Positions 1-57,121 of a stretch of 57,121 nt of DNA are shown one piece after another. The notes beneath the pieces are model-generated. The model ran no database searches, was not told the DNA's origin, and saw nothing but the letters and a program-made list of their open reading frames with translations. The position numbers and the translations under genes are program-made. Numbering within the stretch: the first letter of the stretch is position 1; each line of letters starts with the position of its first letter. Where the stretch lies: contig JAGAMD010000014.1 of NCBI GenBank assembly GCA_017624905.1, positions 1 through 57,121 on the forward strand, written 5' to 3'. Source of the stretch: Clostridia bacterium (lineage in GTDB: Bacteria; Bacillota; Clostridia; Oscillospirales; CAG-272).

Positions 1-264
1 AAGACAGGAATCAACCCTGACACACGCGCAAAAGATTTGACAGAAGATGAAATCGCGAAGCTTCGTGAGGAAATCGAAACAAATTACAAGGTAGAAGGTG
101 AACTTCGTCGTGAGGTTGCCCTCAACATTAAGCGTCTAGTTGAAATCAACTGCTATCGCGGTACTAGACATAGAAAAGGTCTTCCTGTAAGAGGACAAAG
201 AACAAAGACAAATGCAAGAACTCGTAAGGGTCCTGCAAAGACAATAGCTAACAAGAAGAAATAA
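1..264 (+). CDS. rpsM: 30S ribosomal protein S13, 5' end outside the window
   Basis: Reading frame 1 is open from the first base, so the start codon lies upstream; the visible part is the C-terminal 87 residues. S13 sits in the head of the small subunit and contacts tRNA and the 50S bridge. The diagnostic tail is visible: [18 protein letters not shown] followed by a lysine/arginine-rich end ([11 protein letters not shown]). An internal TTG at 37 is not a real start because homology continues upstream of it. It is followed 13 bases later by rpsK, as in other Firmicutes alpha operons. Confidence 0.97.
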
Positions 265-277
265 GGAGTGTAGCTAA

Positions 278-667
278 ATGGCAGAAAAGAGAGTAACTAA
301 AAAACGTCGTGAGCGCAAGAATATTGAAAAAGGCGCTGCACACATCTGCTCAACCTTCAATAACACAATAGTTACCATTACAGACGTTGCAGGAAACGCA
401 GTTTCTTGGGCATCTGCTGGTGAGCTTGGTTACAAGGGTTCCAGAAAATCTACACCATTTGCTGCACAAATGGCTGCTGAAGCTGCAGCTAAGGCCGCAA
501 TGGAACACGGCATGAAAACCGTTGAAGTTTATGTAAAGGGCCCAGGTCAGGGTCGTGAATCTGCAATTCGTGCGCTTTCTACAGCAGGACTACAAGTTAC
601 AATGATTAAAGATGTAACTCCAATCCCACACAATGGTTGCAGACCACCAAAACGCAGACGCGTTTAA
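278..667 (+). CDS. rpsK: 30S ribosomal protein S11
   Basis: 129 residues, normal length. S11 lines the platform of the 30S subunit near the mRNA exit. The middle and end are typical of the family: an [15 protein letters not shown] stretch near residue 21, [11 protein letters not shown] at about 54, and the terminal [15 protein letters not shown] motif. The ATG is preceded by AAGGAGTG with good spacing. It lies between rpsM and rpsD in the alpha operon, so it is almost certainly cotranscribed with both. Confidence 0.98.
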
Positions 668-688
668 TCTAATAGGAGGAAACCAAAA

Positions 689-1309
689 ATGGCAAGATAT
701 ACAGGACCTTCATGCAAGCTTTGCCGTAGAGAGGGCACAAAGCTTTACCTTAAGGGTGAGCGTTGCCTATCCGACAAGTGTGCACTAAATAGAAGAACTT
801 CTGCTCCTGGACAACATGGTGCTGCAAAGAAGAAGATGACCGAATACGGTATGCAGCTTCGTGAAAAACAGAAGGCAAAAAGATATTATGGTGTTCTTGA
901 GAAGCAATTCAAGAACTACTATGTAAAGGCCGACAATCAAGAGGGTATCGCAGGTGAGAACCTACTCCGCCTACTTGAAAGAAGACTTGACAACGTAGTA
1001 TTCAGAATGGGACTTGCAAATAGCCACAAGGAAGCACGTCAGCTCGTACTTCACGGCCACTTTACACTAAATGGTCACAAGGCTAACATTCCATCAATAC
1101 TTGTTAAGGTTGGCGATGTTGTTGCTGTTAAGGAAACAGAATCAACAAAAATTAAAGAGCTAGTTGAAGCTATGGGCGATAAGATCGCACCAAAGTGGCT
1201 TGAAATCGACAAGAACGCAGGCGTTGCAAAAGTAATCGCTATGCCTGAGCGTGACGATATCGACTTCGAATTCAACGAGCAGCTCATCATCGAGCTTTAC
1301 TCAAAATAA
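689..1309 (+). CDS. rpsD: 30S ribosomal protein S4, zinc-binding form
   Basis: 206 residues. S4 is a primary 16S rRNA binding protein and starts 30S assembly. The N-terminus has four cysteines (C9, C12, C26, C31) spaced as in the zinc-binding form of S4; zinc-independent paralogues lack them. The S4 RNA-binding domain follows at about residues 95-155 ([15 protein letters not shown] and the [13 protein letters not shown] region). The ribosome site AGGAGG is 10 bases before the ATG. Its position between rpsK and rpoA is the normal Firmicutes order. Confidence 0.98.
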
Positions 1310-1326
1310 TAACTCTTTGTCGACTG

Positions 1327-1370
1327 TACGCCTCCATAATTGGAGGTGTAGAGCTCGCACGCAGAGTGCG
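1327..1370 (+). promoter_or_regulatory. Two tandem hairpins in the rpsD-rpoA gap
   Basis: The 162-base gap between rpsD and rpoA holds two clear stem-loops. The first pairs 1327-1336 with 1341-1350 (core CCTCCA-TAAT-TGGAGG, ten pairs with one G-U). The second pairs 1355-1360 with 1366-1371 (TCGCAC/GTGCGA). Neither is followed by a U-run, so they are not simple terminators. A GGAGGTG in the first stem resembles a ribosome site but no gene follows it. Possible roles are transcript processing, stability or r-protein feedback; this is inference. Confidence 0.5.
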
Positions 1371-1471
1371 AATAAGCAGTTGACATCAATGTTATGTAAC
1401 ACACAAAATCCCCGCTATGGGAAACAAAGACCAATTGCATATATATTGAAATATAGGAGGGTTATTTAATT

Positions 1472-2443
1472 ATGATGATAGAAATCGAAAAGCCTAATAT
1501 AGCAATCGTTAGCGAAAGCGAAGACGGTAAAAAGGGAAAATTCGTTGTAGAACCTCTCGAAAGAGGCTTTGGTACAACTCTTGGTAACTCACTAAGACGT
1601 GTACTTTTAAGCTCACTTCCAGGATACGCAGTATCATCAATCAAGATTGACGGTGTATTACACGAAATGTCAAGCCTTGAGGGTGTAACTGAGGATATTA
1701 CTGAAATTGTACTTAATGTAAAGGGCATCGTATCAAAGATACACGGTCAAGACACTGTTAAAACAGTATGCATTGACAAGGTTGGTCCATGCGAAATTAC
1801 AGCAGGAGACATAACACCGGATGCAGATCTTGAAATTTTCAATCCGGAGCTTCACATCGCTACACTAGGCGAGGGTACTCGTTTCTATATGGAGCTTACA
1901 TTTGAGCGTGGTCGTGGTTACGTTTCACAAGAAAAGAACAAGAATGACCACATAAAGAGCCAATTGCCAATAGCTATTGGAACAATCTTTACAGACTCAA
2001 TCTACACACCTGTGTACAATGTTAGCTACAATGTAGAAAACACAAGAGTAGGAAGCATTGCCGATTATGATAAATTGACAGTAGAAGTAGAGACAAACGG
2101 CACCATCAGGGCAACAGATGCAATTTCACTTGCAGCCAAGATACTCAACGATCATTTCACATTGTTTGTTGATCTCTCAGAAGAGGCAAGAAACGCTGAA
2201 ACAATGGTTGAACGTGAAGAAACCAAGAAAGAAAAATATCTTGAGATGACCATTGAGGAGCTTGACTTGTCTGTACGTAGCTTCAACTGCTTGAAGCGTG
2301 CAGGCATAGATACCGTAGAAGACCTAATCAATCGTACAGAGGACGATATGATTAAGTTTAAGAACCTCGGTAAGAAATCCCTCGATGAAGTTAAGAATAA
2401 ACTAGATTCACTTGGTCTATCTCTTCGCAAGGAAGAAGACTAA
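1472..2443 (+). CDS. rpoA: DNA-directed RNA polymerase subunit alpha
   Basis: 323 residues, a normal length. Alpha dimerises to nucleate RNA polymerase assembly; its C-terminal domain contacts UP elements and activators. The N-terminal domain covers about residues 1-235 ([28 protein letters not shown] near 24-51). The C-terminal domain covers about 255-315, with the helix-hairpin-helix [19 protein letters not shown] and [10 protein letters not shown]. The ATG at 1472 follows AGGAGGG at 1453-1459; a second ATG three bases later is a possible alternative. The gene is part of the alpha operon. Confidence 0.98.
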
Positions 2444-2521
2444 TTAAGAATCTATAGGCTTATAAAATGTTACAAGTAAGCTTGTAACAACAGGAATAAA
2501 TCGGCAAAGGAGGACAAATCA

Positions 2522-2866
2522 ATGCCAGGAACAAGAAAGCTCGGCAGAACAACTGACCACAGAACAGCTATGCTCCGTGGAATGGTAACATTGCTACTTG
2601 AAAAGGGCTCAATCGAGACAACACTTTCAAGAGCAAAGGAACTTCGTTGTGTTGCTGATAAAATGATTACACTCGGTAAGAAGAATACACTTGCTGCTCG
2701 CAGAGAGGCACTTGCTTACATCACAAAGGAAGATGTAGTTAAGAAGCTCTTTGATGTAATAGCTCCAAAATATGCTGATAGAGTAGGTGGCTATACACAA
2801 GTATACAAGCTCGGTCCAAGACGTGGAGATGCTGCAGAGATGGCTCTCATTAAGCTTGTTGACTAA
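2522..2866 (+). CDS. rplQ: 50S ribosomal protein L17
   Basis: 114 residues, the short bacterial form. L17 is a late-assembling protein near the peptide exit tunnel. Recognised by the start [20 protein letters not shown] and the end [20 protein letters not shown]. The ribosome site AAAGGAGG precedes the ATG by nine bases. It is the last gene of the operon and is followed after 18 bases by a strong terminator. Confidence 0.98.
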
Positions 2867-2884
2867 TTTTATCGACAAATATAA

Positions 2885-2914
2885 AAACCATCGGCTTATG
2901 TCGATGGTTTTTTA
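2885..2914 (+). terminator. Rho-independent terminator of the ribosomal operon
   Basis: AAACCATCG at 2885-2893 pairs with CGATGGTTT at 2902-2910 around an eight-base loop, followed by a run of T. Confidence 0.93.
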
Positions 2915-3072
2915 CTTAAATGATTTATTTTCATACTGTTTGCTAAATATGAACATATGAGCATAATATAATATTAATAAAAATCCTGATGATTTTAAAA
3001 AGAAAAATCAGACAATGTACAATTATAAAATTAAATATACCATTTATCTTGTGTTTTATACACAAAAACGCC

Positions 3073-3102
3073 TCAATATGTCGAATTTTTGACAAAAAAG
3101 AG
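3073..3102 (+). promoter_or_regulatory. Upstream element with a Spo0A-box-like TGTCGAA
   Basis: The long gap 2915-3210 is AT-rich and without genes. Near its end lies TCAATATGTCG at 3073-3083, then a T-run and A-run. The same TCAATATGTCG word followed by T-run, G and A-run recurs at 3690-3717 upstream of the next gene. In the first copy 3079-3085 reads TGTCGAA, the consensus half-site for Spo0A; in the second copy it is TGTCGTG. The repetition suggests a common upstream control site for the first two membrane genes. Binding by Spo0A is only a guess. Confidence 0.4.
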
Positions 3103-3123
3103 GAAATTATTTTCTTCAAAGTG

Positions 3124-3182
3124 TTGACATTATCAAACTTTGGTGATATACTAATAATGGTTATTTAGATACTAAATAATCA
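3124..3182 (+). promoter_or_regulatory. Sigma-A promoter and 5' hairpin of the first small membrane gene
   Basis: TTGACA at 3124-3129, 17-base spacer, TATACT at 3147-3152. The expected start of transcription, about 3159, coincides with a stem-loop: 3158-3168 pairs with 3172-3182 (core TTATTTAG-ATA-CTAAATAA). The RNA would therefore begin with a hairpin, which in Firmicutes often stabilises mRNA; as DNA it is also operator-like. Confidence 0.85.
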
Positions 3183-3210
3183 ATTTTATTTTGAAGAAAG
3201 GAAAAACATT

Positions 3211-3528
3211 ATGCAAAAGGCTTACAACATTCTAAGCAAGATCGCTAAGATCGTTAACATGATTAACCATATCATGCACGCTGTATTCTTCTGGCTAATT
3301 GTTCCAATCGGTGGTATCATCGTTACAAACATTCTTAAGAAGCAATACAAGAATGGTCAAGTTCCAACACTTGTTCCAGCTATCTTAAGCATCATCTTAG
3401 CTCCAAACCCATTCTTTGCTCTTGGTGTAATCGCAGGTGGTCTTTCAATCGCTTGTGCTATCATCGGCAAGAAGCTTCCAGCTCCAGCTGAGGCTGAGGA
3501 AGAGTATGTAGAGGAAATCGCTGAGTAA
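3211..3528 (+). CDS. Small membrane protein, family member 1, acidic tail
   Basis: 105 residues, not recognised as a named family. Two hydrophobic segments at about residues 22-42 (HAVFFWLIVPIGGIIVTNIL) and 55-86, then a short basic patch (IIGKKLPAP) and an acidic tail rich in Glu with a YVEEIAE end. Between the segments lies KKQYKNGQVPT, which aligns with the KxxKxKPS loop of members 2, 4 and 5. A good ribosome site (AAGAAAGGAAA) precedes the ATG. It has its own strong promoter and terminator, so it is made alone and probably abundantly. Function unknown. Confidence 0.8.
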   Translation: MQKAYNILSKIAKIVNMINHIMHAVFFWLIVPIGGIIVTNILKKQYKNGQVPTLVPAILSIILAPNPFFALGVIAGGLSIACAIIGKKLPAPAEAEEEYVEEIAE

Positions 3529-3558
3529 TTTAGCTACATAACGTTTTTAAAATAAATT

Positions 3559-3591
3559 GGGCTACACCCCGGGGTGCTTAGCCCTTTTTAT
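3559..3591 (+). terminator. Terminator after membrane gene 1
   Basis: GGGCTA at 3559-3564 pairs with TAGCCC at 3579-3584, with inner CACCCC/GGGGTG pairing, followed by a T-run. Confidence 0.9.
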
Positions 3592-3730
3592 TTTTTCTTT
3601 TTTGAAAAAACAAGGTTCTGCGATTTTAAGAAGGATTATTTTATATGTCCTTGCTCACTCTATATAGTGCTAAAAACCTCACATTTATGTCAATATGTCG
3701 TGTTTTTTGCAAAAAATATAAAATAAATAG

Positions 3731-3786
3731 TTGACAAATTAATTATTAGGTGATAAAATTATATTGGTTATTTATTTGATAATCAA
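3731..3786 (+). promoter_or_regulatory. Sigma-A promoter and 5' hairpin of membrane gene 2
   Basis: TTGACA at 3731-3736, 17-base spacer, TAAAAT at 3754-3759. As in gene 1 a stem-loop lies where the RNA should begin: TTGGTTAT at 3764-3771 pairs with ATAATCAA at 3779-3786. The flanks TGGTTAT and ATAATCA and the following TTTTGAAGAAAGGAAA are shared with gene 1, so this leader is a duplicate of the gene 1 leader. Confidence 0.85.
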
Positions 3787-3811
3787 ATTATTTTGAAGAA
3801 AGGAAACTATT

Positions 3812-4147
3812 ATGAAGAAGGCAGTTAAAATTTTAGGCATTGTAGCTCTAGTTCTTTCTATCCTAGGAACAATTACTGGTACATTTGGACAACTTCCAGT
3901 AATCGGTTGGCTCTTTGGTATTTACAGCTTAATCGTTGGTATCATCTCCATCATTAAGTGTGCAAAGAAGAAGCCATCAATCGTTCTTGGTGTATTCGCT
4001 TGCCTATCATTCCCACACCTTTTTGCTTGTGGCGTTCTTATGATTGTTATTTCAATCCTTAACAAGAAGATCGCAGCTAAAGAGGCAACTGAAGAGGTTG
4101 TAGAGGAAGAATATGCTGAAGAAGAGTACGTAGAGTACGCTGAATAA
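3812..4147 (+). CDS. Small membrane protein, family member 2, acidic tail
   Basis: 111 residues with three or four hydrophobic segments (about 7-24, 31-49, 57-85). The loop KCAKKKPSIVLGV near residue 50 is the family signature. The tail is strongly acidic and tyrosine-containing (EEEYAEEEYVEYAE), like the tail of member 1. It has its own promoter, terminator and ribosome site (GAAGAAAGGAAA). No named domain recognised. A tail of this kind facing the cytoplasm could bind a basic partner, but that is speculation. Confidence 0.8.
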   Translation: MKKAVKILGIVALVLSILGTITGTFGQLPVIGWLFGIYSLIVGIISIIKCAKKKPSIVLGVFACLSFPHLFACGVLMIVISILNKKIAAKEATEEVVEEEYAEEEYVEYAE

Positions 4148-4172
4148 TTCGCTACATAATATTTAGATAAGG

Positions 4173-4199
4173 GAGCTAACGAATTGTTAGCTCTTTTAT
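4173..4199 (+). terminator. Terminator after membrane gene 2
   Basis: GAGCTAAC at 4173-4180 pairs perfectly with GTTAGCTC at 4186-4193 around GAATT, followed by T-rich sequence. Confidence 0.92.
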
Positions 4200-4225
4200 T
4201 ATGTAATATAAAATTAAAAGATTAG

Positions 4226-4254
4226 TTGACAAAACGAAAAGTATGTGATATACT
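4226..4254 (+). promoter_or_regulatory. Sigma-A promoter of membrane gene 3
   Basis: TTGACA at 4226-4231, 17-base spacer, TATACT at 4249-4254: near-perfect consensus, with the ATG 34 bases downstream of the -10. Confidence 0.9.
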
Positions 4255-4287
4255 TGTAATACAAAACTTTTGAAAGGATTTATAATA

Positions 4288-4695
4288 ATGAAGATAGCAT
4301 TAACAGTAATGAAATGGGTGGGCTTCGGCTTGTCAATTATGGCAATTTTCGGTGTTTTCCCAATGGGCTTACCACTTATTCCGGTTTGTGGATTAGGTTT
4401 ATTTGTTTGGATTTACGGAACTATTGTAAATGCAATTTCAATCAAAAAGCACTTAAAACAACAATATTCAATCAAAACAGGTGTTCTTCAAATAATTTCA
4501 ATCGCCGGTCTTGTTCCGGGTGTAATTATGATAGTTGCAACATGCCTAAACAAAAAGCAACTTGAAAAGGAATATGAAGAGGCTGAAAAGTTCTTTGAAT
4601 CAGCAATTGACGAAATAGAGCCTGTATCAGACGAGGTACAACAGGTTGTTGAAGCAGTAGCTGAAGATGTTGAAAAAACAGTAGATTCTCTATAA
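4288..4695 (+). CDS. Small membrane protein, family member 3, long acidic tail
   Basis: 135 residues from the ATG at 4288; an upstream in-frame TTG at 4270 lies before the ribosome site GAAAGGA and is not used. Three hydrophobic segments (about 7-22, 26-47, 66-86). The loop KKHLKQQYSIKTGV corresponds to the KxKPSIxxGV signature of the relatives but is diverged. The tail of about 45 residues is acidic and predicted helical (EKEYEEAEKFFESAIDEI). Own promoter and terminator. Function unknown. Confidence 0.78.
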   Translation: MKIALTVMKWVGFGLSIMAIFGVFPMGLPLIPVCGLGLFVWIYGTIVNAISIKKHLKQQYSIKTGVLQIISIAGLVPGVIMIVATCLNKKQLEKEYEEAEKFFESAIDEIEPVSDEVQQVVEAVAEDVEKTVDSL

Positions 4696-4700
4696 TACAT

Positions 4701-4731
4701 AAAACTAGCACATTAGTGCTAGTTTTTTTAT
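4701..4731 (+). terminator. Terminator after membrane gene 3
   Basis: AAAACTAGCAC at 4701-4711 pairs with GTGCTAGTTTT at 4716-4726 around ATTA, with a T-run. Confidence 0.93.
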
Positions 4732-4749
4732 TTTGTTGAGGCAAATTTG

Positions 4750-4778
4750 TTGACAATTATAATAAATAGTATTAAAAT
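4750..4778 (+). promoter_or_regulatory. Sigma-A promoter of membrane genes 4 and 5
   Basis: TTGACA at 4750-4755, 17-base spacer, TAAAAT at 4773-4778. Gene 5 has no promoter of its own visible, so this one should serve both. Confidence 0.88.
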
Positions 4779-4808
4779 ATAAGTAGTAATATAAAAGAGG
4801 TGATTTTG

Positions 4809-5192
4809 ATGAAAACAGCATCTAAGGTAACAAGATTTGTTGGTCTTGGTTTTTCAATTGCAACTCTTGCCGGTTGGGGATATTATGTAATCACAATCTT
4901 ACTTTCCGTTGCTAAGCTTTTGATAATTCCATTTTTGGGGATAATTGCACTCATCTTTGCGGGCTTTGGCTTACTAGTATCATTGGCACTAGCTACATAT
5001 CCCTTGATAGTGTCTATAATGGCTGTAAGCAGACTGTCAAAAAACAAGCCAAGCATTGGAATTGGCGTTATGATGATAACATCATCACTCTTTGCTGAAT
5101 CATTGCTTTTCTTTCCAATTACAGCAGGTGTATTAATAATTCTCAGTGCGGTATTTAGAAAAAGAGCAGAAGAAAAGAAAGAACAAAATTAA
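4809..5192 (+). CDS. Small membrane protein, family member 4
   Basis: 127 residues from the ATG at 4809, which follows AAAGAGGTG by seven bases; the in-frame GTG at 4800 is inside the ribosome site and is rejected as start. About four hydrophobic segments (near 12-32, 35-53, 55-76, 90-115). The family loop reads SRLSKNKPSIGIGV. The tail is short and basic to mixed (KRAEEKKEQN), unlike the acidic tails of members 1-3. Shares a transcript with member 5. Function unknown. Confidence 0.78.
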   Translation: MKTASKVTRFVGLGFSIATLAGWGYYVITILLSVAKLLIIPFLGIIALIFAGFGLLVSLALATYPLIVSIMAVSRLSKNKPSIGIGVMMITSSLFAESLLFFPITAGVLIILSAVFRKRAEEKKEQN

Positions 5193-5221
5193 TAATAAAT
5201 TTATGTAAAGGAGAAAAAACT

Positions 5222-5572
5222 ATGCAAAACATTTCTAAAAGATTAAATCGTATAGCTACAATTCTTATTGCTGTTGCTATGGGCTTATTTGTGGTTGACT
5301 TTGTAAGAACTATACCACTCTTCATTATTCCAATTATAGGATGGATTGTTGCGATTATAATGTTGCCTTCATATGCTTTTATAGTTGCTGTTGGTATCAT
5401 CGCACTTGTGAAATCAATTAAGAATAAGCCAAGTGTAGTAGTTGGAATTTTGACATGTGGAATAGCTGTTATTTTTGCTGGTTACATAGGCACAATTGCT
5501 TTGGTTGCCGGTGTTTTAACAATAATTAGTGCTGTTGTTAAAAAATCTGCAGTTGAAGAGACCTTAGACTAA
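5222..5572 (+). CDS. Small membrane protein, family member 5
   Basis: 116 residues with about four hydrophobic segments (near 11-30, 32-49, 50-65, 73-105). The loop KSIKNKPSVVVGI is the clearest copy of the family signature after members 2 and 4. Its tail is short (KKSAVEETLD). The ATG follows AAAGGAGAAAAAACT. It lies 29 bases after member 4 and ends at a bidirectional terminator shared with pfkA. Function unknown. Confidence 0.78.
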   Translation: MQNISKRLNRIATILIAVAMGLFVVDFVRTIPLFIIPIIGWIVAIIMLPSYAFIVAVGIIALVKSIKNKPSVVVGILTCGIAVIFAGYIGTIALVAGVLTIISAVVKKSAVEETLD

Positions 5573-5582
5573 TAAACAAAAT

Positions 5583-5614
5583 AAAAAGTGCTCTGCTTTT
5601 ACAGAGCACTTTTT
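5583..5614. terminator. Bidirectional terminator between membrane gene 5 and pfkA
   Basis: AAAAAGTGCTCTG at 5583-5595 pairs with CAGAGCACTTTTT at 5602-5614 around CTTTTA; T-runs on both strands fit the convergent genes. Confidence 0.93.
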
Positions 5615-5624
5615 GTTTTGCATT

Positions 5625-6692
5625 TTATCTGTTAACACCATTGATTACTTCATACATATCTACAAAGTAGTCGTGTCTTTCCTTACAAATAGCCTTCATT
5701 TCAGCAAGCTGCTTGTCAGTAAAGCCCTCAAGGTCGTCTTCCTTTAGCTTGTTCTTATACATTCTGTCAAGAATGAGAGCAAACTTGATTTCAATAGGAA
5801 CAATTTGGTCGTGTCTTGAACAAATAACAACATCGCTAACACCCTTAAGTAGTAGCTCAACAGCCTTGTAGCCAGACTTTAAAGCAAGATTTCTGTCTAC
5901 AAGAGTAGGAATACCACCGCGAACAATGTGAGCAGGACGAACAAATCTTGTTTCAATGCCTGTTCTTTCCTCGATTTCCTTAACAAGACCTTCGCTAAAT
6001 GCAGCACCAAGACCTTCAGCAACTACAACGATAAAGCTACGTCTACCGTCAGCCCTTGCCTCATTCATCCTCTTAAACAGTGATTCTTTATCGAATGGTA
6101 TTTCTTGTACAGCAACACCAATTGCACCTAAAGCAAGACCTGTTTCAATAGCGATATAACCGGCATTTCTGCCCATAACCTCAATTACATTGCAACGTGC
6201 GTGAGATTCGCATGTATCACGAAGAGCATCGCCCATTGTAAGCACAGAGTTCATAGCTGTGTCGTAGCCAACTGTGATGTCGGATGCAGTAATATCATTA
6301 TCGATAGTACCGGTAACACCGATACAAGGGATACCTCTTATGCTAAGGTCGGTTGCACCTCTAAATGTACCGTCGCCACCAATAGCAACGATTCCATCAA
6401 TGTTGTGCTTTTTACATGTAGCGATAGCCTTTTGCATACCGGCTTCAGTCTTAAACTCGTCGCAACGGTCAGAGTAGAGGAATGTGCCACCGTGAGAAAC
6501 GATACCGGCAACATCATTTTTTGTTAAAGGACGGATTTTGTCATTGATAAGTCCGGAATAACCACCAATGATACCAACAACCTCAACTCCCTTGTCGATT
6601 GCTGCACAAGTAACACTTTTGATAACACAGTTCATACCCGGTGCATCACCGCCGGATGTTAAAATACCAATTTTTCTAAATTTAGTTTCCAT
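5625..6692 (-). CDS. pfkA: ATP-dependent 6-phosphofructokinase
   Basis: 355 residues, cytoplasmic. Phosphorylates fructose 6-phosphate to fructose 1,6-bisphosphate, the committed step of glycolysis. The nucleotide loop GGDAPGMN is at about 14-21; GGDGT at 105-109 and TGTIDND at 127-133 carry glycine at both positions that mark ATP users (PPi users have Asp and Lys). MGRNAGYIA follows. The start has AGGAGC upstream. Transcribed alone from TTGATT-N17-TAAAAT. A second PFK of the PPi type lies at 29053, so the genome keeps both kinds. Confidence 0.96.
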   Translation of the reverse strand: METKFRKIGILTSGGDAPGMNCVIKSVTCAAIDKGVEVVGIIGGYSGLINDKIRPLTKNDVAGIVSHGGTFLYSDRCDEFKTEAGMQKAIATCKKHNIDGIVAIGGDGTFRGATDLSIRGIPCIGVTGTIDNDITASDITVGYDTAMNSVLTMGDALRDTCESHARCNVIEVMGRNAGYIAIETGLALGAIGVAVQEIPFDKESLFKRMNEARADGRRSFIVVVAEGLGAAFSEGLVKEIEERTGIETRFVRPAHIVRGGIPTLVDRNLALKSGYKAVELLLKGVSDVVICSRHDQIVPIEIKFALILDRMYKNKLKEDDLEGFTDKQLAEMKAICKERHDYFVDMYEVINGVNR

Positions 6693-6733
6693 TTTAAAGC
6701 TCCTGAATTTTAAACGAAAAATTTATCCTAGTT

Positions 6734-6762
6734 ATTTTAACATAATATATATTTAAAATCAA
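6734..6762 (-). promoter_or_regulatory. Sigma-A promoter of pfkA
   Basis: On the minus strand TTGATT (6757-6762), 17-base spacer, TAAAAT (6734-6739). Confidence 0.75.
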
Positions 6763-6802
6763 TAGTTTTAGATAAAATTTCCATATAATTAAAATCTATT
6801 TT

Positions 6803-6831
6803 GAATAGTATTCTCCGTTGTGGCAAATAAT
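6803..6831 (+). promoter_or_regulatory. Candidate forespore sigma-F promoter of spoIIR
   Basis: GAATA at 6803-6807, 14-base spacer, GGCAAATAAT at 6822-6831, close to the sigma-F pattern (GyATA, about 15 bases, GGnnAnAnTw). spoIIR is sigma-F controlled in Bacillus. The leader would be short, with GGAGGA at 6842-6847 as ribosome site. Confidence 0.45.
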
Positions 6832-6854
6832 AAACCAAATCGGAGGAAGAAAAA

Positions 6855-7454
6855 ATGAGAATAATTTCAACAATACTTATAAGCATAGCAACATTTTTTA
6901 CATTAAGCAGTGTAATTCCAACAAGTGAGGAATGCCAAATTTACAACTCCTGTGTTCGTCTGCACGTAATAGCCAATTCCGACACGGAAAAGGATCAAGA
7001 ATTAAAGCTGAAGGTTAGAGATAAGCTTCTTGAATATGTGGGAAAATATGAGGTGGAAAGCAAGGAAGAGGCCCTTTTAAAAATGCAAGAAGAGAGAAGT
7101 ACGCTTGAGGAAATAGCCCGTGAGACAATAAAAGAAAACGGCTATGACTATGACGTAAAGATAGAAATAGGACTTGAAGACTATCCAACAAAGAATTATG
7201 ATAATTTTTCATTGCCTGCGGGAGAATATACATCTGTAAGAGTAATAATAGGCGGTGGAGACGGGCAAAATTGGTGGTGCGTCTTATACCCACCACTTTG
7301 CACACAAGCAGCACTTAGCTATGATAAGGATGCGTGTATCGAGGTAGGATTAAGCTCAAATCAATATGACCTTATAACAGGTGCAAACGGCAAGTATAAG
7401 GTCAAATTTAAGATATTGGAGATGGCATCTGAGTTAGTGGGATTTGAATATTAA
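6855..7454 (+). CDS. spoIIR: Stage II sporulation protein R
   Basis: 199 residues. SpoIIR is made in the forespore, secreted into the intermembrane space and triggers SpoIIGA to process pro-sigma-E in the mother cell. An N-terminal hydrophobic signal (about 4-22) precedes the family block RLHVIANSDTEKDQELKLKV, and the C-terminal half has YPTKNYDNFSLPAGEY and NWWCVLYPPLC, all hallmarks of SpoIIR. The ATG follows CGGAGGAAGAAAAA. It stands alone between pfkA (divergent) and a terminator. Its presence shows the organism can probably sporulate. Confidence 0.95.
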   Translation: MRIISTILISIATFFTLSSVIPTSEECQIYNSCVRLHVIANSDTEKDQELKLKVRDKLLEYVGKYEVESKEEALLKMQEERSTLEEIARETIKENGYDYDVKIEIGLEDYPTKNYDNFSLPAGEYTSVRVIIGGGDGQNWWCVLYPPLCTQAALSYDKDACIEVGLSSNQYDLITGANGKYKVKFKILEMASELVGFEY

Positions 7455-7459
7455 AATTA

Positions 7460-7511
7460 GACACAGGGTGCAAGAAAACCACAAAAAACGCACACTGTGT
7501 CGCTTATTTTT
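7460..7511 (+). terminator. Terminator after spoIIR
   Basis: GACACAGGGTGC at 7460-7471 pairs with GCACACTGTGTC at 7490-7501 (one mismatch) across an 18-base loop; T-rich sequence follows. Confidence 0.75.
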
Positions 7512-7554
7512 TGCAATTGATAGGCACTATTAAGCATATAAAACCAAAATTCAC

Positions 7555-7583
7555 TTGAAATATTTATAAAAAAGTAGTAAAAT
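7555..7583 (+). promoter_or_regulatory. Sigma-A promoter of the DUF5685 gene
   Basis: TTGAAA at 7555-7560, 17-base spacer, TAAAAT at 7578-7583. Confidence 0.75.
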
Positions 7584-7624
7584 ATATAAGTAGTCGTTTA
7601 ATCCATAAAAAAGGAGGAGAAAAT

Positions 7625-8509
7625 ATGTTCGGTTATGTAAGACCTAATATACCTGAGCTTAAGGTTAGAGATAATGAGCTTTATCGTGCAACCTATTGCG
7701 GACTATGTCGCACTATGGGAAAGAATACGGGATGCTTTTCTAAAATGACGCTCAATTATGATTTTGTTTTTCTCGCTCTTTTGCAAATGGCGGTAAACGA
7801 GAGTGAGGTCAAGGTAAAAATGCGTAGATGCATTGCTCACCCCTTCAAAAAAAGACCTATGATTGAACCAAATGATTCATTAAAATACAGTGCAAAAACA
7901 AGCGTTATTTTGACAAGGCTAAAGCTGAGGGACAATATAAATGACAGCCACGGTATGAGCCGTCTTAAAGCAAAAATTGCCGGATGCGTGTCTATTTTTC
8001 TCAAAAAAACAGACAAAAATCTCAAGGAGCTTGAGTCTTTTGTTTGGGACTCAATTAACAAGCTGACACTATATGAAAATGAAAATGTTGACTCAATAGA
8101 CAAGGTTGCAAACACCTTTGGTGAGCTACTTGGTACACTAGCATCATATAATCTCGACGGCTCAAATAAGCGTATCGTATACGAAATAGGCTATCACCTT
8201 GGAAAGCTGATATATGTGCTTGATGCTGTTGACGATTTAAAGAGCGATATAAAAGCAGGCTCATTTAATGTAATTAAAAATTCCTTCGGTAGTGAATTAA
8301 GCGAGGGAGACAAAAATATACTTAAATGTGCAATGACATTTGAGCTTGACAAAATGTCAAAGTGTGTTGAGCTACTTGATTTTTCAAGGTGTAATGACAT
8401 CGAAAGAATTATAAAAAATGTCACCTATATCGGCTTGCCAAATGAAATTGAGCGAGTTTTATGCAAGGGCGAAAAGAAACAAAAGAAAAATAATATGACG
8501 CTTAGATGA
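7625..8509 (+). CDS. DUF5685 family protein
   Basis: 294 residues, matching my recollection of the DUF5685 family, widespread in Clostridia and without known function. The N-terminus has the typical MFGYVRPNIPELKVRDNELY and YCGLCRTMG with a CxxC pair. No signal peptide or clear membrane helix. Around residues 190-220 the sequence YHLGKLIYVLDAVDDLKSDI resembles the Asp-rich helix of trans-isoprenoid synthases of the squalene/phytoene type, which suggests an all-helical fold of that kind; this is inference. The ribosome site AGGAGGAGA is strong. Monocistronic. Confidence 0.8.
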   Translation: MFGYVRPNIPELKVRDNELYRATYCGLCRTMGKNTGCFSKMTLNYDFVFLALLQMAVNESEVKVKMRRCIAHPFKKRPMIEPNDSLKYSAKTSVILTRLKLRDNINDSHGMSRLKAKIAGCVSIFLKKTDKNLKELESFVWDSINKLTLYENENVDSIDKVANTFGELLGTLASYNLDGSNKRIVYEIGYHLGKLIYVLDAVDDLKSDIKAGSFNVIKNSFGSELSEGDKNILKCAMTFELDKMSKCVELLDFSRCNDIERIIKNVTYIGLPNEIERVLCKGEKKQKKNNMTLR

Positions 8510-8548
8510 AAAAAAGGTGATTTTTTTGTAAAGTTGCCGAAATTTCTA

Positions 8549-8577
8549 TTTACAATCCCTTATATTTATGTTACAAT
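8549..8577 (+). promoter_or_regulatory. Sigma-A promoter of the DnaJ-TPR gene
   Basis: TTTACA at 8549-8554, 17-base spacer, TACAAT at 8572-8577. Confidence 0.7.
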
Positions 8578-8607
8578 AGAGTAAATTTTCCAAGTGGAGG
8601 AAATTTG

Positions 8608-9198
8608 ATGAAAAATCCTTATGAAGTGCTTGGTATTTCCCCCTCTGCTACTAACGAAGAGGTTAGAGACGCTTATAGAAAGCTAGCAAAGAAATACCAT
8701 CCTGACAATTATTCCGAGAGCCCACTTTCCGATATGGCTGAGGAAAAAATGAAAGAAATTAACCTCGCGTATGATGAAATTCTTCGCATACGTGCCGAGG
8801 AAAAAAATAACAAGCAAAACAGCGATAATTACAGCAAATATAATGCTGACTATGGCTCACGTCGTTCTGAATATGCAAGAGTTAGACAAGCGATAAACGC
8901 GGGAGACTTTAAGGCTGCCGAGGAGATGCTAAATCAAGTAGAGCAGCTACAAAGAGACGGTGAATGGTTCTTCTTAAAGGGCTGTATTTTGCTCCATCAG
9001 GGCTATCACTTTGATGCAGTAAGATACATCAATCGTGCGTGTGAGCTTGAGCCGAACAACGAGGAGTATGCAACGCTTCGTGATAATTTACGTGCTCAAA
9101 CAAACGCATATGGCGACCCACAATCAAGACAAGGCGGAGGCTGTAGCATTTGTGATATTTGCTCATTCCTTGTATGTCTTGACTGCCTGTGTAGATAA
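8608..9198 (+). CDS. J-domain protein with TPR and Cys-rich tail
   Basis: 196 residues from the ATG at 8608, seven bases after GGAGG (a TTG just before it is ignored). J domain at residues 3-65, with the catalytic HPD of helix II/III (KKYHPDNY) that stimulates DnaK ATPase. A TPR-like helical region follows (about 88-165: [35 protein letters not shown]). The tail after GGG holds [17 protein letters not shown], six cysteines, which could bind metal or be acylated. Not a full DnaJ: no zinc-finger or client domains. Cotranscribed with the membrane gene that starts two bases later. Confidence 0.9.
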
Positions 9199-9200
9199 AG

Positions 9201-9713
9201 ATGAAAAAAGCAAGAGAAATCGCTTTTTTAGGCATTATAACCGCTCTTAGCGTAGTTATTTTGTTTCTCGGCCGATTGCTCGAAATACTTGATATTTCAG
9301 CAGTAATTATAGCAGCACTTTTGTTGCTGATTGCATATGAGGAATTGAAGCTGAAATCCTTAATGGTATATTTTGCAACAGCTATAATTTCTTCTGTTTT
9401 ATTCTTCGGCCTTGTACCGATAGAGTATATAGTCATTGCAATATATCCCGTTTTGAAGCCACTTATTGAAAAAGCACCTAAGGTACTAACATACTTTATA
9501 AAAGCCATTTATATTCTACTCGCTAGTGCCGGAATGGTGGCTATTATGTATTTCTTTATTGGCGATATGGCAAAAGAGCCGCTTATGATAGCACTTTATG
9601 TGCTTTTGTTCATCCTTGTTATAGTTCTTTTTGATGTGCTTTTGAAGAAATTTAAGCTTTATTATAGGTTTAAGCTACGTCATATGCTTAGGCTTGATAA
9701 GTTCTTTAAATAA
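9201..9713 (+). CDS. Integral membrane protein, function unknown
   Basis: 170 residues with five to six predicted membrane segments (near 8-26, 31-48, 52-75, 80-90, 98-120, 127-148) and a basic C-terminus (KKFKLYYRFKLRHML). It begins two bases after the J-domain gene, so translation is probably coupled and the two may work together. Start chosen at the ATG after GTGTAGATAAAG. I do not recognise a named family; the length and layout resemble small substrate-binding or YhaH/DUF2232-like membrane proteins, which is a weak comparison. Confidence 0.75.
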   Translation: MKKAREIAFLGIITALSVVILFLGRLLEILDISAVIIAALLLLIAYEELKLKSLMVYFATAIISSVLFFGLVPIEYIVIAIYPVLKPLIEKAPKVLTYFIKAIYILLASAGMVAIMYFFIGDMAKEPLMIALYVLLFILVIVLFDVLLKKFKLYYRFKLRHMLRLDKFFK

Positions 9714-9743
9714 ATTTAAAGAAAATATACAAAACATACAAAG

Positions 9744-9771
9744 AATCACGACTATATAGTCGTGATTTTGT
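9744..9771 (+). terminator. Terminator after the DnaJ-membrane pair
   Basis: AATCACGACT at 9744-9753 pairs perfectly with AGTCGTGATT at 9758-9767 around ATAT; T-rich follow-on. Confidence 0.9.
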
Positions 9772-9799
9772 TTATTTATACGATAATTTGATAAAAAAG

Positions 9800-9829
9800 T
9801 TGACAAAGCCTTACTATATAATGTACAAT
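9800..9829 (+). promoter_or_regulatory. Promoter of the yicC-GH36 operon
   Basis: TTGACA at 9800-9805, 18-base spacer, TACAAT at 9824-9829. This is the only good promoter seen before a run of 14 closely packed genes. Confidence 0.65.
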
Positions 9830-9871
9830 TATAATGTATTGTTATATATAAATATAAAAGAGGTTCAAAAA

Positions 9872-10759
9872 ATGTTTAGAAGTATGACTGCCTTTGGTAG
9901 AGCCAGAGAAACAGTAAACAACAAGGATATCGTTGCCGAGATTAAATCTGTAAATAACAGATACTATGATTGTACGGTAAAAATCACAAAGCTATATAGC
10001 TTTTTAGAGGACAAAATCAAAAAATACCTTCAAGAAAAGGGCATTTCTCGTGGCAAGGTTGAGGTTTATGTTTCTATTGACCTGCTTGAGCAGGAGGGAA
10101 TAGAAATCAGTCTTGATGAGGCGTATGCCAAATCCTACATAGACGCACTCGGTAAGTTGCGTGATACATTTGATTTAAAGGACGACATCACCGTTTCTCG
10201 TGTGGCTATGAACAAGGATATTTTCATTATCAAAAAGCCTGAGGACGATATTGAAAAGGATTGGGCAGACATTAAGCTTGTGCTTGATAAGGCACTTGCA
10301 ACCTTCCTTGAAAGACGTGAAATTGAAGGTGAAAACCTACACAAGAACATCTCTGAAAAAATCGACAACATCAAAGAGTATCTAAAGGTGATTGAAAAGA
10401 ATTCTGAGAGCGATATTAAGGGCTATGCCTCAAAGCTCGAGGAAAGAATACTCAAATTCCTTAATGATAATACAGTTCAAATTGACGAGCAAAGGATTCT
10501 TACAGAGGTTGCAATTTTTGCGGATAAGGTTGCAATTGATGAGGAGCTCGTTAGATTAAATAGCCATTTTGATGCATTTGAGGGCATTGTAGCCTCAAAT
10601 GAGCCGGCGGGCAGAAAGCTTGATTTCTTACTTCAAGAGATGAATAGAGAAACAAACACAATAGGCTCTAAGGCATCTAACACCGAAACTGCACATTTGG
10701 TTGTTAATATCAAAAACGAGCTTGAAAAAATCAGAGAGCAAATCCAAAATATCGAGTAA
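9872..10759 (+). CDS. YicC family endoribonuclease
   Basis: 295 residues from the ATG at 9872, preceded by AGAGG; an in-frame ATG at 9788 would overlap the promoter and lacks family homology, so it is rejected. The N-terminus MFRSMTAFGRA is the YicC signature; the C-terminal DUF1732 part has FDAFEGIVASNEPAGRKLDFLLQEMNRE and the final GSKASNTETAHLVVNIKNELEKIREQ. YicC-type proteins are RNA endonucleases implicated in sRNA/mRNA turnover. First gene of the long operon and, as in most Firmicutes, directly upstream of remA and gmk. Confidence 0.95.
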   Translation: MFRSMTAFGRARETVNNKDIVAEIKSVNNRYYDCTVKITKLYSFLEDKIKKYLQEKGISRGKVEVYVSIDLLEQEGIEISLDEAYAKSYIDALGKLRDTFDLKDDITVSRVAMNKDIFIIKKPEDDIEKDWADIKLVLDKALATFLERREIEGENLHKNISEKIDNIKEYLKVIEKNSESDIKGYASKLEERILKFLNDNTVQIDEQRILTEVAIFADKVAIDEELVRLNSHFDAFEGIVASNEPAGRKLDFLLQEMNRETNTIGSKASNTETAHLVVNIKNELEKIREQIQNIE

Positions 10760-10763
10760 GACT

Positions 10764-11027
10764 ATGAAGTTTATAAATATAGGATTTAACAATATGGTCC
10801 TTGACCAAAGGATTGTTGCAATAGTTTCTCCGGACTCAGCACCTGCAAAGAGAATAGTAGCTGAGGCAAAGGAGAGCATGCGTATAATTGACTGTACAGG
10901 AGGCAGACGAACAAAGTCTGTCATAATTACAGATTCCGACCACGTCATTTTATGTGCACTTTCAACAGAAGCCTTGTCAAGCAGACTAAATGACGAAAAA
11001 AATGACAATAATGGAGAAGAAAAATGA
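10764..11027 (+). CDS. remA: RemA/DUF370 family DNA-binding regulator
   Basis: 87 residues from ATG 10764, four bases after yicC stops, so probably translationally coupled (weak GAGTAAG ribosome site). RemA is a small DNA-binding protein that activates matrix/biofilm genes in Bacillus and is widespread in Clostridia. Diagnostic residues: INIGFNNMVLDQRIVAIVSP at the start, RIVAEAKES, and the central GGRRTKSVIITDSDHVILC block. The last residues are charged and variable. The stop overlaps the gmk start by four bases. Confidence 0.93.
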   Translation: MKFINIGFNNMVLDQRIVAIVSPDSAPAKRIVAEAKESMRIIDCTGGRRTKSVIITDSDHVILCALSTEALSSRLNDEKNDNNGEEK

Positions 11028-11629
11028 GAAAAGGACTTTTATTTATAGTATCAGGACCTGCCGGAAGTGGCAAGGGCACAGTTGTAAATGAACTTATAAA
11101 TAGCCATCCGGAATTAAAGCTCTCCATATCCGCAACAACAAGACAGCCTCGCCCGGGTGAAGCACATGGGGTTCACTACTATTTCATTTCACGTGATGAG
11201 TTTGAAAAGCGTATCGAAAATGGCGAAATGCTAGAGTGGGCAACATACAGTGGAAATTACTACGGCACACCTCAAAAAGAGGTTTTAGAGGCTATGGAAA
11301 ACGGCATAGACGTTATACTCGAAATCGAGGTAGATGGTGCTATGCAAATTAAAAAGAAAATCAAAAATTCAGTAGCTGTTATGCTAACTCCGCCAAGCAA
11401 GGAGGTTCTTGAAAACCGACTAAGAGGAAGAGGCACAGAAACCGAGGATGTTATTAAATGGCGTCTTGGCCGTGCCAAGGAGGAAATTATGCTAATGCCC
11501 GAGTATGACTATTCAGTTATAAACGAGGATGGCGGAATTAAGAAGTGTGCCGAGGAAATTTATGCAATTATCAAGGCAGAGCATAACAAAACAATTTACA
11601 CAAGTCAAATTATTGAAAAATTTATATAG
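11024..11629 (+). CDS. gmk: Guanylate kinase
   Basis: 201 residues. Phosphorylates GMP to GDP with ATP. P-loop GPAGSGKGT at about residues 10-18, GMP-binding STTRQPRPGEAHGVHYYF at 36-54, lid region RLRGRGTETEDVIKWRL near 128-145. The ATG overlaps the remA stop in an ATGA. The yicC-remA-gmk-rpoZ order is conserved in Firmicutes. No oddities. Confidence 0.97.
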   Translation: MRKGLLFIVSGPAGSGKGTVVNELINSHPELKLSISATTRQPRPGEAHGVHYYFISRDEFEKRIENGEMLEWATYSGNYYGTPQKEVLEAMENGIDVILEIEVDGAMQIKKKIKNSVAVMLTPPSKEVLENRLRGRGTETEDVIKWRLGRAKEEIMLMPEYDYSVINEDGGIKKCAEEIYAIIKAEHNKTIYTSQIIEKFI

Positions 11630-11644
11630 TCAAGGAGAAGAAAA

Positions 11645-12109
11645 ATGCTTTATCCATCAATTCAAGAATTATTAAAGGTTACAGAAAAGGACGGAGAGGA
11701 AAGACTTAACAAGTATTCCATTACTATGGTAACAGCCAAGTGTGCTCGTGTTATCACAAATGAGTATGCTGAGCAAAGCTACTATGCAAGCAAAAAGGGT
11801 AGCAAGGACGCAGATGGCGTAGCTGTTAAGAAGGAATACAAGGACGAGAAGAGCGTAAAGAACGCACTCCGTGAAATGAAGCAAGGAGAATTTGAAATTT
11901 ACCTACCGGGCGACGAGGGCTATGAGGATTCACTCGTTGAAATCAAGAACTATGTTGAGCCAAAGGAAGAGCCTGTATATCTAAAAACAACACCAAAGCT
12001 AGAGCCTGAGGACATCGCTGATGACGATGAGTTTGACGCAGCTGAGCTTATGGGTGCTGAGGACGTATACGAGGAGCAAGAGGGCTTCTCAGTAGAGGAA
12101 GCGGAATAA
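11645..12109 (+). CDS. rpoZ: RNA polymerase omega subunit with long acidic tail
   Basis: 154 residues; omega is usually 60-90. The start MLYPSIQELL and KYSITMVTAKCARVITN match omega, which chaperones the beta-prime subunit. The following region (about 45-85) departs from the family and includes a lysine-rich insert, and from about residue 95 the protein is strongly acidic (EPEDIADDDEFDAAELMG). Placed directly after gmk, as expected for rpoZ. The identification rests on the N-terminus and context; the tail function is unknown. Confidence 0.8.
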   Translation: MLYPSIQELLKVTEKDGEERLNKYSITMVTAKCARVITNEYAEQSYYASKKGSKDADGVAVKKEYKDEKSVKNALREMKQGEFEIYLPGDEGYEDSLVEIKNYVEPKEEPVYLKTTPKLEPEDIADDDEFDAAELMGAEDVYEEQEGFSVEEAE

Positions 12110-12144
12110 AAGAAAATTAACTAAATTCACAAGGAGGCTAAGCT

Positions 12145-14649
12145 ATGTGCGAGGAATATATAAAAGTCCATATTCTAAATGTACCATATCATGCCGACTG
12201 TGAATATACATATTTCGTTCCCTTTGATTTTCGCCAAGAGATAGAAAAAGGCAGTATGGTTGTTGTGCCATTTGGCAGAAGCGACAGAGCCGTTAGTGCT
12301 ATTGTTACCTCAACAAGTGCTGCTAAGGAAGAGATAGGCACATTTGTAAAGCCGATTAAATCGGTTCTCTCCTCATATTTAAAATTAAACAGCGAGATGC
12401 TTTCGCTATGTGAATTTATGAAAAATCGCACTCTTTGTACAATTGGCGAGGCGGTAAAATGTATAATTCCGTCAGCTATTATGACAAAAACGAGTGAAAG
12501 ATTTTTTAAAATTGAGAATGAAAAGAAAATCGAGCCGTATCTTGAAGCAATCTACAATTATATTGTAGAAAATCCCGGCACTACCTTAAAAAAGCTAAGC
12601 GATAGATTTGAAGGGGCGGGAGCTCTTGTATCTCGCTTGATAAGGCTTGGCGTTATAAAGAAGGAAACATTTGTTCTTGAGCAGGACAAAAATAAATATG
12701 AAACTCGTGTTCATCTTACAATATCAAAGGACGAGGCTTTGCTTATCGCCAATGGTCAAGGCAGAATAAAATTGAGGAGCCAAAAGCACGCTGAGATTTT
12801 AAAGCTCCTTTGTGAGTATGATGAGTTGATTGATAAGCAAATTTACGAGGAGCTGGACGCACAAAAGAGCCACATTGATGCTCTAGTGAAAAGGGAGCTT
12901 GTTACTACCTATAAGATAGAGCTGACAAGAGACCCTTATGCCGAGCTTAAGGAAAGCAAGAGTGAGGCGGAAAAGGTTACACTGAATGAGGTACAGCTTG
13001 AGGCGTTTAATACGCTTAAATCACTTTATAAGTCGGGTGAGCCAAAGGGTGCGCTTTTGTATGGTGTAACAGGTAGTGGCAAAACAAGTGTAATTAAAAA
13101 AATGATAGATGAGGTAATAAGTGATGGACGAGGAGTTATAATCCTTGTGCCGGAGATTTCACTCACACCTCAAACAGTATCGGTTTTCTGCTCTTACTAT
13201 AAGGACCGTGTAGCGGTTATTCACTCGTCACTTTCAGCGGGCGAGAGATTTGATACCTATAAAAAAATTTTAGAGGGCGAGGCAAGTATAGTTATAGGCA
13301 CACGCTCGGCTATATTTGCGCCTTTACCAAACCTAGGTATGATAGTCATCGACGAAGAGCAGGAGCATACCTATAAATCAGAAACAAATCCCAAATACAG
13401 CACACACGATATTGCTCGCTTTAGATGTGCAAAATCAAATGCACTTATGCTACTAGCATCGGCAACTCCATCGCTCGAATCCTTTTATAAGGCTATGGAT
13501 GGTACATATACTCTTGTAAAAATGATGAAAAGATATGGCACTGCCACCTTGCCGGACGTAATCATAACTGATATGCGTAAGGAAAGAGCAAGAGGAAACA
13601 GCTCTCCATATAGCATAAAGCTAAGCGAGTATTTAATGCGTACAAGGGATGACGGAAAGCAGTCAATTTTATTTTTAAACAGACGTGGATATTTGTCCTC
13701 AATAAGCTGTCAAGAATGTGGCGAGGTTATTGAGTGTCCTAACTGCTCCGTTGCTATGACATATCATTCATATAAAAAGCTTGACGAGGAGCTAACTCCA
13801 GAAAACGCACACTCACTCATTGAGGAAAACGGTGTATTGCGTTGCCATTATTGCGGTTACAGGACAAAGGTGCCACAAAAATGCAAATGCGGAGAGAGCA
13901 ACTTTAATTACGTTGGCTTTGGCACACAAAGGGCAGAGGCAGAATTAAGTAAGCTTATGCCAGATGTCAAAACACTTCGTCTTGATGCAGATACAACTGT
14001 GTCAAAATCATCTTACGAAAAAATCCTTGGAGATTTCAGGGACAAAAAGGCAGATACACTAATCGGTACACAAATGGTAACAAAGGGACATAACTTTCCA
14101 CTTGTTACGCTTGTTGGTGTTGTTCTTGCCGACTCTATGCTGTATACAAGCGATTTTAGAGCTAGTGAGCGTACATTTTCTATGCTTACACAGGTAATAG
14201 GCAGAGCCGGAAGAAGCCGTGACCACGGCGTTGCTATAATTCAAACAAGCTCACCAAACGAGCAGACAATTCAACTCGCTGCAAAGCAGGATTATGACGC
14301 CTTTTACGAGAATGAAATCCAAATAAGAAAAGCATATCAGTTCCCACCATTTTGCGATATAGCACTTATTAATATGTCCTCGGTTGATGAAAAATCACTC
14401 AATACCTTTGCTAAGGATGTTATTAAAAGGTTGGAGACGGAGCTGAATAAAATCAAAGCCCCTGCTATTGCATACGGTCCGTTTGAAGCACCCGTATATA
14501 AAGCAATGGGCAGATACCGTAAGAGAATATTAATAAAATGCAAATTAAACAACGCTCTACGTGAGCTGTTTTCAAAAATATATAGTGACTTTTTAAAATC
14601 ATCAGGGCAGAATTTTATAGGAATAGACTTTAACCCTGTTAATTTGTAG
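12145..14649 (+). CDS. priA: Primosomal replication restart helicase PriA
   Basis: 834 residues. PriA loads the replicative helicase at stalled forks. N-terminal DNA-binding part (about 1-270), then superfamily 2 helicase: Walker A GVTGSGKTS near residue 310, Walker B DEEQEHTYKSE near 410, SATPSLES near 440, and the C-terminal helicase motif VIGRAGRSRDHG near 685. Two zinc sites between (CQECGEVIECPNC and CHYCG...CKCG, about 525-600). The usual neighbour coaBC between rpoZ and priA is missing here. AAGGAGG precedes the ATG. Confidence 0.96.
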   Translation: MCEEYIKVHILNVPYHADCEYTYFVPFDFRQEIEKGSMVVVPFGRSDRAVSAIVTSTSAAKEEIGTFVKPIKSVLSSYLKLNSEMLSLCEFMKNRTLCTIGEAVKCIIPSAIMTKTSERFFKIENEKKIEPYLEAIYNYIVENPGTTLKKLSDRFEGAGALVSRLIRLGVIKKETFVLEQDKNKYETRVHLTISKDEALLIANGQGRIKLRSQKHAEILKLLCEYDELIDKQIYEELDAQKSHIDALVKRELVTTYKIELTRDPYAELKESKSEAEKVTLNEVQLEAFNTLKSLYKSGEPKGALLYGVTGSGKTSVIKKMIDEVISDGRGVIILVPEISLTPQTVSVFCSYYKDRVAVIHSSLSAGERFDTYKKILEGEASIVIGTRSAIFAPLPNLGMIVIDEEQEHTYKSETNPKYSTHDIARFRCAKSNALMLLASATPSLESFYKAMDGTYTLVKMMKRYGTATLPDVIITDMRKERARGNSSPYSIKLSEYLMRTRDDGKQSILFLNRRGYLSSISCQECGEVIECPNCSVAMTYHSYKKLDEELTPENAHSLIEENGVLRCHYCGYRTKVPQKCKCGESNFNYVGFGTQRAEAELSKLMPDVKTLRLDADTTVSKSSYEKILGDFRDKKADTLIGTQMVTKGHNFPLVTLVGVVLADSMLYTSDFRASERTFSMLTQVIGRAGRSRDHGVAIIQTSSPNEQTIQLAAKQDYDAFYENEIQIRKAYQFPPFCDIALINMSSVDEKSLNTFAKDVIKRLETELNKIKAPAIAYGPFEAPVYKAMGRYRKRILIKCKLNNALRELFSKIYSDFLKSSGQNFIGIDFNPVNL

Positions 14650-14657
14650 GAGGAAAA

Positions 14658-15128
14658 ATGGCAGTATTAAAAATTGTTACGGAAAATGACGATATAGAAT
14701 TTTTAAGAAAAAAGAGCCGTGAGGTTACAGAAATCACCCCAAGAATAAAGACTCTGCTTGACGATATGGTAGAAACAATGAGAGAAGCCAACGGCTGTGG
14801 ACTTGCCGCTGTACAGGTTGGAGTTTTACGCCGTGTGGTTGTAATTGAAACTGACGAGGGACTATTTGAGTTAATCAATCCCGTTATCGTAAAGACATCA
14901 GGCACACAAGAGGGAGCAGAGGGATGCTTGTCCTTGCCGGGTAAGTGGGGGATGACCAAGCGCCCACAATGCGTAACCGTTCACGCACTTGACCGTGATG
15001 GCAACAAGATTGAGGTAACAGGCTACGATTTGCTTGCAAAAGCATTATGCCACGAGATTGACCACCTTGACGGAATTATCTATACAGATAAGGTAACAAG
15101 AATGTTAGGGGCAGACGAGGTAGAATGA
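14658..15128 (+). CDS. def: Peptide deformylase
   Basis: 156 residues. Removes the formyl group from new protein N-termini. The three metal motifs are present: GCGLAAVQVG (about 47-56; the common first glycine motif reads GxGLAA), EGCLSLPG (about 92) with the metal Cys, and CHEIDHLDG (about 136) with the catalytic Glu and two His. GGAGG precedes the ATG. The stop overlaps the fmt start by four bases, so both halves of the formylation cycle are coupled. Confidence 0.97.
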   Translation: MAVLKIVTENDDIEFLRKKSREVTEITPRIKTLLDDMVETMREANGCGLAAVQVGVLRRVVVIETDEGLFELINPVIVKTSGTQEGAEGCLSLPGKWGMTKRPQCVTVHALDRDGNKIEVTGYDLLAKALCHEIDHLDGIIYTDKVTRMLGADEVE

Positions 15129-16051
15129 GAATATTATTTATGGGTACACCCGAGTTTGCTATGCACAATCTCGAGGCGATACACAAGACAAATAATGAAA
15201 TTGTTGGTGTTGTTACAACACCTGATAAGCCAAAGGGCAGAGGTATGGTTTTAACACCAAGTCCTGTAAAAGCGTATGCTACTGCGAACGGACTTAAGGT
15301 ATATCAACCAACAACCTTAAAGGATGGAGCATTCCTTGATACATTAAAGGAGCTTGATCCGGAATTAATTATAGTTGTTGCATATGGCAAAATACTGCCG
15401 GAATACGTCCTGAATTATCCTAAGTATGCGTGTATAAACGCACACGCATCCATACTTCCAAAATATCGTGGAGCTGCTCCAATTCAAAGAGCAATTATGG
15501 ATGGAGATAAAAAAACGGGCGTTAGCATAATGAAAATGGATATCGGTCTTGATACAGGCGATGTAATTCTTGTTAAAGAGGTATCTATTGACGAAAACGA
15601 TGATTTTGAAGATGTACACGACAAGCTTGTTACAGCAGGTAGTGAGGGCTTGCTTGAGGCGATTTCTCTATTTAGCGGGGGAAATGCAACCTTTAAAAAG
15701 CAAGGCGATGACTTCACTTATGCTGAGAAAATCACAAAGGCAGATTGCCTAGTTGATTTTAATGCTAGTCTTGAAGCTGTACACAACAAAATAAGGGGAC
15801 TTTCCCCAATCCCACTTGCTTTTACTAAGCTACCTGACGGAAAGCTGCTTAAAATCACAAAAGCACACAAATCAAATGAAAAATTCAGTGGTGTGTGCGG
15901 TGAGGTGGTTTCCCTTGATGGTGGAATCCTTGTAAAATGTAGTGATGGTACAATTGTCCTTGACGAAATTATTCCGGAGGGCAAGGGAAGAATGAATGCA
16001 AACGCATTTATAAACGGTAGAAAAATAAGCGTAGGAGATATTTTAGGTTAA
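15125..16051 (+). CDS. fmt: Methionyl-tRNA formyltransferase
   Basis: 308 residues, normal. Formylates initiator Met-tRNA with 10-formyl-THF. N-terminal Rossmann part starts RILFMGTPEFA; the catalytic region has NAHASILPKYRGAAPIQRAI (about 106-125) with Asn, His and the downstream Asp in DIGLDTGDVI. The C-terminal OB-fold (about 205-305) contains the LSPIPLAFT and SDGTIVLDEIIPEGKG stretches. Starts in an ATGA overlap with def. Confidence 0.97.
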   Translation: MRILFMGTPEFAMHNLEAIHKTNNEIVGVVTTPDKPKGRGMVLTPSPVKAYATANGLKVYQPTTLKDGAFLDTLKELDPELIIVVAYGKILPEYVLNYPKYACINAHASILPKYRGAAPIQRAIMDGDKKTGVSIMKMDIGLDTGDVILVKEVSIDENDDFEDVHDKLVTAGSEGLLEAISLFSGGNATFKKQGDDFTYAEKITKADCLVDFNASLEAVHNKIRGLSPIPLAFTKLPDGKLLKITKAHKSNEKFSGVCGEVVSLDGGILVKCSDGTIVLDEIIPEGKGRMNANAFINGRKISVGDILG

Positions 16052-16067
16052 AGGAAAGGAGTAATAT

Positions 16068-17372
16068 ATGTCATTTAATCCAAGGGAAGCAGCACTTAAT
16101 TCACTTGTAAAATGGGAGACTAGCGCTACATTTTCAAATCTTGAAATTAATACTGTTATTTCTCGTGCACAAGCACAAAAAAATGACATTGCTCTTTATA
16201 CACTTTTATTCCTTGGCGTTATTGAAAAGAAAATGCTACTTGATAGTGTGATTGAAAAATATTCACGCACTAATTTTCAAGAGCTTGATGTTCAAACAAA
16301 AAACGCCTTAAGGCTCGGAATATATCAACTTGCTTTTACCGACAAAATACCGGAGTACAGCGCTGTTAATGAAAGCGTAAATCTGGTTGGCAAAAAGACA
16401 AAAGGCTTTGTAAACGCTATTTTAAGAAGCTTCATAAGAGATAACAAGCATTTTTCCTTGCCCCAGGAGAAATGGCAAAGAATAAGTATAGAAAACTCTA
16501 TACCTATGGAGCTTTGTGAGGTTTTTATAGACTCATATGGTGAGGATATAGCAGAAAAAATCTGCAAGACCGTTCCACAAAAATCGCACACCTGCCTACG
16601 CATAAATACTTTAAAGGCAGACGGCGAGAAAATAGCAGAAAGAATTAAAATTATGGGATACGTGGCTGAAAAATCACAAATTGCCCGTGATATTATAAAA
16701 ACAGATGCTCCGATTTCCGCAATAAAGGAGCTTGTCGATAATGGTGACGTCTTTGTTCAAGACGAGTCCTCTCGCATTGCCTCAATGGTTGTGGGAGCAC
16801 AGCCAAACGAGAAAATACTAGATTCGTGTGCTTGTCCGGGTGGCAAGAGCTTTAGCATTGCTATTGATATGCAGAATATGGGAGAGCTATATTCCTGTGA
16901 CTTGCACGAAAATAAGCTTGGCTTGATTGACAAGGGTGCAAAAAAGCTATCTATCGATATAATTAAGACCAGTGTACAAAATGCAAAGGAGCATCTTTCA
17001 AATTGTGATGAGAAGTTTGATAGAGTTCTTTGCGATGTTCCTTGCTCGGGACTTGGAATTATCTTTAAAAAGCCGGACATCAAATATAAGCCAATAGAAA
17101 GCATAAATGCATTACCAAGCATTCAGTACGATATTTTGACCAATTGTGCGAAATATGTCAAAAAAGGTGGAACATTGGTTTATTCTACCTGTACCTTGAA
17201 CGCACAAGAAAACGAAAAAAATATAGAAAAATTCCTAAGCGAAAACAAGGATTTTGAGCCTTGTGACTTTGAAATAGGAGAAATAAAATCGACAAAAGGA
17301 GGCTACACCTTCTTCCCACACATAAATGCAACAGACGGCTTTTTTGTGGCAAGAATGAAAAAGAAAATATGA
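16068..17372 (+). CDS. rsmB: 16S rRNA (cytosine-967-C5) methyltransferase
   Basis: 434 residues. N-terminal NusB-like RNA-binding domain (about 1-130), then a Rossmann methyltransferase. SAM-binding DSCACPGGKSF near residue 250 and the catalytic double-cysteine region: CDVPCSGLG near 325 and YSTCTLNAQENE near 372, the second cysteine being the family nucleophile. A GGAAAGGAG ribosome site precedes the ATG. Its TGA overlaps the rlmN start. The frequent zinc-protease gene between fmt and rsmB is absent. Confidence 0.95.
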   Translation: MSFNPREAALNSLVKWETSATFSNLEINTVISRAQAQKNDIALYTLLFLGVIEKKMLLDSVIEKYSRTNFQELDVQTKNALRLGIYQLAFTDKIPEYSAVNESVNLVGKKTKGFVNAILRSFIRDNKHFSLPQEKWQRISIENSIPMELCEVFIDSYGEDIAEKICKTVPQKSHTCLRINTLKADGEKIAERIKIMGYVAEKSQIARDIIKTDAPISAIKELVDNGDVFVQDESSRIASMVVGAQPNEKILDSCACPGGKSFSIAIDMQNMGELYSCDLHENKLGLIDKGAKKLSIDIIKTSVQNAKEHLSNCDEKFDRVLCDVPCSGLGIIFKKPDIKYKPIESINALPSIQYDILTNCAKYVKKGGTLVYSTCTLNAQENEKNIEKFLSENKDFEPCDFEIGEIKSTKGGYTFFPHINATDGFFVARMKKKI

Positions 17373-18418
17373 ATAGCATCCTTGAAAAAATCGATATTTT
17401 GTCCTTAAGCTACGAGGAGCTTGAATCAAAGATTATAGAAATGGGCGAACCAAAATTTCGTGCAAAGCAAATCTTTGGTTGGATAAACAAGGGCATGTGG
17501 GACGATGAAATGAAAAATATCCCACTTAGCTTACGCAATAAGCTGAACGAGGTATTTTTCTTCGCACTACCTAAAATTGAAAGAAAGCTAGTGTCAAAAA
17601 TAGATGGCACAATCAAATATCTTTTTAAGCTACACGACGGTGAATTTATAGAATCTGTATTTATGAAATATGAGCATGGAAACACGCTCTGCATTTCTTC
17701 ACAGGTCGGCTGTCGTATGGGCTGTAAATTTTGTGCTTCAACCTTACTTGGCAGAGTGAGAAACCTACATCCATCAGAGATGCTGGGTCAAATCATCTCA
17801 GCCGAAAAGGACACAGGTGAGCGCATATCAAATGTTGTTATGATGGGCATAGGTGAGCCTCTTGATAACTACGACAATACAATTAAATTCTTGCGTTTGG
17901 TCAGCTCTGTAAATGGTCTTAATATAGGTCTACGCCATATATCAGTTTCAACCTGTGGCTTAGTGGACAGAATAAACGACCTTGCAAACGAGGGACTGCC
18001 AATTACTCTCTCGATTTCATTACACGCATATGATAACGACACAAGAAGTCAAATTATGCCGATAAATAACAAATATTCGATTGAACAGCTACTTTGTGCG
18101 TGTCAAAAATATTTTGAAAAAACCTCTAGACGTATCTCGTTTGAATACACATTAATAGCAGGAAAAAACGATACTGAAGAAGGGGCGCAAAGCCTAGCTA
18201 AAATACTTAAAAAATATATACATTCACCTTGTCATGTCAACCTAATACCATTAAACGAGGTTAAGGAAACAGGACTAGGTACATCTAAAAACGTAACTAA
18301 TTTCAAAAATAAACTATTGTCTTTAGGCATAAATGCAACTGTAAGGCGTAAGCTCGGTGCAGATATAAATGCGTCGTGTGGTCAGCTTAGAAGACAAGCA
18401 AAGGAGGAAACTATATGA
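17369..18418 (+). CDS. rlmN: 23S rRNA/tRNA adenine-C2 methyltransferase (radical SAM)
   Basis: 349 residues. Methylates A2503 of 23S rRNA and A37 of some tRNAs. The radical-SAM cluster CRMGCKFC (CxxxCxxC) is at about 114-121, preceded by CISSQVG. MMGIGEPLDNYD binds SAM, and the conserved C-terminal Cys that forms the methyl-transfer intermediate is in the NASCGQLR end. Overlaps rsmB and the phosphatase by four bases each, so the three are coupled. Confidence 0.97.
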   Translation: MNSILEKIDILSLSYEELESKIIEMGEPKFRAKQIFGWINKGMWDDEMKNIPLSLRNKLNEVFFFALPKIERKLVSKIDGTIKYLFKLHDGEFIESVFMKYEHGNTLCISSQVGCRMGCKFCASTLLGRVRNLHPSEMLGQIISAEKDTGERISNVVMMGIGEPLDNYDNTIKFLRLVSSVNGLNIGLRHISVSTCGLVDRINDLANEGLPITLSISLHAYDNDTRSQIMPINNKYSIEQLLCACQKYFEKTSRRISFEYTLIAGKNDTEEGAQSLAKILKKYIHSPCHVNLIPLNEVKETGLGTSKNVTNFKNKLLSLGINATVRRKLGADINASCGQLRRQAKEETI

Positions 18419-19191
18419 TTTGTTCTGCTAACACAAATGTAGGTATGAAGCGAAGCACAAACCAAGACAATTTTATGCTACGTAAATATACCGAAAAGAC
18501 TACTCTTTGCGTTGTGTGTGACGGAATGGGCGGTGTAAAAGGCGGAGAAGAGGCATCTAAAATAGCTGCCGAGGCATTCGTTCGCACTGTCGATCAATTC
18601 ATCATTCCGTGTCTTAAAAACAGGGACAAGCAGGTTAGCACAAGCGATATAAAAAGAGCTTTAGCAAGAGGCGTTGACATAGCAAATGAAAAGGTTTATC
18701 TCCGTGCAAAGCAGAGCCAAGACCACAAGGGCATGGGTACAACACTTGTAGGAGCTCTAATTATTGATAAGGTGGTTTTTGCAATTAATGTAGGAGATAG
18801 CCGTCTTTATTCTATGAAGGGTAGCACTATCAGACAAATTTCAAAGGATCACTCATATGTTCAGTATCTAATTGATATGGGACAAATGACAAGGGAGGAA
18901 GCTGAGCATTCCTCACAAAAAAATATAATCACAAGGGCAGTTGGCACAGACATTCACGTTGAAGGCGACATCTATATGAATAAGCTTGAGGAGGGTAGCT
19001 ATTTGCTATTTTGCTCCGATGGCTTAACTAATATGGTAGACGATGCAACAATTTGTGACATCGTTTCTAACGAGCGCGATTCCTCTAAGCTTGACCAAGT
19101 AGGTCTTGATTTAAAGGTAAGACGTTTGATTGACACAGCCAACCAAAATGGTGGACACGACAACATAACTGCAATTTTAGTAAGAATATAG
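18415..19191 (+). CDS. stp: PP2C-type Ser/Thr protein phosphatase
   Basis: 258 residues, cytoplasmic. Reverses phosphorylation by the kinase encoded next. Metal-binding aspartates in VCDGMGGVKGGEEAS (about 36-50), GDSRLYSM (about 127), LLFCSDGLTNM (about 200) and GGHDNITAI near the end, the complete PPM motif set. The N-terminus has the typical GMKRSTNQDNF. Overlaps rlmN by four bases and is 13 bases upstream of the kinase gene. Confidence 0.97.
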   Translation: MICSANTNVGMKRSTNQDNFMLRKYTEKTTLCVVCDGMGGVKGGEEASKIAAEAFVRTVDQFIIPCLKNRDKQVSTSDIKRALARGVDIANEKVYLRAKQSQDHKGMGTTLVGALIIDKVVFAINVGDSRLYSMKGSTIRQISKDHSYVQYLIDMGQMTREEAEHSSQKNIITRAVGTDIHVEGDIYMNKLEEGSYLLFCSDGLTNMVDDATICDIVSNERDSSKLDQVGLDLKVRRLIDTANQNGGHDNITAILVRI

Positions 19192-19204
19192 GAGGGGAAA
19201 GTCA

Positions 19205-20173
19205 ATGCGAAACGATACGTACGAAAAATATAAGCAATATGAGAACAATATACTTGACAACAGATATATCATTGACAAGCTCATCGGTGTTGGCGGAATG
19301 GCAGTTGTGTTTAGAGCTAGAGACACATACTTAAATAATATGACCGTTGCAATAAAAATTCTAAAGGATGATGTTGCAACTGATGAAACAGTAGTAAAAA
19401 GATTTAAAATTGAATCAAAAGCCGAGGGAATGCTTAAGCATAACAATATAGTTTCCGTGCACGATGTTTCCACAAAAGGAAAAATCAAATATATGGTAAT
19501 GGAATTCTTGTTCGGCTTAACTTTAAAAAGCTATTTAACCGCAAGAGGAGAGCCACTTAGATTTGAGGAGATAGTTAGCTACTCTGCACAAATTCTAAGG
19601 GCACTTTCCGAGGCGCACAGAAAAAATATCATTCACCGTGATATCAAGCCACAAAACATAATGCTCCTTGAAAACGGACGTGTAAAGGTGATGGACTTTG
19701 GTATTGCAAAATTACCGGATGCAGAAACAATAACAGTTACCGACAAGGCGGTTGGAACGGTTTATTATATGAGTCCGGAACAAGCAAGTGGCAAGAAAAA
19801 CATCGACACAAGAAGCGACCTTTATTCGTTAGGTGCTGTGATGTATGAGCTTGCAACAGGACAAACTCCTTTTAGAGGAGAAACACCACTTCAGGTACTC
19901 CTTAAGCATATGCAGGAGGAGGTTGTTCCGCCAAGACAAATCAATCCATCAATTCCTGTGGGACTTGAGCAAATTATTCTTTGTGCTATGAGCAAGGATC
20001 CGGCTGCCAGATTCCAAACAGCCGATGAAATGCTAGGCTATGTAAAACAGCTCCAAGCAAACAAAAAGGTTAAGTTTGACGAGCTACCATCAAATTCCGC
20101 ATTTAAGAATTTTATGGGCAGACTAAAAAGAATTTTCACAGAAAAGAAAGAAAAGAAGAAAAAGGATAAATGA
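19205..20173 (+). CDS. prkC: PrkC-like Ser/Thr kinase lacking TM and PASTA domains
   Basis: 322 residues; usual PrkC/Stk proteins are about 550-700. The Hanks-type kinase domain fills residues 20-280: GVGGMAVVFRARD glycine loop, VAIKIL lysine, HRDIKPQNIML catalytic loop, MDFGIAKL, and SPEQASGKK before the APE-equivalent helix. After it come only about 45 residues ending in a basic run (KKEKKKKDK). No hydrophobic helix and no extracellular PASTA repeats exist, and the stop overlaps rsgA directly, so this is not a sequencing break. It should be a soluble kinase that cannot sense muropeptides itself. Confidence 0.9.
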   Translation: MRNDTYEKYKQYENNILDNRYIIDKLIGVGGMAVVFRARDTYLNNMTVAIKILKDDVATDETVVKRFKIESKAEGMLKHNNIVSVHDVSTKGKIKYMVMEFLFGLTLKSYLTARGEPLRFEEIVSYSAQILRALSEAHRKNIIHRDIKPQNIMLLENGRVKVMDFGIAKLPDAETITVTDKAVGTVYYMSPEQASGKKNIDTRSDLYSLGAVMYELATGQTPFRGETPLQVLLKHMQEEVVPPRQINPSIPVGLEQIILCAMSKDPAARFQTADEMLGYVKQLQANKKVKFDELPSNSAFKNFMGRLKRIFTEKKEKKKKDK

Positions 20174-21102
20174 TTTTAGGAACAGTTATAAAGGGAGTCG
20201 GCGGACTATATACAGTCCGCCGCGACTCGGAATATAATGGTGAAAAATACATAAATGTCAGAGGACGTGGCTCGTTTAGACACGAAAAAATCGTTCTTTT
20301 GGCAGGAGACAGAGTGGAGCTTGAGCCGTTATCTCAAGGAGAATTTTTTTGCAAGAAAATCCTTGATAGAAAGAATTCACTAATAAGACCGCCGCTTGCC
20401 AATCTCGACTATATCTTTGTTGTTATTTCAACAAAAAAGCCGACTCCGTCCCTTTTCATTGTAGACAAGCTCATTTCAATAGCTGAATATAATAAAATTG
20501 AACCGATTATTATAATCTCAAAATCAGACCTTGACAACGAGTATGGTGAAGAGATTTATAATATTTACAAAAAAAGCGGCTTTGATGTTTTTGTTACCTC
20601 CTCAGAAAAGCAAGAGGGCATCGATAACCTACTTGCGTATTTAAAGAAAATAACAGAAAACAGTGAGCCGATATGTGCGTTTGCAGGTGCTTCAGGTGCC
20701 GGCAAAAGCACACTAATGAACACCTTGTTCCCAACACTTGCTCTTCAAACAGGCAACATAAGTGAGAAGATAGAGAGAGGTAAGAATACCACTCGCCATA
20801 CAGAGCTGTTTCCACTTAGCGACCTTTTAGGCAAGGAATATAACGGCTATTTAGCAGACACACCGGGATTTTCACTGCTTGACTTTGAACGCTTTGACTT
20901 TTTCTCCCTTGAGGACTTGTTTGACACATTTAGAGACTTTAAGGATTCAGTTGGAAAGTGCAAGTATACAAAATGCACTCATACAAAGGAAGATGGATGC
21001 GATGTTGTAAACCGTGTGAAAAACGGTGAAATTGAGAAATCAAGACACGAAAGCTATATTGAGCTGTTTACAACCTTGAAGAACAAGCCAAGGTGGAAAT
21101 AA
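20170..21102 (+). CDS. rsgA: Ribosome small-subunit assembly GTPase RsgA
   Basis: 310 residues, circularly permuted GTPase of 30S maturation. OB-fold at about 1-75; then G4 IISKSDLD (about 117), G1 GASGAGKSTLMN (about 174), G2-like GKNTTRHTEL, G3 DTPGFSLLD (about 225). The C-terminal zinc site is CKYTKCTHTKEDGC (about 258). Starts in an ATGA overlap with the kinase. In Bacillus the next genes are rpe, thiN and spoVM; here a PHP gene follows and spoVM sits 2.5 kb away on the other strand. Confidence 0.96.
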   Translation: MILGTVIKGVGGLYTVRRDSEYNGEKYINVRGRGSFRHEKIVLLAGDRVELEPLSQGEFFCKKILDRKNSLIRPPLANLDYIFVVISTKKPTPSLFIVDKLISIAEYNKIEPIIIISKSDLDNEYGEEIYNIYKKSGFDVFVTSSEKQEGIDNLLAYLKKITENSEPICAFAGASGAGKSTLMNTLFPTLALQTGNISEKIERGKNTTRHTELFPLSDLLGKEYNGYLADTPGFSLLDFERFDFFSLEDLFDTFRDFKDSVGKCKYTKCTHTKEDGCDVVNRVKNGEIEKSRHESYIELFTTLKNKPRWK

Positions 21103-21143
21103 TCCACCCTGTGTATAATTTTAGCAAAAAAGAAGGCGATAAT

Positions 21144-21806
21144 ATGTTTAAAACAGAGCTACATTGTCACTCAAAAAGTGTTAGTGAGTGTGCAAGAGTA
21201 TCAAATGAGGAAATTGTAAATAAATATACCGAGGCCGGCTATACCACTCTAGTCCTTTCCAATCACTTCAATCAAGGCACTCAAGCATTTCATAAGTGCG
21301 AAAGCTATCAGGACTTTGTAACTGTATATTTAAATGGTTATAAGGACTTAAAAAGCGATGCTGAGGGAAAGCTGACAATATTGCTCGGTATGGAATTAAG
21401 ATTTACTCAAAACCTAAACGACTACCTTGTTTTTGGTATAACCGAGGAGTTTTTAAGGTCGCACGATGAGCTTTATCTTATGAATCCCGAAAGCTTTAGC
21501 AAGTTGGCAAGAGAAAACGGACTTTTGTTTGTTCAGGCTCACCCGTTTAGAAATTCTATGACGGTTGTACAACCGCATTTACTTGACGGAGTTGAGGTTT
21601 TCAACGGCCATATGGGACACGATTCAAGAAATGAAATTGCTGATATGTGGGCAGATAAATATAACTTGATTAAAACCTCAGGTACTGATTTTCATTATAA
21701 TGACGTACCGGCAAACGCAGGTATTATAACCGATTTTGAAATTAAGGATGTAAACGCCTTGGTTGAAACTTTAAAAAGCGGAAAATATGAGCTTATAAGA
21801 GGGTAG
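21144..21806 (+). CDS. PHP-domain metal-dependent phosphoesterase
   Basis: 220 residues from the ATG at 21144, preceded by AGAAGGCGATAAT; an in-frame ATG at 21093 lies inside rsgA and is less likely. Metal-binding motifs of the PHP superfamily are visible: ELHCHSKSVSECAR at the start, LSNHFNQ, VQAHPFRN near 140, and SGTDFHY near 188. Such stand-alone PHP proteins hydrolyse small phosphoesters; the substrate is not deducible. Eight bases separate it from the GH36 gene. Confidence 0.88.
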   Translation: MFKTELHCHSKSVSECARVSNEEIVNKYTEAGYTTLVLSNHFNQGTQAFHKCESYQDFVTVYLNGYKDLKSDAEGKLTILLGMELRFTQNLNDYLVFGITEEFLRSHDELYLMNPESFSKLARENGLLFVQAHPFRNSMTVVQPHLLDGVEVFNGHMGHDSRNEIADMWADKYNLIKTSGTDFHYNDVPANAGIITDFEIKDVNALVETLKSGKYELIRG

Positions 21807-21813
21807 AGCTTTT

Positions 21814-23550
21814 ATGAAAACATTTAATTTTGAAGGAATATCATTCAAAACGGAAACACATAATTCACTTTTGGATGAGCAAATTATAGAGCTATCAAGA
21901 GGAAAAATCAGTGAATATAAGCTGAAGCTTGTATTTGGTGGTGACGAGCTACCAACCGAATACAAAATCACTTGGACACTTGATCAAATTGATACAATGG
22001 GCTTTTGGTCGCCATCACATCATTTTGTATCTAATATCGCACCGGATTGGTGCAAGGCTGAGTGTGCAAGCAAGCTAACCTCCGGTATGCCCGTTGCATC
22101 CTTGTATAACTACGACAACGAAAACAGACTAACAATCTCGGTTTCAGATCCCAAAACACCTATCAAAATAAAGGCAGGTGTAGTTGAGGAAACAGGAGAG
22201 ATAGAATACGATATTATATTCTTCTGTGAAAAGGTTTCAAAAATGGACGAGTACGAGGCGATTATTCGCTTGGATACAAGAAAAATCCCATTTTATGAAG
22301 CAGTAGCTACAACTAAAAAATGGTGGCAGCAGCTTGGCTATATGGTAGCACATAAGCCGGAGTATGCAAGTGCACCACTATATTCAGCTTGGTATAGCTT
22401 CCATCAAAGAACTATTCCAAACGAGATAGTAGCTCAGTGCAAAATTGCGAAGGAATATGGTATGGACACCTTGATAGTTGATGACGGATGGCAAACTGAT
22501 GACAACTCTCGAGGATACGGCTATTGCGGAGACTGGGAGGTTTGTCAAGCTAAAATTCCAAATATGAAGGATTTTGTTGATAGGATTCACGACCTTGATA
22601 TGAAGTTTATGATTTGGTTTAGTGTTCCGTTTGTTGGATACTATAGCAAAAACTATGATAGATTTAAGGGCAAGTTCCTACACGACAGAAAAAATCAAAA
22701 CGCTAAGGTTCTCGACCCACGATTTAAGGATGTAAGAGAATTTATAGTTGGTAAGTATGTTGATTTCGTAAACAAGTACGGAATAGACGGCTTGAAGCTT
22801 GACTTTATAGATAGCTTCTATCTTGGAGAGGAATCATCAACTGAATACGATAAAATGGATACCGTTTCCGTTGAGGATGCTGTAGAGATGCTCCTTAGTG
22901 AGATAAGCGAAAGACTGAAGGCTATTAATCCGGACTTCCTAATAGAATTCAGACAGTCGTATGTAGGACCTGTAATAAGTCAATATGGAAATATGCTAAG
23001 AGTAACTGATTGCCCTAACGATCCACTTATGAATCGTGTACACTCACTTAACTTGCGTATCTGTCAAGATGGCATTATTCATAGCGATATGATGATGTGG
23101 AATAAGGATGAAACAGATGAGGCAGTTGCATATCAGTTGATTTCCACACTGTTCTCTGTACCGCAAATATCAATTCTCTTTGAGAATATAACAGACAATC
23201 ACAAAAAAATACTTAAGAATTACATAAGCTTTTGGCGTGAGCATAAGGACACTATTTTGAATGGTGAAATGAAATTTGCCGATGTACACGCAAACTACTC
23301 CAAGGCTAAAAGCACAAAAAATGGTGAAACAATATCGGTTTTATTCCAAAGCATTGTAGAAACAGTAGACAGCGATAAAACAAGCTATATTTTCAACCTA
23401 TCGGGCAAGGATTATATCTATCTTGAGCTTGATAAATCGCTTACATATCAAGCTTTTGATATGTATGGCAATTTAAGTCAAGAGGGTACATTAAATAGTG
23501 GCGTATCTAAAATTACGCTTGGAAAGTGCTCAATGATTAAAATCAATTAA
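21814..23550 (+). CDS. Alpha-galactosidase-like glycoside hydrolase (GH36 type)
   Basis: 578 residues, no signal peptide, so cytoplasmic. N-terminal beta-sandwich (about 1-165), TIM barrel (about 180-490) and a small C-terminal domain. Barrel motifs of the GH36/GH-D clan: TLIVDDGWQTDD near 222-233, GLKLDFIDS with the predicted nucleophile D330, and RVTDCPNDP with D399 as likely acid/base. Substrate is probably an alpha-galactoside or related sugar imported as an oligosaccharide. It is shorter than the typical 700-residue GH36 enzymes. It is last in the operon before two terminators. Confidence 0.85.
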   Translation: MKTFNFEGISFKTETHNSLLDEQIIELSRGKISEYKLKLVFGGDELPTEYKITWTLDQIDTMGFWSPSHHFVSNIAPDWCKAECASKLTSGMPVASLYNYDNENRLTISVSDPKTPIKIKAGVVEETGEIEYDIIFFCEKVSKMDEYEAIIRLDTRKIPFYEAVATTKKWWQQLGYMVAHKPEYASAPLYSAWYSFHQRTIPNEIVAQCKIAKEYGMDTLIVDDGWQTDDNSRGYGYCGDWEVCQAKIPNMKDFVDRIHDLDMKFMIWFSVPFVGYYSKNYDRFKGKFLHDRKNQNAKVLDPRFKDVREFIVGKYVDFVNKYGIDGLKLDFIDSFYLGEESSTEYDKMDTVSVEDAVEMLLSEISERLKAINPDFLIEFRQSYVGPVISQYGNMLRVTDCPNDPLMNRVHSLNLRICQDGIIHSDMMMWNKDETDEAVAYQLISTLFSVPQISILFENITDNHKKILKNYISFWREHKDTILNGEMKFADVHANYSKAKSTKNGETISVLFQSIVETVDSDKTSYIFNLSGKDYIYLELDKSLTYQAFDMYGNLSQEGTLNSGVSKITLGKCSMIKIN

Positions 23551-23553
23551 ATA

Positions 23554-23590
23554 AAAAAAGGAACAGCACAAGCTGTCCCTTTTTTTAAAA
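23554..23590 (+). terminator. Terminator after the GH36 gene
   Basis: GGAACAGC at 23560-23567 (after an A-run) pairs with GCTGTCCC ending at 23579 around ACAA, followed by a T-run. Confidence 0.88.
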
Positions 23591-23592
23591 GT

Positions 23593-23619
23593 AAAAAGAG
23601 GTGAAAAACACCTCTTTTT
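23593..23619. terminator. Bidirectional terminator before spoVM
   Basis: AAAAAGAGGTG at 23593-23603 pairs perfectly with CACCTCTTTTT at 23609-23619. It backs up the plus-strand terminator and ends the minus-strand spoVM transcript. Confidence 0.88.
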
Positions 23620-23634
23620 TATCACTCAAAGTGA

Positions 23635-23709
23635 TTAGCTATTAATTTTAAATATTTTCTTTAAAAACGGAACGAAAAACTTTGGTGATTTAAAAACAAC
23701 AATTTTCAT
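23635..23709 (-). CDS. spoVM: SpoVM-like small amphipathic sporulation peptide
   Basis: A 24-residue open frame on the minus strand that begins MKIVVFKSPKFF and ends KKIFKINS. SpoVM of Bacillus (26 residues) and its clostridial relatives share the start MKxxxxKxPKF and a basic amphipathic helix; the peptide recognises the convex forespore membrane and anchors SpoIVA for coat assembly. The start has a strong ribosome site (GGAAGGGAG, seven bases before the ATG), which is unusual for a chance frame. Context agrees: in Bacillus spoVM lies just after prkC-rsgA-rpe-thiN. It lies 53 bases downstream of pdp on the same strand. Confidence 0.85.
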   Translation of the reverse strand: MKIVVFKSPKFFVPFLKKIFKINS

Positions 23710-23762
23710 ATTTGTTTCTCCCTTCCTTTTATTACTATAATATGAAAGGGCAGAGCAGTTTG

Positions 23763-25064
23763 CTATTTTATTATTTCATATATTAAGGCTTTCTTTTCAG
23801 GCTCGTTTTCACTTAGAGAAATAGCCTCGGTAAATATTTTACTTGCATCATCAAATAAGCTTTCATTTGAGGCATACATAGTAGCAATTACCTCGCCACG
23901 CTTAATATAGTCGCCGTAGCTCTTATTTAAAATGATACCGGCTAAATGATCTATTTTGTCCTCTTTTCTTACTCGACCGGCACCGAGAGACATTGACGCA
24001 ACACCGATTTTTTGTGCATCAAGTGAAGAAATGTAGCCATCACTCTCAGAGATGATTTCCCTTTTGAATTTAGCACTCAAAAGCTTACTTGATGGCTGAA
24101 TTTTAGACACGTCCCCGCCTTGCTTTTCTATCCACTCGTAAAATTTAGCTAGTGCCTTGCCACTCAAAATAGCATCGATTACACGTGCTTTAGCCTCGTT
24201 ATAATCAATATTCAAGCAGGAAGATACCATTGAGGAGCTAACAGTTAAGCAAAGCTGATATAAATTGTACTCGCCTCTGCCTGATAATACCTCTATTGCC
24301 TCCCATAGCTCGACACTATTACCAACAGCATAGCCAAGAGGCACGTTCATATCACTGATAACACAAGTAACACGTCTGTCAAAGCTCTTGCCGATTTTAA
24401 TCATCGCCTGTGCAAGAGCTTTTGCACCCTCGACAGTTTTCATAAAAGCACCGGAGCCAACCTTTACATCAAGAACAATTGATTTAGAGCCTGATGCAAT
24501 TTTCTTTGACATGATGCTTGAGGCAATCAAAGGGATTGATTCAATGGTTGCAGTTACATCGCGTAGAGCATATAGCTTTTTATCGGCAGGAACCAGGTTC
24601 GCACTTTGTCCAACTACTACAAGTCCCGCCTCCCTTGCCATATCTAAAAACTCATTTGGCTCAAGCTCGGTTTTAAAGCCGTCAATTGATTCCAGCTTGT
24701 CAACTGTGCCACCGGTAAAGCCAAGACCTCTGCCAGACATTTTTGCGACAGTACAACCAAGACTTGCAACAATAGGGGCAACTATCAAGGTGGTTTTATC
24801 GCCTATTCCACCGGTGCTATGCTTGTCAACAGTGTGTTCACCAAGGCACGAAAGGTCAAGCACCTCGCCGGACTCTATCATAGCTCTTGTTAAATCGCTC
24901 GTTTCTTCCTCATCCATTGAATTTATGCAAATAGCCATCAAAAGAGAGGCAACCTGATAGTCTGCTGTTTCGTTTTTCATATAAGATGAAATAACGAACT
25001 CTATTTCTGCACGGCTGAGCTTTAAGCCGTGTCGCTTTTTGTCGATAATATCGTAAATTCTCAT
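23763..25064 (-). CDS. pdp: Pyrimidine-nucleoside phosphorylase
   Basis: 433 residues. Cleaves thymidine/uridine/deoxyuridine with phosphate to base and (deoxy)ribose 1-phosphate. The signature KMSGRGLGFTGGTVDKLE is at about 107-124 and the phosphate/sugar site KHSTGGIGDKTT at about 81-92. Length is standard for the family. GTGAGG precedes the ATG. Last large gene of the deo operon; its product ribose 1-phosphate feeds DeoB. Confidence 0.96.
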   Translation of the reverse strand: MRIYDIIDKKRHGLKLSRAEIEFVISSYMKNETADYQVASLLMAICINSMDEEETSDLTRAMIESGEVLDLSCLGEHTVDKHSTGGIGDKTTLIVAPIVASLGCTVAKMSGRGLGFTGGTVDKLESIDGFKTELEPNEFLDMAREAGLVVVGQSANLVPADKKLYALRDVTATIESIPLIASSIMSKKIASGSKSIVLDVKVGSGAFMKTVEGAKALAQAMIKIGKSFDRRVTCVISDMNVPLGYAVGNSVELWEAIEVLSGRGEYNLYQLCLTVSSSMVSSCLNIDYNEAKARVIDAILSGKALAKFYEWIEKQGGDVSKIQPSSKLLSAKFKREIISESDGYISSLDAQKIGVASMSLGAGRVRKEDKIDHLAGIILNKSYGDYIKRGEVIATMYASNESLFDDASKIFTEAISLSENEPEKKALIYEIIK

Positions 25065-25093
25065 AAAAACCTCACCACGTGGATGATTTTTAA

Positions 25094-25516
25094 TTATTTT
25101 CCTAAATTTTTAGGACCAAAATTGTCCGGAAGCAGCTTGCCGAGAGTAGTTACCTTAACCTCCTTGCCGTCGTAGAGAACAATTTTAAATTTATCTGAGC
25201 AAAACTCACTCATAACTTGACGACAAGAGCCACACGGATAAGCAAAGTCTGTAATTTTATTTCCCTTACCGCCAACTATCGCGATTGCTTTAAAATCACG
25301 TCTGTCTCCACCCTTATTTATTGCATGAAAAAACGCAACTCGCTCGGCACAAACGGTTTCGGAATAAGCACTGTTTTCTATATTTGCACCCTTAAATACA
25401 GTTCCATCACTGCAGAGAAGGGCTGCACCAACCTTGTAGCCCGAATATGGTGCATAAGCATTAACTCTTGCAAAGGTTGCCTTTTCAATTAAATCAAGAT
25501 AAGTTTTGTTTGTCAT
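25094..25516 (-). CDS. cdd: Cytidine deaminase
   Basis: 140 residues, the tetrameric short form. Deaminates cytidine and deoxycytidine to (deoxy)uridine, which Pdp can then cleave. Zinc and catalytic residues: CAERVAFFHA (Cys and Glu, about 56-65) and PCGSCRQV (about 94-101). YAPYSGYKVGAAL and GANIENSAYSETVC bind the nucleoside. Has AGGAGATA before the ATG. Sits between deoB and pdp. Confidence 0.97.
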   Translation of the reverse strand: MTNKTYLDLIEKATFARVNAYAPYSGYKVGAALLCSDGTVFKGANIENSAYSETVCAERVAFFHAINKGGDRRDFKAIAIVGGKGNKITDFAYPCGSCRQVMSEFCSDKFKIVLYDGKEVKVTTLGKLLPDNFGPKNLGK

Positions 25517-25532
25517 ATTATCTCCTATGTAG

Positions 25533-25551
25533 CTAAAGCATAATGCTTTAG
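25533..25551 (-). other. Hairpin between deoB and cdd
   Basis: CTAAAGCA-TAA-TGCTTTAG is a perfect eight-pair stem in the 37-base gap. No U-run follows on the minus strand, so it is more likely a transcript-stability or processing site than a terminator. Confidence 0.5.
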
Positions 25552-25553
25552 AC

Positions 25554-26714
25554 TTAATTTATGTTTTTTAAAATACCGGTGTAATTTGTTTTGTAATCAA
25601 TTCCGAAAAACTCGGCAATAGTACTGGCAATTACGCTATAAGAGGGAAGAATACCAAGATTTTTGGGATTGATTTCTTTTTTGTATATCAAAAGAGGGAC
25701 ATACTCTCTTGTATGATCGGTGCTTGTATCTCCCGGATCACAGCCGTGGTCAGCAGTTATGATTAATAAATCATCATCACGCAGGGACGACATAATCCTT
25801 GGTAAATACATATCAAACTCACTAAGTGCTGATGCATAGCCATCAATATCGTTTCTGTGGCCATAAATCATATCAAAATCAACCAAGTTTGTGAAGCACA
25901 AGCCGCAAAAGTCCTTGCTCATTAACTCAATGGTCTTATTAATACCATCTAAATTAGAATGGGTCTTATATTTTTCAGTAATTCCACGCGATGCAAAAAT
26001 ATCGTTTATCTTACCAACGGAAATTACATCAAAATTATTTTCCTTTAAAGCGTCAAGCACTGTTTTGCCTGTTGGCTCAAGGGAAAAATCACGTCTTGCA
26101 CTCGTTCTTTTGTAGTTAGGAAACTCGCCAATAAACGGTCTTGCTATAACTCTGCCGACAGCCCATTTTCCAACAAGCATTTCTCTTGCTGTCTTGCAGT
26201 AACTATATAGCTCATCAAGAGGCACGACATCCTCGTGTGCAGCAATTTGAAAAACACTGTCAGCCGAGGTATAAACAATTAAAGCACCGGTTTTAGTATG
26301 CTCTCTGCCGTAATCATAAATAACCTCCGTGCCGGAGTATGGCTTGTTGCAAATTACTCTTTTGCCGGTTCTTTTTTCAAACTCTTCAATTATTTCCTTG
26401 TCAAATCCGTTTGAGTAGGTTGGCATAGGATTTTCTGATATAAGACCGGCTATTTCCCAATGACCGACGGTCGTATCCTTTCCCATTGATTTTTCCTCGC
26501 ATTTTGCAAAAACGCCAAGGGGAGTATCTGCTTTTTCAATACAATTCACACCATCAATGTTGCCAAGACCTAACGAAATAAGGTTGGGAATTCGTAGCTT
26601 TTCTGACCTTGATATACTGCCGAGAGTATTAGCACCTCTATCACCAAACAAGTGCGCATCCGGTAACTCGCCGATACCAAAGCTGTCAAGGACAATTAAA
26701 AATGCTCGTTTCAT
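25554..26714 (-). CDS. deoB: Phosphopentomutase
   Basis: 386 residues, normal. Interconverts (deoxy)ribose 1- and 5-phosphate. Alkaline-phosphatase-superfamily metal sites: LDSFGIGELPDA near the start, GKDTTVGHWE near 88 with the phosphothreonine, LVDFDMIYGHRND near 280, and TADHGCDP ... DHTREYVPL near 325-345. Overlaps the deoD stop in an ATGA. Links the nucleoside phosphorylases to DeoC. Confidence 0.97.
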   Translation of the reverse strand: MKRAFLIVLDSFGIGELPDAHLFGDRGANTLGSISRSEKLRIPNLISLGLGNIDGVNCIEKADTPLGVFAKCEEKSMGKDTTVGHWEIAGLISENPMPTYSNGFDKEIIEEFEKRTGKRVICNKPYSGTEVIYDYGREHTKTGALIVYTSADSVFQIAAHEDVVPLDELYSYCKTAREMLVGKWAVGRVIARPFIGEFPNYKRTSARRDFSLEPTGKTVLDALKENNFDVISVGKINDIFASRGITEKYKTHSNLDGINKTIELMSKDFCGLCFTNLVDFDMIYGHRNDIDGYASALSEFDMYLPRIMSSLRDDDLLIITADHGCDPGDTSTDHTREYVPLLIYKKEINPKNLGILPSYSVIASTIAEFFGIDYKTNYTGILKNIN

Positions 26715-27430
26715 AAATCTATTGCTACCTCAAGGGCAAGAGTAATCATATCGGTAAATGTTTTTTGCCTTTCCTCACTTGATGTTGCTTCACCTGTTAA
26801 AATATGGTCGGAAATCGTGCAAATGGCAAGCGCGTTTTTGCCAAGCCTTGATGCAGTCATATATAGAGCAGCAGCTTCCATTTCAACAGCCATAACGCCC
26901 ATCTTGTGCCAAGGAGATTCGCCATTTCTTGACATATCCATATCATTGTAGAAGGTATCGCTTGATAATATGTTTCCAACGTGATAGTTAAGACCAAAGA
27001 AATCAGCCTTGTCAACACATTTTCTAAGTAGCTTGTAGCTGGCAATCGGTGCGAAGGTACCCGGCAAATCATATTGAGATGCAAAGCTTGAGTTTGTACA
27101 AGCACCCATACCGATTACAATATCACGTAGCTTTATGCTTTCCTGCATACCACCTGCAGAGCCAACTCTAATGATATTTTCAACACCGTAAAATGAGTAT
27201 AGCTCATAAGAATAAATGCCAATTGACGGCATACCCATTCCACTAGCCATTACACTAACAGGAACACCCTTGTATGTTCCTGTGTAGCCTTGAATACCAC
27301 GTACATTGTTTACAAGAGTAGCATTTTCCAAAAACGTCTCGGCAATAAACCTTGCACGTAAAGGATCACCCGGCATTAAAACTGTTTTAGCAAATGCACC
27401 GTTTTCTGCATTAATATGAGGAGTTGCCAT
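26711..27430 (-). CDS. deoD: Purine-nucleoside phosphorylase, DeoD type
   Basis: 239 residues from the ATG that gives MATPHINAENG, the usual start; a TTG six bases earlier is possible. Hexameric-type enzyme cleaving purine (deoxy)nucleosides. Phosphate and base motifs: MPGDPLRARFIA, GMGMPSIGIYSYEL, RVGSAGG and AVEMEAAALY, the last with the Glu that binds ribose. The start lies about 20 bases inside the end of deoC, so translation is coupled. Confidence 0.96.
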   Translation of the reverse strand: MATPHINAENGAFAKTVLMPGDPLRARFIAETFLENATLVNNVRGIQGYTGTYKGVPVSVMASGMGMPSIGIYSYELYSFYGVENIIRVGSAGGMQESIKLRDIVIGMGACTNSSFASQYDLPGTFAPIASYKLLRKCVDKADFFGLNYHVGNILSSDTFYNDMDMSRNGESPWHKMGVMAVEMEAAALYMTASRLGKNALAICTISDHILTGEATSSEERQKTFTDMITLALEVAIDL

Positions 27431-28088
27431 TATCAAATCCGTCCTTTTCTACAATTTTTACAATTCGGCTGGTGCCAAGACGAGAAGCTCCGAGATTTAT
27501 AAAATCACGAGCATCGTCGAGTGATGAAATACCACCTGCCGCCTTTATTTTTACATTCTCACCAATATATTTTGAGAAGAGAATTATATCCTCGCGAGTA
27601 GCACCACCCGTGCTAAAGCCTGTTGAGGTTTTGATAAAGTCGGCACCGGACTCGGTAACCAACTCACACATTTTTTGCTTTTCATATTCACTCAGCAAGC
27701 AGGTCTCTATAATAACCTTTAAAATTCTACCCTCACAAGCATTTTTTATAGCTTTTAAGTCAGCTAATACCTTGGTATAATTCTCGCTTTTTAAATCACC
27801 AATATTGATAACAGTATCTATTTCATCAGCACCGCTTGATACTGCCTCTTGTGACTCAAAGCACTTTGTTCTCACAGTTGAATACCCATTTGGAAAGCCT
27901 GTTACTGTGCAAATTTTCAGCTTATTTCCAACATATTCTTTAGCTGTTTTTACAAATGAAGGCGGAATACAAACAGAGGCAGTATTATATTTAATTCCCT
28001 CATCACAGGTTCTTTTTATCTCCATCCAGGTGGCATCCTGCTTTAAATATGTGTGGTCAACACACGAAAGAATTTTTTTAATATCCAT
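27411..28088 (-). CDS. deoC: Deoxyribose-phosphate aldolase
   Basis: 225 residues from the ATG at 28088, five bases after GGAGG; a TTG at 28100 is part of the ribosome site. Splits deoxyribose 5-phosphate into glyceraldehyde 3-phosphate and acetaldehyde. DHTYLK at the start, the Schiff-base lysine in GRILKVIIETC (family VKVIxE), and FIKTSTGFSTGGAT with the proton-relay lysine; KAAGGISS near the end binds phosphate. First gene of the salvage operon; no clear operator seen upstream. Confidence 0.96.
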   Translation of the reverse strand: MDIKKILSCVDHTYLKQDATWMEIKRTCDEGIKYNTASVCIPPSFVKTAKEYVGNKLKICTVTGFPNGYSTVRTKCFESQEAVSSGADEIDTVINIGDLKSENYTKVLADLKAIKNACEGRILKVIIETCLLSEYEKQKMCELVTESGADFIKTSTGFSTGGATREDIILFSKYIGENVKIKAAGGISSLDDARDFINLGASRLGTSRIVKIVEKDGFDNGNSSY

Positions 28089-28209
28089 AATAGCCTCCAA
28101 GCATTTATTATACTTATATAATTATATTACCATATACTTCGATTAAATTCAATAAATATGAGGTAAAAAAGAAAAGAGGTAATATAAAAACGACATTTTA
28201 TATTGCTTT

Positions 28210-28239
28210 AAAAACAAGGGTGGGCATTTTTGCCCACCC
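28210..28239 (-). terminator. Terminator of hpf
   Basis: GGGTGGGCA at 28218-28226 pairs with TGCCCACCC at 28231-28239; on the minus strand a U-run (28210-28214) follows. Confidence 0.88.
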
Positions 28240-28250
28240 TGTGTCTGATT

Positions 28251-28772
28251 TTATTCTGGTACAATTAAGCCGTAGCCACCTCTTTTACGCTTGTAAACCA
28301 CGCAGGTCTCAAGTGTTTCTGCATCCTTGAATACAAAGAAATCGTGACCAAGTAGGTTCATTTGCAGTATAGCTTCCTCGACATTCATAGGCTTAAATGG
28401 GAATGTCTTTGTTCTTACGTTTTGAACGTATTCCTCCTCAACATCCTCATATTCGGTATCTATAGTATCAAACACATCGCCCTTGATTCTTTTTTGTAGG
28501 CGTGTCTTGTTTTTTCTTATTTGTCTTTCTAGTGCCTCGGTTGCCGCATCAATTGCGTTGGCAAATGTATCACTTGATTCCTCAGCACGGAAAACAATTC
28601 CCTGTGAGCGAATTGTTATTTCAACCATTTCTTGGTTGTTTGGCATAGAGAATGTAATGTCCATTTCAGCATCGCCACCAAAAAACTTGTCAAATTTGGC
28701 GAGCTTTTTTTCTGCAGTTTCCTTAACAGAATCATAAACCTTCATTTGTCTTGCGGTAAAATTCATCTTCAT
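28251..28772 (-). CDS. hpf: Ribosome hibernation promoting factor, long form
   Basis: 173 residues. Dimerises 70S ribosomes into inactive 100S particles in stationary phase. N-terminal S30AE domain (about 1-100: FTARQMKVYDSVKETAEKKL at the start) and the C-terminal dimerisation domain (about 118-173: KTFPFKPMNVEEAILQMNLL, FVFKDAETLETCVVYKRKRG), joined by an acidic linker. AGAGGTG precedes the ATG. Monocistronic, with a predicted extended -10 promoter. Confidence 0.96.
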   Translation of the reverse strand: MKMNFTARQMKVYDSVKETAEKKLAKFDKFFGGDAEMDITFSMPNNQEMVEITIRSQGIVFRAEESSDTFANAIDAATEALERQIRKNKTRLQKRIKGDVFDTIDTEYEDVEEEYVQNVRTKTFPFKPMNVEEAILQMNLLGHDFFVFKDAETLETCVVYKRKRGGYGLIVPE

Positions 28773-28827
28773 ATGAACACCTCTTTTGCTAATGGATTTC
28801 AGAACAATATCTCATTCTGTTGAATTA

Positions 28828-28849
28828 ATTATATCACACTTTTTTGTGA
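28828..28849 (-). promoter_or_regulatory. Extended -10 promoter of hpf with overlapping dyad
   Basis: On the minus strand TGATATAAT is an extended -10 (28828-28836) without a good -35. A TCACA/TGTGA dyad at 28834-28849 overlaps it and could be an operator or chance. Confidence 0.5.
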
Positions 28850-28987
28850 AAATAAATAGAAAAAACGAAAAAATATTAAAAAAATTGTGTATTTTGCCTA
28901 AAAATTTTGTGAAAAGACAAAAAAGCCAAAATTTGAGCTGCTTTTTTAAAAAGTAGTCAAAAACTTTTAAATTTCAAGCGTTTTTGT

Positions 28988-29016
28988 TTGACTTTTTTGG
29001 TTATATATGATATACT
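28988..29016 (+). promoter_or_regulatory. Sigma-A promoter of the PPi-PFK operon
   Basis: TTGACT at 28988-28993, 17-base spacer, TATACT at 29011-29016. The rest of the 280-base gap upstream of it is AT-rich without other features. Confidence 0.88.
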
Positions 29017-29052
29017 AAATCTTGTAGTTTATTAAAACTTTTAGGAGAGATT

Positions 29053-30285
29053 ATGAGCACTGTAAGAGGAAATGCTATTGTTGGACAATCCGGCGGACCG
29101 ACTTCTGCTATAAATGCGACACTGAGCGGTGTAATTAGAGGTGCGTCCTTGAGCGACAGTATTGACAAGCTTTACGGTATGGTAAATGGTGTTGAAGGAC
29201 TTTTGAATAAAAGCATTATTGACCTTTCATACCTTTTTGGCGACGATGATAATCTAAATGCTCTTGAGCTCACCCCTGCAAGTGCGCTTGGCTCCTGCAG
29301 AAAAAAGCTTCCTAAAATCGAAGATGACGAGGAATTTTATAAAAATGTATTTGCGATTTTTAAGGAATACAATATCAGATACTTTTTCTACATCGGTGGA
29401 AATGACTCAATGGACACTGTTGATAAGCTATCTAAGTATTCTAAGAAATCCGATTATGAAATAAGAATTATTGGTGTGCCGAAAACAATTGATAATGACC
29501 TCCCGATGATTGATCACGCACCCGGCTTTGGCTCGGCTGCAAAGTTTATTGCAACCACCATAAAGGAGATTGCAGCTGACTGTGCTGTATATACAACCAA
29601 GGCTGTAACTATTGTTGAAATGATGGGAAGAGATGCCGGATGGCTTACATGTGCAGCAGCACTTCCTAAATATTATGATGGTTTAGGTGCTGACTTGATT
29701 TATCTACCTGAAAAGCCATTCGATGATGATAAATTTATAAGCGATGTAAAAAACGAGCTAAAAAAGCATCCTAATGTCGTTGTTGCCGTTAGTGAGGGCA
29801 TAAGATATGAGAACGGGAATTATGTTGGAGCAAGCAATCAAAGTGGTGCTGTTGACGTGTTTGGCCATAAGTATCTAGCCGGTACAGCTAAGAATCTTGA
29901 AGCACTTGTAAAGAAAGAAATTGGTTGTAAGGTGCGTTCGGTTGAGCTTAATTTGCCACAACGCTGTTCAGCCCATCTGGTTTCCGCTACCGATATTGAC
30001 GAGAGCATTTCTATCGGTAGACACGCAGTAAAAATTGCTTTGGATGGCAAAAGTGGAGAAATGGCATCGATTATACGAGTAAGTGGTATAGAGTATAAGA
30101 CGGAGCTTACAAGCGTTCCGGTTTGCGAGGTTGCAAACAATGTAAAGCTTGTTCCAAACGAATATATAAACGAAAAAGGGAATAACGTAACTCGGGAATG
30201 TGTGGAATATATTATTCCATTAATTCAAGGTGAGAAAAACATAATATACAAAAATGGTATGCCGACGCATATCCGTTTAAAATGA
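29053..30285 (+). CDS. PPi-type 6-phosphofructokinase
   Basis: 410 residues. The donor-specificity positions read GGNDS at 115-119 (Asp where ATP enzymes have Gly) and PKTIDND at 143-149 (Lys where ATP enzymes have Gly); both mark pyrophosphate users. This enzyme works reversibly, saving ATP in glycolysis. Other sites: GQSGGPTSAIN at the start and EMMGRDAGWLTCAAAL near 195-210. The ATG follows TAGGAGAGATT. Seven bases separate it from the DUF1846 gene, so they form an operon. Donor use is predicted, not shown. Confidence 0.9.
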   Translation: MSTVRGNAIVGQSGGPTSAINATLSGVIRGASLSDSIDKLYGMVNGVEGLLNKSIIDLSYLFGDDDNLNALELTPASALGSCRKKLPKIEDDEEFYKNVFAIFKEYNIRYFFYIGGNDSMDTVDKLSKYSKKSDYEIRIIGVPKTIDNDLPMIDHAPGFGSAAKFIATTIKEIAADCAVYTTKAVTIVEMMGRDAGWLTCAAALPKYYDGLGADLIYLPEKPFDDDKFISDVKNELKKHPNVVVAVSEGIRYENGNYVGASNQSGAVDVFGHKYLAGTAKNLEALVKKEIGCKVRSVELNLPQRCSAHLVSATDIDESISIGRHAVKIALDGKSGEMASIIRVSGIEYKTELTSVPVCEVANNVKLVPNEYINEKGNNVTRECVEYIIPLIQGEKNIIYKNGMPTHIRLK

Positions 30286-30292
30286 GGAAGCT

Positions 30293-31777
30293 ATGTATAG
30301 AATAGGATTTGACAATAATAAATATTTAAAGCTCCAGTCGGAAAAGATAAAGGAAAGAATAGCACAATTTGGTGGCAAGCTATACCTGGAATTTGGTGGC
30401 AAGCTCTTCGATGACTATCATGCATCTCGTGTGCTTCCCGGCTTTGAGCCTGATAGTAAAATCAGAATGTTGACTGAGTTAAAGGATCAAGCAGAAATTA
30501 TAATTTCTGTAAATTCAGCTGATATAGAAAAAAACAAGGTAAGAGGCGACCTCGGTATCACCTATGACCTTGATGTATTAAGACTTATTGATGCGTTCCG
30601 TGGCTTTGGACTCTATGTTGGCAGCGTTGTTTTGACAAGATATGATTCAAGCTCCGCAATTGAGGCGTTTAAGAACAAGCTGGAGTCCCTTGGAATTAAG
30701 GTTTATAAGCATTATGCAATTAAAAATTATCCATACGATATCAAATATATTGTAAGTGATGAGGGCTATGGAAAGAACGAATATATCGAAACACAACGCT
30801 CACTTGTTGTAGTTACAGCACCGGGACCGGGCAGTGGCAAAATGGCTACATGTCTTTCTCAAATTTATCACGAGCATAAGCGTGGAATCAAGGCTGGCTA
30901 TGCTAAGTTTGAGACGTTCCCAATTTGGAACATTCCGCTTTCTCATCCGGTAAATGTAGCATATGAGGCTGCAACTGCAGACCTAAACGACATAAATATG
31001 ATTGATCCGTTCCATCTTGAGGCTTATGGCACAACTGCCGTAAACTACAACCGAGATGTTGAAATTTTCCCTGTTTTACGTGCTATGTATGAGGGAATTA
31101 TGGGTGAATGTCCATATAAATCACCCACAGATATGGGCGTAAACATGGCGGGTAACTGCATTTTTGATGATGAAGCTGTTAGAGAAAGTGCCAATAATGA
31201 AATAATTAGAAGATACTATAATGCACTTTGCCAACAAAGAAAGGGCAATATGTGTGAGGATGAAATCAATAAGATTAAGCTTCTAATGAATCAAAGTGGC
31301 ATAGACTATAATGATAGAAAATGTATAAAGGCTGCTCTTGATAAGGCGGAATTGACCGGAGGACCGGCTGCTGCGATTGAGCTATGCGATGGCAGAATAG
31401 TAACAGGAAAAACATCAGCCTTGCTCGGTGCTTCAAGTGCAGTTTTGGTAAATGCAATCAAGGCTATCGCAGGTATTGATAAGGAGATTGATATTATTTC
31501 TCACGAGGTTTTAGAGCCTGTTCAAAAGCTAAAGATAGAAAACCTTGGCAACCACAATCCAAGACTACATACCGACGAGGTGCTGATTGCCCTTGCTATC
31601 ACAGCGGCAACTGATGAAACTGCAAAGCGTGCAATGGATGCACTAAAGGAGCTGAAGAACGCAGAGCTGCATTCCTCTGTAATCCTATCTCCTGTTGACG
31701 TTGCAACCTTTAGAAAGCTAGGAATACAGCTCACCTGTGAGCCTGTATATCAAACAAAAAAATTATTCCACGGATAA
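30293..31777 (+). CDS. DUF1846 / UPF0371 family protein
   Basis: 494 residues, matching the DUF1846 family, whose function is not settled. Typical stretches: IGFDNNKYLKLQSEKIKERI at the start, KLYLEFGGKLFDDYHASRVL near 26-45, VVVTAPGPGSGKMATCLSQ near 176-194 (a loop with GPGSGK that looks nucleotide- or phosphate-binding) and NIPLSHPVNVAYEAATADL near 222. The sequence is very conserved among Firmicutes. Cotranscribed with the PPi-PFK. Cytoplasmic; no signal. Confidence 0.88.
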   Translation: MYRIGFDNNKYLKLQSEKIKERIAQFGGKLYLEFGGKLFDDYHASRVLPGFEPDSKIRMLTELKDQAEIIISVNSADIEKNKVRGDLGITYDLDVLRLIDAFRGFGLYVGSVVLTRYDSSSAIEAFKNKLESLGIKVYKHYAIKNYPYDIKYIVSDEGYGKNEYIETQRSLVVVTAPGPGSGKMATCLSQIYHEHKRGIKAGYAKFETFPIWNIPLSHPVNVAYEAATADLNDINMIDPFHLEAYGTTAVNYNRDVEIFPVLRAMYEGIMGECPYKSPTDMGVNMAGNCIFDDEAVRESANNEIIRRYYNALCQQRKGNMCEDEINKIKLLMNQSGIDYNDRKCIKAALDKAELTGGPAAAIELCDGRIVTGKTSALLGASSAVLVNAIKAIAGIDKEIDIISHEVLEPVQKLKIENLGNHNPRLHTDEVLIALAITAATDETAKRAMDALKELKNAELHSSVILSPVDVATFRKLGIQLTCEPVYQTKKLFHG

Positions 31778-31780
31778 TAA

Positions 31781-31812
31781 AAAAGCTGTTGCGATTTGCA
31801 ACAGCTTTTTTT
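31781..31812. terminator. Bidirectional terminator after DUF1846 and xre
   Basis: AAAAGCTGTTGC at 31781-31792 pairs with GCAACAGCTTTT at 31798-31809 around GATTT; T-run follows on plus and A-run precedes. Confidence 0.92.
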
Positions 31813-31817
31813 GAGTC

Positions 31818-32102
31818 TTATGCCTTTGACTTATCAAGGTGTTTCTTAATTGCTGATTTTATATCGTAAAGAAGGTTCAAATCTGCTTCTGATAAGTTGT
31901 CAAAGTAATTGAGTGAGAGAAGAAAATCAGCGCTAATGTTTAGAATTTGGCAGATGCGACGTAGTTGCATAATGCTTGGCTCTTGCACATTGCGTTCGAT
32001 TTTTGAATAGCCTGACTGACTCATTGGAATTTGACGAGCAACTTCCTCTTGCGAAAGGTCTAAATCTTCTCTGGCGTTTCTAATCTTTTCTCCAATATTC
32101 AT
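31818..32102 (-). CDS. XRE-family transcriptional regulator
   Basis: 94 residues. Residues 4-60 form a Cro/CI-type helix-turn-helix: IRNAREDLDLSQEEVARQIPMSQSGYSKIERN, then PSIMQLRRICQILNISADFLL. A short helical tail (about 65-94) may dimerise. GAGGTG precedes the ATG. No toxin or metabolic partner is adjacent on the same strand. A palindrome about 100 bases upstream could be its own operator. Target unknown. Confidence 0.92.
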   Translation of the reverse strand: MNIGEKIRNAREDLDLSQEEVARQIPMSQSGYSKIERNVQEPSIMQLRRICQILNISADFLLSLNYFDNLSEADLNLLYDIKSAIKKHLDKSKA

Positions 32103-32198
32103 TTTCTCACCTCGAAATTAAAAAATGTTTGTTGCGACAATAAATATTCATTGTGCAAAAAATAAAAAAGATATTTCTATTATACAGAAAAATGTCAA

Positions 32199-32212
32199 AA
32201 AACGTACGTTTT
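32199..32212. promoter_or_regulatory. Perfect 14-bp palindrome upstream of xre
   Basis: AAAACGTACGTTTT, upstream of a TATAAT (minus strand, 32178-32183). Size, symmetry and place fit an operator, possibly for autoregulation; a good -35 is not seen. Confidence 0.45.
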
Positions 32213-32252
32213 AGTTTCATATAATATATAATATTTTAAAGTAGACTTATCA

Positions 32253-32277
32253 AAATAAAATACCTGATAAAATCAGG
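32253..32277 (-). terminator. Terminator of recG
   Basis: On the minus strand CCTGAT-TTT-ATCAGG (32263-32277) is followed by a T-rich stretch. Confidence 0.75.
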
Positions 32278-32283
32278 CATTTT

Positions 32284-34425
32284 TTAGTTTATTGTATTTG
32301 ATTTTTCGTCGCAAATTTTAGTTACCTTTTCTTGCAAAAGCTTATTCCTTGGGAGCGACAATGAGGGGTCGACGGAAAGCGTTTTTCTTGCACTTTCAAA
32401 TGCACTATGTAAAAGAGCAGTGTCGGAGCAGGACTTTGCAATACCAAGGTCGATTTGACCGGACTGACGCACACTTGCGGTAGAGGAGAAGAAGTCGCCA
32501 GGACCTCGCATTTGCAAATCTCGCTCTGCAATAGTATAACCATCGTAAATGGTTTTCATTATATTTAGTCGTTCCTTTGCGTTTTCACCCTTGGAATCGG
32601 AAACTAAAATACAATACGATTGTGTGCTGCCACGGCCAACACGACCACGTAGCTGATGAAGTTGTGAAAGACCAAAGCGTTCTGCATTTTCAACAATCAT
32701 AAGTGAAGCGTTTGGTACATTAACACCAACCTCGATAACGGTTGTTGAAACTAAAATATCGATGCTTCCTGAGCTGAATTCGGACATTATTAGATCCTTT
32801 TCCTTGCCCTTCATTTTGCCGTGAATAAATGCGACCTTTAGGTCAGGGAATATATTTTCTTGTAGCTCCTTAGCATAGTCAACAGCTGATTTTAAAGGAG
32901 GCTGCGACTCCTTGAAGAATAGAGAAAACGGATCGAAATCAGACACGTTGTCTATATCTTCCTTTTTCTCCTCAACACTTGGACATACAATATATACCTG
33001 TAAGCCGGCTTCAACCTGTTTTCTTATAAAGGCGTTTAGTCTTGCACGATATGATTCATCAACAACATAGGTCAAAACCTTTTTTCTGCCTGGCGGCATT
33101 TGGTCAATTAAAGAAAGATCAAGGTCGCCGTATATCATAAATGATAGCGTTCTTGGTATAGGAGTGGCACTCATAACAAGTGTGTGCGCATAAAAGCCTT
33201 TTTCTGATAGAGAAGAACGCTGTGTTGCACCGAAACGGTGCTGCTCATCTGTTATAGCCAAAGCCAAATTGTTAAATTCAACACCGGATTGTATTAATGC
33301 GTGTGTACCGATTATAAATTGACATTTTCCGGTTTTTAGGCGACCAAGTGTCGCTTTTTTGTCCTTTGCAGATGTTGAACCGGTTAGCAATTCGCAAGAA
33401 ATACCAAGCTCTTTAAAAAGTGAGCAAAGCGACTCATAATGCTGAGTGGCAAGTATTTCAGTAGGTGCCATAAGAGCACATTGATAACCGTTTTTACAAG
33501 CTATATAAGCACTGGCTGCCGCACAAAGAGTTTTGCCGCTGCCAACATCACCAACTACAATTCTGTTCATTGGTACAACATAATCATCGCCTTCTTTTTT
33601 TGATACGTCAAATGAGATTTCTTTGATAGCCTTCATTTGAGCATCGGTTGGCGTATATGAAAGCTTTGATAAAAGCTCACTTATATCGGTATCGTTGAAA
33701 GCGGGAGCCTTCTTTGTTTTCTGAACAGATTTTAACTTAGACAAGGACAGAGCAAAGAGATATAGCTCGTCAAAGGTCAATCTTTTAATCGCGCGTTCAA
33801 GAGAAAGCTCTGTTTTTGGGAAATGTATGTTTTCGAGTGCATACGTAAGTGTGCATAGCTCGTTTTCATCTCTTATTTCATTAGGTAAATAATCTACAAC
33901 AAACTCGCCAAGAGAAGAAACTATCTCTCTTTCCAGTTTTGAAATAAATTTTTGGTTAAGACCGGCAGATAAGGGGTAAACCGGGATTAACGCATCGAGC
34001 ATTTTGCCGGGCAAAACAGGCTCATATGACGGAGAAGTCATACACAGGGTACGCTTTTCCTTTGTAACCTTGCCCCAAAATCTAAATGTTGAGCCTTGAT
34101 GAAACACATCCTTTAAATAGTTTTGATTGAAATAGGTTATGTTCACTGTACCGCTCTCGTCGAAGGCACGAAATTTAAGCAAATTCATACCTCTCTTTAT
34201 CATAGCAGCACGTGGCTCGTTTGCAATAGTTAAAATGTAGGAGTGATATTCGCCGTGAGCACTCTCATCGGATAACAGCTTTACATCGGCTCTGTTTTGA
34301 TAAGCTCTCGGGAAACGGTACAAAAGGTCGTTTACTGTAAAAAGTCCGGCACTGTGTAAGCTTTTTTCTATTTTGTCTCCAACGCCATATAGCTTTTTGA
34401 CAGGTGTCTGATAATCCATAGCCAT
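32284..34425 (-). CDS. recG: ATP-dependent DNA helicase RecG
   Basis: 713 residues from the ATG at 34425, five bases after AAAGGAG; the frame is open 19 codons further up through a hairpin, which is not used. RecG reverses stalled forks and processes Holliday junctions. N-terminal wedge/OB-fold (about 1-230), then SF2 helicase: GDVGSGKTLC near 292, DEQHRFG near 391, SATPIPRTL near 413, VSTTVIEVGVNVPNA near 580 and QLRGRVGRG near 620. GPGDFF near 655 is also typical. Follows glk by 67 bases on the same strand. Confidence 0.96.
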   Translation of the reverse strand: MAMDYQTPVKKLYGVGDKIEKSLHSAGLFTVNDLLYRFPRAYQNRADVKLLSDESAHGEYHSYILTIANEPRAAMIKRGMNLLKFRAFDESGTVNITYFNQNYLKDVFHQGSTFRFWGKVTKEKRTLCMTSPSYEPVLPGKMLDALIPVYPLSAGLNQKFISKLEREIVSSLGEFVVDYLPNEIRDENELCTLTYALENIHFPKTELSLERAIKRLTFDELYLFALSLSKLKSVQKTKKAPAFNDTDISELLSKLSYTPTDAQMKAIKEISFDVSKKEGDDYVVPMNRIVVGDVGSGKTLCAAASAYIACKNGYQCALMAPTEILATQHYESLCSLFKELGISCELLTGSTSAKDKKATLGRLKTGKCQFIIGTHALIQSGVEFNNLALAITDEQHRFGATQRSSLSEKGFYAHTLVMSATPIPRTLSFMIYGDLDLSLIDQMPPGRKKVLTYVVDESYRARLNAFIRKQVEAGLQVYIVCPSVEEKKEDIDNVSDFDPFSLFFKESQPPLKSAVDYAKELQENIFPDLKVAFIHGKMKGKEKDLIMSEFSSGSIDILVSTTVIEVGVNVPNASLMIVENAERFGLSQLHQLRGRVGRGSTQSYCILVSDSKGENAKERLNIMKTIYDGYTIAERDLQMRGPGDFFSSTASVRQSGQIDLGIAKSCSDTALLHSAFESARKTLSVDPSLSLPRNKLLQEKVTKICDEKSNTIN

Positions 34426-34450
34426 ATCTCTCCTTTCTTTTATTAAGATA

Positions 34451-34480
34451 GCCCACAGAAAATTAATTTTTCCTGTGGGC
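34451..34480 (-). other. Hairpin in the glk-recG gap
   Basis: GCCCACAG at 34451-34458 pairs with CTGTGGGC at 34473-34480; inner A and T runs can extend the stem. On the minus strand only a weak T-rich stretch follows, so it could be a partial terminator or attenuator before recG. Confidence 0.5.
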
Positions 34481-34492
34481 ATTAGCTTTTAA

Positions 34493-35452
34493 TTAAAGTC
34501 CAAGCACTGCTGCACCGATAATACCGGCGTCGTTACCAAGCTCTGCAATTTTGATTTCTGTTTGACGGTCGCCTCTTGTGTAGGTTTCCTTAAATACAGC
34601 TTCCTTTAATGGAATAAGTAGGTTATCCTTTTCACCGCAAACACCACCACCGATTGATAGAACGTTTGGTTGGAAAATATTAATAACGTTGGAAATACCA
34701 CAAGCGAGGTAAGAAATATACTCGTCAACGATTTCCTTACCAACTGCGTCGCCTTGCTTCATAGCAGTAAACGCTACTCTTGCATTACAGTTGTCAATAT
34801 TTCCGTTTATAAGGTCCTCTATAAGTGTCTTACGACCTTCTTGTCTTGCCTTCAAAACGTGCTCCTTGGTCATATTTGTAAGACCGGTAGCTGAGCTGTA
34901 TGTTTCCCAACAGCCACGTCTGCCACAAGTACATTGCTTGCCATCCTTTTCAATAACGATGTGTCCAAGCTCGGCACCCGCGAAGTTGAATCCGGAGTAA
35001 ACCTTGCCATCAAGAACAATACCACCGCCAAGACCTGTGCCAAGTGTAATCATAACAGAATACTTAGCTCCCTTGGCTACACCTGCGATAGCCTCTGCCT
35101 TAGCAGCTGCATTTGCATCGTTTTCAATATAAACTTTTTCAATTCCTGTGTATTCCTTTAGTAGGTCTGCAATAGGGAAGTTTACAAAAGGTAAGTTGTT
35201 TGCATACTCGACAACACCGGTCTCTGAGTTGGCAGTTCCCGGAGATGCGATTCCTGCGTATGCTATATCATTAAGAGTGAGTCCGCAATCCTCAATCAAG
35301 GAGAGGCAAAGCTTGCCCATATCCTTAATGATTTCCTTGCCATCTCTGTGTGCAAGAGTAGGAACACTCTTCTTTTTAATTATTTTGTAGTCGCTGTCAA
35401 CAATGCCGGCAGCAATGTTAGTACCACCGAGGTCAATACCTAAATAATACAT
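34493..35452 (-). CDS. glk: ROK-family glucokinase
   Basis: 319 residues from ATG 35452 (MYYLGIDLGGTNI); an ATG 12 bases earlier abuts the ribosome site AAAAAGG and is less suitable. Phosphorylates glucose, possibly other hexoses. ATP site GIDLGGTN at 4-11; LGTGLGGGIVLDG near 130; the ROK zinc motif CTCGRRGCWE near 171-180 with upstream GAELGHIV His. No N-terminal helix-turn-helix, so an enzyme and not a repressor. Lies divergent from the sugar transporter locus. Confidence 0.94.
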   Translation of the reverse strand: MYYLGIDLGGTNIAAGIVDSDYKIIKKKSVPTLAHRDGKEIIKDMGKLCLSLIEDCGLTLNDIAYAGIASPGTANSETGVVEYANNLPFVNFPIADLLKEYTGIEKVYIENDANAAAKAEAIAGVAKGAKYSVMITLGTGLGGGIVLDGKVYSGFNFAGAELGHIVIEKDGKQCTCGRRGCWETYSSATGLTNMTKEHVLKARQEGRKTLIEDLINGNIDNCNARVAFTAMKQGDAVGKEIVDEYISYLACGISNVINIFQPNVLSIGGGVCGEKDNLLIPLKEAVFKETYTRGDRQTEIKIAELGNDAGIIGAAVLGL

Positions 35453-35647
35453 ACTGGTTACCATCCTTTTTGCTTTGAGTTTAGTTTGCTTTGCAAAAGC
35501 CTTAATAATTCAATTATAATCTTTAAATTCGCCAATGTCAACAATTTGAAAAAATAATTGTGAATTTTTTGAAAACTTTTTCTAAAATAAATATTAAAAA
35601 CGCTCTTTTAGTCATTATGTACATGTGCCAAAAATTTGCTTGATTTT

Positions 35648-35664
35648 TTGTGCATATTGCACAA
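35648..35664. promoter_or_regulatory. Palindrome TTGTGCATATTGCACAA, likely operator
   Basis: A perfect seven-base inverted repeat around TAT in the gap between glk (minus) and the transporter locus (plus). A word differing by one central base is found at 56753-56765. The rest of 35465-35831 shows no gene; it is AT-rich. Confidence 0.55.
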
Positions 35665-35831
35665 TTGATAAAATTATATATTATTGGCAACCAAAAACTG
35701 AAAAAAGCCTTGATTTACGTGGCTTTTCACCACTTTTTTATCTTTAAATCAGGCTATGTATTTACTTGCCCAAAGTTCTTAAAAACAAGAAATTATCACC
35801 CTTTGTGCGACTTGAATAAATACTTGTTTAA

Positions 35832-35869
35832 AAAGTCAACTTGACTTTATTTTACAGGTGTGTTAAAAT
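35832..35869 (+). promoter_or_regulatory. Sigma-A promoter of the transporter locus with operator on the -35
   Basis: TTGACT at 35841-35846, 17-base spacer, TAAAAT at 35864-35869. The -35 is one arm of a perfect palindrome, AAAGTCAA-C-TTGACTTT (35832-35848), so a bound protein would block or help polymerase. Confidence 0.75.
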
Positions 35870-35882
35870 TATACATACTAAT

Positions 35883-35934
35883 ATATACGCACACGTATAT
35901 TCAAACTTACCAAGTTGCGCTAGTTTGGTAGGTT
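35883..35934 (+). promoter_or_regulatory. Two dyads in the transporter leader
   Basis: ATATACG-CACA-CGTATAT (35883-35900) lies just after the predicted transcription start. AACTTACCAA at 35904-35913 pairs with TTGGTAGGTT at 35925-35934 (one G-U). Either could be an operator or an RNA structure. Confidence 0.55.
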
Positions 35935-35963
35935 GATTAGAACACAAAATATGGAGGTTTCTT

Positions 35964-38900
35964 ATGAGAACAAAGGCGAAAAGGCTACTTGCATTTGTTT
36001 TGTGCTTGTTAATGCTTGCTTCAACAATGGCAATACCGGCATTTGCAAAGGGTACAAGTAGTTCCGGTGGAAGCAGCTCTTCTTCCACAACATCAAGCTC
36101 CGATGTAAGTGCGATTCTCAATGCGTTGTCTTACGACGATTATGAGAAAACAGTTTTGGCTCACAGTGCTGAAACATTGTACAACGGACTCGTTGATGTA
36201 ATCAGAGTTCAGTATCCTGAGCTCAAGAGCGACGAAATCTATGCTATGGTTGATGAGGCGTACAAGGACCATAAGATAGAGCTCGTTATCAATCCGGAGG
36301 AGGGTAATGACAAGCAGTTTGGTCTTTTAGATGGCGAGTACACTGTTGGCGACACAACCGTTATACTAAAGGACGACAAGGACCGTTATTGGGAAGACTA
36401 TGCTTCAGAAAAGTATGAGTCTGAAAAATCAGATGGTATTGTTCTTGGTGCAAACGGCACTGTTACTTGGACCTTCAACCTACCTAAGGAGTATGCCGGT
36501 AACTATACAATTGAGATTACCTATGCTCAAGTTAGTGAGGAAAAATATGCTGAGCTGAATAGCACTATTGCGGGTGTTGAGAATGACAAGACCTACACAT
36601 TAGCTGACAAGCTCGGATTAAAGAAGATTACAAACAACGCTATTGAGCGTATATTCTATCTAAATGGAGAAATTCCATTTGCTGAGGCTCGTGCTCTTGT
36701 TTTGTCTAAGCTATTTACATACGACTATATAGATGATGGAAATGGCAATCTTTCATTTAAAAATGAGAAAGAGGATGGCTCAGGCGACGACATTCGTCCG
36801 GCTGTAATTCAAAAGCTTCATTGGACAACAAGTGCAATTGTTGATGCAGACGGATATAGAAATGATCCATTTGAATTCTATTTCAAGCCCGGTGAAAATA
36901 CAATTTCACTCCAAGGTGAAAGAGAAGATATGGTTATCAAATCAATCACTCTTCGCCCACTGTCAAAGGCTATTTCATATTCAGAATATCTAAAGACACA
37001 CCAAGGCAACAAGATTGACTTTGATCTTGGTATTATTGAGGCAGAGGCTCCAAATTTCGTATCCTCTGTTACAATGTATCCTGTATATGATAGAACATCT
37101 GCTATCACAAGTGGCTTGACAGGCTCACAAAGTGCAACAGCCGTTAAGTATAACACAGCAGGTAAGGAGCAATGGCAAAACGTTGGTGAATGGCTCGAGT
37201 ATCAAATCGAGGTGCCTGAAACAGGCTACTATTCACTTGCTATCAGATATAAGCAATCACTTCTTAGCGGTATGTATGTTTCAAGAAAGCTATATATCGA
37301 CGGTGAGGTGCCTTTTGCTGAGGCTGCATCACTTCGCTTCTATCATTCCAACTCATGGCAAATGTCATATTTGGGCGATGGCAAAAATGCGTACGACTTT
37401 TACCTTGAAAAGGGTGTTCATACCATTAGACTAGAGGCAACTCTTGGTGATATGGGACCACAAATTAAGCAAGTTAATGATTCACTTGCCGTTATCAATA
37501 ACTGCTATCTTGAAATTATTAAGCTAACAGGTACATCACCGGATGCTAACCGTTCATATGGCTTTACAAGAGTAATGCCACACGTTATGGAGGCTATGCT
37601 TATCGAGTCACAAAACCTTAAGAAGGTATATGACTACCTAGTTGAGCAAAATAAGATTCAAGAGGGTGGCGGTACAGGTGAAGGTGAAAAGACCGCAACC
37701 ATTAAGCAAGTTTACCAATTGCTTGAAAAAATGGCTACAAACGAGTCGGAAATTCCGGCTAACCTAGCTACATTAAAATCACAAATCGGTTCTTTGGGTA
37801 CATGGATCAATAGCGCAAAGACCCAGCCACTTCAGGTTGACTATTTCAAGCTTCAGTCATCTGATAAGGCACTACCTAAGACAGACGCTAACTTCTTCCA
37901 AGCTCTTTGGTTTGAAATTAAGCTTTTCTTTGCATCATTCGCACTTGATTATAGTGAGGATGAGGCAGCTGAGTCAGGCGAGGGCATCACAAACATCGAG
38001 GTTTGGGTTGTTACCGGTCGTGACCAAGCACAAATTATAAGAAACCTAATAGAAAATAAATTTACACCAACAGCAATGGTTGGTGACTCAAGAATTTCAG
38101 TTAGCATTAAGCTAATTTCCGGCGGTACGCTTCTTCCATCAATTATAGCCGGAGTTGGACCTGAGGTTTCACTTATGGAGGCAAGCTCTACAATTATTGA
38201 CTATGCTCTTCGTAATGCGATTAAGCCACTCAATGAGTATATAAATAATGATATTGATGCAGGTGCTCCAAATATTCTTGATGAATTCCCTGCAGCAGCA
38301 CTTGAGCCACTCACACTATATGACTTCCGTTATGGTGAGTTTGACTCGAAAAATGACGGAAATGCTCAGTGGGTTGCAGATAAGGACCTATATCGTTGGA
38401 GAGACGATGACAGAACCTCAAGCACAGTCAACTATCTAATAGATGTTAATAAGGATGCAAACGGAAATGTTGTATCCGAAAACAAATATGGATATAACTG
38501 GGAAGAGAAGAATGATAAGGGCGAGGTTGTTCGTCAAGGTATAGAAATTTACGCTTTGCCTGATTCACTTACATTCTCAATGATGTTCTACCGTAAGGAT
38601 GTTATTACATCACTTGAGCTTGATATTCCAAAAACATGGGATGATATGCTCGCTATTCTACCTATACTTCAATTTAATAATATGGAGATAGGTATTCAAA
38701 ATGATGCTTACACATTCATTTATCAAAACGGCTATGAGGCATACGCAAACAATGGTATGCAAATCAACTTTGATGATGCAGGTGTAACAAGCTCATTCAA
38801 GCAAATGTGTAACTACTACACAGAATATTCACTACCATATACATACGATTTTGCAAACCGTTTCCGTACAGGTGAAATGCCAATAGGTATTGCACCATAT

Positions 38901-39473
38901 ACAACATGTAACCAGCTATCAGTATTCGCATCTGAGCTTTCCGGCTTATGGACATTCGTTCCAATTCCGGGACAAGAGGGCGGAAACGCTAATGCGGTTG
39001 CAACAGTTACAGGTTGTGTAATGATTGACAACACCAAGAAGGGTGAGCCTGATCAAGACAAAAAGGATTTGGCAGCTTGGCAATTTATGAAATGGTACAC
39101 AGGAAATGAATTCCAATCTGACTACGCAAATGAAATCGTATCAATCCTCGGTGTTGCAGCAAGACCTGCAACAGCAAACAGAGAGGCTCTTGTTTCACTT
39201 CCATGGAACAATGAGGAATTGAAGGCTATTGAGGAGCAATTTAACAAGCTAACAGCAGTTCAAAACCATCCGGGCAGCTACTACTTGGCTCGTTATGTAA
39301 ACTTTGCATTCTTAGCAGCTTATAACGACGGTGAGGATGCAGCAAATGCACTTGCCGGATACGCAACAGACGTAAACAAGGAAATCACCAGAAGACGTGA
39401 GGAATTTGGTATGATGACCTTTGATACATACAAGGAAAAGAACCCTGACCTTGTATTAACGCCAAAAAGATAA
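35964..39473 (+). CDS. Giant solute-binding protein with carbohydrate-binding-module domains
   Basis: 1169 residues, more than twice a normal sugar-binding protein. Sec signal at 1-28 (cut after AFA) but no lipobox cysteine; a Ser/Thr/Gly linker follows. Two beta-sandwich regions, about 110-335 and 350-510; the second, with NVGEWLEYQIEVPETGYYSL and a later HTIRLEA, looks like CBM6/CBM35. Residues about 660-1165 are a family-1 solute-binding fold (NIEVWVVTGRDQAQIIRNLI, IPKTWDDMLA, FRTGEMPIGIAPY, AAWQFMKWYTGNEFQSDYA). GGAGG precedes the ATG. First gene of the uptake locus, 30 bases before the first permease. Confidence 0.88.
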   Translation: MRTKAKRLLAFVLCLLMLASTMAIPAFAKGTSSSGGSSSSSTTSSSDVSAILNALSYDDYEKTVLAHSAETLYNGLVDVIRVQYPELKSDEIYAMVDEAYKDHKIELVINPEEGNDKQFGLLDGEYTVGDTTVILKDDKDRYWEDYASEKYESEKSDGIVLGANGTVTWTFNLPKEYAGNYTIEITYAQVSEEKYAELNSTIAGVENDKTYTLADKLGLKKITNNAIERIFYLNGEIPFAEARALVLSKLFTYDYIDDGNGNLSFKNEKEDGSGDDIRPAVIQKLHWTTSAIVDADGYRNDPFEFYFKPGENTISLQGEREDMVIKSITLRPLSKAISYSEYLKTHQGNKIDFDLGIIEAEAPNFVSSVTMYPVYDRTSAITSGLTGSQSATAVKYNTAGKEQWQNVGEWLEYQIEVPETGYYSLAIRYKQSLLSGMYVSRKLYIDGEVPFAEAASLRFYHSNSWQMSYLGDGKNAYDFYLEKGVHTIRLEATLGDMGPQIKQVNDSLAVINNCYLEIIKLTGTSPDANRSYGFTRVMPHVMEAMLIESQNLKKVYDYLVEQNKIQEGGGTGEGEKTATIKQVYQLLEKMATNESEIPANLATLKSQIGSLGTWINSAKTQPLQVDYFKLQSSDKALPKTDANFFQALWFEIKLFFASFALDYSEDEAAESGEGITNIEVWVVTGRDQAQIIRNLIENKFTPTAMVGDSRISVSIKLISGGTLLPSIIAGVGPEVSLMEASSTIIDYALRNAIKPLNEYINNDIDAGAPNILDEFPAAALEPLTLYDFRYGEFDSKNDGNAQWVADKDLYRWRDDDRTSSTVNYLIDVNKDANGNVVSENKYGYNWEEKNDKGEVVRQGIEIYALPDSLTFSMMFYRKDVITSLELDIPKTWDDMLAILPILQFNNMEIGIQNDAYTFIYQNGYEAYANNGMQINFDDAGVTSSFKQMCNYYTEYSLPYTYDFANRFRTGEMPIGIAPYTTCNQLSVFASELSGLWTFVPIPGQEGGNANAVATVTGCVMIDNTKKGEPDQDKKDLAAWQFMKWYTGNEFQSDYANEIVSILGVAARPATANREALVSLPWNNEELKAIEEQFNKLTAVQNHPGSYYLARYVNFAFLAAYNDGEDAANALAGYATDVNKEITRRREEFGMMTFDTYKEKNPDLVLTPKR

Positions 39474-39503
39474 ATTCTAAAATACTATGAAGGAGAAATG
39501 TAG

Positions 39504-40544
39504 ATGAAAAAGCAAAAAGATTTGAAATCTAAAGCCGTTCAGCAAGAACAGGCTGATGCGTTACATGATGATAGTATTTTAGAAACAGATGCACAGGGAG
39601 CAGCCGTGAAAAAGAAAGCAGTGTCAAGAAAGGATATGACAATGCTTCAATGGACATGGCGTGAAATCAAGCGTAACAAAATAGCTTACGTTATGATTGC
39701 ACCATTTATGTTTGTATTCATTCTTTTCACAGTTTTCCCGGTTGTACTATCACTCGCACTCAGCTTTACAAACTTCAATATGCTCGAATTCAAGAGCGAT
39801 ATGTTTATATGGTTTGATAACTATACAAGACTTTTCTTCCAGGATGAAATATTCCTTCTTGCTTGTAAGAATACACTTATCTTCGCAGCAGTAACAGGTC
39901 CTGTATCATATATTCTATCATTCCTTGTAGCTTGGTTTATTAACGAGCTATCACCAAGAATAAGAGCTATTGTAACACTTATTTTCTATGCACCATCAAT
40001 TTCCGGTGCAGTATACCTCATCTGGGGCGTACTATTCTCAAACGACGGACAAGGTTGGGTAAATGGTACACTTATGAAGATGAACATTATCTCTACACCA
40101 ATTCTATGGTTCTACGATGAGCAATATGCAATGACACTTTGTATTGTAGTTGCTCTTTGGATGTCTCTTGGTACAGCATTCCTATCATTTATTGCAGGCT
40201 TGCAAACAATTGACAAGAGCCTATTTGAAGCGGCAGCCGTTGACGGAATCAAGAACAGATGGCAAGAGCTATGGCACATCACACTTCCAATGATGCGTCC
40301 GCAGCTTATGTTCGGTGCTGTTATGTCAATTACCGGTGCATTCGGCTTTGGTGGAGTTGTAACAGCGCTTTGTGGCTTCCCATCAGTTAACTATTCGTGT
40401 CATACGATTATGCACTGTCTAGAGGACTATGGTAACCAGCGTTGGGAGGTTGGTTATGCCTCGGCGATTGCGTTTGTACTATTCTTAATAATGATGGTTG
40501 CAAACACAATTGTAAATAAAATGCTTTCGAAGGTAGGACAATGA
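39504..40544 (+). CDS. ABC sugar permease, MalF/UgpA type (pair 1)
   Basis: 346 residues. About 65 cytoplasmic N-terminal residues, then six membrane segments between about 68 and 340. The cytoplasmic loop that docks the ATPase has the EAA pattern EAAAVDGIKNRWQELWHITLP near 238-258. Belongs to the binding-protein-dependent sugar permease family. Ribosome site AAGGAG. One base separates it from the partner permease, so they form a heterodimer. No ATPase gene is nearby; a shared MsmK-like ATPase elsewhere is likely. Confidence 0.93.
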   Translation: MKKQKDLKSKAVQQEQADALHDDSILETDAQGAAVKKKAVSRKDMTMLQWTWREIKRNKIAYVMIAPFMFVFILFTVFPVVLSLALSFTNFNMLEFKSDMFIWFDNYTRLFFQDEIFLLACKNTLIFAAVTGPVSYILSFLVAWFINELSPRIRAIVTLIFYAPSISGAVYLIWGVLFSNDGQGWVNGTLMKMNIISTPILWFYDEQYAMTLCIVVALWMSLGTAFLSFIAGLQTIDKSLFEAAAVDGIKNRWQELWHITLPMMRPQLMFGAVMSITGAFGFGGVVTALCGFPSVNYSCHTIMHCLEDYGNQRWEVGYASAIAFVLFLIMMVANTIVNKMLSKVGQ

Positions 40545-40545
40545 T

Positions 40546-41418
40546 ATGCAAAAAATGAGAGTTAGAAATCATCAAGTTGTCCTAAACCGTTCTGTCGGAG
40601 GCGACGCAGGAATATTTACCTTCCTTATTATAATGGGAGCATTTATGTTCCTACCAATGGTCTATGTAGTAATGCAGTCCTTAAAGCCTCTTGATGAGTT
40701 ATGGATGTTCCCACCGAGATTTTACGTTGTAAATCCAACACTTAAGAACTTTACAGACTTGTTCTCACTACTTAGCGATTCTTGGGTTCCGTTCTCAAGA
40801 TACATATTTAACACAGTATTTATTACAGCTGCAGGTACATTTGGTAACCTTTTACTCAGCTCCCTTGCAGCTTATGCAATTTCAAAGATTCCATTCCCTG
40901 GTAGAAAAGGTGTGTTCTGGCTAATCCAACGTTCACTTATGTTTACATCAACAGTAACAGCGATTGCCAACTTTATCACACTATCAGCACTACATCTTAT
41001 GGATAATCCATTTGCTATTATTATTCCGGCGTGGGGCTCATCAATGGGTCTTTACCTAATGAAGCAATTTATGGATTCTTCAATTTCAGACTCAGTACTT
41101 GAAAGTGCTCGTCTTGATGGATGCAGCGAATTTAAAACCTTCTGGGTAATAGCTATGCCAATGGTTAAGCCGGCTTGGTTGACACTTATTATCTATTCAT
41201 TCCAAGGACTTTGGAACACAGGTGCTTCACCATACATTTATAGTGAGCAGCTAAAGACACTTAACTACGCAATCGGACAAATCACAGCCGGCGGTATTGC
41301 TCGTGCCGGTGCGTCTGCTGCCGGTACAGTAATTATGATGCTTGTGCCAATTTTGGTATTCGTTATAACACAAAGTAACATTATCGAAACAATGGCATCA
41401 AGTGGTATGAAGGATTAA
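40546..41418 (+). CDS. ABC sugar permease, MalG/UgpE type (pair 1)
   Basis: 290 residues with six membrane segments. EAA loop reads ESARLDGCSEFKTFWVIAMP near 185-204. Early segment FLPMVYVVMQSLKPLDELW and the FPPRFYVVNPTLKNF loop are typical of MalG-type subunits. It begins one base after the stop of its MalF-type partner and ends nine bases before the Yip1 gene. Confidence 0.93.
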   Translation: MQKMRVRNHQVVLNRSVGGDAGIFTFLIIMGAFMFLPMVYVVMQSLKPLDELWMFPPRFYVVNPTLKNFTDLFSLLSDSWVPFSRYIFNTVFITAAGTFGNLLLSSLAAYAISKIPFPGRKGVFWLIQRSLMFTSTVTAIANFITLSALHLMDNPFAIIIPAWGSSMGLYLMKQFMDSSISDSVLESARLDGCSEFKTFWVIAMPMVKPAWLTLIIYSFQGLWNTGASPYIYSEQLKTLNYAIGQITAGGIARAGASAAGTVIMMLVPILVFVITQSNIIETMASSGMKD

Positions 41419-41427
41419 GGAGGAGTT

Positions 41428-43689
41428 ATGAAGAAAATAGCAAGAATAATTGCTTTTATGTTTGCTTTCGTAATGCTTCTTACTCCTATGGTAATGGCAG
41501 CTACTCCATATGAAACCTATACATACTCAATCGATGGCGAGGTTCTTGAATCTCCTGATGCGTATGTACCGGATGGAGTAACATCTATAAGCTCTGCAAC
41601 ACTCGGTCTTGAGGTTCCACTTGCATCACCATCAGACATTGAAACTGACGATGATGGTAACGTTTACATTACAGACCGTGGTAATAACAGAATAGTAATG
41701 ACCGATAAGCACTACAATCTAACAGGCATAATTGATAACTTTATCAATGGTGATGGTGTTGAGGATAGCTTCAAGGATCTATCAAGCACATTTGTAGTAA
41801 GCAGCGGTAACTATGAGGGCTTATATGTTTGTGATACAGCAAACAAAAGAATTGTAAAGTTTAAGAGAAACCAAGAGGGAACATACGAGTTCTCAAGAAC
41901 ATTTAACGAGCCACAAATCAACTTTGCAGATGAAGAGGGTAGCTATACACCATCAAGCTGTGTAGTTGATAAGCACGGTAGAATGTATGTTGCATCCTCA
42001 GGTACAACAGAGGGTATTATCGTTTTGACAGCTGATGGCGATTTTATCAACTTCATCGGTGCTCCAAAGGTTAGCGTTTCTGCCCTTCAGGCAGTAATTC
42101 AATCAGTTAACCCTTGGTCAAACGTTGAATTTACAAATATCCCTGTAACATATACAAGCCTAGAGCTTGATGAAACCTATGGCGACTTCGTATACGGTAC
42201 AATCGTATTCCCATCAGAGGATGAGAATCAACAGCTTTCACAATTAACAAGTAAAACAGACGACTATTCACCTGTTAAGCTTCTTAATGCGGGTGGTACT
42301 GATATTATGCAACGTACAGGCTTCTTCTCACCGGCAGGTGAGGTAGCGGTTGAGCTACAAACATTGCAAACATCAGCTAACAAGGATGCTCCAAAGGGCG
42401 TTTCAAGAATAGTTGACGTAACAAGCGGACCTGATGGCGTTTGGTCAATTATTGACAACAAACGTGCTAAGGTTTATACATATGACCGTTCAGGTAACCT
42501 TCTATACATCTTCGGTGATACAGGTGAGCAATTCGGTCAAATTACAAAAACATCTTCCGGTACAGGTGCACAAGCTATCAGCTATCAAACCTATACAATA
42601 GAGCAGGATGTTCTAAACGACAACGGCGAATGGGAAACCAAGGATGTTGAGGTAACAAAGCTACTTGTCCTCGATAACACAGGCTCATTCACTCCATATA
42701 AGCAAACTGACTATGCTACTGTTTTGGCTCAAGCTATCAAGCTACAAAATGCAGGTAACTTTAAGGAAGCTAAGGATGAGTGGCAAAAGGTACTTGCTTA
42801 TAACAACAACTTTGACACAGCTTACGTGGAAATGGGAAAGGTGCTATATCGCTCAGGCTCAGAGGCAGAGCTTGATACAGCTCTTAGATATTTCCAAAAC
42901 GCATACGATACTGAAAACTACGCAACAGTATTTAAGGCTATCCGTTCAAATGTAATGGAAAAATGGTTCATTCCAATGATCATTTTAATAGTTGCAGCAT
43001 TGTTCGGTGTAGTTAAGGTATTTGAATATGCAGGTAAAGTAAACAAGGCTGCCGCAACTAAGGGCGGTAAGCGTACACTCAAGGAAGAATTAACCTTCGG
43101 CTTCCACCTAATGTTCCATCCATTCGATGGCTTCTGGGATTTGAAGAAGGAAAAGCGTGGCTCAGTAAGAGCATCAATCATCTTCCTTGCAATTACAGTG
43201 GTTGCATTCTACTATCAAGGCATTGGTAAGGGCTATTACTATGCTCCACAAGGTACAAGTGCAACAATTATTTCACAAGCAGCAACCGTATTGGTTCCAT
43301 TCTTCCTATTTGTAATTTCCAACTGGTGCTTTACAACACTATTTGATGGTGAGGGTAGCTTCAAGGATATCTTTGTTGCAACATCATACTCACTATTCCC
43401 ACTTCCGGTGCTTGTAATCATCTCAACTGCACTTACACACGTATTGGTAGGAACAGAGTCACAAATTCCAACACTTATTTTAACAGTAGGTTACATTTAT
43501 ATGGCATTCCTTATCATTATCGGTATGCAGGTAACACACGATTACTCAACAGGAAAGAATATTGTAACAATAGTAGCTACAATTGCCGGTATGGTAATAA
43601 TTCTGTTTATTGTTGTACTATTTACAACACTTATTTCAAAGATGGCATCATTTGTAACAACAATTACAAGTGAATTGAGCTTAAGGTAG
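41428..43689 (+). CDS. Secreted NHL-propeller, TPR and Yip1 membrane protein
   Basis: 753 residues. Signal peptide 1-25. Residues about 60-370 hold NHL-type repeats (PSDIETDDDGNVYITDRGNNRI, SSCVVDKHGRMYVASSG, VTSGPDGVWSIIDNKRAKVY), a beta-propeller that would lie outside the cell. A TPR-like part follows (about 425-505: KLQNAGNFKEAKDEWQKVL, ALRYFQNAYDTENY). A membrane helix at about 512-534 leads to a Yip1-like four- to five-helix domain (about 560-750). A surface sensor or scaffold for the transporter is plausible, not shown. GGAGG precedes the ATG. Confidence 0.85.
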   Translation: MKKIARIIAFMFAFVMLLTPMVMAATPYETYTYSIDGEVLESPDAYVPDGVTSISSATLGLEVPLASPSDIETDDDGNVYITDRGNNRIVMTDKHYNLTGIIDNFINGDGVEDSFKDLSSTFVVSSGNYEGLYVCDTANKRIVKFKRNQEGTYEFSRTFNEPQINFADEEGSYTPSSCVVDKHGRMYVASSGTTEGIIVLTADGDFINFIGAPKVSVSALQAVIQSVNPWSNVEFTNIPVTYTSLELDETYGDFVYGTIVFPSEDENQQLSQLTSKTDDYSPVKLLNAGGTDIMQRTGFFSPAGEVAVELQTLQTSANKDAPKGVSRIVDVTSGPDGVWSIIDNKRAKVYTYDRSGNLLYIFGDTGEQFGQITKTSSGTGAQAISYQTYTIEQDVLNDNGEWETKDVEVTKLLVLDNTGSFTPYKQTDYATVLAQAIKLQNAGNFKEAKDEWQKVLAYNNNFDTAYVEMGKVLYRSGSEAELDTALRYFQNAYDTENYATVFKAIRSNVMEKWFIPMIILIVAALFGVVKVFEYAGKVNKAAATKGGKRTLKEELTFGFHLMFHPFDGFWDLKKEKRGSVRASIIFLAITVVAFYYQGIGKGYYYAPQGTSATIISQAATVLVPFFLFVISNWCFTTLFDGEGSFKDIFVATSYSLFPLPVLVIISTALTHVLVGTESQIPTLILTVGYIYMAFLIIIGMQVTHDYSTGKNIVTIVATIAGMVIILFIVVLFTTLISKMASFVTTITSELSLR

Positions 43690-43700
43690 GAGGCCGGATT

Positions 43701-46691
43701 ATGAACAAAAGAATAATTTCGGCTATCCTAGCCGTAATAACAATAATGTCGCTATTTGTTTTTCCAATAACAGTAGGTGCATCAGATGTTAATTTTATGA
43801 AGGATAAGTTCACCAGCAAGGAAGAAAAGCTTGCAACTATGTCCTATATTATGACAAGTGATGACCCTGACAATGATGGAAAGGGCGACGGAGTTCTTGA
43901 GCTATATGTTGATTCAGCCTCAGGAGAAATGGCTATTCGCAATAAGCTAACAGGTGAAATTATACTTTCAAACCCTTATAATATTAATGATGTTTTTTCA
44001 CAAACAAACACAACAGATAAGGGTATTCACCTTTCACAGGTTTATATCAATTATTTCAAAAAGTCTGCTGGAGTATCCACAATCAGCTCAATGTACAGCT
44101 ATAACGACTGCTTTGTTTATGACCAAGCAACCGTTGAAAAAACTGAAAATGGTATTCGTGTTTACTACATTCTCGGTGAGGTAAGAGGCAACTATGCCGT
44201 TCCTCTAAAGATGAGCTACTATAAGCTAAGAGAAAAGCTTCTTGAAAATGGTGTTTATAACGAAGAACCTAAATCCAGTAAAAATAAATATAATGTAGAT
44301 GAATTTATCAAAAAGAACTTCCGTATCTACGATCCATATGATGACACAAAAACTCAGTCATATAAGGACCAAATGATAGAAAAGTTCCCTGAGTGTGTTG
44401 AAACTCCATTCGTTTACCTCAATTCTTCAACTTATGCTAGTACAGATGCTATGGAGAATTTGGAGAGAGAGCTAAAGAAAGCAAATCCGGATTACTTTGT
44501 AGTGTCAAACGAGGGCGAGGAGAAAACTGAGCTTGAAAAAGATATGGAGCTACTTTGGAGTGAAGCGGACAGAGAAAAGGAACGTGGTAACTTCGAGTTA
44601 AAGGAATATCCTAACTTCTCATTTGCAGTAGAATATAACCTAACAAACGACGGACTTGATGTTATACTTGATACAAGAAGCATTTCATATGATAGAAAAG
44701 AGTACTGCCTTGCTAGTATTTCAATCCTTCCATACTTTGATGCAGCTTCAATGATAGCAGAAAACTACGACAACGGTTACTTATTCGTACCTGATGGTAG
44801 TGGTGCAATCTCAAGATTCGAGGATTTGGCAGCAGTTGGCTCTATCGGCTCATTGTCATTGTCACTTTACGGCTCTGACTATGCTTATTATCAAATCACA
44901 TCAAAGAACGCAGAAGCAGCAACAATGCCTGTTTTCGGTCTTGTAAATGAAACAAACAAGCTAAACGACACAGAAAACTATGTAAAAACACCTGCGACAG
45001 GCTTCTTCGGAATAATCGAAGAGGGCGACGCTCTTGGAGCAATTACAGCGAAGATTGAAAGAAACTATGTTTCAATCTTTCCAACATTTAAGTATGCAGA
45101 ATATGATACTTATGATATCCAAGACCTATTTACACAAAGTGCAACTGCAACAAAGCAAATTACCGTAGTTTCAAACAATTTCTATCAAGGCGATTATAGA
45201 GTAAAATATACACTTTTAGCTGATGATGAGGTTGCTAAAGCAAACGGCTTCTATGGAGCTAGCTATATTGAAATGGCTAAGCTATATAGAGAGTACCTTG
45301 GAGAAACAAGTGTAAATTCAAATGGTGAAAAAATCTTTAATAAGATTACAAATCCAAATGAAAACACAACACTTTTCCTTGAGGCTTTTGGTTCAATAAA
45401 GACAAAGGGAACATTCCTTACCTTCCCTGTAACAGTTAGCAAGGAGCTAACAACATTCGAGGACATCTTGAATATTCAAGGTGAATTGTCAAAGGATAAG
45501 ACAAATGATAAGGGAGAGGTTACTAATAAGGGCATTACAAATATTTCATTTATATTGAATGGCTTCTATAACGGTGGACTTTCCTCAACATATCCAACTA
45601 AAATCAAATGGGAAAGAGTTCTCGGTGGTAAGAAGGGCGTAAACAAGCTACTTGAAGAGGATGCAGCGAATGATCAGTTCAATGTAGTTCTCGATGTAAA
45701 CTTCTCTTACTCACAAGGCTCAAAGCTATTTGGCGGATATTCTGACAAAAAATATGCCGTTAAAACTCTTGACGACAGATATACAACAAAACGTGCATAT
45801 TATGCCGCAACTCAAACATTTGAGCGTACAAGTGGTGTAGCTGTTTCAGCCGCATCATTCGATACACTATATCAAAAGTTCTTAAAGTCAATGAGCAAGT
45901 ATGACTTTAGCTCACTTGCAACAAGAGCACTCGGCTCTGATTTGAACTCTGACTTTGATAAGGACGATTATTACACAAGAGAGGATGCAAAAAATCAAAC
46001 AGTTCTTTTCCTTGAAAAGCTAACTCACGGAGATAGAAGATTTGATATAGTCCTCAACACAGGAAACGCATATGCTATGCCTTATGCTTCATCTGTGCTT
46101 AATGCCCCACTTGATAGTAGTAAATATACAAAGACCAGCCAAGCAATACCTTTCTATGGTATGGTTTACCACGGAACAGTAGAGTTTGCCGGTGGAGCAC
46201 TTAATATGGAGGGTGATGAGGACTTTATGTTCCTTAAGGCTCTTGAAAACGGTGCAGCTCTTTACTACACAATTGCTATGAGCAACCTTGAGGCTCTCAA
46301 GTTTGACTCCGAATACAGCAAATATTATTCAGTTCAATACGACCTACTTAAGGACTCAATTATGGAAACATATAATGAGTACAACGAGCTTATGAAGGAT
46401 AAGCAAGATAAGTACATCGTAGACCACAAATTTGTAAACAATGGCACAAGTGCAGCTTGGTATACTGACAACGAGGCTTCTGTTTGGAATGTTCGTTACC
46501 AAAGCAGTGGCTCTAAGCTAAACAATTCACTTGTTGTTTATGTTGAGTATGAAAACGGAGACGGATTCTTCTTGAACTACAACAACGAGGTAGTGTTCAT
46601 TGACGCCGAGGTTCAAAATGAAAACGGCACAACATCTATTTTAACAATCAAAATCCCGGCTATGGGATATCACGTACACACTGCTAAATAA
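43701..46691 (+). CDS. Secreted DUF5696-type protein, possible glycan-active enzyme
   Basis: 996 residues with a signal peptide (1-27, cut near VGA) and no lipobox or C-terminal anchor. Matches in layout the DUF5696 proteins seen beside such transporters. The middle (about 540-880) has an order of strands and helices like a TIM barrel (TNISFILNGFYNGGL near 613, QFNVVLDVNFSYS near 660, FDIVLNTGNAYAMPYAS near 780). The end has VVYVEYENGDGFFLNYNNE, resembling C-terminal sandwiches of glycoside hydrolases. No catalytic pair can be assigned with confidence. Eleven bases from its neighbours on both sides. Confidence 0.75.
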   Translation: MNKRIISAILAVITIMSLFVFPITVGASDVNFMKDKFTSKEEKLATMSYIMTSDDPDNDGKGDGVLELYVDSASGEMAIRNKLTGEIILSNPYNINDVFSQTNTTDKGIHLSQVYINYFKKSAGVSTISSMYSYNDCFVYDQATVEKTENGIRVYYILGEVRGNYAVPLKMSYYKLREKLLENGVYNEEPKSSKNKYNVDEFIKKNFRIYDPYDDTKTQSYKDQMIEKFPECVETPFVYLNSSTYASTDAMENLERELKKANPDYFVVSNEGEEKTELEKDMELLWSEADREKERGNFELKEYPNFSFAVEYNLTNDGLDVILDTRSISYDRKEYCLASISILPYFDAASMIAENYDNGYLFVPDGSGAISRFEDLAAVGSIGSLSLSLYGSDYAYYQITSKNAEAATMPVFGLVNETNKLNDTENYVKTPATGFFGIIEEGDALGAITAKIERNYVSIFPTFKYAEYDTYDIQDLFTQSATATKQITVVSNNFYQGDYRVKYTLLADDEVAKANGFYGASYIEMAKLYREYLGETSVNSNGEKIFNKITNPNENTTLFLEAFGSIKTKGTFLTFPVTVSKELTTFEDILNIQGELSKDKTNDKGEVTNKGITNISFILNGFYNGGLSSTYPTKIKWERVLGGKKGVNKLLEEDAANDQFNVVLDVNFSYSQGSKLFGGYSDKKYAVKTLDDRYTTKRAYYAATQTFERTSGVAVSAASFDTLYQKFLKSMSKYDFSSLATRALGSDLNSDFDKDDYYTREDAKNQTVLFLEKLTHGDRRFDIVLNTGNAYAMPYASSVLNAPLDSSKYTKTSQAIPFYGMVYHGTVEFAGGALNMEGDEDFMFLKALENGAALYYTIAMSNLEALKFDSEYSKYYSVQYDLLKDSIMETYNEYNELMKDKQDKYIVDHKFVNNGTSAAWYTDNEASVWNVRYQSSGSKLNNSLVVYVEYENGDGFFLNYNNEVVFIDAEVQNENGTTSILTIKIPAMGYHVHTAK

Positions 46692-46702
46692 GGAGGCTTG
46701 CT

Positions 46703-47827
46703 ATGAATACTAAATATAAAACAAGATTTAATGCGACCTCCTTTGATAGCGAGGCAAACGTATATCAAACATCACCTCAACCAAAGCCAATTGAAGAGGT
46801 AGAGGTGGTTGAAGAGGTTGTAGTTGAGGAGTCTGTTCAACAAGCAGCAGCTCCTGTAATCGACACAACACCGGACTATGTTGCTCCCGTACGTAAAAAA
46901 CGCTTTAGACTTTCACTTAAGAGCAAAAAAGCACTTTCGGGATGGTTGTTCTGCTTACCATTTGTTCTTGGTATAATAGGCATTTATATTCCTATTATAT
47001 ATGAATCAATAAAGGTTTCCTTCTTTGGTGAGCAAGGAACAAGCGAAGTCTTCAGCTTCAGCAACTACATTCACGTATTTACTGAAACAGGATTTTCAAC
47101 AACAATTGTACACGCCGTAAGAGACCTTATAATTCAAATTCCTGCAATTGTAGTGTTCTCACTATTTATGGCTATTATTCTTAACCAAAAGATGGCAGGT
47201 CGTACATTCTTCCGTGCTATATTCTTCCTACCGGTAATCCTTTCAACAGGTATTATTGACGCACTTGACGCTCAAATGACAGTTGCAGACGCACTTGAAA
47301 ACGCAGGTGGCGGAGTTGACACCAACTCAGGAGAGGCAGCAGGGGGACTCGTATCAGCTCTTGATATGCAAGCACTGCTATCGAATGTAAACCTAGAAAT
47401 CAAGCTGGGTGATACAACCTTTAACCTAGTTGATACAGTTACACTTCTAATTAACAATATCTTTAATATTGTTAGCCGTTCAGGCGTACAAATGCTAATC
47501 TTCCTATCAGGTCTACAATCTATTTCACCATCGATTTATGAGTCCTGCCAAATGGAAGGTGCAACTGCTTGGGAAACATTCTGGAAAATTACTCTTCCAA
47601 TGATCAGCCCAATGATTCTTGTAAACTCGATTTATACAGTCGTTGACCTCTTTACAGCAGCCGACAACCGTGTAATGCAAGGCTTACTTGGCTATGGTGG
47701 CGAGTTCTTGAAGAACAGAGGCTATTATAGTGCGGCAATTTGGGTGTATATCCTTTTGGTACTTGTTGTAATTGTTGTTATTACACTACTTCTGAGAACG
47801 GTAGTATTCTACCAAAGAAGAGATTAA
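46703..47827 (+). CDS. ABC sugar permease, MalF type (pair 2), extended
   Basis: 374 residues. An unusually long acidic N-terminus (about 1-75, with EEVEVVEEVVVEESVQ) precedes the first membrane segment. Six membrane segments follow. Between segments 3 and 4, about residues 190-255, there is an extracellular insert (QMTVADALENAGGGVDTNSG) absent from pair 1. EAA loop ESCQMEGATAWETFWKITLP near 280-299. GGAGG precedes the ATG. With the next gene it forms a second permease pair. Confidence 0.9.
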   Translation: MNTKYKTRFNATSFDSEANVYQTSPQPKPIEEVEVVEEVVVEESVQQAAAPVIDTTPDYVAPVRKKRFRLSLKSKKALSGWLFCLPFVLGIIGIYIPIIYESIKVSFFGEQGTSEVFSFSNYIHVFTETGFSTTIVHAVRDLIIQIPAIVVFSLFMAIILNQKMAGRTFFRAIFFLPVILSTGIIDALDAQMTVADALENAGGGVDTNSGEAAGGLVSALDMQALLSNVNLEIKLGDTTFNLVDTVTLLINNIFNIVSRSGVQMLIFLSGLQSISPSIYESCQMEGATAWETFWKITLPMISPMILVNSIYTVVDLFTAADNRVMQGLLGYGGEFLKNRGYYSAAIWVYILLVLVVIVVITLLLRTVVFYQRRD

Positions 47828-47839
47828 GGAGGTGCTATA

Positions 47840-48925
47840 ATGGATAATACAGTAAAAGTAAAAAGAGAAACCAAAAACAAAATCCGTGTAGATTTTGAAA
47901 GAGCACCACTTAAGGAAAGACTAAAACAAAAGTTTTTGTCTATGAACTTCTTAAAGAAGGTAGTATTTGTAATATTTAGAACAGTATTGCTAATAGGTAT
48001 TACATATGTAATTTTGTTCACATACATCACAAAGATTTTCTCGTCAATAAAGTCTGTTAGTGACTTTAAGGATGCAACAGTAATGTTGATTTCTAAAAAT
48101 CCAACACATATTCAGTACTTGTACATATTGACAGAAAACCATTATTTAAAGGCACTTATAACAACATTTTTAGTATCGCTTAGCGTAGCGTTTATTCAAA
48201 CCTTAGTTTGTGCACTTGTTGCGTATGGTTTGGCTAAGTTTAAGTTTAAGGGCAACAGCATAGTTTTTGCTATGGTTATTGTAACGCTCCTTATACCACA
48301 AGAGGCGTTCAAGAACTCAATCGGTTCATTCTTTAGACAAATCACAATCTTTGACACAACGCATAATCCAATAAGCTTTGTCTTAGATTTGCTGCAAGAT
48401 TGGTTCCAAATCTTTGGACCTACCGGTTCAGTTGAAAGCTCAGGCTTTGTAAACTCTATAATTCCGCTATATATCTTGTCAATCTTTGGACTTGGCTTTA
48501 AAAATGGTTTGTTTATCTTTATGCTAAGACAGTTCTTCAAGGGCGTTCCCGACGAGCTTGAGGAGTCAGCATTTGTTGATGGCTCAAGCACCTTGCGTAC
48601 ATTCTTTAGCATAATCATTCCTATTTCAGTACCAATGCTTATAACAGTATTTATATTTGCATTCTCATGGCAATGGACAGATGACTTCTATACCGGCTCA
48701 TCATTCTTCAACGCCGGTGAGTCAACCTTGACCTTTATGAAGGATATAGCTGTTACACCACCATCAATTCAAAAATTGATAGATGGAGAAACGGTTGCAA
48801 ACGCATACAAGGTAGCCGTTACAGGAACAGCATCTATCCTAATTGCACTACCTCTTATCATCGCATACATCTTCCTACAAAGACGTATTGTTGAGGGCGT
48901 AGAGAGAAGTGGTATTGTAGGATAA
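47840..48925 (+). CDS. ABC sugar permease, MalG type (pair 2), extended
   Basis: 361 residues, longer than the usual 270-290. Six membrane segments; the EAA loop reads ESAFVDGSSTLRTFFSIIIP near 240-259. An extra loop after the second or third segment (about 145-200, with FFRQITIFDTTHNP and FGPTGSVESSG) accounts for the length, as in its partner. AAGGAGG precedes the ATG by seven bases. Last gene of the locus. Confidence 0.9.
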   Translation: MDNTVKVKRETKNKIRVDFERAPLKERLKQKFLSMNFLKKVVFVIFRTVLLIGITYVILFTYITKIFSSIKSVSDFKDATVMLISKNPTHIQYLYILTENHYLKALITTFLVSLSVAFIQTLVCALVAYGLAKFKFKGNSIVFAMVIVTLLIPQEAFKNSIGSFFRQITIFDTTHNPISFVLDLLQDWFQIFGPTGSVESSGFVNSIIPLYILSIFGLGFKNGLFIFMLRQFFKGVPDELEESAFVDGSSTLRTFFSIIIPISVPMLITVFIFAFSWQWTDDFYTGSSFFNAGESTLTFMKDIAVTPPSIQKLIDGETVANAYKVAVTGTASILIALPLIIAYIFLQRRIVEGVERSGIVG

Positions 48926-48936
48926 TTTACTTATTA

Positions 48937-48996
48937 TGACAAGGGGTTTTGAATGCCAAAATCCCTCGTCAAAAGTAACAAAACGAGGACGTTTTG
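48937..48996 (+). terminator. Two hairpins closing the transporter locus
   Basis: The first pairs TGAC-AGGG-TTTT (48937-48950) with AAAA-CCCT-GTCA (48958-48971). The second pairs CAAAACG (48979-48985) with CGTTTTG (48990-48996). U-runs are weak, so termination efficiency is uncertain. Confidence 0.5.
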
Positions 48997-49069
48997 ATAG
49001 CTAAAAATTAGTACAATTTATCATAATTAATGAATTTTTGTAAATTCCAAAAAAATATCAAAAAAGCTA

Positions 49070-49098
49070 TTGACAACTAGTCTTCAATTTGATATAAT
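49070..49098 (+). promoter_or_regulatory. Perfect-consensus sigma-A promoter
   Basis: TTGACA at 49070-49075, 17-base spacer, TATAAT at 49093-49098, the exact consensus, for the 80-residue gene. Confidence 0.93.
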
Positions 49099-49147
49099 AA
49101 GTACAAAGTTATACTTATGCTTAAAACTCTAGTAAGGAGAAAATCAG

Positions 49148-49390
49148 ATGAAATACGTTTCACCAATCTTTGAAGTTGTAGCACTTGAGACTAAAGACAT
49201 TATCTGTGCTTCAGCTACAAATCCTCTTGTTACACCAGGTGTAGTTTACAAGGGTAATGACAATGCTGCTATTGAAGCTGCACAAAATGCTCAGCTCATC
49301 AAAGAAGAAGATGCTGAGACAGGCGAATTAAAGACTACTGGTGTATCAGTATCAGTAAGCTTTAACAACCTATTTAAATCAGGTAATTGA
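49148..49390 (+). CDS. Small protein with MKYVSP-type leader, function unknown
   Basis: 80 residues. The start MKYVSPIFEVVALETKDIIC resembles the N-terminus of many short clostridial proteins (MKYxxPxxExxxxExxDII) of unknown role; this comparison is from memory. The rest is polar, ends VSVSFNNLFKSGN, and has one cysteine. No signal peptide or membrane helix. A consensus promoter, AAGGAG ribosome site and strong terminator suggest high expression. It might be a peptide precursor, but no modifying or export enzyme is near. Confidence 0.8.
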   Translation: MKYVSPIFEVVALETKDIICASATNPLVTPGVVYKGNDNAAIEAAQNAQLIKEEDAETGELKTTGVSVSVSFNNLFKSGN

Positions 49391-49404
49391 CTTTTGATAA
49401 TTTT

Positions 49405-49432
49405 AAAAAAGCCACACGTTGTGTGGCTTTTG
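49405..49432 (+). terminator. Terminator of the 80-residue gene
   Basis: AAAAAAGCCACAC (49405-49417) pairs with GTGTGGCTTTT (49421-49431) around GTT. Confidence 0.92.
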
Positions 49433-49465
49433 GTCGTTAAATAAAATAGTTCTAGCGGTTATGAT

Positions 49466-49495
49466 AAAAAGCAGTATCGTTTTGATACTGCTTTT
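49466..49495. terminator. Second strong hairpin, terminator-like on both strands
   Basis: AAAAAGCAGTATC (49466-49478) pairs with GATACTGCTTTT (49484-49495). May stop reading from the minus-strand asd side. Confidence 0.8.
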
Positions 49496-49540
49496 AAAAT
49501 TTTAAAGGCTTGAAATAAGTATAAAAACATATAAAGCAAC

Positions 49541-49572
49541 AAAAAAGACGGCACATAATAAAGTACCGTCTT
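49541..49572 (-). terminator. Duplicated copy of the asd terminator
   Basis: AAGACGGCAC...GTACCGTCTT, the same hairpin as at 49856-49884 but with three extra loop bases (ATA). Confidence 0.8.
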
Positions 49573-49578
49573 GATTTA

Positions 49579-49853
49579 TTATAGCTTTGTTACTGCTTCG
49601 GCAATTTGGATTGTGCTTGTAGCAAGTGGAAAAACAGTAGTGAAGCCATAGAATTAAGCGAGAAAATAATGAGAAAATTTTGGTGCGAAAGGAGGCGGTT
49701 ATATAAGAATATAACAACGACGACAATCCAAAAGTTGCCATTATTTGCCGAATAAAATATGGCAGAGCACTGTTTTGAAGCGTAACCCTTTCTAACTTGG
49801 TCGCCACAGCACCATAGGGTAATTGCGTTATCGAATACAAGGTTTATCTTTGA
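49579..49853 (-). pseudogene. Decayed duplicate of the 3' end of asd, split by an insertion
   Basis: The minus strand encodes LVFDNAITLWCCGDQVRKG again, followed after an insertion by the final codons of asd and its stop at 49579-49581. Outside the insertion, the two copies are close to identical (two base changes over 50 bases of the distal part, a handful over the 65 bases of the proximal part). Together with the duplicated terminator this is a direct repeat of about 310-base period. It lacks the start, so it is not a gene. Confidence 0.9.
49624..49780. mobile_element. MITE-like foldback insertion, about 157 bp
   Basis: Sequence absent from the intact asd copy. Its ends are imperfect inverted repeats: 49631-49650 reads AAAACAGT-N6-GCCATA and the complement of 49758-49776 reads AAAACAGT-N5-GCCATA. 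Inside is a perfect hairpin GTTATAT-AAGA-ATATAAC (49698-49715). No coding capacity. A short non-autonomous element is the best guess; no target duplication beyond one or two bases is evident. Confidence 0.6.
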
Positions 49854-49855
49854 TA

Positions 49856-49884
49856 ATAAAAGACGGCACATAAAGTACCGTCTT
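49856..49884 (-). terminator. Terminator of the hom-lysC-asd operon
   Basis: On the minus strand AAGACGG-TAC...GTG-CCGTCTT (49860-49884, one mismatch) followed by TTTATT. Confidence 0.82.
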
Positions 49885-49890
49885 GATTTA

Positions 49891-50895
49891 TTATAGCTTT
49901 GTTACTGCTTCGGCAATTTGGATTGCGTTTGTAGCGGCACCCTTTCTAACCTGGTCTCCGCAGCACCATAGGGTAATTGCGTTGTCGAATACAAGGTCGT
50001 CTCTGATTCTGCCAACATAAACTAGGTCTTGGTCAGATGTTACAAGAGGCATTGGGTAAAGCTTGTTTTCGTTATCATCGTAAAGCTTACAACCATCGCT
50101 CTCGCTAATAGCCTTTTTAACCTCATCAACTGTTAGCTTGTTCTCTGTGAGGACAGTAACAGAAATAGAGTGTGAGCGAACAACAGGAACTCTTACACAA
50201 GTGCAAGTAACCTTTAATTCCGGCAAGTGGAGAATTTTTCTACCTTCGTTTTGCATCTTCATTTCTTCACTTGTGTAGCCATCATCGTTAAATCCACCGA
50301 TTTGAGGAATTACGTTTTCAGCGATTTGGTATTGGAACACCTCGCTCTTAACCTCGCCACCCTCAAGAAGTGCCTTTGTTTGAGCACGGAGCTCAACAGG
50401 ACCACCAGCACCGGCACCGCTTGTTGCTTGGTAGGTTGAAGCAATCATGCCCTTAATTTTTGATAGCTTGTTGATTGCATTTACAGCAACTAAGGTGATA
50501 ATTGTAGAGCAGTTAGGATTTGAAATAATACCTTTATTCTTCTTAACATCCTCTGCATTGATTTCAGGAACAACAAGTGGAACATCGTCGCACATACGGA
50601 AGGCACTAGAGTTATCTACAAATACAGCACCTGCCTTTACAATATCAGGAGCAAGCTCCTTAGCAATAGCGTTTGAAGCAGCACCAAGAACAATATCAAG
50701 TCCCTCAAATGCGCCAACCTCAGCTAGCTTAACCTCAATTTCTTGTCCCTTGAAAGGAAGCTTCTTGCCGACACTGCGAGCACTTGCTAAAAGTCTTAGC
50801 TCGCCAAGTGGGAAGTTTCTCTCCTCAAGAATTTTCATCATTTCACGTCCTACGGCACCTGTTGCGCCTAGGATACCAACATTAAATGTTTTCAT
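49891..50895 (-). CDS. asd: Aspartate-semialdehyde dehydrogenase
   Basis: 334 residues. Reduces aspartyl phosphate to the semialdehyde, branch point to lysine/diaminopimelate, threonine and methionine. NADP loop GATGAVGREM near 10-19; catalytic cysteine in NPNCSTI near 127-133; QATSGAGAGG near 155; catalytic His in RVPVVRSHSISV near 237-248. The start overlaps the aspartokinase stop by one base. Full length, unlike the duplicate fragment downstream. Confidence 0.97.
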   Translation of the reverse strand: MKTFNVGILGATGAVGREMMKILEERNFPLGELRLLASARSVGKKLPFKGQEIEVKLAEVGAFEGLDIVLGAASNAIAKELAPDIVKAGAVFVDNSSAFRMCDDVPLVVPEINAEDVKKNKGIISNPNCSTIITLVAVNAINKLSKIKGMIASTYQATSGAGAGGPVELRAQTKALLEGGEVKSEVFQYQIAENVIPQIGGFNDDGYTSEEMKMQNEGRKILHLPELKVTCTCVRVPVVRSHSISVTVLTENKLTVDEVKKAISESDGCKLYDDNENKLYPMPLVTSDQDLVYVGRIRDDLVFDNAITLWCCGDQVRKGAATNAIQIAEAVTKL

Positions 50896-52223
50896 TATTC
50901 TTCTACCTCGCTTAAGTTGTATAAAACTCGAATTGTTTTCTTAAAGTTTCTGTCGTTTACACCAATTATGATGTTAATTTCGTCAGCACCCTGCTCAATC
51001 ATCTTAATGTTGATATCATTTTCACCAAGTGCTGTAAATATCTTTCCGGCAATACCAATGTTAGAAGCAAGCTTTCTACCAACAATGGCAATCAAGCTAA
51101 TCTCGTTGTCAATTTTTATTGAGTCCGGAGTTAGCTTTTCGTTAAGAGCTGCAATAATCTCGTGCATACGGCTTTCAATGTGTGATGAAGCCACAACAAC
51201 AGAGAAGCTATCGATACTGCTTGGAATGTGCTCGATAGGAATTTCAAAACGCTCGAACACCTCGAGTGCACGTCTTACATAGCCAATCTCGTCATTCATC
51301 TTGCTCTTTGCAATAGTGATAATAGAGAAGTTCTTCTTGCCGGAAATACCGGTAATGAAGTGCGATGTCTTGCTTTCCTCCTCCTCATCAAAGCTTTCCA
51401 TAATAAGAGTACCACGTGCGTCCATATCGTTTGTGTTCTTAATATATAAAGGAATGCTCTTTTGTCTAACAGGGAATACGGTTTCCTCGTGAAGCACGTC
51501 AGCACCCATATATGAAAGCTCACGAAGCTCAGCAAATGTAACGTTTTCAATAGGTCTTGGGTTATCAACAATACGTGGGTCAGCAGTCATAATTCCACTA
51601 ACGTCTGTCCAGTTTTCATACATATCAGCATTGATAGCAGCAGCTGCAATCGCACCTGTGATGTCAGAACCACCACGAGAGAAAGTCTTGATGTTTCCAT
51701 CAGGTGTAGCACCATAGAAGCCCGGAATAACAATTCTAGGATTGTTTTCAACAATGTCTGAAAGATTTTTGTATGAACGATCAAAGTCAACCTTACCGTT
51801 GAAACCAAATACAAGCCAGCTAGCACTGTCAACAAATGTATAGCCAAGATATTCAGCCATAAGTCTTGCGTTTAAGTATTCGCCTCTTGATACAATATAG
51901 TCAACGCTTGTTTTCTTGTTAAGACCTGATGCAATCTTGTCAAATTCGTATTCAAGATCCTGCTTCAAACCACAGCCATTGTAAATCTCACGATATCTTT
52001 CCTTGATTTTTTCAAACATATCGTCAACGCCTATGCTATATTTGATGTGTGCATGACATACATAAAGCAGGTCAGTAACCTTAATATCCTCTTTAAATCT
52101 TTTGCCCGGGGCTGAAACAACAACAACCATTCTTGACTTGTCAGCCTCGATAATTTTCTTAACCTTAGCAAAGGACTCGGCAGAAGCTAGAGATGAACCA
52201 CCGAATTTTACTACCTTCAACAT
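50895..52223 (-). CDS. lysC: Aspartate kinase
   Basis: 442 residues. First step of the aspartate pathway. Kinase domain (about 1-290): VVKFGGSSLA at 4-13, FSRGGSDITGA near 180-190, and TADPRIV. Two ACT domains (about 305-440), such as GYVRRALEVFERFEIPIEHI and ISLIAIVG...NDINIKMIEQG, which bind the amino acid that feeds back. GAGGAATAATTT precedes the ATG; it starts three bases after the hom stop. Which amino acid inhibits it cannot be read here. Confidence 0.95.
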   Translation of the reverse strand: MLKVVKFGGSSLASAESFAKVKKIIEADKSRMVVVVSAPGKRFKEDIKVTDLLYVCHAHIKYSIGVDDMFEKIKERYREIYNGCGLKQDLEYEFDKIASGLNKKTSVDYIVSRGEYLNARLMAEYLGYTFVDSASWLVFGFNGKVDFDRSYKNLSDIVENNPRIVIPGFYGATPDGNIKTFSRGGSDITGAIAAAAINADMYENWTDVSGIMTADPRIVDNPRPIENVTFAELRELSYMGADVLHEETVFPVRQKSIPLYIKNTNDMDARGTLIMESFDEEEESKTSHFITGISGKKNFSIITIAKSKMNDEIGYVRRALEVFERFEIPIEHIPSSIDSFSVVVASSHIESRMHEIIAALNEKLTPDSIKIDNEISLIAIVGRKLASNIGIAGKIFTALGENDINIKMIEQGADEINIIIGVNDRNFKKTIRVLYNLSEVEE

Positions 52224-52226
52224 AAA

Positions 52227-53372
52227 TTATTCCTCAATACCCGCGAAAAATGCAAGCGGATCGCTTTCTAAAATAGATTTTGCAAGTGAGTGCATAGCAC
52301 TTACCTTCATTTTATTAGTAATAATATAATAAGATGAACCAACACACTCGTAGCTATCAATAATGTCGCTACTTGGAAGTGTATTTGCTCTTAAATAATA
52401 TTTTCTTTCACATTTATCATTGTCAACAGAGACACTCTTGTTTAATTTATATGTCTCACGAGCACCGTTGTATATATCAATAACGTCAGATGCAAGAGCG
52501 TGTCCTGTTGGATATTTGCCGGCACCTTGTCCAAAGAAGGAAAGACGACCAACACTGTTACCAAACAATGAAATTATATTAAAGTTTTTGTTTACATTTG
52601 CCTCAAGTGATGCAAGGGAGAGAAGCACAGGCTCGACAAAGCAAGAAATAGTATCATCATTTCTTACGCCAAAGCCCATATATCTTACTGTTTTACCAAG
52701 CTTTTCACTAATATAGTCTATGTCGCTTTTTGTAATATTGCGAAGAGAGAAGATATCAACATCGTTTTCCTTAACGGTTGTATCAAATGCGATAGATGAT
52801 GAAATTGCAGTTTTTCTTGCAACATCAAGACCATCAATATCAGCAGAAGGATTTGCCTCAGCATATCCAAGTGCTTGAGCTTCCTTTAATACATCACCAA
52901 AATCACGACTGTCTGTAATCATAGCATCTAAAATAAAATTTGTAGTACCATTCATAATACCCATTATTTTAGAAACCTCGTCGCCACGGAGTGTACGCTT
53001 TAGGTTGTAAAGCCAAGGAATACCACCGCCGACAGCAGATGTGAAGCGAAGAGTAACATTGTTTTTACAAGCAAGGTCGTGTAGCTCGTCATAATACTCA
53101 CAAATCAAATGCTTGTTTGAGCTAACAACGTGCTTGCCGGCTTTAAGTGCCTTTACAACAAATGTATGTGCAGGTTCAAGACCGCCAATAGCCTCAGCAA
53201 CAATCTTTATATCCTTATCATTTAAAATATCATCGTAGTTTGCGGTCAAAGCATCACCTAGCTCATCGTGTGGGCGAATATCAAGAACCTTCTTAACCTT
53301 GTATCCACTTTTGTTAAGAATTTCATATGCGCCGGAGCCGACAACACCGTAACCGAGTATTGCGATTTCCAT
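52227..53372 (-). CDS. hom: Homoserine dehydrogenase
   Basis: 381 residues; Bacillus Hom has about 430. Reduces aspartate semialdehyde to homoserine. NAD(P) loop ILGYGVVGSGAYEIL at 4-18; the catalytic region VVSSNKHLICEYYDEL near 88 and GGGIPWLYNLKRTLRGD near 116, MNGTTNFILD near 139, and EAQALGYAEANPSADIDGLD near 165-184 with the catalytic Asp and Lys. The C-terminal part (about 320-381) is shorter than a full ACT domain, so feedback control may be reduced. First gene of the minus-strand operon, divergent from thrC. Confidence 0.95.
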   Translation of the reverse strand: MEIAILGYGVVGSGAYEILNKSGYKVKKVLDIRPHDELGDALTANYDDILNDKDIKIVAEAIGGLEPAHTFVVKALKAGKHVVSSNKHLICEYYDELHDLACKNNVTLRFTSAVGGGIPWLYNLKRTLRGDEVSKIMGIMNGTTNFILDAMITDSRDFGDVLKEAQALGYAEANPSADIDGLDVARKTAISSSIAFDTTVKENDVDIFSLRNITKSDIDYISEKLGKTVRYMGFGVRNDDTISCFVEPVLLSLASLEANVNKNFNIISLFGNSVGRLSFFGQGAGKYPTGHALASDVIDIYNGARETYKLNKSVSVDNDKCERKYYLRANTLPSSDIIDSYECVGSSYYIITNKMKVSAMHSLAKSILESDPLAFFAGIEE

Positions 53373-53431
53373 ACAAATTTTGTCCTTCCCGAGAAAAAAT
53401 TCAAAAAAATTTGTTTTTATTTCAAAAACAC

Positions 53432-53460
53432 TTGTTTTTCTATGAAAAATAGTGTATCAT
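53432..53460 (+). promoter_or_regulatory. Promoter of thrC
   Basis: TTGTTT at 53432-53437, 17-base spacer, TATCAT at 53455-53460. The 122-base divergent gap with hom is rich in A/T runs; no T-box or attenuator leader fits. Confidence 0.6.
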
Positions 53461-53494
53461 ATATTAAAGAAAAAATCAAGAGGTATTTTAAAAA

Positions 53495-54991
53495 ATGTTT
53501 TACTTAAGTACAAGAAATAATAAAATTTCTAAAGCACCATCAGAGGCAGTGCTCGAGGGCATAGCAAAAGATGGTGGATTATATATGCCAAAGAGCTTTG
53601 ACGGCTGTGCTTTCCCTATGGAAAAGCTTACAAAAATGTCAAACAAGGACATCTCTGCAACAGTAATATCACTACTCTTCAAGGGCGACAAAATGCTTGA
53701 AAACAAGGATGGAGAATTTGCCGGTGCATATGAGCTTGTATCAAAGGCTTACGACGGCAAGTTTGATAATGAGGATTTTGCTCCACTTGCAAGTGTAAAC
53801 GGTGCATATGTTATGGAGCTATATCACGGACCAACCTGTGCGTTTAAGGATGTTGCACTTCAGCTCCTACCTCAATTAGTGTCTGCTGCTAAAAAGTCAA
53901 CAGGCGAAAAGGATGAGATAGTTATCTTAACAGCTACAAGTGGAGACACAGGCTCAGCAGCACTTTCAGGCTTTTCAGGAGTTGATGGCATTAAAATAAT
54001 CGTATTCTATCCAAGAAAGGGCATAAGTGCAGTTCAAGAGCGTCAAATGGTATCAGTTGACGGCAAAAACACTTGTGTTTGCTCAGTTGGTGGTAACTTT
54101 GACGATGCACAAAGCGGTGTAAAGAACATATTCGCTAATCTTAAATTGCCAGAGGGAGTTAAGCTCTCAAGTGCTAACTCTATAAATATAGGTAGACTTG
54201 CACCTCAGGTTGCTTACTATTTCAAGGCTTACCGTGATTTACTACTTAATGGCGAGATTAAAATGGGCGATAAGGTGAACTTTGTTGTTCCAACAGGTAA
54301 CTTTGGTGATATACTCGCCGGCTACTTTGCAAAGAAAATGGGACTTAGCGTTGGTAAGCTTGTTTGTGCATCAAATACAAATAAGGTGCTTACAGATTTC
54401 TTTGAAAATGGTGTTTACAACAAAAATAGAGATTTCTATATTACAAATTCACCATCTATGGACATTCTTATTTCCTCAAATCTTGAAAGACTTCTATATC
54501 TAACCTGCGGTGCTGAAAAGTGTGCTGAGTATATGGCACAGCTCAAGGAAAATGGTCAGTACAAGCTTACAAAGGAAGAGCTTGATAAGATAAAGAGCGA
54601 GTTTGATGCCGGCTTTACAGATAACGAGCAAACTATAAAAACAATCAAGGACGTGTACGAAAAACACGGATATTTGATGGATACACACACAGCAGTTGCG
54701 TGGAATGTGTATGAAAAATGGCTAAAGGAAAGTGGCAACACCGATAAAACAGTAGTCCTCTCCACAGCATCCCCGTACAAGTTCTCAAACAGCGTTATGA
54801 ATGCACTTGGCAAGGAGTACGAAAACGAGTTTGACGCTCTTAATAAGCTAAACGCATACACAGGTGCAAAAATTCCTAATTCTCTAGTTAATATCGAAAA
54901 TAAGGCAGTGTTCCACAATGTAACCGTTGAAAAGGACGATATGCTCACTTTCGTTGATAAAATGGTAAATACAAAGATCTGGCATAAATAA
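53495..54991 (+). CDS. thrC: Threonine synthase
   Basis: 498 residues, the longer Escherichia/yeast-like type. Makes threonine from O-phosphohomoserine with PLP. The N-terminus MFYLSTRNNKISKAPSEAVLEGIAKDGGLY is diagnostic; the PLP lysine is in GPTCAFKDVALQLLP near 111-125; phosphate-binding TATSGDTGSAALSGF near 148-162; VPTGNFGDILAGYFAKKMGL near 265-284. Weak ribosome site (AGAGG). The next gene is 18 bases on and probably regulates it. Confidence 0.96.
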   Translation: MFYLSTRNNKISKAPSEAVLEGIAKDGGLYMPKSFDGCAFPMEKLTKMSNKDISATVISLLFKGDKMLENKDGEFAGAYELVSKAYDGKFDNEDFAPLASVNGAYVMELYHGPTCAFKDVALQLLPQLVSAAKKSTGEKDEIVILTATSGDTGSAALSGFSGVDGIKIIVFYPRKGISAVQERQMVSVDGKNTCVCSVGGNFDDAQSGVKNIFANLKLPEGVKLSSANSINIGRLAPQVAYYFKAYRDLLLNGEIKMGDKVNFVVPTGNFGDILAGYFAKKMGLSVGKLVCASNTNKVLTDFFENGVYNKNRDFYITNSPSMDILISSNLERLLYLTCGAEKCAEYMAQLKENGQYKLTKEELDKIKSEFDAGFTDNEQTIKTIKDVYEKHGYLMDTHTAVAWNVYEKWLKESGNTDKTVVLSTASPYKFSNSVMNALGKEYENEFDALNKLNAYTGAKIPNSLVNIENKAVFHNVTVEKDDMLTFVDKMVNTKIWHK

Positions 54992-55009
54992 ATTAAAAAG
55001 AGGTTTGTT

Positions 55010-55447
55010 ATGAAAAGTAAATATTTACTTGTAGACAAGGAAATTTTACCGGAGTGCTATTTAAAGGTAATGGAGGCAAAGGAGCTTTTGCTTAGCGGCA
55101 AGGCAAAGGATATTACTGAGGCATCAAAAATTATCGGTATTGCAAGAAGCACATACTATAAGTATAAGGATTACGTTTTTTCACCAAATGCAGACACAGA
55201 GTGCCGTAAAGCGGTGATTTCATTCTCGCTTTACCATAAATCCGGCATTCTATCAGAGGTACTTAATAAGCTTAGTGAAAGAGGGGTAAACATCTTGACA
55301 ATTACTCAAAATTTGCCGGTAAATCAAAGAGCAAATGTAGTAATTTCAATGGATGTATCACATGTTGTTGGCGATATAAACACACTTCTTGATGAACTTG
55401 GCTCAATTGATGGAGTATCATCAACAAAGCTACTCGCAATTGAATAA
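55010..55447 (+). CDS. ACT-domain protein with N-terminal HTH (PheB/UPF0735 type)
   Basis: 145 residues. The N-terminal third has a helix-turn-helix-like stretch (KDITEASKIIGIARSTYYKYKD is split around residues 28-49). The C-terminal ACT domain (about 68-144: GILSEVLNKLSERGVNILTI, VISMDVSHVV) binds a small ligand, likely an amino acid. The family (UPF0735/PheB) commonly lies beside hom, thrB or thrC, so a threonine-pathway regulator is likely. Ribosome site AAAGAGG. Followed by a terminator. Confidence 0.9.
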   Translation: MKSKYLLVDKEILPECYLKVMEAKELLLSGKAKDITEASKIIGIARSTYYKYKDYVFSPNADTECRKAVISFSLYHKSGILSEVLNKLSERGVNILTITQNLPVNQRANVVISMDVSHVVGDINTLLDELGSIDGVSSTKLLAIE

Positions 55448-55451
55448 TTAC

Positions 55452-55475
55452 AAGGGAGTTATCTCCCTTTTTTTA
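55452..55475 (+). terminator. Terminator of thrC-ACT
   Basis: AAGGGAG-TTAT-CTCCCTT (55452-55469) followed by a T-run. Confidence 0.93.
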
Positions 55476-55504
55476 TTGACATTGTAGTAAAATTGTGGTA
55501 AAAT
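55476..55504 (+). promoter_or_regulatory. Sigma-A promoter of lipoprotein gene 1
   Basis: TTGACA at 55476-55481, 17-base spacer, TAAAAT at 55499-55504, directly after the preceding terminator. Confidence 0.9.
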
Positions 55505-55531
55505 TATATGACAAATAATCAGGAGGCAAAT

Positions 55532-56668
55532 ATGAAAAAGATTATTCTATTTATTTCTTTAGCTTTAAGTGCTATTTTAGTGCTATCCTTTACTGCTTGT
55601 AATATAGGTGGCAATAAAAACACAAACAGCCAAACGGAAACAAATACTAATATTACTAACACTAATACAGGTGCGACTGATAGTAATACAAACACAAATA
55701 CAAACACAAGCACCAATAATACTATCTGCACAGAGCATACATTTGATAGCTGGACAATATCTAAGCAACCAAACTGTGTAGGCATTGGCGAGGAAAAATC
55801 AACCTGTACTGTATGTGGAGTAACCGAAACAAGAGAAACACAGAGTGAAACAAAGGGAAGCTGTGAATATACTCTTTGGGCAACAGCACTCTCTGCAGGA
55901 TGCACAGAAGAAGGAATTTCTGCTCGTATTTGCAAGGTTTGCAACGACATTCAAACAAAGAAAATACCAAAAATTGAACATACGGAAGAGGATTGGACAC
56001 CAACAACTCCGGCAACATGCCTTGAGGATGGAATTGACACCTGTAACTGTCGTTGTGCTGAAACAAGAGTTAGCGAAAAGCTCGGCCACAACTATGATAT
56101 TCTCCCTGGTGAAGCACCAACAGATACATATATGGGACACACAACCTATTGGACCTGCACGAGATGTAAAATGGAAAGCGCAATGTACGATGTTGATACA
56201 CTTGATACTGTTTCAAATGTAGCAAGTGGTGCTAAATTCTCACATAATGCACCGGAGGGACACTGGGCATTCCAACCAGATAAATATCTTGTTGACGGTA
56301 AGGAAAACACAGGTACATATTCACCAAAGGGACAAAACTATTCTATCTTTATGGACTATAATTATGAGCTATATGTAACATCATTTAAGATAGTTTGTAA
56401 TGGTGGAGGAACATTGTCCTCCGGCTCGACAGATTTTGTTTATAATGTTAGCAATTTGGAAATCATATTTTGGGATTCAACGGGAAAAGCAGTTTATACT
56501 ACCGGTCAAGTAAATACATCAAAGCTTGAATATGTAGAATGTCAACCAAATGTTTTCGCATCAAGAATTGAGATTAAACTAGCAGAACCATCGAATAGCT
56601 GGGGAACAGATTTCCTTTGGGAGGTATATGTATACGCTCCAAAAACACTTGCTTCAACTGAAGAATAA
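55532..56668 (+). CDS. Lipoprotein with Cys-rich repeats and discoidin-like domain
   Basis: 378 residues from the ATG at 55532, after AGGAGG; an ATG at 55508 precedes the ribosome site. Lipoprotein signal with acylated C23 (SFTAC). A Thr/Asn-rich linker (about 24-66) leads to three repeats of about 38 residues following HxxxxWxxxxxxxCxxxGxxxxxCxxC (CTEHTFDSWTIS; CEYTLWATALSAGC; EHTEEDWTPTTPATC), then one short CTRCK unit. The C-terminal half (about 225-370) resembles a discoidin/F5-8 type C domain (SIFMDYNYELYVTSFKIVC, LAEPSNSWGTDFLWEVYVY). Surface binding of glycans is plausible. Confidence 0.85.
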   Translation: MKKIILFISLALSAILVLSFTACNIGGNKNTNSQTETNTNITNTNTGATDSNTNTNTNTSTNNTICTEHTFDSWTISKQPNCVGIGEEKSTCTVCGVTETRETQSETKGSCEYTLWATALSAGCTEEGISARICKVCNDIQTKKIPKIEHTEEDWTPTTPATCLEDGIDTCNCRCAETRVSEKLGHNYDILPGEAPTDTYMGHTTYWTCTRCKMESAMYDVDTLDTVSNVASGAKFSHNAPEGHWAFQPDKYLVDGKENTGTYSPKGQNYSIFMDYNYELYVTSFKIVCNGGGTLSSGSTDFVYNVSNLEIIFWDSTGKAVYTTGQVNTSKLEYVECQPNVFASRIEIKLAEPSNSWGTDFLWEVYVYAPKTLASTEE

Positions 56669-56670
56669 TT

Positions 56671-56695
56671 AAAGGGCACATATGTGTCCTTTTAT
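56671..56695 (+). terminator. Terminator of lipoprotein gene 1
   Basis: AAAGG-G-CACATATGTG-T-CCTTTT, a symmetric stem with one mismatch, ending in T-rich sequence. Confidence 0.8.
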
Positions 56696-56709
56696 TATAG
56701 TATTATATA

Positions 56710-56738
56710 TTGACATTTTATATAAAAAGTGATAGAAT
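56710..56738 (+). promoter_or_regulatory. Sigma-A promoter of lipoprotein gene 2
   Basis: TTGACA at 56710-56715, 17-base spacer, TAGAAT at 56733-56738. Confidence 0.88.
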
Positions 56739-56751
56739 ATAAATGCAAATA

Positions 56752-56766
56752 AGTGCAAATTGCACT
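56752..56766. promoter_or_regulatory. Palindrome AGTGCAAATTGCACT in the leader
   Basis: A perfect six-base inverted repeat around AAT, just past the predicted transcription start. The core GTGCAAATTGCAC differs by one base from GTGCATATTGCAC at 35650-35662. Confidence 0.55.
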
Positions 56767-56782
56767 AAAATTAGGAGATATT

Positions 56783-57121
56783 ATGAAAAAACGCATTTTA
56801 GCTATTCTAGTAGCTGTATTGTGTGTAGCATTCGTTTTATCCTTCGCTTCCTGTAATGGCGGTGGAGATGACAAAAAGGATTGCACCGAGCATACATACG
56901 GTGAGTGGACAACAGTAACTCCTGAGTCCTGTACAGAAAAGGGCTTGGAAAAGAGAGTTTGCTCTAACTGTTCATTTGAGGAAACTAGAGAAATTGAAGC
57001 ATCACATAACTGGAAATCTTGGGAGACAACAACTCCTGCAACATGTCTGGTTGACGGCGAAAAGACAAGAGAGTGCCGTGAGTGTGACGCAACCGAAACA
57101 GAAGCAATAAAGGCTCAAGGA
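56783..57121 (+). CDS. Second repeat lipoprotein, 3' end outside the window
   Basis: 113 codons to the window edge, still open. Lipoprotein signal with acylated C24 (SFASC), then a short GGGDDKKD linker. Two copies of the same repeat as in the neighbour: CTEHTYGEWTTVTPESC with CSNCSFEET, and SHNWKSWETTTPATC with CRECDATET. A paralogue of the preceding gene, with its own promoter and AGGAGA ribosome site. Whether it also ends in a discoidin-like domain cannot be seen. Confidence 0.85.
   Translation, partial: MKKRILAILVAVLCVAFVLSFASCNGGGDDKKDCTEHTYGEWTTVTPESCTEKGLEKRVCSNCSFEETREIEASHNWKSWETTTPATCLVDGEKTRECRECDATETEAIKAQG

What the first reader, a model, noticed from the sequence alone, without database searches (positions are those of the whole stretch)
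35964..48925. Two-pair ABC uptake locus with secreted accessory proteins and no ATPase
One solute-binding protein, two complete MalF/MalG-type pairs (the second with long inserts), a propeller/TPR/Yip1 protein and a DUF5696 protein are packed within about 30 bases of each other. Two permease pairs for one binding protein and two extracellular accessories go beyond a standard sugar transporter. It could be a glycan capture, processing and import machine analogous in purpose to Sus systems but ABC-based.
Basis: partly seen in the sequence, partly recalled or inferred. Interest (0 to 1): 0.7.

Follow-up and report, generated by a model that had tools for sequence, protein, structure and literature searches.

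The report
Two-transporter sugar-uptake gene cluster
Seven adjacent genes of a gut clostridium encode two sugar importers plus two helper proteins; the same set, in the same order, is kept in many Firmicutes and resembles the xylan-uptake genes of heat-loving plant degraders, but the work of the helpers is still unknown.

Summary
The seven genes are real, tightly packed and correctly placed. Their order (large SBP, MalF1, MalG1, NHL/TPR/Yip1, DUF5696, MalF2, MalG2) is complete in 19 of 22 stretches from the window's genus (the other 3 are cut by contig ends) and in 33 of 60 stretches from its order and phylum; 5 more have the two blocks permuted. Block A is large SBP and pair 1; block B is NHL/TPR/Yip1, DUF5696 and pair 2. 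B also occurs without A nearby, mostly with an ordinary SBP. In 398 phylum genomes, the 37 with full DUF5696 all also have the large SBP and the NHL protein. The printed order of the Caldicellulosiruptor bescii xylan locus, xloEFG-X-GH129-axoFGE, fits this layout. Best reading: two CUT1 oligosaccharide importers, an unlinked MsmX-type ATPase, and accessories belonging to pair 2. 'One SBP for two pairs' holds locally, but 22 of 29 genus genomes match an ordinary-SBP profile elsewhere; 14 such stretches inspected have no permease, 7 have a GH36 gene. DUF5696 is remotely GH129-like; activity and substrate are unknown.

The parts
35964..39473 (+). Large SBP (1169 aa): N-terminal hydrophobic signal or anchor, CBM35-like middle, SBP domain at the C-terminal end; block A
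39504..40544 (+). MalF1 permease (346 aa); block A
40546..41418 (+). MalG1 permease (290 aa); block A; the most conserved of the seven in the genus
41428..43689 (+). NHL propeller / TPR / Yip1 membrane protein (753 aa); block B; split into two neighbouring genes in 25 of 78 stretches
43701..46691 (+). DUF5696 protein (996 aa) with N-terminal hydrophobic segment, remotely GH129-like; block B
46703..47827 (+). MalF2 permease (374 aa) with N-terminal extension; block B
47840..48925 (+). MalG2 permease (361 aa) with enlarged loops after hydrophobic segments 3 and 5; block B
34493..35464 (-). Divergent ROK-family gene (323 aa), a conserved neighbour, not shown to be part of the system
   Evidence: same neighbour in 12 of 19 genus stretches, the other 7 ending within 0.4 kb of the SBP or not reaching it

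Best explanation
The locus encodes two CUT1-type ABC oligosaccharide importers in one apparent operon. Importer A: the large SBP with its CBM35-like domain plus MalF1-MalG1. Importer B: MalF2-MalG2 with two accessories of its own, a membrane protein with an NHL propeller and TPR outside and a Yip1 membrane domain, and the GH129-like DUF5696 protein at the outer face. Both are powered by the MsmX-type ATPase encoded elsewhere. Proposed mechanism: DUF5696 and the NHL/TPR protein hold or present a glycan near the enlarged MalG2 loops while SBPs deliver oligosaccharides to the permeases. In many Firmicutes importer B has an ordinary SBP nearby; in this genus that SBP is not in the operon, and pair 2 is served by scattered SBPs or, where none is found (as in the window's held genome), perhaps by the large SBP. 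Shown: gene content, order, modularity, genome-level co-occurrence, an unlinked ATPase gene, unlinked SBPs in relatives. Inferred: import, outer location, the presenting role, which SBP serves which pair, which ATPase serves them, and the substrate.
For: Order kept in 19 of 22 genus and 33 of 60 order and phylum stretches, 5 more permuted. Pair 1 and pair 2 are separate clades, 24 + 24 proteins. Block B without A within the stretch in 14 of 47 phylum stretches (2 of these, L112 and L128, are cut by a contig end at B), 11 of them with an ordinary SBP. 9 of 10 such SBPs tested match SBP_bac_1. Co-occurrence 37 of 37 genomes, adjacent in 35 of 37. One ATPase over the NF008653 cut-off in the held genome, orthologue in 23 of 29 genus genomes, closest solved chains 7x0q and MsmX. 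C. bescii order xloEFG-X-GH129-axoFGE, xylan-induced, MsmK needed for oligo- and polysaccharides (PMC8579813 passages). Carbohydrate-active genes beside several relatives' loci.
Against: Window and genus lack the linked SBP of pair 2 (0 of 22). The ATPase orthologue was not found in 6 of 29 genus genomes, among them G018 (96% complete) and G003 (90%), which have the complete seven genes. My strict EAA pattern found only 27 of 60 MalF1 and 49 of 78 MalF2 (MalG1 57 of 60, MalG2 68 of 77). No carbohydrate enzyme next to the window locus was recognised. In L066 pair 2 does not follow DUF5696. No direct evidence on substrate, transport or complex formation; no structure prediction.
Confidence: 0.6

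Rival explanations
1. One reading: the one large SBP feeds both permease pairs and the seven proteins form a single capture, processing and import machine.
For: In the held part of the window's genome the only other SBP_bac_1 match lies with a PotA-like ATPase and permeases on contig C13; the ordinary-SBP profile finds none there, nor in G003, G004, G007, G009, G021, G022. A and B co-occur in 37 of 37 genomes.
Against: Ordinary SBPs lie near pair 2 in most phylum stretches; 22 of 29 genus genomes match the ordinary-SBP profile elsewhere; the profile is weak (genus hits of about 20-93 bits) and the window's genome is 75% complete, so absence is not proven.
Confidence: 0.15
2. The locus serves the cell's own envelope or surface polysaccharide (recycling or sensing) rather than food uptake.
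For: One conserved locus among housekeeping genes in the genus, with no GH recognised next to it.
Against: Relatives have glycoside hydrolase or lyase genes next to it, and the C. bescii operon of the same order is xylan-induced.
Confidence: 0.1
3. Pair 2 with its accessories is no transporter but a sensor or regulator of importer A.
For: NHL/TPR/Yip1 and DUF5696 have no known transport role; in the genus block B has no linked SBP; B never occurs in a sampled genome without A.
Against: B without A nearby usually has an ordinary SBP (11 of 14); the window's pair 2 proteins carry EAA-type motifs.
Confidence: 0.08

Closest known systems
Xylan degradation locus of Anaerocellum (Caldicellulosiruptor) bescii, xloEFG-X-GH129-axoFGE (Athe_0174-0185), and its C. 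saccharolyticus counterpart (Csac_2412, Csac_2417-2419)
   Different: The window lacks the second SBP (axoE) and the xylanase genes; the homology to named C. bescii proteins was not tested by sequence.
MsmX-dependent CUT1 importers of Bacillus subtilis (AraNPQ, YtcQP-YteP, YesOPQ)
   Same: SBP plus two MalFG-type permeases without their own ATPase; a shared unlinked MsmX-type ATPase (PMC5730181 passages).
   Different: One permease pair per system there; no NHL/TPR/Yip1 or DUF5696 partner is named in the passages seen.
GH129 and GH129-like glycosidases (NagBb 5wzn; DagB 5opq)
   Same: Remote sequence match of the DUF5696 profile (E 1.9e-7 and 7.5e-10).
   Different: No Pfam GH family is matched by 9 DUF5696 proteins at E up to 10; the position of NagBb Asp330 (number recalled) is Asp in 1 of 24.
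Sus-type glycan uptake of Bacteroidetes
   Same: At most the purpose: capture and import of glycans with surface proteins.
   Different: No SusC/SusD-type protein among the seven; ABC-type. Sus traits are recalled.

Membership tests
CUT1 ABC importer | sugar-type solute-binding protein | tested here: met
   SBP_bac_8 41.3 bits; profile matches sugar SBPs, best 5ysb E 2.4e-31
CUT1 ABC importer | two MalFG-type permeases with EAA motif | tested here: met
   all four window permeases; family-wide by my strict pattern MalF1 27 of 60, MalF2 49 of 78, MalG1 57 of 60, MalG2 68 of 77
CUT1 ABC importer | MalK/MsmX-type ATPase | tested here: inconclusive
   unlinked gene over the NF008653 cut-off in the held genome; that it serves these permeases is inferred; orthologue not found in 6 of 29 genus genomes
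CUT1 ABC importer | imports a sugar | not testable with these tools
   needs growth or transport assays
Caldicellulosiruptor xylan-locus type (xloEFG-X-GH129-axoFGE) | gene order | tested here: inconclusive
   fits the printed order and stretch L135; no sequence comparison with named C. bescii genes
Caldicellulosiruptor xylan-locus type (xloEFG-X-GH129-axoFGE) | second SBP (axoE) next to pair 2 | tested here: not met
   absent from the window and from 0 of 22 genus stretches present
Caldicellulosiruptor xylan-locus type (xloEFG-X-GH129-axoFGE) | xylanase genes in the operon | tested here: not met
   flanking genes are ROK and RecG upstream and a small ORF, asd and lysC downstream (RecG, asd, lysC by my reading)
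GH129 | sequence relation | tested here: met
   profile against 5wzn E 1.9e-7; remote only
GH129 | both catalytic residues of NagBb | tested here: inconclusive
   position of Asp330 (recalled) is Asp in 1 and Glu in 4 of 24; the place of Asp435 lies outside the aligned part
GH129 | glycosidase activity | not testable with these tools
   needs an assay
Sus system | SusC/SusD pair | tested here: not met
   none of the seven proteins matches such a family

The most novel reading that the evidence does not exclude
A widespread Firmicutes glycan-uptake complex in which two always co-occurring ABC permease pairs work with a membrane-anchored NHL/TPR/Yip1 scaffold and a catalytically altered GH129-like glycan-presenting protein, and which in the window's genus acts as a permease hub for scattered binding proteins that have no permeases of their own.
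Probability: 0.3. Interest if true: 0.75.

Novelty: new variant of a known kind. Interest (0 to 1): 0.5.

Why it matters
Gram-positive oligosaccharide uptake is usually pictured as one SBP, two permeases and a shared ATPase. Here two permease pairs and two uncharacterised accessories are kept together in 20 genera and 16 families within a sample of 398 phylum genomes. If the accessories take part in uptake, Gram-positives would have a defined multi-protein glycan-acquisition assembly, and C. bescii, in which msmK and transporter deletions have been made (passages), would let one test it directly.

Tried and rejected
Rejected: the missing ATPase as a special trait (unlinked MsmX-type gene). Rejected: pair 2 as a local duplicate of pair 1 (separate clades; the MalF tree is the quick version because the careful search did not finish). 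Overturned: 'no second SBP in the genus', which PF01547 had suggested for several of 8 genomes and which the ordinary-SBP profile contradicted. Not used as evidence: a crude lipobox pattern (large SBP 4 of 58, NHL/Yip1 5 of 72, DUF5696 12 of 79, ordinary SBP 6 of 16). Promoter-like sites in 35400-36050: 5 found, 2.7 expected. Rfam at gathering thresholds and tRNA scans of the window: nothing. Papers, all in one open-access library: DUF5696 0 papers; 'YIP1 family protein' with 'solute-binding protein' 0; Yip1 with GH129 0; PMC10318527 held none of the terms tried; some searches gave listings from which I opened only the papers cited.

Rows dropped or not taken: L071 (G037, weak hit, no module gene found) and L073 (G010, second, weak hit) were left out of the order count; G005's fragment (L029) was not enlarged; G008 had no DUF5696 match. 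Of 55 strong non-own phylum hits, 49 were fetched. L072 and L074 are two contigs of one genome (G006). In one search, five genomes (G044, G091, G129, G163, G193) matched only in the SBP domain with frames of 432-453 aa and were left out of the large-SBP count; G116 and G139 are partial matches and were kept. Only 2-3 candidates per genome were scored, so copy numbers are lower bounds. In one search an ordinary SBP was counted from 120 bits up, on the same strand, within the fetched stretch.

Full report
WHAT IS THERE. The seven genes lie on the + strand at 35964-48925 with gaps of 1 to 30 bases. Families: an SBP with a CBM35 match under cut-off, four BPD_transp_1 permeases, an NHL/TPR/Yip1 protein (TPR under cut-off) and a DUF5696 protein. 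Upstream and divergent is a ROK-family gene, then a gene I read as RecG. Downstream is an 80-aa ORF, then genes I read as asd and lysC from the translations, and homoserine dehydrogenase and threonine synthase. The window is a 57-kb contig of a genome held at 75% completeness, with one DUF5696 match.

CONSERVATION OF ORDER. Profiles of the seven proteins, built mostly from genus and order members, were run on six-frame translations of the fetched stretches and the orders were counted. Genus, 22 stretches with the window: 19 complete in the same order, 3 cut by contig ends, 0 with a linked ordinary SBP. Order, 13 stretches (8 genomes, 6 stretches from G032 alone): 10 complete, 1 of these with an ordinary SBP; 3 partial, of which L062 and L067 are cut by contig ends and L066 has another arrangement, pair 2 not following DUF5696. 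Phylum, 47 stretches: 23 complete (19 with an ordinary SBP), 5 with the blocks permuted (all 5 with one), 14 with block B and no block A in the stretch (11 with one; L112 and L128 are cut at B), 5 other, of which L124, L148, L151 and L153 are cut by contig ends. So the set consists of block A (large SBP, MalF1, MalG1) and block B (NHL/TPR/Yip1, DUF5696, MalF2, MalG2). The NHL/TPR and Yip1 parts give two neighbouring matches in 25 of 78 stretches and one in 53.

CO-OCCURRENCE. Of 398 phylum genomes, 46 match DUF5696 at E <= 0.001 and 39 over the family cut-off; 37, the window's own included, have long strong matches, the others short weak ones. All 37 have the large SBP and the NHL protein. The large SBP alone is in 3 more (G116, G140, G190), the NHL protein in 1 more (G279, partial). 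Fisher p is 5e-49 and 2e-51, but genomes are related: the 37 fall into 20 genera and 16 families. In 35 of 37 a large SBP lies within 9 kb of an NHL match; in G276 and G302 they are on different contigs. In 18-19 genus stretches the median identity to the window is 90% for MalG1, 79% MalF1, 62% MalG2, 59% MalF2, 59% NHL/Yip1, 49% SBP and 43% DUF5696.

TWO PAIRS, NOT A LOCAL DUPLICATE. In trees of 24 + 24 proteins MalG1 and MalG2 part with 100/100 support, and MalF1 and MalF2 with SH-aLRT 100 in a quick tree. MalG2 carries extra residues after hydrophobic segments 3 and 5; by the recalled topology of MalG these are outside loops. All four window permeases have an EAA-type motif; over the family my strict pattern found it in MalF1 27 of 60, MalF2 49 of 78, MalG1 57 of 60 and MalG2 68 of 77.

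ATPASE AND OTHER TRANSPORT GENES. The held genome has one ATPase over the NF008653 cut-off (483 bits), on contig C27, between genes I read as tex and a Gfo/Idh-type oxidoreductase. Its orthologue (82-98% identity, some partial) is in 23 of 29 genus genomes at E <= 1e-110, the window's own included; it was not found in G003, G005, G006, G008, G016 and G018, although G018 is 96% and G003 90% complete and both have the seven genes. Of 5 genomes tested with the family model 4 were over the cut-off, G018 not. Closest solved chains are 7x0q and MsmX 6yir. PF00528 finds 11 permease matches, four in the window; the other seven lie on four other contigs and I read them as other transporter types from their context, without a test. 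PF01547 finds the window SBP and one on C13 beside an ATPase and permeases.

SECOND SBP. A profile of 14 ordinary SBPs linked to block B matches 22 of 29 genus genomes at E <= 0.001, but not the window's own, G003, G004, G007, G009, G021 or G022; some matches are weak (G005, 19 bits). The profile is not very sensitive, so absence is not proven. I fetched 14 of the matched places from 12 genomes. By the profiles none of the 14 stretches (13-19 kb) has a MalF- or MalG-like gene; 13 have an ORF labelled as ordinary SBP, L172 none. In L169 the start of the seven-gene locus's own SBP lies at the edge of the same stretch, and in G020 both are on one contig about 40 kb apart, so 'unlinked' is not always far. 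A GH36 melibiase lies within about 1 kb of the SBP in 7 of 14 stretches: L160, L161, L162, L164, L165, L170, L171 (20 chosen neighbours and SBPs were scanned, not all). So relatives have SBPs without a neighbouring permease, for which the seven-gene locus is a candidate partner. For the window's species this is open.

WHAT THE PARTS MAY DO. Large SBP: its end resembles Lin1841 (5ysb, E 2.4e-31; a beta-1,2-gluco-oligosaccharide binder by recall) and other sugar SBPs, its middle a part of a cycloisomaltooligosaccharide glucanotransferase (5x7g, E 1.7e-10). NHL/TPR/Yip1: the profile matches NHL propellers and TPRs; hydrophobic segments at the very start and from residue 507 on fit an outside first part and a membrane end. 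DUF5696: the profile matches DagB-type chains (E 7e-10) and GH129 NagBb (5wzn, E 1.9e-7); Pfam gives no GH family for 9 members at E up to 10. The aligned position of NagBb Asp330 (number recalled) is Asp in 1 and Glu in 4 of 24. No acidic column is invariant; Glu849 is kept in 23 and Asp751 in 19 of 24. PMC5698469 (passages) says that of two NagBb catalytic residues only Asp435 is kept in DagB, an active enzyme, so the loss of one does not exclude activity here.

LITERATURE. PMC8579813 (passages) prints the C. [quoted passage not shown] PMC12285236 (passages) gives the XynR operator of that locus. PMC5658599 (passages) names Csac_2412 and Csac_2417-2419 as its transporters and XynF as GH43-CBM22-GH43-CBM6. 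PMC12838199 (passages) and PMC5730181 (passages) describe shared MsmK and MsmX ATPases; PMC11466899 (passages) lists MsmX systems of B. subtilis; PMC8106489 (one passage) describes NagBb.

NEIGHBOURING ENZYMES IN RELATIVES. Of 10 neighbours that I chose: pectate lyase, GH43, GH26 with CBM27, GH30, a rhamnosidase-type, a GH2 mannosidase-like and a GH106-like protein; a ricin-lectin protein; one GH14 match under cut-off; one without a match. They were picked by eye, so this is no rate.

VERDICT. Real and widely conserved; best read as two CUT1 importers with two accessories tied to the second. 'One SBP, two pairs' holds locally and is not excluded, but is not the rule of the family. A new variant of a known kind, with open and testable roles for the accessories.

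Noticed in passing
window 49148-49390 (+): An 80-aa ORF right after the locus with a perfect TTGACA-17-TATAAT match upstream at 49070-49098; small ORFs at the same place in L041, L042 and L043 (there on the strand of the locus in L041, not compared by sequence).
   Followed up: partly
L159-L171, e.g. L161 6477-8030, L167 6104-9559, L168 5349-10526, L166 5439-9260: Genus relatives carry SBPs without a neighbouring permease, in tandem (2 in L167, 3 in L168) or, in L166, two SBP-like parts in one 1273-aa ORF with dockerin-like repeats at its end (by my reading); 7 of 14 stretches have GH36 beside them.
   Followed up: partly
L040 5888-8185; L154-L157: The MsmX-type ATPase gene sits between genes I read as tex and a Gfo/Idh oxidoreductase in the window's genome and in four relatives.
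   Followed up: partly
window 21814-23550 (+): A 578-aa protein with a weak-looking but over-cut-off Melibiase (GH36) match of 54.6 bits and GH31-type matches.
   Followed up: no
window 49545-49572 and 49860-49884 (-): Two nearly identical terminator-like hairpins about 300 bases apart.
   Followed up: no
L051 14432, L052 14386, L053 147, L054 15126, L046 14353: Large secreted-looking proteins (675-1125 aa) directly downstream of MalG2 in several genus members, some with leucine-rich-like repeats by my reading; absent at that place in the window.
   Followed up: no
L136 about 3862-6720: MalG1 is in two pieces with a 442-aa ORF on the other strand between them, perhaps a mobile element.
   Followed up: no
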